IMG/VR virus record: IMGVR_UViG_3300044680_000046
Location: 1 to 35,537 of that record
Direction: 5' to 3' (one strand)
Source: a virus
DNA: 35,537 nt
Positions 1-35,537 of this stretch are shown here, piece by piece. Made by a program: the position numbers and the translations under genes. Below the pieces are notes generated by a model. That model was given only the letters and a program-made list of their open reading frames with translations. It was not told where the DNA came from and did not search any database. Positions within the stretch are counted from its first letter, which is position 1. Each line of letters begins with the position of its first letter.

Positions 1-824
1 CCAAGAATCCCGCCGATGCCATTATTGAGAATGAGCACTTGCGGGATTCCGATGTAGCCCGATCCCGGCGTGTCTACGACAATCCCCGCGACCTGCTGGC
101 CGTTCGTTCCGCCTAACGTTGCATGACCGGTTGCGGCGACCCCTTGCGGACCAAGACCACCCTCAAAAGTGACTGTTACGTTGCCAGAGGAATAGAAATA
201 ACCTTCCTGCTGCATCGTGACGCCAGAGACGCCGCCTCCGCTAATAGCAGCGAGTCCGAATGCCCCTTCACCCCCGTGGAACATTACCCACTGGCCAGTT
301 GACCATCCGTGTGCCGCTGAGGTGGTAATGTAGGCACCCTGGATGGTAATCGTGATTGTCCCCGAGTATCCGGTGCCCCCATTGGTTACCGAGATTGAGG
401 CAACCCCTCCGCTGGTCACCGTAACCGCCAAAACCGCCCCGCTGCCTCCCGTACTCCCTGTCACGTAGGCGAACGTTGCACCCTGGACGTATCCCGTTCC
501 CGGTGCCGTGACGGTTGGGGTTTGAATAACGCCGCCCGACTGTGTGGCTGTGGCTGTTGCCCCGCTGCCGAAGGTTACGTTGGATATCGCGCTTGTCGTC
601 CCGTTCTGATCCAGGTACAACGTAACGAGGCCAGGGCCGCTCGAAGTCTGCCAACTATAGGCCGCGCTCTGCCACGCATTGAACGCAGTAGCATCGCCTG
701 CGGTTTGGCCGGTGCAGGTTGACGAGTTCCCGTAGGCCGTGATGTGCGTTGTTGGCTGAGTCTGAGCGCGGCACAAGCCAGCAACAACAAACATGGTGGC
801 GATTAGTCGAAATAGAATCATCAT
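1..824 (-). CDS. Secreted-type beta-rich virion/tail protein, cut by window edge
   Basis: The frame is open from the ATG at 824 to the window edge without a stop, so about 274 residues are present and the C-terminus is missing. The first ~20 residues look like a Sec signal peptide: a short start, a hydrophobic run (LIATMFVVAGL), then C-R-A before QTQ, a likely signal peptidase I site. The rest is rich in Gly, Thr, Ser and Val, with repeated G-x-G-Y turns (PGTGYVQG, GGTGYSGT, PGSGYIGIP) spaced by beta-type sequence, as seen in fibrous tail or adhesin domains. It is the third long beta-rich gene in a row at the end of the minus-strand arm, 36 bases after its neighbour. A second ATG at 821 is equally possible, and no clear ribosome-binding site is seen. 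Role as a tail or surface-binding protein is inferred from context. Confidence 0.75.
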   Translation of the reverse strand, partial: MMILFRLIATMFVVAGLCRAQTQPTTHITAYGNSSTCTGQTAGDATAFNAWQSAAYSWQTSSGPGLVTLYLDQNGTTSAISNVTFGSGATATATQSGGVIQTPTVTAPGTGYVQGATFAYVTGSTGGSGAVLAVTVTSGGVASISVTNGGTGYSGTITITIQGAYITTSAAHGWSTGQWVMFHGGEGAFGLAAISGGGVSGVTMQQEGYFYSSGNVTVTFEGGLGPQGVAATGHATLGGTNGQQVAGIVVDTPGSGYIGIPQVLILNNGIGGIL

Positions 825-860
825 TATGTTCTGGCTTGGTTGCTTGGAGGATGAAACCTC

Positions 861-3800
861 TTAAGTTCCGGTGCAACTGTAATCGAACAGGTATGCCGCC
901 GCCGACACATTTGCTACCGCCGCCGTGATAGTGAATGAACCGAGGGAGTCGGTATGGCCGACGCCGATACCAACCAGCCCGCCGTTCTGCGTTACCATGC
1001 AGCTTGTCGAAACCGTGTGGGCCGTTCCAAAGGTCACGGTGGCGATGGTGCCTGTGGTCACCGCCGTCGACGGAACGCTCACGGTGCCTTGGATGTCAAA
1101 TCCGCTGATCGTTGGTGAGGTGCTGATGGCTCCCCCGGCTGCTACAGTGGGCGCGGTCCCGGCTGGACCAAAGTGACGGAGTTTCAAGTCCCGGTAGTTC
1201 GCCGCCGTGGTGCCTTGGGTGCCTTGGATGATGCTAATTATGCCTGCCGCATCCCGTTCAATAGCTGTGTCGCATCCGGCGACAGCGCCATTATTAGAAA
1301 AACAATATAAGCCTGTGTTTTTCGTACTCCATTGTCCAGTGTTACTGAGCGCGCCAGATTGAACCCCTCCAGCATCAAATAACAAAATGCTTGCGCTCGA
1401 AGTTACATCCAGACCGTTTCCGTTAGACGGGGAACCTACACCTACACCAACTCCGGCCCCGCCGGGGCCGAAATACCCAGAAGTAACATAGGCTGCTCCA
1501 TTAAAAGATCCAGCGAAGATCAATTGACCAGTTGGAGCCGTCGTCCCCTGAACCGGCAGCACGTAAGAAATCCAGTCCTCATTCTCTGAAAGAGACGCCG
1601 TGTTCGTCGCCGGGGACGCCGCCCCAAGGGAACCATCGGCCAGCGTGAGGTTGAACGTGGTCGTCACGTTATCCGCAATACAGGGAGCCGACGCGCACGC
1701 CAGATCCAGCGGCGTCGTTGTGCCCGTTTTTGACATGTAGACATTTCGCCCGGTGACTCCGTTCGGCCCTGTGGGGATTGCCGTCAAGGGAACAAGCGTC
1801 CCTGTCGATGTGACGCAGGTAAAGGTAGCCGTGGCCGCTCCTTTGGTCGTTTCACCCGCTGCCGTGATGAACGTGATGATGGCTTGGTGGGTGCCAGCGG
1901 TACAGCTCCCTCCGGTGGTTGGCGTGCCTGCCGTGGCCGCTCCAGGGACCGCGATAGCGCTCGCAAAGCCCTGCCCCTGCCAATGCATCGACGGGCTGAT
2001 CTGCTGTGCTCCGGTTGCCGCCGCCGTCGTGTTGACCAGTTCAATTGCGTCATTCGGAGTTGTGCCCAGGGCTGTTTGGGTGTGGGTTAATGCTCCGGCT
2101 CCTGTGCGGGTGATTCCCGTCGCGTTCTGTAGTAATGTTCCATCGCTGTAGAGAATCGCATTCGTTGTACTACCAGAGATGCTGGTGCTATTTATGGTGA
2201 GTCCGCCACCCCCACCGCCGCACGAGCCCCAGTTCGGCGTCGTCGAAGCGCCGCCCGAGATCGCACACTGCCCGGCAGTGCCTGCGGACCCGGCAAACTG
2301 CAAGGGCGAAGTCGATCCCGATAAATTAATCCCGGCACTATAGGTCTGAAGCGCAGAGAAAGTCTGGGCCAAGTTCAGTTCCGCGATTGTGCCCGTATTC
2401 GCTGGGAGGCTGGCGGTGACCGACCCTAACGCTCCGGTTACGGTCTGGAGGGTGACGGTGCCACTGGTGGCATTACCGAAAGCCAAGGAGCCCAAGGTGC
2501 CCGATGCGCCGAGAGTAGGCGTTGCAGTCCATGAAGGATTCGCCCCGGAGTTGCCCTGGAACATCGTGCCGTTGGCCGGGACTGCGATCCCCGCGATTGT
2601 TGTGCTGGTGACCCAGACGCCAACTTGATATTGTGCTGGAGTGCCGCTGTTTGAGACGTTGCCGCCGCCCGAAGGCGTTATACACGCTCCGTCGCCACGT
2701 AGATAGGTGGAACTGGAGCAAGTGCCTGATGCCGGGACAAGGGCCGAGAAAAGGTTCGCGCCAGAGAACGTACCGAGGAGGGTGGAGACGCCGCTTCCAA
2801 GCGTTAGCCCAGTATCCACCGCATCCGCGCCGCCAGCTACACGAAGTTGGCCGGAAGTCAGTTCGAGCGACATCCCGAAGAATTGACTGGAGGCGTTCTC
2901 GCAGCGATAGGTAAGGATCGTGCTGTCGCCTTGGCACCAGATCTTTCCTGATGCTGGCGTTCCGGTCTGGAATGTCGACGTGCCATAAATGGATGGGCCG
3001 CCATCGGCCTGCGCCGGGAAAGGTTGGAAATTGGTACCATCCCATATTCCCGAGATTACGGTCGTCACGCTACCTACTGGGCTAGGTTGTCCCGCCTTCG
3101 TCCATCCACTGGGCCATGTCACCTGATAGAACGTCGTTGGACCAGAAGAATTTTGTATGAGACTAAATACAACCGTCTCTCCAGCCGTGCATCCCGAAAT
3201 GGTCGGCGAGATATTGGCTGACAGGGCGGTCGAAAGCTCGAATACATCTACGGTCCCGGCACTGGAGGATGAGCACGTAAATGCTGGAGTCGAACTGAAG
3301 GTGACGGTATGGAGGATCGCTGAAGAACCAGAGCCGCCGCCTCCCGAGTACTGTGGAATATTCAGGGTGTTCGTCGATTGGGTCCAGGTCGCCGCACCAC
3401 TACTGCCCGTCGTAGTCAGCGTGATCGGCAGATTAGTTAGGTTTGAGGCATTGCCGCTAGAGGGAGTCCCGAGCGCACCGCCGAAAGTCACGAAGGCACC
3501 TGCGGAGCCGACGTTAATTGCCAGCGCTGTCCCTACTCCAGTCCCCAGTCCGGCGATGCCGCCTATTGGAACAGTGTTGGCCGCGATCGAGCCGGTGCCG
3601 ATAGCCGCAACCGCGCCGGACGTACTCATCTGGATTCCGTTAGAAGTGCCCTGGGCCGTGAATGTGAAGGGGTGCGCCGTCGAAGTGCCGACCGTGTTGA
3701 CTTCAAACAGCGATCCAGTTCCGGTGTTCCCGGTCGCATCTATGATCGAGAACATATTGGATGTGCTGGTGTTGCCTTGGACCGTAATGAGGCTAGTGAA

Positions 3801-4256
3801 TGTCCCTACGTTGATGCCCATATTCCCCGTGGGGTTAGTCAACGCGGACCACGATGTGGATGCGCTGCCGGAGCAGGAACTGAAGACTGGCGTACCGCCG
3901 CTGACCGATACGAGGCAGAGCGTCCCGGCACCACCCGTGGCCGTCGCTTGAAAACCGCCGGAGGAGTTCTGGTAGACGATGCCGTTGGTTCCGCCTGCCG
4001 TGATCCCCGTACCGCCGTAGAGTTCCCAGGCGTAGGTGTTTGTTCCCGTGTTGTCGCAGGTGTAAAAGGAATGGAATACGGAAGCGGCTGATTTATTGAT
4101 GTAGACCTTGCCAACGGATGCCGCCACATTGCACGAGGACGACGCTGGTGCGCCGCTGCCGGTGATAACCCGCTGCGCGACGCCGCCCCCGCCGATGATC
4201 TGTCCTAGCAAAAGTCCAGGGCTGGACAAAAATACTAGGGCGGCGAAGAGTTTCAC
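861..4256 (-). CDS. Large Gly/Ser/Thr-rich tail-fibre-type protein with signal peptide
   Basis: This encodes 1131 residues of low-complexity beta-rich sequence (G, S, T, A, N), typical of phage tail fibres or adhesins. I chose the GTG at 4256: it overlaps the upstream stop as GTGA and has a GGGGGAT ribosome-binding site 5-7 bases before it, while the in-frame TTG further upstream has none. From this start the N-terminus is V-K-L-F followed by a hydrophobic stretch ending in LLLG before QII, a Sec-type signal peptide. The middle has glycine linkers such as SGGGGSG and a stretch (AAGETTKG onward) like the visitor domains of tail fibres that bind host surfaces. The last ~100 residues look like a separate compact beta domain ending in DYSCTGT. 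Host-surface binding is inferred from composition and position. Confidence 0.8.
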   Translation of the reverse strand: MKLFAALVFLSSPGLLLGQIIGGGGVAQRVITGSGAPASSSCNVAASVGKVYINKSAASVFHSFYTCDNTGTNTYAWELYGGTGITAGGTNGIVYQNSSGGFQATATGGAGTLCLVSVSGGTPVFSSCSGSASTSWSALTNPTGNMGINVGTFTSLITVQGNTSTSNMFSIIDATGNTGTGSLFEVNTVGTSTAHPFTFTAQGTSNGIQMSTSGAVAAIGTGSIAANTVPIGGIAGLGTGVGTALAINVGSAGAFVTFGGALGTPSSGNASNLTNLPITLTTTGSSGAATWTQSTNTLNIPQYSGGGGSGSSAILHTVTFSSTPAFTCSSSSAGTVDVFELSTALSANISPTISGCTAGETVVFSLIQNSSGPTTFYQVTWPSGWTKAGQPSPVGSVTTVISGIWDGTNFQPFPAQADGGPSIYGTSTFQTGTPASGKIWCQGDSTILTYRCENASSQFFGMSLELTSGQLRVAGGADAVDTGLTLGSGVSTLLGTFSGANLFSALVPASGTCSSSTYLRGDGACITPSGGGNVSNSGTPAQYQVGVWVTSTTIAGIAVPANGTMFQGNSGANPSWTATPTLGASGTLGSLAFGNATSGTVTLQTVTGALGSVTASLPANTGTIAELNLAQTFSALQTYSAGINLSGSTSPLQFAGSAGTAGQCAISGGASTTPNWGSCGGGGGGLTINSTSISGSTTNAILYSDGTLLQNATGITRTGAGALTHTQTALGTTPNDAIELVNTTAAATGAQQISPSMHWQGQGFASAIAVPGAATAGTPTTGGSCTAGTHQAIITFITAAGETTKGAATATFTCVTSTGTLVPLTAIPTGPNGVTGRNVYMSKTGTTTPLDLACASAPCIADNVTTTFNLTLADGSLGAASPATNTASLSENEDWISYVLPVQGTTAPTGQLIFAGSFNGAAYVTSGYFGPGGAGVGVGVGSPSNGNGLDVTSSASILLFDAGGVQSGALSNTGQWSTKNTGLYCFSNNGAVAGCDTAIERDAAGIISIIQGTQGTTAANYRDLKLRHFGPAGTAPTVAAGGAISTSPTISGFDIQGTVSVPSTAVTTGTIATVTFGTAHTVSTSCMVTQNGGLVGIGVGHTDSLGSFTITAAVANVSAAAYLFDYSCTGT

Positions 4257-4693
4257 AATACATCCCCCAGGGCGTGGCAATAATCACCAGCGTCCTCGAT
4301 CACGATTTGGAACATGCCTGCCCAATACACATCCGCCTTCTGACTGTCGCCAATCGACCACGACTCCCCGGCGTCGATAGCCCGGATTACGCCACCGAGC
4401 ACCGGCGTGGCACCTCCTCCATTAATAAACGTGGTGGCTTCATTGAAGGGCGAAACACCCCAGCATACAAAAATCCGGCCGCCGTTCCCCGCGTTGGCCT
4501 TGATTTCAAGTTTGTTCACCCAGAGGTCGTCCTGCGAGTTTGGATTCCCATACGGATAAGGGATGGTCCCGCCTTCGGTCTCAAGGTTGGATGTGATGCG
4601 CAGCGCGTTCGCATCGCCAGTCCCCACCGGGGCGATGACCCCAAAAAGAACCGGCTTACCGAGTGGTTGATACTTTCCTGGAATCACTGCCAT
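4253..4693 (-). CDS. Small putative virion protein, 146 aa
   Basis: A compact mixed beta protein of 146 residues with no domain I recognise with certainty. It starts at an ATG with a strong GAGGTG site five bases upstream, follows the small basic gene by four bases, and ends in a GTGA overlap with the large fibre gene, so it is translated with it. The sequence (WVNKLEIKANAGNGG, FVCWGVSPFN, GESWSIGD) resembles small beta-sandwich head or tail decoration proteins that report a surface value over a fixed reference. No signal peptide is present, unlike the two fibre genes on either side. Function is unknown; a tail-associated structural role is inferred from the neighbourhood. Confidence 0.75.
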   Translation of the reverse strand: MAVIPGKYQPLGKPVLFGVIAPVGTGDANALRITSNLETEGGTIPYPYGNPNSQDDLWVNKLEIKANAGNGGRIFVCWGVSPFNEATTFINGGGATPVLGGVIRAIDAGESWSIGDSQKADVYWAGMFQIVIEDAGDYCHALGDVL

Positions 4694-4697
4694 AAAT

Positions 4698-4871
4698 TCA
4701 CCTCGTCTTTTTTCTCGACTTCTTCACCGCCGCATTTGCGATCCGGACGGCGGACCCTTCGGAGCCGCCGCGCTTCAGGACGGCGTTCGCGGTCTTACTG
4801 AACATGCGCTTACGCTTAGGCGTATTAGCCTTGCGGGTAAACGATCTCGCATCCGATGGCGACCAAGGCAT
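4698..4871 (-). CDS. Short basic protein, MPWSPSDA type, 57 aa
   Basis: A short gene of 57 codons in the gap between two long virion genes. The ATG at 4871 has AAAGGA seven bases upstream, and the stop lies four bases before the next ATG. The protein begins MPWSPSDARSFTRKA and continues with a Lys/Arg-rich helix (TPKRKRMFSKTANAVL) and a terminal basic tail (KKSRKKTR). This pattern (MPW, S/D, F-T-x-K-A, P-K-x-x-R-x-x-x-x-x-A-N-x-V-L, then a small-residue A-I/V-R-x-A-N) is one I know from many small hypothetical phage proteins, which makes the gene call firm although their function is not known. A nucleic-acid or capsid-associated role is possible from the charge. Confidence 0.8.
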   Translation of the reverse strand: MPWSPSDARSFTRKANTPKRKRMFSKTANAVLKRGGSEGSAVRIANAAVKKSRKKTR

Positions 4872-4934
4872 AGGGCTGTCCTTTAGAAATATCCTAACCC
4901 TTTGGCGGGTTGCTTACTGTGTGAACAAAATCCC

Positions 4935-7457
4935 CTACTGAATCTTTAAACTCAGGATACTAAGGGCCACCGTGGAGGCCGACAGAGTGGTGTATTTGTC
5001 AAAACCAACGCCACCGGCCGCTGGAGTGGTCAGGCCCAAAGAACTTGATGTCGCGGTGAATATGGCGGCGGTGCAAGCCGACAGTTCGGCGCAGGCGAAG
5101 AATGTGTAGTTGGCCGATCCGTCGTAGTGAATCTCCAGCCAATTAACCGACGACACGGCATTCGCCTGTTTATTGCTGATGCTCGTGAAGCCGCTGGTCG
5201 TAGAAGTGAAGGTCTCCAATTGAAGCTGAGAGTTGGATTGTCCGCTTGTGTAATCCTGGACCCCCCACGCGATCCCGGCTGTGGTCCCGGAGTTTCGCAG
5301 GTAGACGAAAAATTGGCCATACTGTCCCGAATAACCCGAGTTTGAAATCTTGGCTGTCAGCGTCCATGCTCCCGATCCAGGCACTGTGGTATCCACGCCG
5401 ACCAGAGAATGGGAGGCCGATGTCGCCGCAGAGAGCGTAACGATTCCATTGGTGGTGACGGTGGGCGAGCCCATGTTCGTCAACGACAAAGCGGCGGGGA
5501 GGGAAATCAGGTCATCTCGATTGAAATAGTTGTAGGTGGAGCTTCCATTACAGACAGAGAGAATCGGCACATCCGTCGCTTGGTAGGGAAATACGCTGGT
5601 CGAACAAGACGGTTTAGAGGCGAATGCTCCCGGAGCCGGAAGGCTAGACCCGCCCCCTCCAATCCCACATTCTTGACAGATAAACGCCGAGGGGGCACTA
5701 TTGAGTGCCAAAGTGAGGTGGGCTCCCGCCGTCAAGGTCGGGTTGCTTCCACCACTCGCCGTCAGAATCGGCAATGGACTGGCAATCGTATTCAATTGCA
5801 ACATTGGCGATGAGGAGCACGTAAAATCAGGCACGAAGAAGAACACCGCGTTGGCCGAATAGCTCGCGAATGTTGGGTTGGTCGTGAATGTATAGGCGCA
5901 AGCTCCAGAGGTAGGCGTGATTACTTGAGGGTTGCTGTTCCCGGTGAGGAGGGCATTCCTTGTGACCACGTAAGCCGTATCCACGTAGCACTGATCGTTC
6001 GCACAGATTATTCCCGCACCGCCAGCGAGTAACGTTCCATTCAGGTGGTAGTTGGTTTGGTCACTCCATACCGATCCGCCCTGTCCGGGAGTCGCTACGG
6101 TCAGGGTAGCCGAGGTCGTTCCATTTGGCAGGATGAAGACGCTCGGGCTGGTGGCGGTGATCGTCAGGACCCCGTTGCAGTCGTTCTGGAAAAACCCAAC
6201 CCAGTTAGCCGGTAGAGTTGCGGCCGATGGCGCGGAGATGGCGCATGCGCCCGTCGTGTATGTCCTATCAACGAGGACAGAGGCGTCTCCGGAGACCCAC
6301 GTATAACTCGCACCGCTCTGCGTGTTAACGCCGTTCAACCCGGACCCACCACCGCTGCAAGTCCCCGTGACGATCTGTCGGCTGCTATTGGTCCCCACGC
6401 AAGGCTGACTGGCCGGTACGGTGGCCCCATTTACATCCACCGCATTCACGTTGGTCAGAAGCGAGCCATTCACTACGGGGATCAAGGCGCTGCTGTTTAA
6501 CTGAAGTAGATTATTTGCGGCGGTACCCACGGTATAGCTCGTACCCCACGCGGACCCGGTGGAGTTGCCCACCCCCGCTCCGGGATAGACTTGTGACGGC
6601 GGAACCGCAAACGTACAATCCGCGCGCAGAAAATTCGTGGTGCCTCCACCGGTTGCTGGCACGAGCCCCTGAAGCGAAGAGGAGCACGCGCCGAGCGCGG
6701 CCGTCAGGGTCGTTAGGGAATAGGAAGTGCCCCATGCGCTGCCGGTTGAGTTCGGAATCCCGGCGCCGGGGTAAACCACGTTGGTCCCGCAGGTCCCGTT
6801 GACCAGTAACGCATTGGTTCCCGTACCGCATCCCGAGCCGGTCCAGAGTGCTGCAATATTCGCCTGTGTGATCCCGAGATTTGTGCGTGCCGTTGCGGCA
6901 TTGGCTACGTCGCTCAAATTGTTTGCCGCCTGGAGGAAGAAGGCGATCGCCTGCGTTGCGGCCGTCCCCAATCCTAGATTGGTCCGCGCTGTCGCTGCGT
7001 TGGCCACGTCCGAAAGGTTGTTGCCGGAGAGCAGGTAACTTCCGCCTGACGTGATGCTCCCGATACCCCCGAGCCAGAGATATTTGGTTCCACCGTAGGT
7101 GATTGTGGGGCTGCCGGTGATCGAGAATCGGATGTAGGCGTGGTAGCCGGTTCCGATTCCAGCGCAGGAAGCGGAGGTGTTCGATACGCTCGAACTGGAG
7201 TCCTGGAAGTTGGTCCACGGTCCCGCAGAGGACACGTCGGAATATTGAATCTGAACTGTCCACGTTCCGCTGCCGGTAGGACAAAAACTATGGCTTGTGT
7301 TCTGGTAGAGGATCGAGACGTTCGATATTACGAAAGATGAAGAGGTGATCCCCGAGATAACATAGCTCCTAACGACCTCGGGCTGGAATCCTTGCGTTTG
7401 CGCGCTTGTCCAACCATGGACAAACATCAGGACGGTGAGCAGGGTGAGCTTCCTCAT
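4935..7457 (-). CDS. Tail-fibre-type protein with signal peptide and fibre repeats
   Basis: This 840-residue protein has an N-terminal Sec signal (MRKL, hydrophobic run TLLTVLMFVHG, then T-S-A before QTQ). Residues 146-162 and 179-195 carry two near-identical copies of NNLSDVANAATARTNLG, the short repeat typical of phage tail fibres. A second repeat, VYPGAG then NSTGSAWGTSY, occurs at about residues 228-246 and 290-308. The final ~200 residues look like a lectin-type beta sandwich (WTLTAKI, GQYGQFFVYLRNSG, WLEIHYDGSANYTFFACA), a plausible carbohydrate-binding head. The start overlaps the previous stop as ATGA. A receptor-binding fibre is well supported; why such a protein should carry an export signal is not explained by normal phage assembly. 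Confidence 0.87.
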   Translation of the reverse strand: MRKLTLLTVLMFVHGWTSAQTQGFQPEVVRSYVISGITSSSFVISNVSILYQNTSHSFCPTGSGTWTVQIQYSDVSSAGPWTNFQDSSSSVSNTSASCAGIGTGYHAYIRFSITGSPTITYGGTKYLWLGGIGSITSGGSYLLSGNNLSDVANAATARTNLGLGTAATQAIAFFLQAANNLSDVANAATARTNLGITQANIAALWTGSGCGTGTNALLVNGTCGTNVVYPGAGIPNSTGSAWGTSYSLTTLTAALGACSSSLQGLVPATGGGTTNFLRADCTFAVPPSQVYPGAGVGNSTGSAWGTSYTVGTAANNLLQLNSSALIPVVNGSLLTNVNAVDVNGATVPASQPCVGTNSSRQIVTGTCSGGGSGLNGVNTQSGASYTWVSGDASVLVDRTYTTGACAISAPSAATLPANWVGFFQNDCNGVLTITATSPSVFILPNGTTSATLTVATPGQGGSVWSDQTNYHLNGTLLAGGAGIICANDQCYVDTAYVVTRNALLTGNSNPQVITPTSGACAYTFTTNPTFASYSANAVFFFVPDFTCSSSPMLQLNTIASPLPILTASGGSNPTLTAGAHLTLALNSAPSAFICQECGIGGGGSSLPAPGAFASKPSCSTSVFPYQATDVPILSVCNGSSTYNYFNRDDLISLPAALSLTNMGSPTVTTNGIVTLSAATSASHSLVGVDTTVPGSGAWTLTAKISNSGYSGQYGQFFVYLRNSGTTAGIAWGVQDYTSGQSNSQLQLETFTSTTSGFTSISNKQANAVSSVNWLEIHYDGSANYTFFACAELSACTAAIFTATSSSLGLTTPAAGGVGFDKYTTLSASTVALSILSLKIQ
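6534..6776 (-). repeat. Second duplicated unit in tail fibre gene
   Basis: The peptide VYPGAG-x-x-NSTGSAWGTSY is encoded twice, at about 6720-6776 and 6534-6590, inside the tail-fibre gene. The two copies flank a short linker ending in LRADCTFAVPP. It is a second, different repeat from the NNLSDV unit and probably another shaft segment. Confidence 0.8.
6873..7022 (-). repeat. Duplicated fibre repeat, two 51-base units
   Basis: Two copies of a 17-codon unit encoding NNLSDVANAATARTNLG lie at 6972-7022 and 6873-6923. The encoded peptides are identical but the codons differ in several places, so the copies are kept alike by protein selection or are old. The unit is the well-known repeat of tail-fibre shafts. 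Confidence 0.85.
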
Positions 7458-7666
7458 TTTCTATATCCCTCGCTCGACCCGTTCAATACGAGGTGTTTGG
7501 CGGCTTCCAGGAGCCCAAGGGCTAGCGTCCGCGTCTCCTCGCTCTTGATGATAAGCGCGCCGTCGCGGTTCGTGAAAATGACCATGAGACTGACCGGCTC
7601 CGACTCGGAGAAGAGGCTCATCGCATCCATTAGAACTTGGCTCGGGGTTTTGGTTTCTTGTTCCAT
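7454..7666 (-). CDS. Small acidic hypothetical protein, 70 aa
   Basis: A 70-residue protein with one small alpha/beta fold by appearance: a helix (SQVLMDAMSLF), two strands (VSLMVIFTNRDGALIIKSE) and a C-terminal helix (RTLALGLLEAAKHLVL). Small phage proteins with the pattern hydrophobic-Y/F-T-N-x-D-G followed by K-S and a G-L-x-E-A-A helix are common near tail genes, but I know of no assigned function. The start overlaps the previous stop (TAATG), and the stop overlaps the tail-fibre start (ATGA), so its translation is coupled on both sides. Confidence 0.7.
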   Translation of the reverse strand: MEQETKTPSQVLMDAMSLFSESEPVSLMVIFTNRDGALIIKSEETRTLALGLLEAAKHLVLNGSSEGYRK

Positions 7667-8472
7667 TACACCGCCTCGATCGCTTCCCCCATCACTGCCT
7701 TCGCCAGCATGATCCCTTCCTCATAACGCGCATGCGCATAACGTGCCCGCTGGATGTCCTTCAGTTCCGAGTCCGACATCCAGATCTTCTCCAGTATTCC
7801 ATATTGGATGAAGCAGACCCAATCATCGGTCAGCGACTCCATCGGGTCACCCAGGGTGACGTCCTCGGTCATGAGACCAACCGGCCCGATCGTGCAAGCA
7901 TTCCCCCGACTGAATTGGTTGAGCGGCTGGGAACCAAAGAAGGCTCCCGGTGATGTGAAGGCGGCAACCCCGCTGGTCTGGATCATGGTACCGATGTACG
8001 CCGGTACGCCGGTTTCCGGCTGCCCCGGAGCCCACGCCAGCACCGCACCATATGTGCCGGGCGGAGGGTAGTTGGGACTCAGCGTGCTTTCCACGTTTGG
8101 GGCCGGGTAGAAGCTGAGTTGAAAGGGATACTGTTTGTCCTGCCGCCACGATCGCGGTGCTCCCACCTTGGTTTGCCAGTCCCGGTCGATTGTTGAAATG
8201 CTACCTTCGAAATCACGGCGTAGAGCACAGCCGTCGCTGAAAGCCAAGTCCGGCTGTGAGGTCCAGTCCGGTAAAGTTATTTGAGCTTGTCCGTATTCTA
8301 ACGGGCAGGCAGCAATGCATTTGATCAGTCCGGTGCGACCGAGGAAATCGTCCATCACTTCTCGGTAATATTCGAGCCACTGGGTTTCTGTGATGAGGCC
8401 GAGCGTAAAGCCAGCTGGCTCCAGCAAAATGTCGCAGCAGTTAAAATAGACCTGGCTGACCGTTGTGCTCAT
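7666..8472 (-). CDS. Putative head-tail adaptor or neck protein, 268 aa
   Basis: The 268-residue protein opens with helices (DILLEPAGFTLGLITETQWLEYY, quoted here in part), followed by a beta-rich middle with many Pro and Gly (about residues 60-190) and a final helical bundle (SDSELKDIQRARYAHARYEE). This helix-sheet-helix plan is shared with the proteins at 8469 and 10188 and with the helical-bundle adaptor proteins that connect portal and tail in short-tailed phages. The start overlaps the end of the upstream gene by four bases (ATGA), and the stop shares a base with the next start. Specific function is inferred from position and shape only; a tail-tube or stopper protein is an alternative. 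Confidence 0.65.
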   Translation of the reverse strand: MSTTVSQVYFNCCDILLEPAGFTLGLITETQWLEYYREVMDDFLGRTGLIKCIAACPLEYGQAQITLPDWTSQPDLAFSDGCALRRDFEGSISTIDRDWQTKVGAPRSWRQDKQYPFQLSFYPAPNVESTLSPNYPPPGTYGAVLAWAPGQPETGVPAYIGTMIQTSGVAAFTSPGAFFGSQPLNQFSRGNACTIGPVGLMTEDVTLGDPMESLTDDWVCFIQYGILEKIWMSDSELKDIQRARYAHARYEEGIMLAKAVMGEAIEAV

Positions 8473-9125
8473 GCTGGCGTCGGAACCTCCGTCTTCGTTT
8501 GAACTTCAACCCAGTACTTGGGATTGATAACGGCAGATTCCCAGCGCTGAAGGGCGCGCGCCCGCTTCAACCACTGTTGATAACCAGCGGATGCGTCCGC
8601 AAAGGGCTTGCCTCCTTCTTTCAGCACGAGGTTAACGAACGCGTACAGGCTGACCAGGTCCGCGTATTCGTCGTCCAAGTTGAGCGTGTCGGTTGGGTTG
8701 ACCAGCAAGGCCGGGGTGGTGACACCCCAGCATTCCAGGTACTTTCCACCGCTTGGGTCCACCGGATGGATTCCAAATAGTTGCGTGCCTACGGGAATCC
8801 AGCTCCGGGTATACGAACCAGAGCCAGCTCGTAGCCAGCGCTGATCGGTGTTGCTGGTACCGGTTGCCGTGCTTTTGTAGAGCAGTTTCCCTTCGAGGTA
8901 CATCCGCATCGGGTAGACGATCGGGGCCGGGATGCGATACCACTGCCAGTTGGCGATCGTCAGCCCTACCGGCACCTGTGCTTGGCTGAAGCCCGTGAAA
9001 AGGTTCAGGACCCGTGCGCCCTCATTGATCAGCCGATCGACACTGGACTGCTGATAGAGTTCCTGGTTATTGTCCAGGCGGGTCCATGTTCGATTTTCGA
9101 AGTCACTGAGGGTGGTCTGCGGCAC
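8469..9125 (-). CDS. Putative adaptor-like virion protein, 218 aa
   Basis: The protein has 218 residues. Its N-terminus is helical (ELYQQSSVDRLINEGARVLN), the middle is a beta domain with Trp, Tyr and Pro (ANWQWYRIPAPIVYPMRM; SWIPVGTQLFGIHPVD), and the C-terminus is again helical (ADLVSLYAFVNLVLKEGG, then KPFADASAGYQQWLKRARAL). The C-terminal pattern PFxDxxxxxYxxWLxRA resembles PFFDPKLAAWYERLA in the protein at 10188, which suggests a shared origin. It overlaps the next gene by four bases. A neck or adaptor role is an inference from this resemblance and from its position between capsid and fibre genes. Confidence 0.65.
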   Translation of the reverse strand: MPQTTLSDFENRTWTRLDNNQELYQQSSVDRLINEGARVLNLFTGFSQAQVPVGLTIANWQWYRIPAPIVYPMRMYLEGKLLYKSTATGTSNTDQRWLRAGSGSYTRSWIPVGTQLFGIHPVDPSGGKYLECWGVTTPALLVNPTDTLNLDDEYADLVSLYAFVNLVLKEGGKPFADASAGYQQWLKRARALQRWESAVINPKYWVEVQTKTEVPTPA

Positions 9126-9134
9126 ACCAGTCCT

Positions 9135-9419
9135 TTAATCTTCCTTTGGCGGGTCCATCGGACGTGCGCGGCCCGGCGCGAACACGGTTCCCTGCGCGTA
9201 AGTGGACTTGCCCTGAACCTCTCCCTCTTGGCGGCGGTACTCCTCGCGGATGTGATAGTTCCGGTGCCAGTCCAAGTCTGGACTATACGCCAGGGGCGAC
9301 TCCCCACTAGGAAGGTGTTCGCCCCGGTGATCGGCATCGCATTCGTCCTGGCGCTTCATGTGGGCTTCTATGCCCGCACTCTGGATCGTTTGTGGCATCG
9401 GAAATGGATTCTTCGGCAT
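9135..9419 (-). CDS. Small hydrophilic hypothetical protein, 94 aa
   Basis: A 94-residue polar protein with many His, Arg, Glu and Pro (HMKRQDECDADHRGEHLPSG; DLDWHRNYHIREEYRRQEGE). It has no membrane segment and no motif that I recognise. The ATG at 9419 is preceded by GGGAG at about nine bases; a second in-frame ATG at 9398 is possible. It starts three bases after the HNH gene stop and ends nine bases before the adaptor-like gene. Because the endonuclease gene sits directly before it, this gene was probably next to the 10188 gene in the ancestor without the insertion. Confidence 0.6.
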   Translation of the reverse strand: MPKNPFPMPQTIQSAGIEAHMKRQDECDADHRGEHLPSGESPLAYSPDLDWHRNYHIREEYRRQEGEVQGKSTYAQGTVFAPGRARPMDPPKED

Positions 9420-9422
9420 TTC

Positions 9423-10079
9423 TTAAGACTCCCTTACGTGTGATTTATTTGCTGGGCTGACGGGAGCAAAGACGGCTCTCTCCGCATCCCAGCCTCTCCG
9501 CAAACGCTGACGAATACGTTCAGCGTCTACCCCAGAGATAGCAGACCACTCGGACGCTGCTCGGGTATGCTCATTTACGGTGATCCTTAAGTTGTCGCGG
9601 CGATTATTCTGCTGCTCTATTTCCGTGGCCCACCGGACATTTCCTTTTTCGTAATGGCCTTTGTTGTCAGGAAAGCGGTCGAGGGAGTGGTCTGCGGACG
9701 GACATGGGCCGACGTCTACAAGAAAGTTTTTGAAACCATCCGGCCCGAGCCAGCGCTCACAGACCTTAATCCCGCGATTACCGTAGTACACCCAAGAAAT
9801 ATGCTTAGGATTGTAGCATCGCTGGATCATCCCGGCCCAACGCCTATACTCTATCGATTTCGCTAAACCGTGAGTCTTATTTATTCCCTTGCGCGCGCAG
9901 TGTACGCATGATTTAGCGCGCCCCACCACCATTGCGTAGTCCCATACAACACATGTATTTCCACAATCACATAGGCACAGCCATTTGGCACGGTACCCTG
10001 AGTCCGATGGCGCCCTGCCGATCACTTTGAGTAGAGCGAATTTTTGTCCAACCCGATCTGGTACCCTTTTCTTAGTCAT
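9423..10079 (-). CDS. HNH homing-type endonuclease
   Basis: The 218-residue protein has three parts. Residues ~30-65 form a zinc-ribbon-like element (CLCDCG then CVHC). The middle carries the HNH pattern of phage free-standing endonucleases: H-G-L near the start, then EYRRWAGMIQRCYNP, YYGNRGIKVCERW, the catalytic H-S-L-D-R, and N-V-R-W-A-T-x-x-x-Q-x-N-N-R. The C-terminus (RAASEWSAISGVDAERIRQR) resembles the small helix-turn-helix modules that help such enzymes bind DNA. I chose the ATG at 10079, which has a GGGAGG site upstream; the longer frame reads through two hairpins. It interrupts an otherwise compact virion operon, as expected of a mobile gene that cuts an allele lacking it. Activity is not proven; the key residues look intact. 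Confidence 0.88.
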   Translation of the reverse strand: MTKKRVPDRVGQKFALLKVIGRAPSDSGYRAKWLCLCDCGNTCVVWDYAMVVGRAKSCVHCARKGINKTHGLAKSIEYRRWAGMIQRCYNPKHISWVYYGNRGIKVCERWLGPDGFKNFLVDVGPCPSADHSLDRFPDNKGHYEKGNVRWATEIEQQNNRRDNLRITVNEHTRAASEWSAISGVDAERIRQRLRRGWDAERAVFAPVSPANKSHVRES

Positions 10080-10084
10080 TGTTT

Positions 10085-10146
10085 GACCCCTCCCACGGGT
10101 CGAAAAGACGAGGTCCTTGAGAGGCGTTTCAGCGCCTCTCAAGACC
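10085..10146 (-). promoter_or_regulatory. Two consecutive hairpins before the HNH gene
   Basis: The 5' leader of the endonuclease gene holds two hairpins. The first, 10112-10146, has a perfect 11-base-pair stem (CTTGAGAGGCG with its complement) around the six-base loop 10127-10132, and extends by three more pairs across a bulge. The second, 10085-10101, pairs GACCC with GGGTC and puts the ribosome-binding sequence GGGAG in its seven-base loop. The first could end or slow transcription, although it has only a weak T run; the second could limit translation. Some T4 homing-endonuclease transcripts are known to hide their ribosome site in a hairpin, so a similar damping role is plausible here. 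Confidence 0.6.
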
Positions 10147-10187
10147 GATAAGTTTCTGGCGTTAAAGCCTGCTCTTAAAAGCATAGC

Positions 10188-11363
10188 CTAGAACCACCCC
10201 GAAAGCTGCTCCCAGCCTCCGTGCCGCATCCAGAAGGTGCTGTTTTGTCCGGGACCGAACAGATTAGAACTCTGTTGGTTGTAATCTTGAATCGCTAAGT
10301 TTTCGTCGGAAGCCATTGCTTGATTCAGATCCTCAAGCGCCAGCCGCTCGTACCACGCCGCCAGCTTCGGATCAAAGAACGGATCATCCTTTGAGAGCTT
10401 CGTAGCCAGTGCCAGCGAGATCGCCTTGTTGGTAAAGATCGTCGGCTCCAAGAACGGCGGCGGGATCGATTCGTCGTCGGTCATCTTGGGCCACTGTAGG
10501 CTGCATAGGAACGCAATCTGCCGCCCGCACGTAGGCGCGGGATAGATCTCCCACTGCATGAACCCCGCCGCACTGGGACCGCGCGAGACAAATGCGATCG
10601 GGTCCGAATTGTCCGACCGCTGCGGGTCTGTCATGTTCAACTCTTCCTGCGTCATCCCAGTGTCCAGTGGAATACCTTGCTGCTGGTCGATACAGGTCAC
10701 GATCTTTCGGATGTTCTGGTTCTGCGAACTTGCCAGCACCGAGTAATACATCCCCAGGATGTAGTAAAACCAGTTGGTCAGCGGCGGTCCACCCCACGGT
10801 GAGTCGATCAGTAGCGTAGTCGGCGTCGGAACGGCCATAACGGTGAAGACCGGGAACTCGTAACCAGTTCTAAGTTGCTGCCCCACCAGCGAGGACTGCG
10901 TAACCGTCGCCCCGATGTTATGTGCGAACTGGAACTTGGTCGTGATCGACAGCCCCTCGACCAGATAGACCGGGCAGTATTCCTGATTTGGATTCCCCTG
11001 GTCGATCAGTAGCACCCCGTCCGGCTGCAACCCGGAGACACTGGCGAGCGCGATCTTATCAAACCCTCCGGGAGAGACCACCGGTTCGGCGAGGGTTGTG
11101 TTGACGATATCGTTCGTCGGCCAGGTCATGCCCGCGCCGGTCACGAGATTCGAACCGGTGTTGAGATTGATCGTCCCGGTGTTCGTCTGGTTCGGGACAG
11201 ACACGACGCCGGTCTTTCGAAGATCTACCCAGTAGGGGCGCTTGTTGATTGCCCAACGCACGGCGTCATTTATTGCCTGCCGACAACGAGAATCTCCAAA
11301 TTCCGCGCGCGCATCATTGACGCGGCCAACCATGGAAAACAAAGTCTCGGAGGTCAGTGCCAT
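10188..11363 (-). CDS. Large adaptor/neck-type virion protein, 391 aa
   Basis: The 391-residue protein begins with a helical segment (LFSMVGRVNDARAEF; CRQAINDAVRWAINKRPYW), followed by a long beta region (GVVSVPNQTNTGTINL and beyond), and ends with helices (FTNKAISLALATKLSKDD, then PFFDPKLAAWYERLALED) and a Gln/Asn-rich tail. The layout, with 'N-terminal helix, W/Y, then an acidic strand', resembles short-tailed phage adaptors and tail tubular proteins that bind below the portal. It is the first gene after the terminator at 11380-11412, so it opens a separate tail transcription segment. The start ATG has AGGA about eight bases upstream. Exact role is inferred. Confidence 0.65.
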   Translation of the reverse strand: MALTSETLFSMVGRVNDARAEFGDSRCRQAINDAVRWAINKRPYWVDLRKTGVVSVPNQTNTGTINLNTGSNLVTGAGMTWPTNDIVNTTLAEPVVSPGGFDKIALASVSGLQPDGVLLIDQGNPNQEYCPVYLVEGLSITTKFQFAHNIGATVTQSSLVGQQLRTGYEFPVFTVMAVPTPTTLLIDSPWGGPPLTNWFYYILGMYYSVLASSQNQNIRKIVTCIDQQQGIPLDTGMTQEELNMTDPQRSDNSDPIAFVSRGPSAAGFMQWEIYPAPTCGRQIAFLCSLQWPKMTDDESIPPPFLEPTIFTNKAISLALATKLSKDDPFFDPKLAAWYERLALEDLNQAMASDENLAIQDYNQQSSNLFGPGQNSTFWMRHGGWEQLSGWF

Positions 11364-11379
11364 ATCTTCATCCTAAAGC

Positions 11380-11412
11380 AAAAACCCCACCCCAGCCGAA
11401 GCCGAGGCGGGG
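11380..11412 (-). terminator. Rho-independent terminator after head genes
   Basis: On the minus strand CCCCGCC pairs with GGTGGGG (one G-T wobble) around a loop that contains a small TCGGCTTCGGC element, and the stem is followed directly by five T. This is a good intrinsic terminator. It lies between the 226-residue head-region protein and the 391-residue adaptor-like gene and would separate head from tail transcription, or set their ratio by partial read-through. Confidence 0.75.
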
Positions 11413-11437
11413 TATTCGCAGCGCACGGAGGATCAAA

Positions 11438-12118
11438 CTAAAGCGTTCGTACCCGGTAAGTCAGTTCGAGTTTGACAGTGCCGGTGCCCGTGATGAACGG
11501 CGCGGTCAGGTTCCCGAAGTAGAGCCCCGTATTCGCCGTAGTCGAGCCGACCAGCGCCGCGCCGATTCCGGTCACGATGCCATAGGTGGTCACCGTGGGC
11601 GAGGTCAGGAACGTCGCGGCCAGGGTGGTGCTGCCTTCCGTAGCCGCCACCAGCGTCGAACTTCCATATCCGAATGTGAGCACGCCGCCGTTCGCGTAAG
11701 CGGTTCCGGTGTTCAGGTTCTCGACCACCGCTTCCACGACTTCAATGAGTGTACCCGCCCCCTGCGCGGCAACCACGGCAACCGGCGCGGCTTCCATGCC
11801 GAGCGTCTGGGTGTTGGTCAGCGTGAGCGTGACGTATTGCAGGGTGTCCGGCGCCATCTGCGCGTAGTCGACCAAGCCGACCGAGTTCGCGGGCATGGTG
11901 TATGGCGTGCCACCGTTGACCGAGAACTGGAGCGCGTTGCTGTTGCCGCAAATCCGAACCGTTCCGGATGCCCCAGCAGTACACGTTCCGGCTGCCTGAA
12001 GGTCGATATGCGTCCATAGGCCGCCTCCCGTGTTGTCGGTGGCGATCTGAAATGCCGCCAGCACGCCCACCGTGAGTAGGACGCCGAGCACTGCGAAAAT
12101 CTTGGTAGTATTCTTCAT
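11438..12118 (-). CDS. Putative virion surface protein with N-terminal signal/anchor, 226 aa
   Basis: The 226-residue protein starts with MKNTTKIF and a hydrophobic stretch (AVLGVLLTVGVLAAF) that reads as a Sec signal or membrane anchor. The remainder is beta-rich. Its C-terminal half is clearly related to that of the upstream neighbour at 12129: both have GAGTLIEV followed by a similar helix or strand, then A/S-T-F-L-T-x-P-T-V, and end in a K-x-x-Y-R-V strand. Only this copy has the hydrophobic N-terminus. The ATG has AGGGAG six bases upstream. The pair lie after the major capsid protein and before the terminator, so decoration or head-surface proteins are likely; how an export signal fits is unclear. 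Confidence 0.7.
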   Translation of the reverse strand: MKNTTKIFAVLGVLLTVGVLAAFQIATDNTGGGLWTHIDLQAAGTCTAGASGTVRICGNSNALQFSVNGGTPYTMPANSVGLVDYAQMAPDTLQYVTLTLTNTQTLGMEAAPVAVVAAQGAGTLIEVVEAVVENLNTGTAYANGGVLTFGYGSSTLVAATEGSTTLAATFLTSPTVTTYGIVTGIGAALVGSTTANTGLYFGNLTAPFITGTGTVKLELTYRVRTL

Positions 12119-12128
12119 AGGTCTCTCC

Positions 12129-12758
12129 CTAGCTCAGGCCGATATGCACTCGGTACTTAACCTTCACGATCATCGTTCCATTGCCAGTAGCGAATGCTCC
12201 GGACTGATTCGAAACGACGATTGCCGTATTCAACACGGTCGACGAAGCGGAGGATGCGAGGGCTCCGTCCACCAACCCAATCTGGTCAACCGTGGGGGTG
12301 GTCAAAAATGTTGAGGCTAACGTACCACTTGCCAGCGGCCCCGTCTCTGCCCCATAGAACAGTCCGATTGCTCCGCCGCTGGTATACTGTGCCGTGCCGT
12401 AAACATAATCAAATACTGCGGAAAGTACCTCGATCAGCGTACCGGCACCGAGCGCCGGGATGACCGAAACCGGCGCGCCGTTCATCGCAATGATCTGAGC
12501 GGCTGTCAGCGTGACTACGGCTGACTGGACAGCCTGTAATTCAATCCACTGCCCTGCCGGGAAACTCGTCGACGGGGCAGCGATGCACATATATTGGAAT
12601 GTTCCGCCCACATCCGGATTGGTTTTTCGGATGATATCGCCAGGATTAATTGGCTGACCGACAATATCGGAGGCAAGTGCGGGCGCAGCCGTTCCATAAA
12701 AGGTCCGGTGCTGCTGACCGAATTCGTCGTTTTGTGTTTCCCAAACTGGACCCGCCAT
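12129..12758 (-). CDS. Putative head decoration protein, paralogue of the next gene, 209 aa
   Basis: A 209-residue protein without a signal peptide. Residues ~1-75 form one domain with a proline-rich linker (VGQPINPGDIIRKTNPD), and residues ~80-209 form a beta domain that is shared with the protein at 11438 (GAGTLIEVLSAVFD; STFLTTPTV; MIVKVKYRV). It starts at ATG 12758 with AAGGAG nine bases upstream, 12 bases after the previous gene. Position directly after two head genes suggests a capsid-associated role. The two genes look like a tandem duplication in which one copy later gained or lost its N-terminus. Confidence 0.7.
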   Translation of the reverse strand: MAGPVWETQNDEFGQQHRTFYGTAAPALASDIVGQPINPGDIIRKTNPDVGGTFQYMCIAAPSTSFPAGQWIELQAVQSAVVTLTAAQIIAMNGAPVSVIPALGAGTLIEVLSAVFDYVYGTAQYTSGGAIGLFYGAETGPLASGTLASTFLTTPTVDQIGLVDGALASSASSTVLNTAIVVSNQSGAFATGNGTMIVKVKYRVHIGLS

Positions 12759-12770
12759 ATGATCGTCTCC

Positions 12771-13271
12771 TTACCCAGCCAGCACCGGCACTGAGGCGTT
12801 CCAGTACCACAGCGTGACCGTCACCGATCCCGCCGTTGCCGTGCTGCAATTGGCACCGGTTGGGGTGAGCGTCACCAGCGGCGTGAACTGATTCCGGCCG
12901 CCAGCTTTAAATAGCGAAGTCTCTTGCAACGTCGTATCGGCCACAACCTGCATGAGCGGATACGCAGTGGTGAACTCCGTAACGTTTCCGGACCGTCCAA
13001 CGGAGATCGTCAATCCCGTGAAGGTTCCGGCAAATGTCGTCTGTTCCTTGACCTCGATCCCAATCAATTTGCCCAGGCCAGCCGCGCTGCCCACATAGGC
13101 GACGCCGGGCGCGGGCGGCATGAGGAAGATTTGGCCGCTATTGTCCGCGTCGGTGAAGTCGATGCTCTGCGCGCCGGAGCCCACGATCGCCTGAAGATCC
13201 TGATAGGTGATGATGAACTGCGTGCAGCAGATCTTGCCACCGAACGATGATGCTACGTCAGAACGGTACAT
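12771..13271 (-). CDS. Putative head-associated structural protein, 166 aa
   Basis: The protein has 166 residues from the ATG at 13271, which has a very good AGGAGA site six bases upstream; the frame is open much further upstream but there it only shadows the capsid gene. The sequence is beta-rich and Gly/Thr-rich, with an early YQDLQAIVGSGA helix and a hydrophobic end (VTVTLWYWNASVPVLAG). It begins nine bases after the major capsid gene stop and ends 12 bases before the decoration-type gene. A head decoration or completion role is inferred from position. I do not recognise a family. Confidence 0.7.
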   Translation of the reverse strand: MYRSDVASSFGGKICCTQFIITYQDLQAIVGSGAQSIDFTDADNSGQIFLMPPAPGVAYVGSAAGLGKLIGIEVKEQTTFAGTFTGLTISVGRSGNVTEFTTAYPLMQVVADTTLQETSLFKAGGRNQFTPLVTLTPTGANCSTATAGSVTVTLWYWNASVPVLAG

Positions 13272-13279
13272 AGGGTCTC

Positions 13280-14260
13280 CTAGAAAAGTGTCCCCGCCGT
13301 GCACAGCAGCTTGGCGCAACTGCGCGGGTTGGGTAGCAGGAATTGCGTACCGACCAGATACTGGCCGGCGTAATCGATCGAGTTCGCTGCTTCCTTGAAG
13401 CCGGTGAAGCCCCACTGGAACAGCGGCACGGTTGAGAAATACCACTCCACATACTCGGTGTTCAGCAGCCACATGGCCCCGGCGGTTCCGGTCGGAGCGT
13501 AGCGGTCCATAACCACATCGGCGGCGTTGAACCGAAATGCCTGGAAGCCCATCTTCCCAACATCCGTATTGGTCATGTCGGGGTAGCGCTGCAACGGCTG
13601 CAATGAATTCCAAAACAGATTCCAACCCGGAGGCGTTGCGGTAATCAGGTCGACGTGATCCGCACCCCAAGCCGCGTTGGTGTACGCGCCCTGAACTGCC
13701 GCCAGATTGAAACTCGTCAGGTTGGCGGTGTAGGCGTTCAATCCACCAGGGGTTCCGACCGCCATAATGTCGGCGCGGGTGATTCCGCCAATCGTCGGGA
13801 AGTTGGTGCCGTCATCCACCCAGGCGCTCAAGCCTTCCAGGTTCAATGCGCGGCCCGAGGTCTGGCTTGACAGGAACAGCGCGGTGCCCAGAAGTTCCGC
13901 CATGCGGAGACCAGCGTTTTTGAACTTAAGTTCGATCTGGCTGAAGGCCGCCGGATCGCCGCTGTTCAGCATCGCATCGAAGCCGTAGAGCGTCATGTTG
14001 ACCGCGTATAGCTTCATCGGGAGTTGCAACGCCGTTTCTGTAACGACGTAGTCGATGTCGAACGCCGTCCCGCGTCCAACCGCATCACCCCAGAGCTTAC
14101 CGACCGTCAGTACACGTTGGATCTGAGTGCCGCCCTCGAATCGCTCCATGCGCCGGGTATGCAGGCGGGTGAAGGTGGGGGAGTTCTTGTAAACAACTTC
14201 CGTCGCCCGTGGAGCGATATAGGTTGTCGTGAAAGCGTTAACATCAACGATGGGTAGCAT
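13280..14260 (-). CDS. Major capsid protein (probable)
   Basis: This 326-residue protein lies directly after the scaffold-type gene and has the size and composition of HK97-fold capsid proteins. Features that fit: an N-terminal arm (YIAPRATEVVYKNSPTFTRL), a segment read as the E-loop and spine helix region, and a central domain (DIDYVVTETALQLPMKLYAV and on). The late part (MDRYAPTGTAGAMWLLNTEYVEWYF) is the kind of beta strand seen near the capsid P-domain end. It has a strong AGGAG site before the ATG. No protease gene is seen in the head cluster, in keeping with an uncleaved capsid protein helped by a scaffold. Identification rests on context and general pattern, not on a specific motif. Confidence 0.8.
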   Translation of the reverse strand: MLPIVDVNAFTTTYIAPRATEVVYKNSPTFTRLHTRRMERFEGGTQIQRVLTVGKLWGDAVGRGTAFDIDYVVTETALQLPMKLYAVNMTLYGFDAMLNSGDPAAFSQIELKFKNAGLRMAELLGTALFLSSQTSGRALNLEGLSAWVDDGTNFPTIGGITRADIMAVGTPGGLNAYTANLTSFNLAAVQGAYTNAAWGADHVDLITATPPGWNLFWNSLQPLQRYPDMTNTDVGKMGFQAFRFNAADVVMDRYAPTGTAGAMWLLNTEYVEWYFSTVPLFQWGFTGFKEAANSIDYAGQYLVGTQFLLPNPRSCAKLLCTAGTLF

Positions 14261-14270
14261 CTATAGGCTC

Positions 14271-15170
14271 CTAGTTGGGCTTTGAGACTCCGGGCAGCTC
14301 GCCCTTCTGATAAAGCGCGAATGCCTGCGCCGCCAGCGCTCCGCTTCCGAACGGTGCACCCTCGGCAAGCTTCGGGTCTGCCTGATCCGTTCCCTGAATT
14401 CGGCGCTGGAATGGCGGGGGAACTCCCGTCCGGCCATCGTCGGTCGGGGACTGCGGGATGGCTGTCTTGCGGGTTTCGAGTTCGGTCTTGAGTGCCGTGA
14501 CTTCCTGCTTCTCCTGATCGAGCTTCGCGCGCTCTACCTGAAGCCTCTTACCGGCCACGAATTCGTTGTAGGCCACGCTGAAGTCCTTCACCGGTTTCCC
14601 CTCTGCATCCTTCGTGAACCGGTTGATATCGCTGGCCACGAAGCGCATAAAAGCTTCCGGATCGAAGTCGTCCACGGCCCCGAATTCCTTGGCGTACTTC
14701 TGCGGGAGGGTCAGCATCCGGTTGAAGAAAAATTCGTTACCAACCTGACTTGCGCCGAGTTTCCCTTCGAGTTCCGTCTTCACTGCGGTCAGCAGACCGG
14801 TGGCGGTATCCTTCGTCAGGTATCCCTTGGCGGTCAACTCTTTCTCCACATCCGCAAAATTCATATTGTCTCCAGACGGCACATAGGTGCCCGCTTCGAG
14901 TTCCGTAACCTTAGTGCGCAGCGTGTCGACTTCCTCAGCCGCCGCCCACTGCTGCTTGGTCATGCCATGATCGGCATCCCAGTTGTCCTTTTTCCATGTG
15001 TCCCACTGCTTGACCAGCTTGTCAGCCTCGGCAAACTTTGCGGCCGTATCCGTAAACTGCGACTTGGGGACCACCACGGTATCGAGAGGATACTTCCCAG
15101 CAACGGCCAGAAATGCGGCCTTGTCCTCGTCGGACATTTTCAACAGGGCTGCGATGTCTTCAGGTTTCAT
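14271..15170 (-). CDS. Scaffolding protein (probable)
   Basis: A 299-residue, highly charged and largely helical protein directly before the capsid gene. Residues ~60-100 and ~205-240 are coiled-coil-like (VDTLRTKVTELEAG; KRLQVERAKLDQEKQEVTAL), and the C-terminal part is Pro/Gly-rich and probably disordered (IPQSPTDDGRTGVPPPFQRR). This matches phage scaffold proteins, which are elongated helical proteins with flexible ends that bind the capsid protein and leave the head before packaging. The gene ends 10 bases before the capsid gene starts. No protease motif is visible in it. Confidence 0.75.
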   Translation of the reverse strand: MKPEDIAALLKMSDEDKAAFLAVAGKYPLDTVVVPKSQFTDTAAKFAEADKLVKQWDTWKKDNWDADHGMTKQQWAAAEEVDTLRTKVTELEAGTYVPSGDNMNFADVEKELTAKGYLTKDTATGLLTAVKTELEGKLGASQVGNEFFFNRMLTLPQKYAKEFGAVDDFDPEAFMRFVASDINRFTKDAEGKPVKDFSVAYNEFVAGKRLQVERAKLDQEKQEVTALKTELETRKTAIPQSPTDDGRTGVPPPFQRRIQGTDQADPKLAEGAPFGSGALAAQAFALYQKGELPGVSKPN

Positions 15171-15173
15171 GGT

Positions 15174-15539
15174 TTACGCTGCCATCGGTGGTGCCGCATC
15201 CGTTGGGGAAGTGGCGGGTGCTTGTTCGGGGGACTGCGAGGAGCCCTGCTTCATCTGCTGCATGGCTCGCTGGACGCTCTGGTCCATGGATTTTCCGATT
15301 TCAATTAGCTTCGCGACATCGCCCATTAGGGTCGGCATCGTCTTGTCGGCTAGTTCGGCGATCTTCATTGTCGATGTCGCTACCTTGCCGATCTCGTCCC
15401 CCAATGCCTTCATCGCTTCCATGCTGGCGTTCTGCGACGATTGCATCTGTTGTCCAACCTTGGACATCATGCTCTCAGGCGGCTGGTCGGACTGCTGCTG
15501 CCGGACATCAGGAGGTGCCGGTATGGGCTGCGTAGCCAT
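15174..15539 (-). CDS. Helical Gln/Met-rich small protein, 121 aa
   Basis: The 121-residue protein has a proline/glutamine-rich start (PIPAPPDVRQQQSDQPPES), a long amphipathic helix (residues ~24-100: KVGQQMQSSQNASMEAMKAL; LADKTMPTLMGDVAKLIEIG) and a disordered Pro/Ala-rich tail. It has no motif that I recognise. It sits four bases after the repeat-containing gene and three bases before the scaffold gene, so a capsid-assembly helper role, or a minor scaffold, is possible. Such Gln/Met-rich helical proteins beside scaffolds occur in several phages without known function. Confidence 0.65.
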   Translation of the reverse strand: MATQPIPAPPDVRQQQSDQPPESMMSKVGQQMQSSQNASMEAMKALGDEIGKVATSTMKIAELADKTMPTLMGDVAKLIEIGKSMDQSVQRAMQQMKQGSSQSPEQAPATSPTDAAPPMAA

Positions 15540-15542
15540 CGT

Positions 15543-15833
15543 CTAAGTCTTGCCCGTGCTTTCGACCTTGGAACCTTGGCCCTGTTCAGAGAACGCAAAA
15601 CTGCGCCCAGTCTGCTTGGGGTCCATGTGGTCGGCTCCGCCGTACTGAAAGGTTCCCTTGTCTCCGGGATTCGAGTAAGGCGGGTCAACGTCGGACTCGT
15701 TGGTCGGCATCGAGTCAGCTCCGGCGTATTGGAAGGAGCCCTTGGTTCCCATCTGGGAATCGCGGGGGCGAACTTGGTTTTCGCCCAACTCTACTGAGTC
15801 TGCGCCGCCTGCCTGGAAAGTGCCTTTTGTCAT
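15543..15833 (-). CDS. Short triple-repeat protein (KGTFQ-GGAD), 96 aa
   Basis: The 96-residue protein is built of three imperfect repeats spaced by 28 residues: TKGTFQAGGADSV near residue 2, TKGSFQYAGADSM near 30 and DKGTFQYGGADHM near 58. The stretches between them are polar with Pro, Asp, Glu and Asn. There is no signal peptide or membrane segment. Each repeat pairs a small aromatic strand (K-G-T/S-F-Q) with a G-A-D turn, so it could be a set of short linear motifs that bind a multimeric partner such as capsomers. No clear ribosome-binding site is seen before the ATG. Function unknown. Confidence 0.65.
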   Translation of the reverse strand: MTKGTFQAGGADSVELGENQVRPRDSQMGTKGSFQYAGADSMPTNESDVDPPYSNPGDKGTFQYGGADHMDPKQTGRSFAFSEQGQGSKVESTGKT

Positions 15834-15914
15834 GGATAGCTCGAAGGAGAAATGGTGACGGTTACATGCAAAGGGGCTCCGTCCGTCACGGCCAGAGCCC
15901 CGATGTTAACTCGC

Positions 15915-15965
15915 CTACTTGCGGTGCTTTTTGCGCCGGTTAGCGATAGGACCAAAAGAGAGCAT
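15915..15965 (-). CDS. Tiny basic peptide, 16 aa (candidate)
   Basis: A 16-codon frame (MLSFGPIANRRKKHRK) in an otherwise empty gap. It has an AAGGTG site nine bases before the ATG, and a hairpin (GGCTGC with GCAGCC, plus-strand 15989-16010) followed by GGAAGGA just upstream, the same arrangement as the leaders of the plus-strand genes at the right end. It is strongly basic at the C-terminus. Very short frames arise by chance, so the call rests on the leader; it could instead be a non-coding or regulatory element. Confidence 0.35.
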   Translation of the reverse strand: MLSFGPIANRRKKHRK

Positions 15966-16037
15966 GTGTATCACCTTATTTCCTTCCCGGCTGCGACAAC
16001 ACCAGCAGCCCAAAGTACGAACAAAATCGTGAAGCGG

Positions 16038-16127
16038 CTATTTGCGCTTGCCTTTGCGCGCTTCCATCTTCATCGCCTTGCGGCTCATCTTTTTGCCACG
16101 GTTGGCGGTCTCGTTGAAAGTGGTCAT
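16038..16127 (-). CDS. Small highly basic peptide, 29 aa
   Basis: A 29-codon frame with a GAGG site six bases before the ATG at 16127; an ATG six bases earlier is also in frame. The peptide is polar at its start (MTTFNETANRGKK) and a Lys/Arg/Met-rich helix at its end (SRKAMKMEARKGKRK), suited to bind nucleic acid or an acidic protein surface. It lies between the opposite-strand helix-turn-helix gene and the tiny peptide. Below normal gene-size cut-offs, but the ribosome site and regular charge pattern support it. Confidence 0.5.
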   Translation of the reverse strand: MTTFNETANRGKKMSRKAMKMEARKGKRK

Positions 16128-16189
16128 GGGCATCCTCGCTTCGCAACGATAATGCAACACCTTGGGGGTGCTTGTACAGGGGAATCTTT

Positions 16190-16202
16190 TTGTTGTGAAC
16201 AA
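16190..16202. promoter_or_regulatory. Palindrome upstream of HTH gene
   Basis: TTGTT and AACAA flank a three-base centre, forming a 13-base palindrome about 55 bases before the helix-turn-helix gene. This is the size of a site for a small dimeric DNA-binding protein. A short palindrome can occur by chance, so the assignment is tentative. Confidence 0.3.
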
Positions 16203-16258
16203 ATATCGCGGGTCTGCTGGCATCCGCCCGTATGTTCTCTTATGGTAGGATTTGCTCA

Positions 16259-16471
16259 ATGGAGAAACAAAACCAGCAGCCAGAAGTTAGGTATATGTCT
16301 CCAGCGCAGGTAGCTTCGGAGCTTGCGGTGACCAGGGATACCGTCTACGTATGGCTAAAACTCGGGATACTCCCGGCGGTAAGATTGGGCAGAACGTGGC
16401 GGATCAGCAGTCGCGACGCCTTCCGGCGGGCTCAGCGGTATGCGCCGTCCGCCTCAGTTGCCGGAGACTGA
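16259..16471 (+). CDS. Excisionase/MerR-type helix-turn-helix protein, 70 aa
   Basis: This plus-strand gene encodes a 70-residue protein with a single winged helix-turn-helix of the excisionase (HTH_17) type: MSPAQVASELAVTRDTVYVW is followed by the short turn GILPAVRLGRTWRI and a last helix SRDAFRRAQRY. I chose the ATG at 16259, which has GGA eight bases upstream, over an upstream in-frame ATG without a site. The family includes phage excisionases and small repressors. Here no integrase is visible, so a transcription regulator is more likely. It is the only plus-strand gene in the head region and its 3' end overlaps the 61-residue minus-strand gene by 18 bases (convergent). Confidence 0.8.
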   Translation: MEKQNQQPEVRYMSPAQVASELAVTRDTVYVWLKLGILPAVRLGRTWRISSRDAFRRAQRYAPSASVAGD

Positions 16472-16639
16472 CTCTTTTGCGCGCTCCAGAATCTCGCGTC
16501 CATCAAACGAATTGTGCACCCAGATGCCGCCTTGGTTGCGTGGACCGCAGGAACACCCCTCTCCGTAAGTGTGCCCGTGCAGATCGTTCATAGGTATCAC
16601 GTCGCATTGTCCAAGGCTGGACTTTGAGGCTTTCCACAT
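16454..16639 (-). CDS. Small Cys/His-containing hypothetical protein, 61 aa
   Basis: A 61-residue protein whose start codon shares its A with the portal stop (TAATG); a longer open frame upstream only shadows the portal gene. It contains the pattern VIPMNDLHGHTYGEGCSCGP, then WVHNSFDGREILE. A similar pattern (N-D-L, then C-x-C, then V-H-N/H-S-F/M-D-G-R-E) is familiar to me from small phage proteins found near head genes, with no known function. The Cys and His residues could bind a metal. It is translated in step with the portal, so a structural accessory is possible. Confidence 0.7.
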   Translation of the reverse strand: MWKASKSSLGQCDVIPMNDLHGHTYGEGCSCGPRNQGGIWVHNSFDGREILERAKESVSGN

Positions 16640-18501
16640 TACGCGATTTGTCCGTTCCGCGCGCCGCGACTGGCTCGTGGAGTTCGGCCGGTCATCTGGC
16701 CGCCGGTGATCCCCTTCTTGCGCTCGTCCATGATCCGCGCAATCTCTTGCTGCACGTCTCCGATGTCGCACTTCTTCAGCAGAGTCTCCAGGCTCAGCGC
16801 TCCGGCCCGGAACAGAATCAGCGCCTTGGTCTGGTCCCGATCCTTGTTCGCGCCGTGCAATGATCCCTGCGAGATTGCCACGGAGAAGTTCTTCCAAAAA
16901 GCATCTCGCGCGTGGTCCGCTGGAACCATGTTTGTCGGATCCCAGACGTAATCATCCCAGGTGACGCCGTCGTTCCCCATGATCCAGTAGCGCTGCTGCC
17001 GGGGGAAGTACTGGATGATGTGGCTGATCCCTATTTCCCCAGCGTTGCGGAGCGCCACTTCGATGTAGCGTCCTTCAAGCCGGATCGGCCCACCCTGAGC
17101 ATCCCTAATCTGCTCCATGGTGTCCCCGCCAGGAACTTGTTTCTTTTTCGAAAGCGATGCCGTGTCCATCGAGCCAGCATGCCGGTCGAAGATCGAGAGC
17201 AGGTATTTCGCGTATTCAAATACATACGCGGGCAGGCTCGGAGGGTCGAGCGCACGAACATCCCGAATATCCGCCGTGGCGTTCATGAGCATCTTCTGAT
17301 TCGGGATCTCGGGGTAGAACCGGTTCCAGTCGGCCTCACTTACCGATCCGCGCTTCGCCACATACGCCTGATTGATCGCCTTCTTGATCGTGTCGAAAAC
17401 ACCGGCCGAGATCTCATTGACGCCCAGATTGAGCGGCAGCAGCGTCCGGTACTTCGACAAGCCGCCCGGTGCCCACACCACGGGGTCAAGCACAAACTTC
17501 ACGAATGGGTAGAGCGTGGTCCAGTAGGGCGAGGTGGTGTCGTAAAGATTCTGCTCGCCGCCGAATACCAGCAGTCGCTTCCGTGGATAGAGGCGTCGTC
17601 CTGGCTTCACCACGTACCAATAGTTGTGCTGGTCGGTGCTGTAGCGAGGGTCCTTAACGAGCACGTCGTTGAGGGACTCGTTTAGTTGGCCGTCCTCGAT
17701 CCATAACTCCTCTAACTCGCCAACGGGAAACGGGTCATCCGACCGCCACGTGCCATATTGCCCAGGAGCCCGGTCCTTGAGCATGTGCCGCATGGAGGGC
17801 GACAACTTGGACCAGGAGTACTCGGACATCATCTGATTTGAAGGAGTGTTCGAGTCGTTGGATTTGTAGGCGTCGGAACCGCTCTTTAGGACTTTCTCCG
17901 CCACGTCCTTCCCGAACTTCTCCACGAAGTATTGAATTGGCTTGAATGCCGAGTAGCGAATCGCGCTTGAATCCTGAATGTCCGATGGGCAGTTCACGGT
18001 CATCAAGGAATCCATGCCCATGCTGATTACGCTCAATCGGCCCAACGATCCGTTGACCTTCCAGAATCCCTCCGAGAGCATCGCGTGGTCAAGAACCTCT
18101 GCCAACTTGAGATCCATGTCCCCACGCACCCACTCGTGCATGAGCATCTTCTGGAGGATTTCCGCATGTTCTGAAAATGGCTGGGAGTGTACGGCGATCG
18201 TGGGCCGGATGTCGGTGTACTGCGCCAGGGTTTCCCGGCGCGCGCGGTTCAAATGGTTGTCAACAAACTTCGAGCGGAACCGCGGGCGGTTGGCGGGCCA
18301 CATTTCCCCCATTAGGGCCTTTATGTAATCGTTCAACCGATTAAATTCTTTGTTTGCTTTTCGTTCCTGGAGGGCTTGTTGACGGGTGCCTTCGCGGAAT
18401 GTTCTCAACTTGGCCGCGTATCTATCGGTTACATCGACAGTGCCGGACTTCATCTTGTAGATGGGTCCGCGCGGCGCACGATCGAAATTTGAATCAGCCA
18501 T
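16639..18501 (-). CDS. Portal protein (probable)
   Basis: This 620-residue protein is in the right place (between terminase and scaffold/capsid genes) and has the size of short-tailed phage portals. The N-terminal part is helical and charged (YAAKLRTFREGTRQQALQER), followed by DHAMLSEGFWKVNGS, typical of the portal wing region where a substrate state is described by position-specific strands. The middle and late parts have Tyr/Trp/Pro-rich strands (YWYVVKPGRRLYPRKRLLVF) and a long helix (FEYAKYLLSIFDRHAG) that would line the channel, and the C-terminus is basic. It overlaps the upstream zinc-ribbon gene by eight bases. I chose the ATG at 18501 (MADSNFD); an upstream in-frame start would overlap further. 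The assignment comes from size, order and general pattern. Confidence 0.8.
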   Translation of the reverse strand: MADSNFDRAPRGPIYKMKSGTVDVTDRYAAKLRTFREGTRQQALQERKANKEFNRLNDYIKALMGEMWPANRPRFRSKFVDNHLNRARRETLAQYTDIRPTIAVHSQPFSEHAEILQKMLMHEWVRGDMDLKLAEVLDHAMLSEGFWKVNGSLGRLSVISMGMDSLMTVNCPSDIQDSSAIRYSAFKPIQYFVEKFGKDVAEKVLKSGSDAYKSNDSNTPSNQMMSEYSWSKLSPSMRHMLKDRAPGQYGTWRSDDPFPVGELEELWIEDGQLNESLNDVLVKDPRYSTDQHNYWYVVKPGRRLYPRKRLLVFGGEQNLYDTTSPYWTTLYPFVKFVLDPVVWAPGGLSKYRTLLPLNLGVNEISAGVFDTIKKAINQAYVAKRGSVSEADWNRFYPEIPNQKMLMNATADIRDVRALDPPSLPAYVFEYAKYLLSIFDRHAGSMDTASLSKKKQVPGGDTMEQIRDAQGGPIRLEGRYIEVALRNAGEIGISHIIQYFPRQQRYWIMGNDGVTWDDYVWDPTNMVPADHARDAFWKNFSVAISQGSLHGANKDRDQTKALILFRAGALSLETLLKKCDIGDVQQEIARIMDERKKGITGGQMTGRTPRASRGARNGQIA

Positions 18502-18958
18502 CGGCTTGCTCAGCCGAAATCTTAGCACTTTCGTGGTTCTGGTGGGAAATGAACTCCGCCGCTTCTTTCTTTGTTGCCGCTGTTAGGGACTTCCCGTCGG
18601 GCGAGATCATGGCGGGGCCGGTGTCCGTTGGGTTTGCCAGCCCTTCCTCCCGACAGTAGCTGGCTTGTTCCTGAAACGTCTCTATGTAAACTGGCTCCGG
18701 CTTGCCGCTGATGGTTTTTTTCTTCCACGCCCAGTGTCCGCCGTCCTGTGCATTACCACCTTCCAAATTTCTCTCCAGATAACGGGCCGTGATGGCTCCG
18801 CAGAATGGAGAGTTGAACCGGCTCACTCGGCGTTCGGTCGGTTGAGCACAGTGAGGACAGGGCGGCTCCGGGGACTCGAAGCGTACGGCGTACCACTCGA
18901 AGATCTTCCCGTGCTCAGGGCAGGCTGGCGTTCGGCACGAGCTTTCGTACAGTGGCAG
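18494..18958 (-). CDS. FmdB-like zinc-ribbon protein with CTG start, 154 aa
   Basis: Read from the CTG at 18958, the protein begins M-P-L-Y-E-S-S-C, the hallmark start of FmdB-type zinc ribbons, and has two Cys pairs at residues 8/13 and 34/37 (CRTPAC; CPHC). After ~45 residues comes a segment common to phage proteins of this type: GHWAWKKKTISGKPEPVYIE followed by TFQEQASYCREEGL. No ATG, GTG or TTG lies between the upstream in-frame stop and this CTG, and AGGGAG stands eight bases before it, so CTG is the best start. Beginning at a later GTG would remove the whole zinc ribbon. The gene overlaps the portal start, and its role may be in head assembly. Confidence 0.75.
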   Translation of the reverse strand: MPLYESSCRTPACPEHGKIFEWYAVRFESPEPPCPHCAQPTERRVSRFNSPFCGAITARYLERNLEGGNAQDGGHWAWKKKTISGKPEPVYIETFQEQASYCREEGLANPTDTGPAMISPDGKSLTAATKKEAAEFISHQNHESAKISAEQADG

Positions 18959-18959
18959 C

Positions 18960-19199
18960 TTATTTCTCCCTTGCCTTGGTCAACTTCAGCGTAGCCGGTT
19001 TCGCTGGTACCTCAGCCACGGGCTCCACGTGGTATCCCATCAGCCCAACGCGGAGTACAAGCGTTTGGTGCAACCTCTCCAGCGCGTGAAACCTCTGCGC
19101 GATCCGCCTGCTCTTCTCTTCCAGTTTTGCGTTCTCAGCCTCAAGCGCCTCGATGCGGCACTCCAGCTTCTGGAACGAGGCTCGGCTCAGAAACGGCAT
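18960..19199 (-). CDS. Small coiled-coil protein, 79 aa
   Basis: A 79-residue protein made mostly of one long charged helix with heptad-like leucines (FQKLECRIEALEAENAKLEE; IAQRFHALERLHQTLVLRV) and a short basic tail. It probably forms a dimeric or trimeric coiled coil. The ATG at 19199 lies 14 bases after the previous stop; an in-frame TTG at 19223 would add eight residues. Its stop is two bases before the CTG of the zinc-ribbon gene, so the two are likely translated together. Function unknown. Confidence 0.6.
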   Translation of the reverse strand: MPFLSRASFQKLECRIEALEAENAKLEEKSRRIAQRFHALERLHQTLVLRVGLMGYHVEPVAEVPAKPATLKLTKAREK

Positions 19200-19212
19200 G
19201 GGTAGCCCATGG

Positions 19213-19815
19213 TCATTCCGCAAACGCCAGCTCGTCCTGATCTTCCTTGGCGGTGTCCAGTTCCGGACTTTCCGCAGGGGCGGCGATCTCTCCCGGCAGA
19301 GCTTCCGGGGTCAGTTTTTTCAGCAACGACGCGACGGTGACCTCTTCCTCGCCCAGCAATTGGCAGAGTGCGGCGTACTGCTCCCGATCAAAGAACCACG
19401 TACGGCCCTTGGCTTCGACATCGTAGAGCCAACCCAATGCGACCGCCTGATTCATGCCTTCCTGAATCAGGATCTCCGGCGTCACCCCGTTGATCTCCGC
19501 CCGCTCGCGGATTGATTCGAACAGTGCCGGGTCGATTTCCCAACGCGCGACCATCTGGCCTTCGTGGACACCCATGCCGCGCTCAACGGCTTCGACAAGC
19601 GCATCAGGATCTCCCAGTTGCTCGTCCAGATCAGACAGCCGCTTGGCGGTTTCGGCAGGCAGGAGCAGTGCGCCTCTGGCAATCGCTTCCATCGCCTCCT
19701 GTGCGAACAACGCAAACTTCTGCGCGTCCTCGCCCTCCCCTTCGACCTGATCCACAACATTCTGGAAGTGCTGCTCGCTTAATGTGAGCGTGAGTGGGAT
19801 TTTTACTTTGGCCAC
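19213..19815 (-). CDS. Acidic helical hypothetical protein, 200 aa
   Basis: A 200-residue acidic protein read from a GTG at 19815 that has AAGGAG seven bases upstream. It starts with a strand (KVKIPLTLTLSEQHFQNVVD) of ribbon-helix-helix appearance, followed by many helices rich in Glu, Ala and Leu and an acidic C-terminus (ESPELDTAKEDQDELAF). It lies between the terminase and the portal. I recognise no family. The acidic, Ala-rich make-up resembles some capsid or packaging accessory proteins, but that is only a suggestion. Confidence 0.65.
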   Translation of the reverse strand: MAKVKIPLTLTLSEQHFQNVVDQVEGEGEDAQKFALFAQEAMEAIARGALLLPAETAKRLSDLDEQLGDPDALVEAVERGMGVHEGQMVARWEIDPALFESIRERAEINGVTPEILIQEGMNQAVALGWLYDVEAKGRTWFFDREQYAALCQLLGEEEVTVASLLKKLTPEALPGEIAAPAESPELDTAKEDQDELAFAE

Positions 19816-19828
19816 AAATTACTCCTTT

Positions 19829-22573
19829 TCAGAGACTATCATAATCTGGCGTCTCCGGTCCGGTGGACGCCTCTTCCATTTTGATGAGGTCTATCTTGGC
19901 GACCGACGTTACGCTCTCTCCGTTCTTGCGCGCCTTGAGTAAAATGCAACTGCACTGCTCACACCGGAGGTTCCGACCGTTGGGTAGTTCGTCGTCGTCA
20001 AACTCATAGGCACACCGGAGACAGGTGATATGCCAGATCCGCTGCGCGGTCTCGTCACGAGTGCCACGGATCACGTTGTATCCGAGCGTGGCGTCGTAAT
20101 CCGTTTCGTGCGCGCAGTACGAAGCTATGAAGGTCGCCATTAGTTCGTCATCGTGCGAATTGTGAACGCCGACCCCCTCGATTGTGTAGGTGTGATCTCC
20201 CGCGACCTCTAAATTAAAAACTGGCAGGTCGCGTACAGGCTTTTTTTTGATCCAATTTATCGGCGTGTAGAACTTCTGATCGCGCTGGTGCACCTGAATC
20301 TTTTGCTTCCCCGATTCATCGTCCGGGAGTTCCATCCGGTGGGTAACCGCCTGCGGAATACAGCACAGGTCCCCCTGCCTTAGATGCTTCGCCTCGATCC
20401 ATTCTGGCTCATTGTTTTCGACTGCCGAAATAAGCGTCTGCCCACCATTCCTTTTTTTGGCAAAAAACGGATGCTCGCTAGTGCACTCGATTGTTCGCGG
20501 CACCCCGGTAACGCTGACCTCATGGAGGTCTCCTGAGTACGCTCGGCATGTGGTCCTAATCACTTTCTCGAACGTGCCAGAGACGGTAAGGACTTCATCC
20601 CCCGGTTTGATCTTTTCAATCGGTACTGGGATGAATCCTTTGGTGATCACCTTGGACCCAGCTACGAAACATCCACGTTCGGCTTCAGCCTTCTTGTCGC
20701 TATCCTCGTCGGACTTTTGGAAGCGCTTCATTTCCTCAATCAGATTGTCCGACCGTGGCCAGAACAACTGCGCGCGCAGCCGGCGCACCATGTCGCCCCA
20801 CAGTTTCGGCTTCGTGTTGCCATTAGTTATCCAATGCCACGACGTACTGTTGATCTGCTGGTGGTCCAAGTGTTTCCATCGATGCAGATTTGGATAATTG
20901 TACTGGATGCGCACCGCATCCCCGCAGGTCTGATAGATGTTATATTCCACGCAGGCTTGCGCGGTGTTATACCAAGAGCCCAAATGGACAACCTTAATTG
21001 CGAGCTCGTAGTGATTGACCGTATTCGACCGCCACACTGCAACCTGGACGTCTGCATTTGCCTGCTTGCCCAGCCGAATAATCGAGATCACCGAATAATC
21101 GTGCTTGCCCCCCAGCCCTTCTGCCACATCTACTCCCATGATGTAGGTGTGGCCCTCCATGGGAAATTCCCAGATGCGAAGCTCCCAGTCGTCGAAGCGG
21201 TGGTCGGCAGTACACCAGTCCTGCCAGCACTCAGCTTTGTATGCCTGTCCGAGTTCATTTTTAACCTCTCGCTTCACGCCATGGAATTTCCCCTTGCTAT
21301 CAAGCTTGCCCCAAGCGATCGGATTGCGAACGCACCGCGTGGCGAATTCGAGCACGTCCTCTGGAAACACCGGATCACCAGACAATTGAAAAGCCTCAAG
21401 GTCTGTAACCGCGAGCTCCTGGCGTAGTTTTTTTAGGGCCTCAACGCCCTTCTCCTGCGCGCTCAGCCGACGCCACTCCATGAATCGGAGTTGCTCGTCG
21501 TCTAGGATATATGGCCTTAACGTCCCAATCTTGCACTGTAGGCACTTCTCCCCGCGCACGAGCACGCCCATGTGCACTGATTCGAACCACCGCAAGCAAT
21601 CCTTGTTATCGCATTGTGTCCACTTGTCCTGGATCATTTCGCGCGACTGCGTCTCGGCCTTTTTGGGAGTCCACCCTGGCGATACAAGTCTCCTTCGGCT
21701 GTGTTCCATGAACGCCGGAATAAACACGGTTCTCCATTCCCCATCGTCCCCGGCTCGCTTATTGTTCAGCCACAGATCTTCGTAGTATGTTCCGGCTCCC
21801 TGGGCGGTGGATTCAATCATTGCAAAGGTCATGGGCGAGTCCGCAAGCGCGTTACCAAGATCGCCCTCGATTGCATCGACCGCGATCTTCTCTGGCCAGT
21901 CACTTATTTCCGAGCAATGCGCTGCCGTGACTCGGATACCCTGCGCAATTCCGGTGAATTGCAGGGCCATGTTAATTTCGACCATGGATTTTAGCCCGGG
22001 GTCCGTGCGGCGGAATTGGGGGTTGGGATTCTCAAAGGTCAGCCCGCCGTCGTAGGTGCGGTTAGAACACATCGGTTTCAACCACCAAGGCATCTGGTCG
22101 TAGATGTGAAGCATGATCGCGAACAGAGTTTTGGAACGCTTCAGGTCCGGGCCGACCACCACTGCATTGATGTTCGGGAAGAACATGGTGCGCCACGCGA
22201 TGAGGCCTTCGCACAAAGTGCTAAGTCCGACCTGCCTTGCTTTTAGGCATATTATGCGCTGCGCCATGCCTTTGTCGCGCATGGACTTCATGATCTCCAA
22301 AACCAGTTCTTGCGATTCCCACAAGGTGAACAACTGGTCCTTGGCGTCCTTGTTGGTGATCCAAAAATAGTTTTTGGCCGCGTACTCGAAGGAGTCCTGA
22401 CACTTGCCCATCTCCAGACTGACCAGATCGCGGTCGGACTTGGAGAGATTTTGGAATTGTCCAATTGGCCCGTGTGGGGTTTCGATTACGAACTTCGGCT
22501 GATCCAAATATTCGATCAACTCCGAGATTCCAACGTCGCGCCTCCAGCGGGTCGCGGTGGACTTCACCAGCAT
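19829..22573 (-). CDS. terL: Terminase large subunit interrupted by an intein
   Basis: The 914-residue product drives DNA packaging: an ATPase domain followed by a nuclease that cuts concatemers. Residues 111-120 (KARQVGLSTL) form the Walker A loop, and ~217-226 (AAHCSEISDW) look like Walker B with the catalytic Glu. Residues ~321-347 hold a Cys-rich insert (CDNKDC; CLQC). The nuclease acidic residues lie in IMGVDVAEG (~480), VEYNIYQ (~543) and S-H-D-D-E just after residue 805. Residues 635-805 are an intein that sits immediately before this last motif; removal joins Gly634 to Ser806. After it, a C-terminal zinc ribbon (CLRC; CEQC) extends the protein. The start shares its first base with the upstream stop (TGATG). 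Confidence 0.95.
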   Translation of the reverse strand: MLVKSTATRWRRDVGISELIEYLDQPKFVIETPHGPIGQFQNLSKSDRDLVSLEMGKCQDSFEYAAKNYFWITNKDAKDQLFTLWESQELVLEIMKSMRDKGMAQRIICLKARQVGLSTLCEGLIAWRTMFFPNINAVVVGPDLKRSKTLFAIMLHIYDQMPWWLKPMCSNRTYDGGLTFENPNPQFRRTDPGLKSMVEINMALQFTGIAQGIRVTAAHCSEISDWPEKIAVDAIEGDLGNALADSPMTFAMIESTAQGAGTYYEDLWLNNKRAGDDGEWRTVFIPAFMEHSRRRLVSPGWTPKKAETQSREMIQDKWTQCDNKDCLRWFESVHMGVLVRGEKCLQCKIGTLRPYILDDEQLRFMEWRRLSAQEKGVEALKKLRQELAVTDLEAFQLSGDPVFPEDVLEFATRCVRNPIAWGKLDSKGKFHGVKREVKNELGQAYKAECWQDWCTADHRFDDWELRIWEFPMEGHTYIMGVDVAEGLGGKHDYSVISIIRLGKQANADVQVAVWRSNTVNHYELAIKVVHLGSWYNTAQACVEYNIYQTCGDAVRIQYNYPNLHRWKHLDHQQINSTSWHWITNGNTKPKLWGDMVRRLRAQLFWPRSDNLIEEMKRFQKSDEDSDKKAEAERGCFVAGSKVITKGFIPVPIEKIKPGDEVLTVSGTFEKVIRTTCRAYSGDLHEVSVTGVPRTIECTSEHPFFAKKRNGGQTLISAVENNEPEWIEAKHLRQGDLCCIPQAVTHRMELPDDESGKQKIQVHQRDQKFYTPINWIKKKPVRDLPVFNLEVAGDHTYTIEGVGVHNSHDDELMATFIASYCAHETDYDATLGYNVIRGTRDETAQRIWHITCLRCAYEFDDDELPNGRNLRCEQCSCILLKARKNGESVTSVAKIDLIKMEEASTGPETPDYDSL
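20159..20671 (-). mobile_element. Mini-intein in terminase (171 aa, no endonuclease domain)
   Basis: An in-frame protein-splicing element of 171 residues. It starts with CFVAGSKVIT (block A, Cys1), has T-S-E-H at intein residues 64-67 (block B T-x-x-H), V-F-N-L-E-V with D159 in block F, and ends G-V-G-V-H-N (block G, penultimate His and terminal Asn). The following extein residue is Ser806, a valid splice acceptor. All residues for splicing are present. There is no room for a homing endonuclease between blocks B and F, so it is a mini-intein. Insertion in the highly conserved nuclease motif of the terminase is typical of inteins, which favour sites where loss would be costly. Confidence 0.95.
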
Positions 22574-23019
22574 CAGTCTTCCTCGAATTCCTCAAGCTGC
22601 GGGAGATTGGCGACTTCTTCCTCGACCCCTTCAATCGCCGCCGGCACATCGAGGACCATGCCCTTTGAAATTGCCCGGTCCCTGATGAACGTATCGAAGT
22701 TCCGAAATCCTCCGACCACTTCGGTCTGTGCCACGTTGTTGTTGTTCTGGTTGACGGTCATCCCCGGACTCTTCAGAACCTCAAAGGATTTGAGGATCTG
22801 TTCGGCCGCCTTGATATCCCCGTCAGCCATGGCTTGACGCAGGCAGGTGAAGGCTTCAGGCAGTAGGTAAGTCGACAGCGCCGCGAGCAGGGCCTTTTTG
22901 TACTTCTCCATTCCCTTACTGGTCACGCGCTTCCGGTTGAGTACCGGGTGTGTGATCTTTGGAAGTTCCGGGCCTTTGGGCTTGGCGATCTTCAGATGGC
23001 CGGGATTTTTCCTGGGCAT
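22573..23019 (-). CDS. Terminase small subunit candidate, 148 aa
   Basis: A 148-residue basic-to-acidic protein that ends in an overlap with the large terminase start (TGATG). The N-terminal ~45 residues are Lys/Pro-rich (PRKNPGHLKIAKPKGPELPK), followed by helices (EKYKKALLAALSTYLLPEAF; GDIKAAEQILKSFEVL) and an acidic C-terminal tail (QLEEFEED). Size, helical content, basic start and the position directly before terL fit a small terminase, which binds DNA and loads the large subunit. I cannot see a clear helix-turn-helix, so the call rests on context. Confidence 0.6.
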   Translation of the reverse strand: MPRKNPGHLKIAKPKGPELPKITHPVLNRKRVTSKGMEKYKKALLAALSTYLLPEAFTCLRQAMADGDIKAAEQILKSFEVLKSPGMTVNQNNNNVAQTEVVGGFRNFDTFIRDRAISKGMVLDVPAAIEGVEEEVANLPQLEEFEED

Positions 23020-23034
23020 GAATCCCAGTATATG

Positions 23035-23919
23035 CTACATAGAATCGGATCTGAATAGGCTAGTGTCGTCGTCGTCAATCAACGTGATTGAATCCGGTGA
23101 CCGCTTGCCCTTCGCATGCTTGTTCAGGGCCGAGGCAAACTGCGCGCGCAGTTCGGGGACATTCTCCACTCTTCCCGTGATCTGCTGCGGACGGACTTTC
23201 CACATCTCGACGGCCTGCGCTTTGACCTTATCCAAGATTGGACCCATGGCAGGGAAGCCCTCTTGCGCCGACTGGACCGAAACGGGAACCCCGACTTCGG
23301 TTGCGTCGATCACGTCGCTCGATATGCCCGGCGATTTGACTCCTGGCGCGATACGGGGGTTCATGTAGACTACCTTAATCATCGAGTCAAGTTCAAAACT
23401 CCTGCGATTGCCTTGTGCTGGGAATGGCCGCACCTGCAATTCGAGTTCGATCTCGTGCTCCATGCCCTTTGGTAGTACCTGGATCTTTCGGGGAAACGTA
23501 GTGTTGGCCCAGTCGACCAACTGCTGAAGTCCGACTCGTAGTTTATTTCCGGCGTAGAGCTTCTTCACTCTCAAGGGCGCTGGACTCGTGAGCGCCGTGC
23601 GCTCGTTGGCTAGCACGATCAGTGGCGGCTCTGGGGATAGGTCCGGGTCAGGAGCCGGTGGAGCCTCGCTGGGATCTTCGTAATGGTCATCCTCTACGGA
23701 CTCCAGAATTGCTTCTGGGTTTGGTGGCAGCCCCTCAGCCTGATCGCGCTCCGTGCTCCCGCCGTCTATTCGGGTCGGTGCAGAAGCGCGGCCCATGGAG
23801 CGCTCAAGCTGGAGCGCAAGCTCGATCGTATCGGCAACAGTCTCCGCGATCGGGGCTCTCCTGGCAGCCGCTCTTTTGAGTCCCATCGTGATTGCGCTTA
23901 TCAGGGTATCTCGGTTCAT
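23035..23919 (-). CDS. Hypothetical protein, 294 aa
   Basis: A 294-residue protein with a helical N-terminus (ISAITMGLKRAAARRAPIAE), a long acidic Pro-rich linker (SEAPPAPDPDLSPEPPLIVL), and a compact alpha/beta C-terminal part (KLRVGLQQLVDWANTTFPRK; KVKAQAVEMWKVRPQQITGR). I do not recognise a family. It overlaps the L,D-transpeptidase-like gene by four bases (ATGA) and ends 15 bases before the small terminase candidate, so it links the cell-wall module with the packaging module. A structural or regulatory role cannot be told apart from the sequence. Confidence 0.65.
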   Translation of the reverse strand: MNRDTLISAITMGLKRAAARRAPIAETVADTIELALQLERSMGRASAPTRIDGGSTERDQAEGLPPNPEAILESVEDDHYEDPSEAPPAPDPDLSPEPPLIVLANERTALTSPAPLRVKKLYAGNKLRVGLQQLVDWANTTFPRKIQVLPKGMEHEIELELQVRPFPAQGNRRSFELDSMIKVVYMNPRIAPGVKSPGISSDVIDATEVGVPVSVQSAQEGFPAMGPILDKVKAQAVEMWKVRPQQITGRVENVPELRAQFASALNKHAKGKRSPDSITLIDDDDTSLFRSDSM

Positions 23920-24398
23920 GCTGCCTCAGTGATATTTTCCTGGACCGACTCCGCACCAGTAATCGCTTGTACGGCCGCCGCCATGTTGTCGTTGGATAGG
24001 CGAACACATCCGAAGGTCGGTCGAAGCGAATCCCAGAACGTGTACGCCGGATTCGGATCTCCGCCATGGTTGAGCAGTCCGTCGCGCATATGCTGGGGAT
24101 CTTCCGCAACGACACATGGACCGGATATCGGCGTGAGCAACAGCCGTTGATTCGGTCCGTAGCTATGGGTGTTCGAGGACGCCGGGATAACCGTAACGCC
24201 GTAGAGTCCCAGCGGTGTGTCTCCGAACGGAAACAGTGGATCTCGGCTCGGGTTGTTATGCGCGGTCGCCGTAGCCTGATCCGCCAGTCCCAGACAGGGA
24301 ACGGGACCGAACTGCACGTTGCCGTCAACATCGACGATGGTGAAGGTCCCGAGCTTGGTTCTGTCGACCGGCAAAACAACGTTGATGGTGTATCTCAT
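23916..24398 (-). CDS. L,D-transpeptidase-like (YkuD-type) protein with altered motif
   Basis: A 160-residue protein with the YkuD-type layout. Residues ~59-70 read GDTPLGLYGVTV, matching the T-P-x-G-x-Y strand of L,D-transpeptidases. H111-G112 lie in LNHGGD, and C131 lies in TFGCVRLSND, matching the catalytic S-H-G-C-x-R-L with Cys as the nucleophile and R133 kept. The usual His next to the Gly is a Phe here. Members of the family cross-link or cut peptidoglycan peptides. No signal peptide is seen, which suits a phage enzyme released at lysis or carried in the virion. It is translated with the KTSC protein and the transglycosylase. Whether it is active with the F-G-C variant is open. Confidence 0.75.
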   Translation of the reverse strand: MRYTINVVLPVDRTKLGTFTIVDVDGNVQFGPVPCLGLADQATATAHNNPSRDPLFPFGDTPLGLYGVTVIPASSNTHSYGPNQRLLLTPISGPCVVAEDPQHMRDGLLNHGGDPNPAYTFWDSLRPTFGCVRLSNDNMAAAVQAITGAESVQENITEAA

Positions 24399-24706
24399 TT
24401 TGAATTCGTCCCCAGCGCCGCGTCCATCTGCTTTCCTATCGGGACGCGCTTTTGTTTCCGCGCTTCACGTGCTAGGTCATCCAGGTACTTGCGGTCAGTT
24501 CTCTTTCCCGAAAACTTTCCCATAATCTGCTCCCTGAAATAAGCTTCTTGATCCTCCGTGGGAGTGGCCACTAGGGCATCAAATACACTGCGGGGGACAT
24601 CTTCGAATTCCCAGAACTCGCCCATTCGAATATCCACCGTCATCCTTCGTGTTTTTGGAGTGTAGGAACAACCCACATCGGGCGCTTCCTGGCCGTACAG
24701 TTTCAT
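24395..24706 (-). CDS. KTSC-domain protein, 103 aa
   Basis: A 103-residue protein whose first ~60 residues fit the KTSC domain: a Y-x-P strand (SYTPKTRRMTVDIRMGEFWE), then DVPRSVFDALVATP and a conserved F/Y-R-E-x-I ending. KTSC domains occur in small bacterial and phage proteins, and some are fused to lysyl-tRNA synthetase, but their function is not settled. The rest is a basic helix. It is linked by ATGA overlaps to the transglycosylase before it and to the L,D-transpeptidase-like gene after it, so it belongs to the lysis group by position. Confidence 0.75.
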   Translation of the reverse strand: MKLYGQEAPDVGCSYTPKTRRMTVDIRMGEFWEFEDVPRSVFDALVATPTEDQEAYFREQIMGKFSGKRTDRKYLDDLAREARKQKRVPIGKQMDAALGTNSK

Positions 24707-25131
24707 TCACAACTCCCGTATGGCCCGTGTGTCCAGGCACACTGAATTCTTCCCGCGTCGCCGTCGTAGCGGGCCGAGTAGTCCGCGAGTAGACTGATCC
24801 CTACATCGATGTTCTGCCGATAGTCCAGCGGGTCGATCTCGTCAGTAGTGGTCAGGAGCACGTCGTTTAACTGGAACACGCCCCAACTAGTTGTCCCATT
24901 GTGCTCTATATGCGGGAGGTCGGGCTTGAACCGCGACTCCATCCAGGCGATGTGCAGCGCCAGTTTCGCATCCACTCCTACCCGCTCCGCCGCCTTAACA
25001 ATGTAGTCCTTGATCTCCTGCTCGGTCGGTTCGTGCGGAGGCAGGATAATCTGGACCGGTTGATAAGTTGGCGCTACCAGCCCAGAGGCCGATAGCGCCA
25101 AAAAAGCCAGCGATGTGAGGATCGCCCGCAT
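24703..25131 (-). CDS. Lytic transglycosylase with signal peptide (endolysin-type)
   Basis: A 142-residue protein with an N-terminal signal (MRAILTSLAFLALSASGLVA) and an SLT-type lysozyme-like domain. The catalytic Glu is E65 in IAWMESRFKP, and the G-x-x-Q motif is at SWGVFQL (residues ~82-88), both in the usual order. It cleaves the beta-1,4 bond of peptidoglycan glycan strands. The domain is short, but the core motifs are present. An export signal would carry it to the periplasm by the Sec route, as in signal-arrest or Sec-dependent phage lysins. Directly upstream is a Ser/Gln-rich small protein, and downstream are the KTSC and L,D-transpeptidase-like genes. Confidence 0.85.
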   Translation of the reverse strand: MRAILTSLAFLALSASGLVAPTYQPVQIILPPHEPTEQEIKDYIVKAAERVGVDAKLALHIAWMESRFKPDLPHIEHNGTTSWGVFQLNDVLLTTTDEIDPLDYRQNIDVGISLLADYSARYDGDAGRIQCAWTHGPYGSCE

Positions 25132-25133
25132 GC

Positions 25134-25502
25134 TTACGCCGCAGGACTGCTGCTGGACGAAGGTGCCGGTGCCGGGTTAATGACCGCGTTGATCGAAGTG
25201 GCAAGGCCCGTTACCGTGGTGTCTCCACTCTGCATCCCGGTCAGCAATTGCTGTGCCTGGGCTTGGGTGATGTTACCGTTTGCGAAAGCGGCCAAGAGAG
25301 TTTGGACCAACGTCGCCAAGGTGGTGATGTCGGTGCTCTCTTGCTGTTCTTCCGTTAAAAGCTGCTGAATCGAAATACTCTGTGAGGCCATCATTTCTCC
25401 TAGTTTTTGGATTTGGGCAGCAAGACGAGATTCCATTCCCCTCGCCCACTGCGGCTGCTGTGAACTACTTCCGTATGAAGGTTGCTGCGGTTGTTCCGAC
25501 AT
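25134..25502 (-). CDS. Gln/Ser-rich helical protein, 122 aa
   Basis: A 122-residue protein with disordered Gln/Ser/Pro-rich ends (SEQPQQPSYGSSSQQPQW; PAPAPSSSSSPAA) and a helical middle (SRLAAQIQKLGEMMA; TLATLVQTLLAAFANGNI). The middle has a coiled-coil look. No signal, membrane or catalytic motif. It lies two bases before the transglycosylase gene, in the same operon. Such low-complexity flanks around a helical oligomeriser are common in phage structural or assembly proteins. Function unknown. Confidence 0.65.
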   Translation of the reverse strand: MSEQPQQPSYGSSSQQPQWARGMESRLAAQIQKLGEMMASQSISIQQLLTEEQQESTDITTLATLVQTLLAAFANGNITQAQAQQLLTGMQSGDTTVTGLATSINAVINPAPAPSSSSSPAA

Positions 25503-25517
25503 CTTCCTCCCTAAATT

Positions 25518-26090
25518 CTACCTTTCAATATTAAACCCATCCAGGACGTTCTCGGCCCGGCGCTCCGCCATGACGATCTCCGCGTCCCTGCGGCTCATGC
25601 TCTCTTTTTGCATCAGGTTGCGGATCTCGGTTTCTTCCTCAAATGGAACCTGCTCCGGTGCTCCTCCGCCAAATGCCTGCTTCGTGAATATCCGCGCCGT
25701 CGTTTCAATTCCCACAGTAGCGGCGACCATGGCTCGTGCGGCCTTGATCAGGCCCGCTAGCAGATCCTTTTGATCCTTGGCGTGTCCAGAAAATTCTTCG
25801 ATGGCCTTGGATTGCGCCGCGTGCTGCTGGTCCTCTTCCTTCCAGCGCTCCCGATCCGCAGTTGCCCTTGCGGCCAACAGTACTTCCAACTTACCGAACA
25901 GGGAATTTAGTTCGCCGAGCGCAGCACCGATGGCGGTGAATGCCTTCTCCTGGGTTTCCATGGAGCGCCGCATCATCCGCAGGTTGCCTTGAATCCGATT
26001 CAGTGCGCGGTACAGAACGAAGGTAGCCACCGCAATAACGGCCATCAATCCGAGTAGCAGGACGCCGACGATTACGGTTTCGACAATCAT
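25518..26090 (-). CDS. Membrane-anchored coiled-coil protein (spanin- or holin-like by layout)
   Basis: A 190-residue protein. The N-terminus is a single strong membrane segment (VETVIVGVLLLGLMAVIAVA), followed by long helices with coiled-coil character (LNRIQGNLRMMRRSMETQEK; LEVLLAARATADRERWKE). I chose the ATG at 26090 with a GGAG site seven bases upstream over the in-frame TTG at 26102. One N-terminal membrane segment plus a coiled coil is the layout of inner-membrane spanins, and the gene lies two genes before the transglycosylase, which supports a lysis role. The cytoplasmic or periplasmic side of the coil cannot be told. It is the first minus-strand gene after a palindromic promoter. 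Confidence 0.65.
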   Translation of the reverse strand: MIVETVIVGVLLLGLMAVIAVATFVLYRALNRIQGNLRMMRRSMETQEKAFTAIGAALGELNSLFGKLEVLLAARATADRERWKEEDQQHAAQSKAIEEFSGHAKDQKDLLAGLIKAARAMVAATVGIETTARIFTKQAFGGGAPEQVPFEEETEIRNLMQKESMSRRDAEIVMAERRAENVLDGFNIER

Positions 26091-26107
26091 GGGTATCTCC
26101 AATTCTG

Positions 26108-26137
26108 TTGACTTTGATTCCCAAAGTCAAGTAGTAT
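26108..26137. promoter_or_regulatory. Palindromic two-way promoter/operator
   Basis: TTGACTTTG at 26108-26116 and its exact reverse complement CAAAGTCAA at 26122-26130 flank five bases, so a -35-like TTGACT reads outward on each strand. On the plus strand TTGACT is followed after 18 bases by TAGTAT (26132-26137). On the minus strand, TTGACT is followed after 17 bases by CAGAAT. The gap lies between divergent genes at 26090 (minus) and 26139 (plus). One dimer bound at the palindrome would cover both -35 boxes. Confidence 0.6.
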
Positions 26138-26138
26138 C

Positions 26139-26390
26139 ATGCCTATGGACGGACAATTTGGCTACACGGGCTTTTCCAGAACACCCTTGCTCGACGCGAA
26201 CAAGCCCGTCCCCCGTAAGCGCGGCCCGAAGCCGCTGTCGGACAAAAAGAAGCGTGTCCCCATTCACGGCCGCGTCATGCCCTCCACCGCATCCTTTCTC
26301 CGGAAGACCCGCGAGCCCAACGACGGGCGTGCGGTAGACAAGGTTGTGGGGCTGTACCGGAAGCTCCTGAAGCAGGTTGCGCAGGGGTAA
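26139..26390 (+). CDS. Small basic protein, ribbon-helix-helix-like, 83 aa
   Basis: A plus-strand gene of 83 residues (81 if the ATG at 26145 is used). After a polar start, it has a basic block (PRKRGPKPLSDKKKRVPIHG) and then V-P-I-H-G-R-V-M-P-S-T-A-S-F-L followed by NDGRAVDKVVGLYRKLL. A strand followed by two helices with a conserved start like this fits a ribbon-helix-helix DNA-binding fold, though the match is not strict. There is no ribosome-binding site; with the promoter at 26108-26137 transcription would begin around 26144, so the mRNA could be leaderless. It may bind the palindrome and control its own and the minus-strand expression. Confidence 0.6.
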   Translation: MPMDGQFGYTGFSRTPLLDANKPVPRKRGPKPLSDKKKRVPIHGRVMPSTASFLRKTREPNDGRAVDKVVGLYRKLLKQVAQG

Positions 26391-26394
26391 GTCG

Positions 26395-26970
26395 TCATAA
26401 AACCCTCAGCGCCGCCTGCGCTTCAATCTCTTCCCGGTTCTTCAATTCCGCTATCTTTTCTCTGCCCTTTTGCGTAAGCACAAAAGAACCATATTCCGCC
26501 AGCATCTTGAACCCCTTCGCCAGCCGAAAGTTGATTGCCGCCCGCTCTCGGAACTTGAAGATCTTACCGAACTTGGTTTGTCCAAGATTGGACATGATGT
26601 ACCGGTCGGCCAGCTTCAGGTTCGCCAGCCTTTGCACCTCCCGGCCAGCCGTCAGGCTCGGCAGGTTCATCGGGATGCCCTTGTAGGTGTATGCCCTGGC
26701 GTTCACCAGTTCCCTCATGTTCGCCGGCGTGAAGCGGTTTCCGCCCAAAAGTTCCTCCCAGTTGTACACCTTCCTGACCTGCGCTACATTCACCTTGGCT
26801 TCTGGATTCAGATCGCGCTTGCAGTGCGGGCACTTCGTCGGCTTCTTCTTATTCGGATACCACTTCCAGGAGCAGTGCGGGCAGGTGCGCCTTCGGAGCT
26901 TGGCGGAGGGATTCTTGATCCGCTTCACCGACTCCAGAATTTCTTCGGAGCTAGGACCCTGAGTCCGCAT
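26395..26970 (-). CDS. Zinc-ribbon plus C-terminal helical domain protein, 191 aa
   Basis: A 191-residue protein. Residues 30-50 form a zinc ribbon (C30-P-H-C33, then C47-P-H-C50), followed by KKPT and a basic linker. Residues ~65-110 are of mixed type (KVYNWEELLGGNRFTPANMR), and the last ~70 residues look like a winged helix (FRLAKGFKMLAEYGSFVLTQ; KGREKIAEL). The pairing of a zinc ribbon with a winged helix suggests nucleic-acid binding. I chose the ATG at 26970, which has GGA upstream; the in-frame TTG at 26988 has its site too close. It overlaps the end of the ParB-like gene by 20 bases. Confidence 0.65.
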   Translation of the reverse strand: MRTQGPSSEEILESVKRIKNPSAKLRRRTCPHCSWKWYPNKKKPTKCPHCKRDLNPEAKVNVAQVRKVYNWEELLGGNRFTPANMRELVNARAYTYKGIPMNLPSLTAGREVQRLANLKLADRYIMSNLGQTKFGKIFKFRERAAINFRLAKGFKMLAEYGSFVLTQKGREKIAELKNREEIEAQAALRVL

Positions 26971-27730
26971 TGATGGATTCCAGTTCAATCTCCAGGATTG
27001 GGTCCTCGCCTCCGTGGAGCATTTCTACGGAAACCAACTTGGCGATCTTGCGATTGTTCTTCGCGATCAGCCGCAGTTTGGACCTTCTGGGGATCAGCAG
27101 CGCCACGCGTTCCTTGTTGGTGAATACCGCCGCGATGTCCGGCCAGTCGATCTTTCCGGAGGACACCCATTCCTTGAGCGTCCGTACCCGCTCGTCGGTC
27201 GGGTCGCTGTCCTCCACTACCTCTTCGGGAATGGAGCGCGGCTTGGGCTTGCTCCGCTTGTGGTCCGATACGTCAACATCTTTATCATCGCCCTTGCGAA
27301 CATCCTTTACCAGTTGCGGGCTCACTCCACAAATAATCGAGATTGGACGGTCTCCCATCTTTCGGATGCGCTTGTCTTCGAGCGCCAGCTTGACCGCGCG
27401 CCGCTTGTCGGCTGGCGTCAACCGTAGCCCGTGCGAACAGTTTTTGCGGAGGGACATTTCGAGTGCCTGACTGAAGGCCTCCGCCGGTTCGCACTTGTGG
27501 ATCTCGGCGCTGATCGTTTTGAGCCCGCGGTTCTGCGCCGCCAGGAATCGGTGGGCGCCATCCGCCAGGATCTTTCGGCCCTGATCGTCGACGAATAAAT
27601 CGATGTCGTCGAACTTGACCCCTTCGCCCATGGCCGAAGCGTACTCTTCAACCGTCTTGGCTCGGATACTGATCCGAATTTGGATCTCCGGCAGGATTAC
27701 GATTTCTTCCAGTTTTACTTGTTCGCTCAC
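26951..27730 (-). CDS. ParB/Spo0J-like DNA-binding protein
   Basis: A 259-residue protein. The N-terminal part holds a ParB-type core: I-x-I-R-x-S around residues 18-22, then LADGAHRFLAAQNRGLKTI at 55-73, the position where plasmid ParB has its G-E-R-R nucleotide-binding loop. Next come LRKNCSHGLRLTPADKRRAV and a helix-turn-helix (DRPISIICGVSPQLVKDVRK, ~127-146). This 'A/N-x-x-H-G-L-R, D-K-R-R-A-V, then HTH' order is common in phage and actinobacterial ParB-like regulators. The C-terminal ~90 residues are charged and unknown. No ParA partner is seen, so it is more likely a transcription or replication factor than a partition protein. It overlaps the upstream gene by four bases. Confidence 0.8.
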   Translation of the reverse strand: MSEQVKLEEIVILPEIQIRISIRAKTVEEYASAMGEGVKFDDIDLFVDDQGRKILADGAHRFLAAQNRGLKTISAEIHKCEPAEAFSQALEMSLRKNCSHGLRLTPADKRRAVKLALEDKRIRKMGDRPISIICGVSPQLVKDVRKGDDKDVDVSDHKRSKPKPRSIPEEVVEDSDPTDERVRTLKEWVSSGKIDWPDIAAVFTNKERVALLIPRRSKLRLIAKNNRKIAKLVSVEMLHGGEDPILEIELESINADSGS

Positions 27731-28242
27731 GTGCTCTCCTTCACCGCTCTTCTAACCAGCGCATTCGATCCTTCCAGCGACCTCGTTGGCCGTTTCATGT
27801 ACAACCCCAACAGCCGTGCCCTCCGGTAAGCGTTGCGTGGCCCGCACCGTTCGCCCCGATGCTCCCACGGGAACTTTCCGCACGGACATCGATTCGCCAG
27901 CGTCCCACGCTTTATCCAAGTTCGGATATCCGCTAGCCTGGATTCCACATCCCGGCGGCGGCGATCCATTCTGCCGTTGGCTTTCACCGCCGCCCGCCTC
28001 GTCCTGAGCGCGTCTTTTATCTGATCCGCCGTCTCTGGCTTCCCAAATTCCAACTTTGGGATCTTCACCTTCTCCGGGTCGACCAGGGTCCGTTCCGCCT
28101 TGATGCACTGCCGACAAGTGGGCTCCTCCTCAATGAAGCATCCTGTTGCCAGCCGTCCGCATGCGGTTACCCACAGACCCGATTCGCCTGAGCGGTCGGC
28201 TGAGTAGGTGGCGTGAATCTTCTTCCCAAGACGGACGGCCAT
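27727..28242 (-). CDS. Cys-rich basic hypothetical protein, 171 aa
   Basis: The 171-residue protein has a putative zinc site (V-T-A-C-G, then C-F, then PTCRQC, residues ~26-52) and later a C-P-C-G motif with H and C (ANRCPCGKFPWEHRGERCGP), on a very basic background (GRMDRRRRDVESRLADIRTW). I chose the ATG at 28242 with an AAAGGG site; the frame stays open for 87 codons further upstream but those cover only a hairpin region and the previous gene. It overlaps the ParB-like start by four bases. Likely nucleic-acid binding, from composition. Confidence 0.65.
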   Translation of the reverse strand: MAVRLGKKIHATYSADRSGESGLWVTACGRLATGCFIEEEPTCRQCIKAERTLVDPEKVKIPKLEFGKPETADQIKDALRTRRAAVKANGRMDRRRRDVESRLADIRTWIKRGTLANRCPCGKFPWEHRGERCGPRNAYRRARLLGLYMKRPTRSLEGSNALVRRAVKEST

Positions 28243-28256
28243 TGATTCCCTTTGAC

Positions 28257-28327
28257 CCGGCCCGCCGCTTAGCCGGAGGGGACCTCGCGGCGGGGCCGGT
28301 GTGCTGCGTGGACTGTGATACGCAGCA
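28257..28327 (-). promoter_or_regulatory. Two stable hairpins in the leader of the 27727 gene
   Basis: The gap of 91 bases between two genes carries two inverted repeats. TGCTGCGT at 28302-28309 pairs with ACGCAGCA at 28320-28327 around ten bases. CCGGCCCGCCGC at 28257-28268 pairs with GCGGCGGGGCCGG at 28287-28299 with one bulged G. The second lies only ~15 bases before the ATG. There is no T run in either direction, so they are more likely RNA-processing, stability or translation-control elements than terminators. Confidence 0.55.
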
Positions 28328-28333
28328 AACTTG

Positions 28334-28666
28334 TTACTTAAATTCTTCGTCCCGGTATAGTGCCGCCGCCTGGTTGGCTGAATCGCTATGCCCGATAATG
28401 GATTCTTCCGGGGCGGGGGAATCCGGCGCTTCAGCCGCCGTCGCTGCAAAAGCTGAAGGCTCCGCAACGCCACTTTGATTTGTGGATTCCCCGCCTGATT
28501 CACCTTTGCTTTGTTCGTCGCGTGGTGATTTCTGAATTTCCTGCGTAGCCTGATCGAGGGTTGTTCCCTCTATCGCTGCGGTATTGATCTCCCCCTGCCC
28601 TTGGAATAGGCGGATCAGCTCTCCTCGAAACTGATCCAGTTCGGTTCTGACTTGCTGTTCGTCCAT
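28334..28666 (-). CDS. Acidic low-complexity protein, 110 aa
   Basis: A 110-residue acidic protein rich in Glu, Gln, Ser and Ala, mostly disordered by appearance (SPRDEQSKGESGGESTNQSG; AEAPDSPAPEESIIGHSDSA). The N-terminus is a short helix (RTELDQFRGELIRLFQGQGE). The ATG has AAGGAG six bases upstream, and a promoter at 28692-28719 stands directly before it. Acidic, unstructured early phage proteins often mimic DNA or bind host proteins; that idea is only suggested by the charge. I do not recognise a family. Confidence 0.65.
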   Translation of the reverse strand: MDEQQVRTELDQFRGELIRLFQGQGEINTAAIEGTTLDQATQEIQKSPRDEQSKGESGGESTNQSGVAEPSAFAATAAEAPDSPAPEESIIGHSDSANQAAALYRDEEFK

Positions 28667-28689
28667 CGTGGCTCCTTACTTTGTCCACT

Positions 28690-29223
28690 TTATTTTACAG
28701 GAGCGGGAACGGTTGTCAAGTGATTTTTGTAGAAGTTTTTCTCTCGAAGCCGTTTTTGGACGCACTCAAAGATGTATTCTCCGGCGCGCACAATAAATTC
28801 CTCACGCTCGGACTCGTCGGAAACATCCCACCTTCGGCGGTATCGGGAAAGGTGGAAGGCCGCATGGTGGGCCTCGTGCAGCGCGTAGAGCTCGATCTTT
28901 CGCGCTACCGAAAGAACAATCTGCCCGATACAACCTTTATTCGCTGAGATGTCATGACGCAACATCGGCACGAAAGCCGCCTTATGATCGTCCCTAACCG
29001 GCTCCGAATATATTCCGAAGGGGTATTCCTGCATGCGCCTGCGGGTTGCGAAAACGACCACGTCTACCCAAAGGTACTTGCACGCCTTATCTACGCGTCC
29101 AACCCTAAAGTGGTCCACCTGCCCCTCGGGATGTCGCAACTTGATCGCGGCGGCATAGCTAACCGCGATCTCGTCTAAGGATGATTCGTGTTCAACGGTC
29201 GGGCGTGGGAGGGGCGTACTCAT
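28690..29223 (-). CDS. HExxH-motif protein, possible zinc metallopeptidase, 177 aa
   Basis: A 177-residue protein with H-E-A-H-H at residues 116-120 (ELYALHEAHHAAFHL), the zinc-binding motif of many metallopeptidases, on a predicted helix followed by a turn and an acidic helix (DESEREEFIVRAGEYIF) that could hold a third ligand. The N-terminal half is of mixed alpha/beta type (DHFRVGRVDKACKYLWVDVV). A short sequence of this kind resembles the small 'minigluzincin' type domains, but I cannot fix the third ligand. It overlaps the upstream zinc-ribbon gene by 32 bases. Substrate unknown. Confidence 0.6.
   Translation of the reverse strand: MSTPLPRPTVEHESSLDEIAVSYAAAIKLRHPEGQVDHFRVGRVDKACKYLWVDVVVFATRRRMQEYPFGIYSEPVRDDHKAAFVPMLRHDISANKGCIGQIVLSVARKIELYALHEAHHAAFHLSRYRRRWDVSDESEREEFIVRAGEYIFECVQKRLREKNFYKNHLTTVPAPVK
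28692..28719 (-). promoter_or_regulatory. Sigma70-like promoter inside the end of the HExxH gene
   Basis: On the minus strand, TTGACA (28714-28719) is followed after 16 bases by TAAAAT (28692-28697), close to the sigma70 consensus on both boxes. A TG stands just before the -10. It overlaps the last codons of the HExxH gene and points at the 110-residue acidic gene, whose start lies 26 bases further on. It would open a second transcription unit covering the ParB-like gene and what follows. Confidence 0.75.
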
Positions 29224-29422
29224 TCACTTCAACTGGATCGATCTCGATGCGTACTCCGCGCTGGACACAATTTTCGGTCCGGCAGAAATAAACCGGCCGG
29301 TACACGGAATCCGCCTTGAACTTGCTGAGCATCTTGTGGGTGATCTCAGTATCCTCTCCCATGCTGTGCCCGCAGCGCCCGCAGCGGCATCCCGACGCCA
29401 ACGAAATCAGAAACTTCGCCAT
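29192..29422 (-). CDS. Small zinc-ribbon protein, 76 aa
   Basis: A 76-residue protein with Cys at 12, 14 and 17 (CRCGRCGHSM) and 47 and 52 (FCRTENC), consistent with one zinc ribbon, between two short beta strands and an acidic tail. The ATG at 29422 shares a base with the upstream stop, so it is translated with it. It is one of a run of small Cys-rich proteins encoded here. Function is not known; protein or nucleic-acid binding is likely. Confidence 0.65.
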   Translation of the reverse strand: MAKFLISLASGCRCGRCGHSMGEDTEITHKMLSKFKADSVYRPVYFCRTENCVQRGVRIEIDPVEVNEYAPPTPDR

Positions 29423-29595
29423 CAGTCACTCTCCTTTGAAAATAGATCCGGATAAACGATCTTCTTGCACTTCAACTTCAGCGCGTCCTCAAGCTGCTTC
29501 GAGGCGATCAGGTTGTCCCGAGTGCGGTCGCCAAAGTACCGGCGCTGCACATCCAGCATGTTGAGTACTTCCTGAGCCAACTCCTCGATGGTCAA
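29422..29595 (-). CDS. Small helical protein with TTG start, 57 aa
   Basis: The gene starts at the TTG that overlaps the upstream stop as TTGA and encodes 57 residues (MTIEELAQEVLNMLDVQRRY, then a basic middle DALKLKCKKI). A longer frame reaches up to 29754, but that part is an out-of-frame shadow of the zinc-ribbon gene upstream. The N-terminal T-I-E-E-L-A-x-E-V-L is typical of a small helical domain that follows a non-ATG start. It has one Cys and no motif. Function unknown. Confidence 0.6.
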   Translation of the reverse strand: MTIEELAQEVLNMLDVQRRYFGDRTRDNLIASKQLEDALKLKCKKIVYPDLFSKESD

Positions 29596-29738
29596 GATAC
29601 TTCCTCCGGCACGAATAGCCCGCCGCACGTCTCCCACCACATTCGCGAGCAATAAGATTCCCAACACTCCTGGCAGATTGGCCCTTTGTCCCCAGGCCAT
29701 TCGCTGTCGATATCGCCGCCGCAGTTGGTGCATTTCAT
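29592..29738 (-). CDS. Zinc-ribbon microprotein, 48 aa
   Basis: A 48-codon gene that starts at the ATG overlapping the upstream stop (ATGA) and ends in a TTGA overlap with the next gene. The protein begins MKCTNCGGDIDSEWPGDKG and has C3-x-x-C6 and C22-x-x-C25 (ICQECW), a complete zinc ribbon, followed by Trp and Cys residues (MWWETCGG). The regular overlaps at both ends make it much more likely than the longer frame that covers the same bases. Function unknown; such ribbons often bind nucleic acid or another protein. Confidence 0.75.
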   Translation of the reverse strand: MKCTNCGGDIDSEWPGDKGPICQECWESYCSRMWWETCGGLFVPEEVS

Positions 29739-29935
29739 CGCTCAATCCCCGCATACTCCCTGAACTTCGCTATCTTGCCGCGTACCGTCGACAGATATCC
29801 AGAACCGCAGCAGAACTCGCAGTGGGCATCAGGGTCGCGCCAGATCGCACAGGGGCAGGCTTCAATCTCCACACCGCAGTGCTTGCAGACCTGACGGCCA
29901 CGCCGGATTACCAGACGGTGCCAGCACAGAATCAC
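29735..29935 (-). CDS. Cys-rich zinc-finger protein, 66 aa
   Basis: A 66-residue protein with three Cys groups: C17-K-H-C20, then C27-P-C29, then C39-E-F-C42-C43, enough for one or two zinc sites. The ends are basic. It overlaps the following zinc-ribbon gene (ATGA) and the upstream secreted gene by four bases (29932-29935), so all are translated together. I do not recognise a family. Confidence 0.65.
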   Translation of the reverse strand: MILCWHRLVIRRGRQVCKHCGVEIEACPCAIWRDPDAHCEFCCGSGYLSTVRGKIAKFREYAGIER

Positions 29936-30240
29936 GGCGTCGCCTCACGGTAGTTCGGGTCCAGCTTGTTCATCCGATGACCGGTCGGGATACACTCCGA
30001 GTGGCATTTGCAAGCGCGGGGCCTGCAATTTACTTTGCACTTCGGGTTGTTCAAATGTGACCCGTCGCAGCGAGCTTCGCACTCTCCGCAGTTTGCCCGG
30101 TATCCACCGGCACCGTCCTTCTGGCACCAAGCTGGCTGATCGTAGTGTCTTCCCTCCCCGTCGCCTTCGAAGCGCGGAATCTCCTTATCACCACCGGTCT
30201 GGGCGAGGACGAACGAAAGCAACAGCATGAACCTGATCAT
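29932..30240 (-). CDS. Secreted Cys-rich small protein, 102 aa
   Basis: A 102-residue protein with a Sec signal (MIRFMLLLSFVLA, cut before QTGG) and about ten Cys in the mature part (PAWCQKDGAGGYRANCGECE; CKVNCRPRACKCHSECI). Such Cys spacing suggests disulfide bonds after export to the periplasm. I chose the ATG at 30240, which has AAGGAG eight bases upstream; a longer frame has none. Together with the SLT lysozyme it is one of the few exported non-virion proteins here. It could be a secreted host-cell modifier; function unknown. Confidence 0.65.
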   Translation of the reverse strand: MIRFMLLLSFVLAQTGGDKEIPRFEGDGEGRHYDQPAWCQKDGAGGYRANCGECEARCDGSHLNNPKCKVNCRPRACKCHSECIPTGHRMNKLDPNYREATP

Positions 30241-30296
30241 GTGGTCGGCTCCTTCAGCCACGGGGCATCCTTATTAAACTCTCGTACTGCGGAGAT

Positions 30297-30449
30297 CTAA
30301 TCTGCAAACGCCTCCTTGCGATGCGGTTCCCACGTTCCGACCGGGTCGCGCCTTCTAAAGACCAGTCTCTCTGCCGTCAATAGTTGTTCCCACGCTTCCC
30401 GGATTGTCATCGGGGCATGGATCTCTTTTATAAATTGCTCGGCGCTCAC
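30297..30449 (-). CDS. Small hypothetical protein with GTG start, 50 aa
   Basis: The gene uses a GTG at 30449 that overlaps the upstream stop as GTGA; the frame is open further upstream but that part shadows the DUF3467-like gene. The product has 50 residues with a helical core (SAEQFIKEIHAPMTIREAWE; QLLTAERLVF) and a polar end. No motif recognised. The gene ends 56 bases before the secreted Cys-rich gene. Confidence 0.6.
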   Translation of the reverse strand: MSAEQFIKEIHAPMTIREAWEQLLTAERLVFRRRDPVGTWEPHRKEAFAD

Positions 30450-30814
30450 GTCTTTGTATCCTTCTCCGGCTCCGAAACCTTCGGATTTTGTGGGAACACA
30501 CAGGGTCCGTTCAATTTCTCGAACTGTTCTATGAGGGCCATCAGAGTGTCCCGCATGTCCTTGGCGAGCCGCCATGGGACCATGACCCTTGCATTTTCCT
30601 GAAGCGTTGCGTAGTTGTCACGGAGGTTCCCCCTGTTCCGGCCGACAAGTTGCATGAAAATTATTTGCACCCCGGCGTTCGTGGTGCTGAGAGAATGCAC
30701 GTCGGCGTAACAATCGTGAGCGCCCCAGGGGGGATACGTGATCGGCAATGTCGAAAGATCCAGACTTCCGCTCGCCACAACCTCAACTTTCTTCTTCGGA
30801 CTTTCTTCTTTCAT
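30446..30814 (-). CDS. DUF3467-like protein, 122 aa
   Basis: A 122-residue protein whose middle resembles DUF3467: a strand with Y-A-D-V-H-S-L-S followed by V-Q-I-I-F-M-Q-L-V-G, then A-R-V-M-V-P-W-R-L-A-K-D-M and a helix DTLMALIEQFEKLNG. The family has no settled function. The protein starts with a Lys-rich tail and overlaps its neighbours by four bases on each side (ATGA, GTGA). The match is partial and is made from memory of the pattern. Confidence 0.6.
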   Translation of the reverse strand: MKEESPKKKVEVVASGSLDLSTLPITYPPWGAHDCYADVHSLSTTNAGVQIIFMQLVGRNRGNLRDNYATLQENARVMVPWRLAKDMRDTLMALIEQFEKLNGPCVFPQNPKVSEPEKDTKT

Positions 30815-31233
30815 GGTTTCATATCCTTATTAATAGGCGGCAGTCCGCCGACCTCTCCGGGGATGTGCAGGTTCGGGCAAGCTGGCGAGCAGTGCCTCCA
30901 CCCAATCAGCCTCTTCGTAGCCCGCGCGCACTGCTCTTGATGACCACACTGGTCCGGCGGGCAGACATTATCGATGGCCGGTGCCGAGTTTGTCTCTATC
31001 GTCGGCTCTTGCTCCATCGCGGTGAACGTCCGGTAAAAACCGTCCCAGTTCTCTGATCCCGGAGCTGGCCGCAACATCCCGATCCGACACAGATAGTACA
31101 TCGCCTCGCAGTTCACCCGGATAAAGCCCGGATCGTAGAACGGTCCTCCATTCTTGACCATGTGCTGCCGAACCATCTGAAGCAATAGCCAATCCGCCTC
31201 GCTGTACACTGCCGGCTTTTTAACTTCGATCAT
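30811..31233 (-). CDS. Cys-rich hypothetical protein, 140 aa
   Basis: A 140-residue protein. The N-terminal half has a helix-turn-helix-like pair (YSEADWLLLQMVRQHMVKNG; CEAMYYLCRIGML), and the C-terminal half has five Cys (VCPPDQCGHQEQC; HCSPACPNLH) that could bind zinc. The two ends overlap neighbours by four bases. It is part of the leading small-gene run after the 31823-31853 promoter. I do not recognise a family. Confidence 0.6.
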   Translation of the reverse strand: MIEVKKPAVYSEADWLLLQMVRQHMVKNGGPFYDPGFIRVNCEAMYYLCRIGMLRPAPGSENWDGFYRTFTAMEQEPTIETNSAPAIDNVCPPDQCGHQEQCARATKRLIGWRHCSPACPNLHIPGEVGGLPPINKDMKP

Positions 31234-31505
31234 CGGAACTCCGCCTGCGCAATAGCCGCCTCAATAACCTGCAACTCCTTCGTGAATGTCAGCATCCTTA
31301 AGGCCCAGTCCGGTTTGCCGTCATTCTTAATATTCCTGACAATCCGCCCGTCGTCGAACATCTCCCACACGAGCTTTAACGCCTCCAGTAGCTTTGGAGC
31401 CGCCTCGTGCAGCGGACACCGCTCAATATCAATGGTGTACGTCGCCGGCGTGACCTGATGGTAGGTCATCTTGCACCCGCACCCATCAGTCAAAGGCATG
31501 CTCAT
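31230..31505 (-). CDS. Small hypothetical protein with Cys N-terminus, 91 aa
   Basis: A 91-residue protein with C-G-C near its start (TDGCGCKMTYHQV), a strand-like segment (ATYTIDIERCPLH) and two helices at the end (APKLLEALKLVWEMFDDGR; AIAQAEFR). The Cys and His at the N-terminus could form a small metal site. A pattern of 'C-x-C ... I-x-x-C-x-x-H-x-A-A-P-x-L-L-E-A-L' is common in short phage proteins and reads like an early-gene accessory; function is not known. A GAGAGG site precedes the ATG at 31505, which overlaps the upstream gene. Confidence 0.65.
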   Translation of the reverse strand: MSMPLTDGCGCKMTYHQVTPATYTIDIERCPLHEAAPKLLEALKLVWEMFDDGRIVRNIKNDGKPDWALRMLTFTKELQVIEAAIAQAEFR

Positions 31506-31806
31506 CTTTCCTCTCCTGCGCCCTCGCCAATACTTTTTCCCGCTCCGCCCAACCCCATTCCCGCCACTCCGGAAATGCCGCCCTTACCGCCGCGATCATC
31601 TCCGGGTCGTACTTCGCCCCGCACCGGCTCGCAATCTGCGCCTCCGTCTCCTTCGCCGGCCGCCCCACCATCGCCGCATCAGCCGCAACCCCCTCCCGCC
31701 ATCTCATCGTCCGGCATAACGGATTTGGACACCGCCGCGGCTCCTTCCCCTTCCTCACCGCCCATTCCCACTCGCATTTCTTGCAACGCCGTAATTTGGT
31801 ATCCAT
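31486..31806 (-). CDS. Zinc-ribbon protein, first gene of the minus arm, 106 aa
   Basis: A 106-residue protein that begins with a zinc ribbon: C8-K-K-C11 and C26-x4-C31 (CPNPLC) with W and R between. The second half is a basic helical region (AAMVGRPAKETEAQIASRCG; EWGWAEREKVLARAQERKDE). It is the first gene after the promoter/palindrome at 31823-31853 and has almost no leader, so its translation probably relies on little or no ribosome-binding site. Likely DNA- or RNA-binding and perhaps a regulator of this arm, which is a guess from position. Confidence 0.65.
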   Translation of the reverse strand: MDTKLRRCKKCEWEWAVRKGKEPRRCPNPLCRTMRWREGVAADAAMVGRPAKETEAQIASRCGAKYDPEMIAAVRAAFPEWREWGWAEREKVLARAQERKDEHAFD

Positions 31807-31822
31807 AGCGGTGGTATATTAT

Positions 31823-31853
31823 GGATAGTATATCCTTATTCTGGATTTGTCAA
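31823..31853 (-). promoter_or_regulatory. Sigma70-like promoter with palindrome over the -10
   Basis: On the minus strand TTGACA (31848-31853) is followed after 17 bases by TACTAT (31825-31830), or after 15 by TATACT. The -10 is covered by GGATA-GTA-TATCC (31823-31835), a perfect five-base-arm palindrome that could be an operator. Transcription would start near 31818, about 12 bases before the first minus-strand gene. It points to the whole small-gene run. Confidence 0.7.
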
Positions 31854-32265
31854 CCGTTTATTTTCTTTTGTTTTGTCGATCGAGCGTGAGGACCGTCACT
31901 GTCACGATGCCACCTCCAGAACCACGGGGTACACCCTCTGTGCCGCGTCATGCTCCAGCCGGCCGCGCGCGCACCCCGCACCAGCTCGCCCAATCCGCGC
32001 GTCAAGCGTTCCTCAGTTAACACCAGCGGGGTCAAGGCATTACCTCGCGTCACCACCTTCCCTCTCGGCCCGCGCACGCGCGCGCGATTGTTGCGCCGAT
32101 CAAACGGCGCTGTAGTGATAAACAACAGAGCAAGAAAAACGCAACTAAAAGCGGCTTGGAATCAAACACTTGCGAGCAAGCGCGAAAATATCGCTTGACA
32201 GATTCGGAGCACTTGAGGCACAGTGGGAATCGCCGGAACGACCTGGCAGAAAGTGCGGTAAGCTC
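31854..32265. other. Intergenic region between divergent arms
   Basis: About 410 bases with no gene I can support. The region holds alternating purine/pyrimidine tracts (GCGCACGCGCGCGCG near 32070-32090), a small palindrome CTTGC-GA-GCAAG at 32169-32180, and a TTGACA at 32195-32200 on the plus strand whose -10 is poor. A minus-strand frame at 31850-32125 with a TTG start has plausible codon use but overlaps the -35 box of the promoter and lacks a ribosome site. A gap between divergent operons with such tracts is where phages often keep control sites or an origin, but nothing decides this here. Confidence 0.5.
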
Positions 32266-32562
32266 ATGAAAGCAAACGAGAAACAGGGGGAGGGAGTGAG
32301 GACGGTCTGCCACTCATGCGGGCATAGGGGAAAGCTGAATGAGTACGGTCAGTGCCTAGTGTGTGAGGTAGGGCAAGCTAACGATGCCAAGGTATGGGCG
32401 TGGTTCAAGGCCAATAAGCCTGAGTGTTTCGTAGAGCGTACGCGAGGATTGCAGGGTGGGAGGATCGAATCGCAAGGGGTATTCGAGTGGGAGTTTAGGG
32501 GGCAGTGGAAGCTCATGTGGGACATGGGGTTACTGGACAAACGTGGGGAGGTAAGGCTATGA
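32266..32562 (+). CDS. Small zinc-ribbon protein, 98 aa
   Basis: A 98-residue protein that starts the plus-strand arm. Residues 15-33 form a zinc ribbon (CHSCGHRGKLNEYGQC, then V-C), followed by helices with many Trp (AKVWAWFKANKPECF; VFEWEFRGQWKLMWDMGLL). Its N-terminus E-G-V-R-T-V is repeated at the start of the next gene, and the DNA that codes for it is duplicated. The start ATG at 32266 has a weak site. The bases are strongly G-rich on the plus strand, unlike the genes right of 33600. It overlaps the next gene by four bases (ATGA). Confidence 0.6.
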   Translation: MKANEKQGEGVRTVCHSCGHRGKLNEYGQCLVCEVGQANDAKVWAWFKANKPECFVERTRGLQGGRIESQGVFEWEFRGQWKLMWDMGLLDKRGEVRL

Positions 32563-32585
32563 AACAAGAGGGAGTGAGGACGGTC
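32290..32585 (+). repeat. 18-base direct repeat shared by two gene starts
   Basis: GAGGGAGTGAGGACGGTC occurs at 32290-32307 and 32568-32585, 278 bases apart, in the same reading frame of two neighbouring genes (E-G-V-R-T-V). This suggests that one gene start is a copy of the other. Confidence 0.7.
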
Positions 32586-32792
32586 CTACAGCGTGGGACG
32601 TTCTACGACTACGGTGTGCAGGTTTGGGTAGTGGATGGGCGGTATGTCCGATGCGGGCATAGAGCAGAGCATGGGTGTCGGTGTTACGGCAGGCTGCATG
32701 AAGGGGAAGAGGCTACTGGGGAAGTAATAGCAGGGGCATGGGTTAGTGATCCTGATGAGCTAAAGAGAGTGCGGGAGTGGCTAGGGCTATGA
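32559..32792 (+). CDS. Small hypothetical protein, 77 aa
   Basis: A 77-residue protein that starts at the ATG overlapping the previous stop and ends overlapping the next start, both ATGA. After MKQEGVRTVLQRGTFYDYG it has a strand (VQVWVVDGRYVRCGHR), three Cys, then an acidic strand and a short C-terminal helix ending KRVREWLGL. A similar strand pattern and the same R-x-x-x-W-L-G end occur in the 58-residue protein at 33371, so the two may be distant relatives. Function unknown. Confidence 0.6.
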   Translation: MKQEGVRTVLQRGTFYDYGVQVWVVDGRYVRCGHRAEHGCRCYGRLHEGEEATGEVIAGAWVSDPDELKRVREWLGL

Positions 32793-33000
32793 CGTGGATT
32801 CTACGTGGGTTAACGGCACAGGGAGTAGAGTGCTGGTACACGGGGAAGGCGGGGGCGGGATGGTTGAGTCATGTGCGGGGGGATGCATTCGAATACGGGT
32901 CTCTGGAGGGAGCACGGGGGGGGCTATGGGATTCAACGGGAATGTGGCGTTGCATGGGGTTTGGTTCCTACCGATGCCGATTACGGGATGGGCCGAATGA
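32789..33000 (+). CDS. Hypothetical protein, 70 aa, split by a frameshift at a G run
   Basis: The gene starts with an ATGA overlap at 32789 (MTWILRGLTAQGVECWYTGK). In that frame it becomes atypical after LEGARGG. At 32916-32923 there are eight G; adding one G, or a -1 ribosomal slip on GGG-GGG, moves to the frame that reads AMGFNGNVALHGVWF and stops at 33000, in an ATGA overlap with the next gene. The joined product has 70 residues and looks like one domain (a helix E-G-A-R-G-G-A-M-G-F-N, then L-H-G-V-W-F). Without the shift the frame runs on to 33145 through the hairpin leader, which is unlikely. The cause could be an assembly error or programmed frameshifting. Confidence 0.55.
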
Positions 33001-33065
33001 GCCGTCTGCTAGGGGTTTTGGCGCTGCTGGCCAGTCTGTTGTGGCTCTGCCGGGCGTGGTTGTAG
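32997..33065 (+). CDS. Membrane microprotein, 22 aa
   Basis: A 22-residue peptide, almost all one hydrophobic helix (SRLLGVLALLASLLWLCRAW), started by an ATG that overlaps the stop of the frameshifted gene. A single membrane-spanning peptide is predicted. The tight coupling supports it, but it is too short to be firm. The next bases hold the first covarying leader hairpin. Confidence 0.4.
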   Translation: MSRLLGVLALLASLLWLCRAWL

Positions 33066-33071
33066 GGGCTT

Positions 33072-33130
33072 GTAGAGGCGGCACTGGGAAGTGCCACTCT
33101 GCCCGTAACCTACGGGGAAGGATGGACTTA
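33072..33130 (+). promoter_or_regulatory. Hairpin leader element, copy 1
   Basis: An RNA-type element before the 33133 gene. AGAG (33074-33077) pairs with CTCT (33097-33100), and inside GGCACT (33080-33085) pairs with AGTGCC (33090-33095) around a GGGA tetraloop, a GNRA loop. It is followed by ACGGGGAAGGA and a start of ATGGCTACT. Copy 2 at 33558 has the same layout and a compensating change in the stem. Confidence 0.7.
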
Positions 33131-33132
33131 GG

Positions 33133-33378
33133 ATGGCTACTATGACGATGGGATGGGCGAGGACTTCGCCGGTGATTGACCGGGGTCCGGTCTGCGAGTG
33201 CGACGATCCGCGGTGCTTTGAGCCGTTGGGGCTTAGCTGGAAGTCCTTCGGTCTGTTGACGAAGCGGCGGACGGCCTTGGTAGTCAAGCAGCATGTCTCG
33301 AAGCTGGCGGATTGTGAAGCTGGGCGGCCGCGTATCGTGGCGGACAAAGGGGCTTTCGTGGTGGTGCGCTATGCCTAA
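33133..33378 (+). CDS. Small Cys-containing hypothetical protein, 81 aa
   Basis: An 81-residue protein starting at the ATG at 33133, chosen because the leader and the first nine coding bases (ATGGCTACT) match those of the 33618 gene; an in-frame ATG lies at 33142. Residues ~22-29 have C-E-C-D-D-P-R-C, followed by F-E-P-L-G, then a strand-rich end (TALVVKQHVS; GAFVVVRYA). Possibly a metal-binding turn. It overlaps the next gene by eight bases. Function unknown. Confidence 0.6.
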   Translation: MATMTMGWARTSPVIDRGPVCECDDPRCFEPLGLSWKSFGLLTKRRTALVVKQHVSKLADCEAGRPRIVADKGAFVVVRYA

Positions 33379-33547
33379 GCCGCTGATTACGCTCATACTC
33401 CGAGACCACGGCGTCACCGTGATCGAGCGTGGGGAAAGGCTCTACGCTTGGGACCGAGTCGTTGGACCTGGTAATACCGATAGCTCTGAGTGGGTCAATG
33501 TCACCGGATGGAAGCTGGCGAGACTTAAGGCATGGCTAGGCTATTGA
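33371..33547 (+). CDS. Small hypothetical protein, 58 aa
   Basis: A 58-residue beta-rich protein (MPKPLITLILRDHGVTVIER; GERLYAWDRVV) ending with a helix (KLARLKAWLGY). The ATG at 33371 overlaps the previous stop by eight bases. The first strand pattern D-x-G-V-x-V and the C-terminal W-L-G recall the 77-residue protein at 32559. No motif recognised. Confidence 0.55.
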   Translation: MPKPLITLILRDHGVTVIERGERLYAWDRVVGPGNTDSSEWVNVTGWKLARLKAWLGY

Positions 33548-33557
33548 GGCGAGTCGT

Positions 33558-33616
33558 GTAGAGGCGGGACTCTCACAAGTCCCACTCTGCCTGCTACTTG
33601 CGGGGAAGGAGTTCGT
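33558..33616 (+). promoter_or_regulatory. Hairpin leader element, copy 2
   Basis: The second copy of the leader, before the 33618 gene. AGAG (33560-33563) pairs with CTCT (33585-33588), and GGGACT (33566-33571) pairs with AGTCCC (33578-33583) around CTCACA. Relative to copy 1, one C-G pair in the stem is a G-C pair here, while the outer pairs and the 3' sequence GCGGGGAAGGA are kept. A strong GGAAGGAG site follows, then ATGGCTACT. Confidence 0.72.
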
Positions 33617-33617
33617 T

Positions 33618-33974
33618 ATGGCTACTCAGAGTATCTTCGTCGGGGCTATGCCCCTTAGACCTAGCATCGGCCGATGGATCGGCGCCGTGGTTCCCCTGGA
33701 CTACAGCCGGCCGAAAGTGCTTACCATGGCGTGGGTTAAGCCGGAACTGGCTGCGATCGGAGTGTCGATCCGCAAAGACGAATCCGGCGACTACCGGGTC
33801 AATTTCCGGGGATTCCCCGAGGACACGGCTTACTACTGTCCAGACCTGGACGATGCCTACGACACGGCCGTGGCTATGTACCGGAGACAAAACGGGTTAG
33901 ATGGGTGCGAGCACGCTACATCGGCGAATGGCGTGTGTCTGGAGTGCTTTGCTACGATGAGGGAGGTGAACTAA
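33618..33974 (+). CDS. Hypothetical protein, 118 aa
   Basis: A 118-residue protein with an N-terminal beta region (QSIFVGAMPLRPSIGRWIGA; VLTMAWVKPELAAIGVSIRK) and later helices (DLDDAYDTAVAMYRRQNGL), ending in three Cys and a His (CEHATSANGVCLECFA), a possible zinc site. The ATG has AAGGAG seven bases upstream in the leader. It is four bases before the next zinc-ribbon gene. I do not recognise a family. Confidence 0.65.
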   Translation: MATQSIFVGAMPLRPSIGRWIGAVVPLDYSRPKVLTMAWVKPELAAIGVSIRKDESGDYRVNFRGFPEDTAYYCPDLDDAYDTAVAMYRRQNGLDGCEHATSANGVCLECFATMREVN

Positions 33975-33977
33975 AAC

Positions 33978-34163
33978 ATGGCAAGACCCAGCGTGGAACG
34001 TGTCATGGATGCCATTGAAAACGACGACTTTATGGGCTTCTGTCTGGCCTGTGGGGAAGAGGCCTATGGCGTTGAACCGGATGCCCGTGATTACGAATGC
34101 GAGTCCTGTGGTCAGCCGCGTGTCTATGGCGCTGGAGAGTGCCTGATGATGCTGCTGGCGTAG
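33978..34163 (+). CDS. Conserved phage zinc-ribbon protein, 61 aa
   Basis: A 61-residue protein: ARPSVERVMDAIENDDFMGF, then C22-x-x-C25 (CLACGEEAYGVEPDA) and C41-x-x-C44 (CESCGQPRVYGAGE). I know this pattern (two C-x-x-C with G-V-E-P-D-A-R-x-Y between, then P-R-V-Y-G-A-E-E-L) from many small phage and bacterial proteins; function is unknown. It is the most recognisable of the plus-strand genes and supports this set as real phage genes. It starts four bases after the previous gene. Confidence 0.8.
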   Translation: MARPSVERVMDAIENDDFMGFCLACGEEAYGVEPDARDYECESCGQPRVYGAGECLMMLLA

Positions 34164-34172
34164 TCTCCGCAT

Positions 34173-34220
34173 GGGTGTATAAGCCCTTGGTAGCGCAAGG
34201 GCTTATGCCCCAACATGGGG
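34173..34220 (+). promoter_or_regulatory. Hairpin leader element, third type
   Basis: A perfect 11-base-pair stem (34179-34189 with 34196-34206) around a six-base loop lies before the 34237 gene. GGG (34173-34175) and CCC (34208-34210) can lengthen it across a small gap. Next comes CCCC-AACAT-GGGG, a small hairpin, then AGAAGGAG as the ribosome site. No T run follows, so it is not a standard terminator. Confidence 0.6.
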
Positions 34221-34236
34221 AGAAGGAGCCATCATC

Positions 34237-34746
34237 ATGGCAGCAGCACACGTAGTAGACCCGTTGAATTCCCGGATCAGCGAACCTGGTTCGGTCGATG
34301 CCCGCAAGGGCGTTTCACTCCAGGACCAGCTCGCCCTGTTATTGCAGGGCATGGGCGCGATCACTCAGCGGCTCGAAAAAGTCGAGTCCGGCAAGCCGCA
34401 ACTGGTTAAATCCAAGGCTCTTGCACCGAAAGTCGCAAAGCCCCCGAAACCCGAATCCACTGGCGCATGGCATCTCGATGCCCTGAACCGGGTGGACAAG
34501 AAAACCGGCGAACCGTTCTACACCGTGGAGCTTGGCTCGGTCGCGGTCAAGGGTGACGTGGCCATCGTCAAGGCCAATAAATGGGCACCCGTCCTGATGC
34601 TCATCAAGGGCAAGCGCAAGCCGATCTATCTCAGGGCAGAGCACTTAGCGGCATTGGTTGAGGCCGCTCAACTGCTCTCGGAGTTCGCTAAGGCGAATGA
34701 AGACTACCTCATCCGGTCCATGGAGAAGGCGGACGACGGTGAGTAA
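34237..34746 (+). CDS. Hypothetical protein, 169 aa
   Basis: A 169-residue protein. The N-terminus is polar with a helix (SLQDQLALLLQGMGAITQRL), then a Lys/Pro linker (KSKALAPKVAKPPKPESTGA). The second half is a small alpha/beta domain (HLDALNRVDKKTGEPFYTVE; VAIVKANKWAPVLMLIKGKR) ending in a helix (LAALVEAAQLLSEFAKANED). The strand with WAPVLMLIKGKRKPIYLR looks like a small DNA-binding or regulator fold, but I recognise no family. The ATG has AAGGAG at about nine bases. It overlaps the next membrane protein. Confidence 0.65.
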   Translation: MAAAHVVDPLNSRISEPGSVDARKGVSLQDQLALLLQGMGAITQRLEKVESGKPQLVKSKALAPKVAKPPKPESTGAWHLDALNRVDKKTGEPFYTVELGSVAVKGDVAIVKANKWAPVLMLIKGKRKPIYLRAEHLAALVEAAQLLSEFAKANEDYLIRSMEKADDGE

Positions 34747-34891
34747 GCTCTTGATGAGCCACGGCTTACTCAACATCCTGCTGGTGGGGGCCGCCGTGGT
34801 CCCCATTACGCCCTTCGCTGCAATCGTGCTGATGCTCTGCCGACGCGCTTACCGCCGTCGGCAGGCGATTCGCCGGATCACCAGCTACTAG
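34739..34891 (+). CDS. Small membrane protein with basic tail, 50 aa
   Basis: A small membrane protein starting at GTG 34739 (overlapping the previous stop by eight bases) or ATG 34754 (45 residues). One or two short membrane segments (LLNILLVGAAVVPITPFAAI; VLML) are followed by a strongly basic end (RRAYRRRQAIRR), which should stay in the cytoplasm. Size and charge fit small holins or membrane anchors, but it is far from the lysis genes. The choice of start is uncertain. Confidence 0.5.
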   Translation: MSKLLMSHGLLNILLVGAAVVPITPFAAIVLMLCRRAYRRRQAIRRITSY

Positions 34892-34898
34892 GCACGCT

Positions 34899-34928
34899 AT
34901 GACGCGTTGCGGAATTGCAGCGCGTCAT
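34899..34928 (+). promoter_or_regulatory. Hairpin leader element, fourth type
   Basis: ATGACGCGTTGC pairs with GCAGCGCGTCAT around the loop GGAATT: a 12-base-pair stem with a single G-T wobble. It is followed by a spacer and then GGAAGGAGTTC before the ATG at 34960, the same ribosome-site sequence as in copy 2 (GGAAGGAGTTC). It lies eight bases after the stop of the membrane protein. Confidence 0.6.
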
Positions 34929-34959
34929 GGGGTTAACTTGTAGCCCAGGAAGGAGTTCT

Positions 34960-35262
34960 ATGACCGTAGACCGTGTGTTTGTTCTGGATTGCAACGGGCG
35001 CTCGGTCGCCTTCGTCTGCGAGCATGACGTGGTGATGCGCGCCGGGCTGGACAACGACCGCGATTTGAAGCGGGCCGTCTCGCAGCTTACCGGCAAGCCG
35101 ATCCGCGAGTACGTCATGGACCACAAACCGGGCCGATCTCGCCCAATCAAATGCTTCGGGTGTAATCGGTTCTTCTCGCCCGATCAGAAGATTGAGGAAC
35201 GATTCGGCGTGCCGTACCATGATGCGGGCTGGCGGAAATTCCATGAAGCGTGTTTGGCCTGA
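34960..35262 (+). CDS. Small zinc-finger protein, 100 aa
   Basis: A 100-residue protein from the ATG at 34960, which has AAGGAG four bases upstream. The N-terminal half is an alpha/beta unit (VDRVFVLDCNGRSVAFVC; LDNDRDLKRAVSQLTG). The C-terminal half has C65-F-G-C68 and H95-E-A-C98, a C2HC-type zinc finger separated by a loop (SPDQKIEERFG). No known family recognised. It is the last complete gene in the window. Confidence 0.65.
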   Translation: MTVDRVFVLDCNGRSVAFVCEHDVVMRAGLDNDRDLKRAVSQLTGKPIREYVMDHKPGRSRPIKCFGCNRFFSPDQKIEERFGVPYHDAGWRKFHEACLA

Positions 35263-35522
35263 GTCCACGCTTGGACAATCGCTCCAACGCGTCCGAATCA
35301 AAAGGGGCTATCTCGCCCCATCGAGGGCCGGAAAGTGGCTCCCGGCGCGGCTGTGAATCGGGGATGAAAGCCCTAGTGAGTGCGCGAATGCGCCAGAAAG
35401 TTGGTTGAAACGTCGCAAGCGACGCCCCAGATTATCACAAGACGCGAAGTGTGTAAACAGCTATGCGCTAATGCCACGCGTTTCAGTGGCTTGCGATTCC
35501 GTTGGTCGGCATTAGGAGAAAG
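35263..35522 (+). other. Non-coding region rich in inverted repeats
   Basis: No convincing gene lies here. The strand can form several hairpins: GTCCA/TGGAC (35263-35276), GGGGC/GCCCC (35304-35319), CGTCGC/GCGACG (35411-35424), and a long-range pair CTAATGCC (35468-35475) with GGCATTAG (35508-35515). The last arm overlaps the ribosome site of the next gene (AGGAG, 35514-35518). A structured leader or a control RNA is possible. I do not recognise a known riboswitch class. Confidence 0.5.
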
Positions 35523-35524
35523 GT

Positions 35525-35537
35525 GTGCCTTGGCGCG
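35525..35537 (+). CDS. Possible start of a further gene, cut by window edge
   Basis: GTG CCT TGG CGC at the right edge is preceded by AGGAGAAAGG and would encode M-P-W-R. Only four codons are visible, so the call is tentative. The structured region just upstream would be its leader. Confidence 0.3.

Follow-up and report, generated by a model that had tools for sequence, protein, structure and literature searches.

Sec-type signal peptides and paired cysteines suggest export of tail-fibre-type proteins in a podovirus-type phage and its relatives

Three genes of a 35.5-kb IMG/VR virus record (IMGVR_UViG_3300044680_000046; all 35,537 nucleotides were analysed and are referred to below as the window) encode proteins that each start with a Sec-type signal and, right behind it, a Gln, and long signal-bearing proteins of the window and its relatives mostly contain even numbers of closely paired cysteines. 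As far as sequence can tell, Sec export and oxidative folding of the signal-bearing proteins are very probable. As a whole we favour, with a probability of about 0.5, the reading that these would be exported, disulfide-modular, receptor-binding fibres that join the virions at lysis.

The late region of the window is of podovirus type and lies on the minus strand, as do all window genes described here. It encodes the terminase large subunit (19829–22573), a probable portal protein (16639–18528; without a PHROG match and recognised by its size, its position in the interval between terminase and capsid genes, and its relatives), the major capsid protein (13280–14260; PHROG 9953, E 2.5e-22; 28% to the Mx8 major virion protein), a tail gene (10188–11363; 71% identity to the related contig L004 over this gene), an SU10-type adaptor protein (8469–9125; Pfam PF24175, E 1e-7, over the cut-off) and, upstream of the fibre genes, a tail gene without a signal (7666–8472; 70% identical in L004). 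The likeness to SU10-type and Mx8-like podoviruses consists of the adaptor and the capsid protein. The latter and the probable portal protein served as baits for finding relatives. The terminase contains an in-frame intein-like insertion (CFVAGSKV...VHN/S, residues about 635–805) with Pfam Hint_2 and Intein_splicing matches below the cut-off, and the L004 terminase is without it. An HNH endonuclease gene (9423–10184) lies within the tail adaptor cluster, at a site occupied in L004 by another gene of about the same size.

The first of the three signal-bearing genes, 4935–7457, encodes a tail-fibre-like protein of 840 aa (PHROG 2282, tail fiber protein, E 1.2e-14), with a 19-residue signal peptide, MRKLTLLTVLMFVHGWTSA (7401–7457), predicted to be cut before the Q of QTQ. 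A conserved N-terminal domain is followed by NNLSD..AATARTNLG repeats and a divergent C-terminal part; residues about 146–224 match Pseudomonas phage tail fibres. The second, 861–4256, starts with GTG and encodes a large Gly/Ser/Thr-rich protein of 1131 aa. Its signal, VKLFAALVFLSSPGLLLG (4203–4256), is followed by QIIGGGG and comprises 18 residues if cut before Q; our signal rule itself chose a cut after residue 14, and with L at −3 and G at −1 the site before Q fits the signal peptidase I pattern less well. The third gene, 3–824, is cut by the contig end and encodes at least 274 aa; its N-terminus is MMILFRLIATMFVVAGLCRA followed by QTQ, and its signal is MILFRLIATMFVVAGLCRA followed by Q. 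These N-termini, as well as the signal-free start (MAVIPGKYQPLG) of the small protein encoded at 4253–4693, had been described in an earlier note on this DNA and are borne out. The same note regarded all three of these proteins as being of tail-fibre type. For 4935–7457 this agrees with the fibre repeats and the position behind tail genes, while for 3–824 the PHROG matches, with tail fibres as well as structural proteins, are weak and come from Gly-rich repeats. The protein encoded by 861–4256 has neither a PHROG nor another family match and is called fibre-like from its composition and place. Signals are also present in a protein of 226 aa (11438–12118; MKNTTKIFAVLGVLLTVGVLA), the sole cysteines of which form one close pair, in an SLT-type transglycosylase (24703–25131) that has its own N-terminal signal and is possibly an exported endolysin, and in a small protein of 102 aa (29932–30240; MIRFMLLLSFVLA followed by QTGG), which contains nine cysteines and again has Gln next to the signal. 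Thus, the feature is not confined to the three fibre-type genes.

Signals were called by a home-made rule that asks for a basic n-region, an uncharged hydrophobic h-region and agreement with the −3/−1 rule. It was positive for all three genes, and the features of Sec and signal peptidase I substrates, including small residues at −3 and −1, were found. When the N-termini were shuffled, 3% (7457), 13% (4256) and 1.5% (824) of the shuffles were called as signals, which makes the 4256 signal the weakest taken alone; the value for shuffled N-termini of the family genes was 1.4%. Positive calls were obtained for 26 of 170 family genes, these being mechanical gene calls of which some are spurious, versus 2 of 110 annotated genes from four distant relatives, Mx8, BUCT555, ppBjS10J-1 and ct52p938 (p = 1.4e-4). 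In the annotated regions of these four phages, neither of the two signal-bearing genes carries a fibre annotation. At the L004 fibre the family count is conservative, since its signal, evident by eye, is missed by the rule owing to Arg residues in the c-region. Gln at +1 in three of three window genes would arise by chance with a probability of ~7e-5 at a 4% background. In the family, where cut sites were picked without regard to Gln, it follows 17 of 37 strict signals (p = 1.6e-14 against the same background), as the Q-rule would have it.

Signals are retained in homologues while their letters drift. The counterpart of 4935–7457 at the same place in L004 (L004:14195–16723) has its own signal, MKKILLILALLFVRVRISA followed by QQ. 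The two fibres are 60% identical over the first 197 columns (56–65% within the first 200 alignment columns) and 18–40% identical over most of the remainder. The homologue and three further genes form a row of four signal-bearing genes (L004:14195–21146), and elsewhere the same contig has a second row of four, the first of which resembles 861–4256 at the N-terminus. The N-terminus of 861–4256 resembles L032:730–4800 (QITPGGGSAITRRIVTGSG) and a gene at the end of L009; as this protein alone, used as a query, found no relatives in the viral contigs, its conservation is read from L032 and L009. The small protein of 146 aa (4253–4693), whose gene lies directly upstream of 861–4256 and overlaps it, is 72% identical to L032:4784–5191, which precedes the first gene of that second row, and in a wider alignment shares 41% identity with L009, 20% with L014 and 23% with L019. 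In L032, L009 and L019 a likely relative of it comes ahead of a signal-bearing gene, and in L014 one gene separates the two. Four signal-bearing genes in a row were also found at L209:8380–16013, and several in L022, L033 and L037. Among distant relatives retrieved with the portal protein, long signal-bearing genes of the late region encode 1501 aa in L019, 1825 aa in L033, and 854 and 1282 aa in L037. A natural contrast is provided by G009 and G016, the large fibre-region genes of which are without signals; G016 has one signal-bearing gene, of 263 aa.

A short lipoprotein-like gene (L031:16206–16748; VLCG/CKPT) beside signal-bearing genes is a possible spanin. A small fibre-base-like gene without a signal (L032:17425–18033) is located directly upstream of the signal-bearing L032:16032–17417, and its start is resembled by that of a 1014-aa protein without a signal in G013 (L034:12597–15641). 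It may be that a fibre is divided between compartments.

The cysteines of the signal-bearing proteins follow a pattern of their own. Of the 23 signal-bearing proteins that are complete and reach 200 aa or more, 21 have an even mature count, compared with 58 of the other 131 genes (Fisher p = 2e-5). Close pairing was tested in 16 proteins, 11 of which gave p < 0.05 (combined p about 7e-19). These tests were conceived after the counts had been seen, so that the p values do not come from a planned test, and the related proteins in them are not fully independent. The effect is large and recurs in proteins with little common sequence. In the long signal-bearing proteins the cysteines are grouped as neighbouring pairs: the spacing within a pair is for the most part 3 to 50 residues, and successive pairs lie farther from each other. 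Both complete fibre-type proteins of the window have 20 mature cysteines, arranged in close pairs in 4935–7457 (p = 0.003) and as ten close pairs in 861–4256 (pairing p = 3.5e-4). Close neighbouring pairs are a mark of local disulfides, and the even, locally paired cysteines found here are a feature of disulfide-bonded extracytoplasmic proteins. A fibre-region protein of 2064 aa without a signal (L035:7762–13956) has 20 cysteines and no pairing. As for the low-p genes listed as non-signal, L004:14195 is the signal-bearing fibre overlooked by the rule, L031:17970–19469 is the C-terminal part of the signal-bearing gene L007:14969–18838, L032:13395 has the CxxC look of a zinc finger, and in L016:5943 and L035:51 the pairing is without explanation.

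Sec-exported virion proteins are known from filamentous phages, whose coat proteins take this route and whose pIII has disulfides. Filamentous phages, however, assemble in the membrane, whereas the window and its relatives are tailed phages bearing capsid and terminase genes. Fibres of the Pseudomonas phages XD2, COT4 and UAVern contain similar LSD..ATARTNLG repeats and are likewise encoded among late tail genes, but all three are devoid of a signal and have two cysteines each, in contrast to the Sec signal and 20 paired cysteines of the window fibre. The Q-rule has been described as Bacteroidetes-specific (PMC5837995), and Q-rule secreted proteins of unknown function are reportedly encoded by Porphyromonas phages (PMC10367356; also PMC10653852). 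With these the window proteins share a signal peptidase I site exposing Gln and phage-encoded export, but the proteins of the P. gingivalis phages are not described as tail fibres (PMC10367356). In the open-access literature, to which the search was confined, we came across no description of exported tail fibres. Sequence comparison with solved structures yielded no useful match, and AlphaFold models for the N-terminal domain of the fibre and for the small protein 4253–4693 (pLDDT 48 and 56) were too poor to reveal an anchoring fold.

Under the favoured reading, the tail-fibre-type proteins would be synthesised as precursors and exported via the host Sec pathway, with signal peptidase I cutting directly before Gln. 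The mature protein would then fold in the oxidising periplasm as a string of small modules, each with a local disulfide, and the periplasmic fibres would wait there until, upon cell lysis, they attach to finished virions. The conserved N-terminal domain would anchor the fibre to the virion and the variable C-terminal part would bind the receptor. From the signals, Gln at +1, conservation and paired cysteines we infer export, cleavage and disulfides; attachment at lysis we infer more weakly, and it must be assumed because Sec export would take the protein out of the compartment in which capsids and tails are built. Proteins of the L004 contig without signals, L032:17425–18033 among them, could be the true fibre bases of the virion.

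The main rival, which merits serious weight while being the less probable, accepts export and disulfide bonding but keeps the proteins out of the virion altogether; they would act, for instance, in receptor masking against superinfection, as decoys that bind debris or in sticking cells together. The export and cysteine evidence applies to it identically, and the Porphyromonas phages provide a reported case of Q-rule secretion (PMC10367356). Short or Ig-like signal-bearing members that lack fibre repeats (L031:10546–12696, Big_2) would also suit a secreted role. It is less readily reconciled with the classical tail-fibre repeats of 4935–7457 and the location of this gene directly behind the tail adaptor genes, or with C-termini that, inspected by eye, have no evident surface-sorting signal; moreover, a conserved N-terminal domain joined to a variable remainder suits a receptor binder anchored to the virion. 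Export as proposed in the earlier note finds strong support in the signals kept in relatives, Gln at +1 and the even, paired cysteines; the two purposes suggested there, secreted adhesins and assembly outside the inner membrane, are not decisively separated.

The signal and the cysteine pattern would argue against fibre folding and assembly in the cytoplasm. The hydrophobic N-termini might nevertheless remain uncut and either anchor otherwise ordinary fibres, assembled in the cytoplasm, in a membrane or let them interact with it, and a hydrophobic end by itself could trigger a rule-based call; we consider this improbable, since neither the −3/−1 pattern with Gln at +1 nor even, paired mature cysteines are expected in cytoplasmic proteins. 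It is more improbable still that the signals are due to chance or to misplaced starts, the true proteins starting later and the hydrophobic stretches being untranslated. The start codons are indeed predicted, that at 4256 is GTG and that at 824 has no clear ribosome site. However, at 7457 and 4256 the start codon and the preceding stop codon overlap (ATGA and GTGA), which supports these two starts and couples them to the upstream genes; homologues of different sequence also have the signal, and the control phages yielded only the two calls mentioned above.

The host is likely, though unproven, to be a member of the Acidobacteriota. Shine-Dalgarno-like sites were found for 53 of 116 phage genes versus 17 in the upstream control, and the use of such sites argues against a Bacteroidota host. 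On Acidobacteriota chromosome stretches (L165–L197) Gln occupies +1 at 29 of the 77 cut sites predicted for signal peptidase I versus 2 of 28 in E. coli (p = 0.0017), and the glutaminyl cyclase family PF05096 occurs in 25 of 99 sampled genomes from this presumed host phylum; judging from these predicted sites, Acidobacteriota may be a second phylum with the Q-rule. When 396 genomes from the Acidobacteriota sample were searched with the portal protein, two matches emerged, one on a 4.9-kb contig and the other on a distant prophage-like contig, which would be weak evidence for the host; a portal-capsid contig is present in one genome of the sample. The search with the capsid protein 13280–14260 found no relative among the genome contigs, CRISPR spacers searched at the DNA level within Acidobacteriota matched at chance level only, and for the N-terminal domain of the fibre the sample genomes gave one marginal match and no other.

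Assembly of tailed phages, fibres included, is taught as wholly cytoplasmic. We tentatively suggest, at somewhat less than even odds, that a group of soil podoviruses folds its receptor-binding fibres outside the cytoplasm, the periplasmic machinery of the host introducing many disulfides, and mounts them on virions only at burst. If true, exported, disulfide-stabilised fibres would mean that virion assembly is divided between two compartments and that infectivity is tied to the Sec and disulfide machinery of the host, and they could account for fibre stability in soil. If the proteins are instead secreted and never enter the virion, they would make up a large class of secreted adhesins, encoded by phages and hitherto unrecognised.
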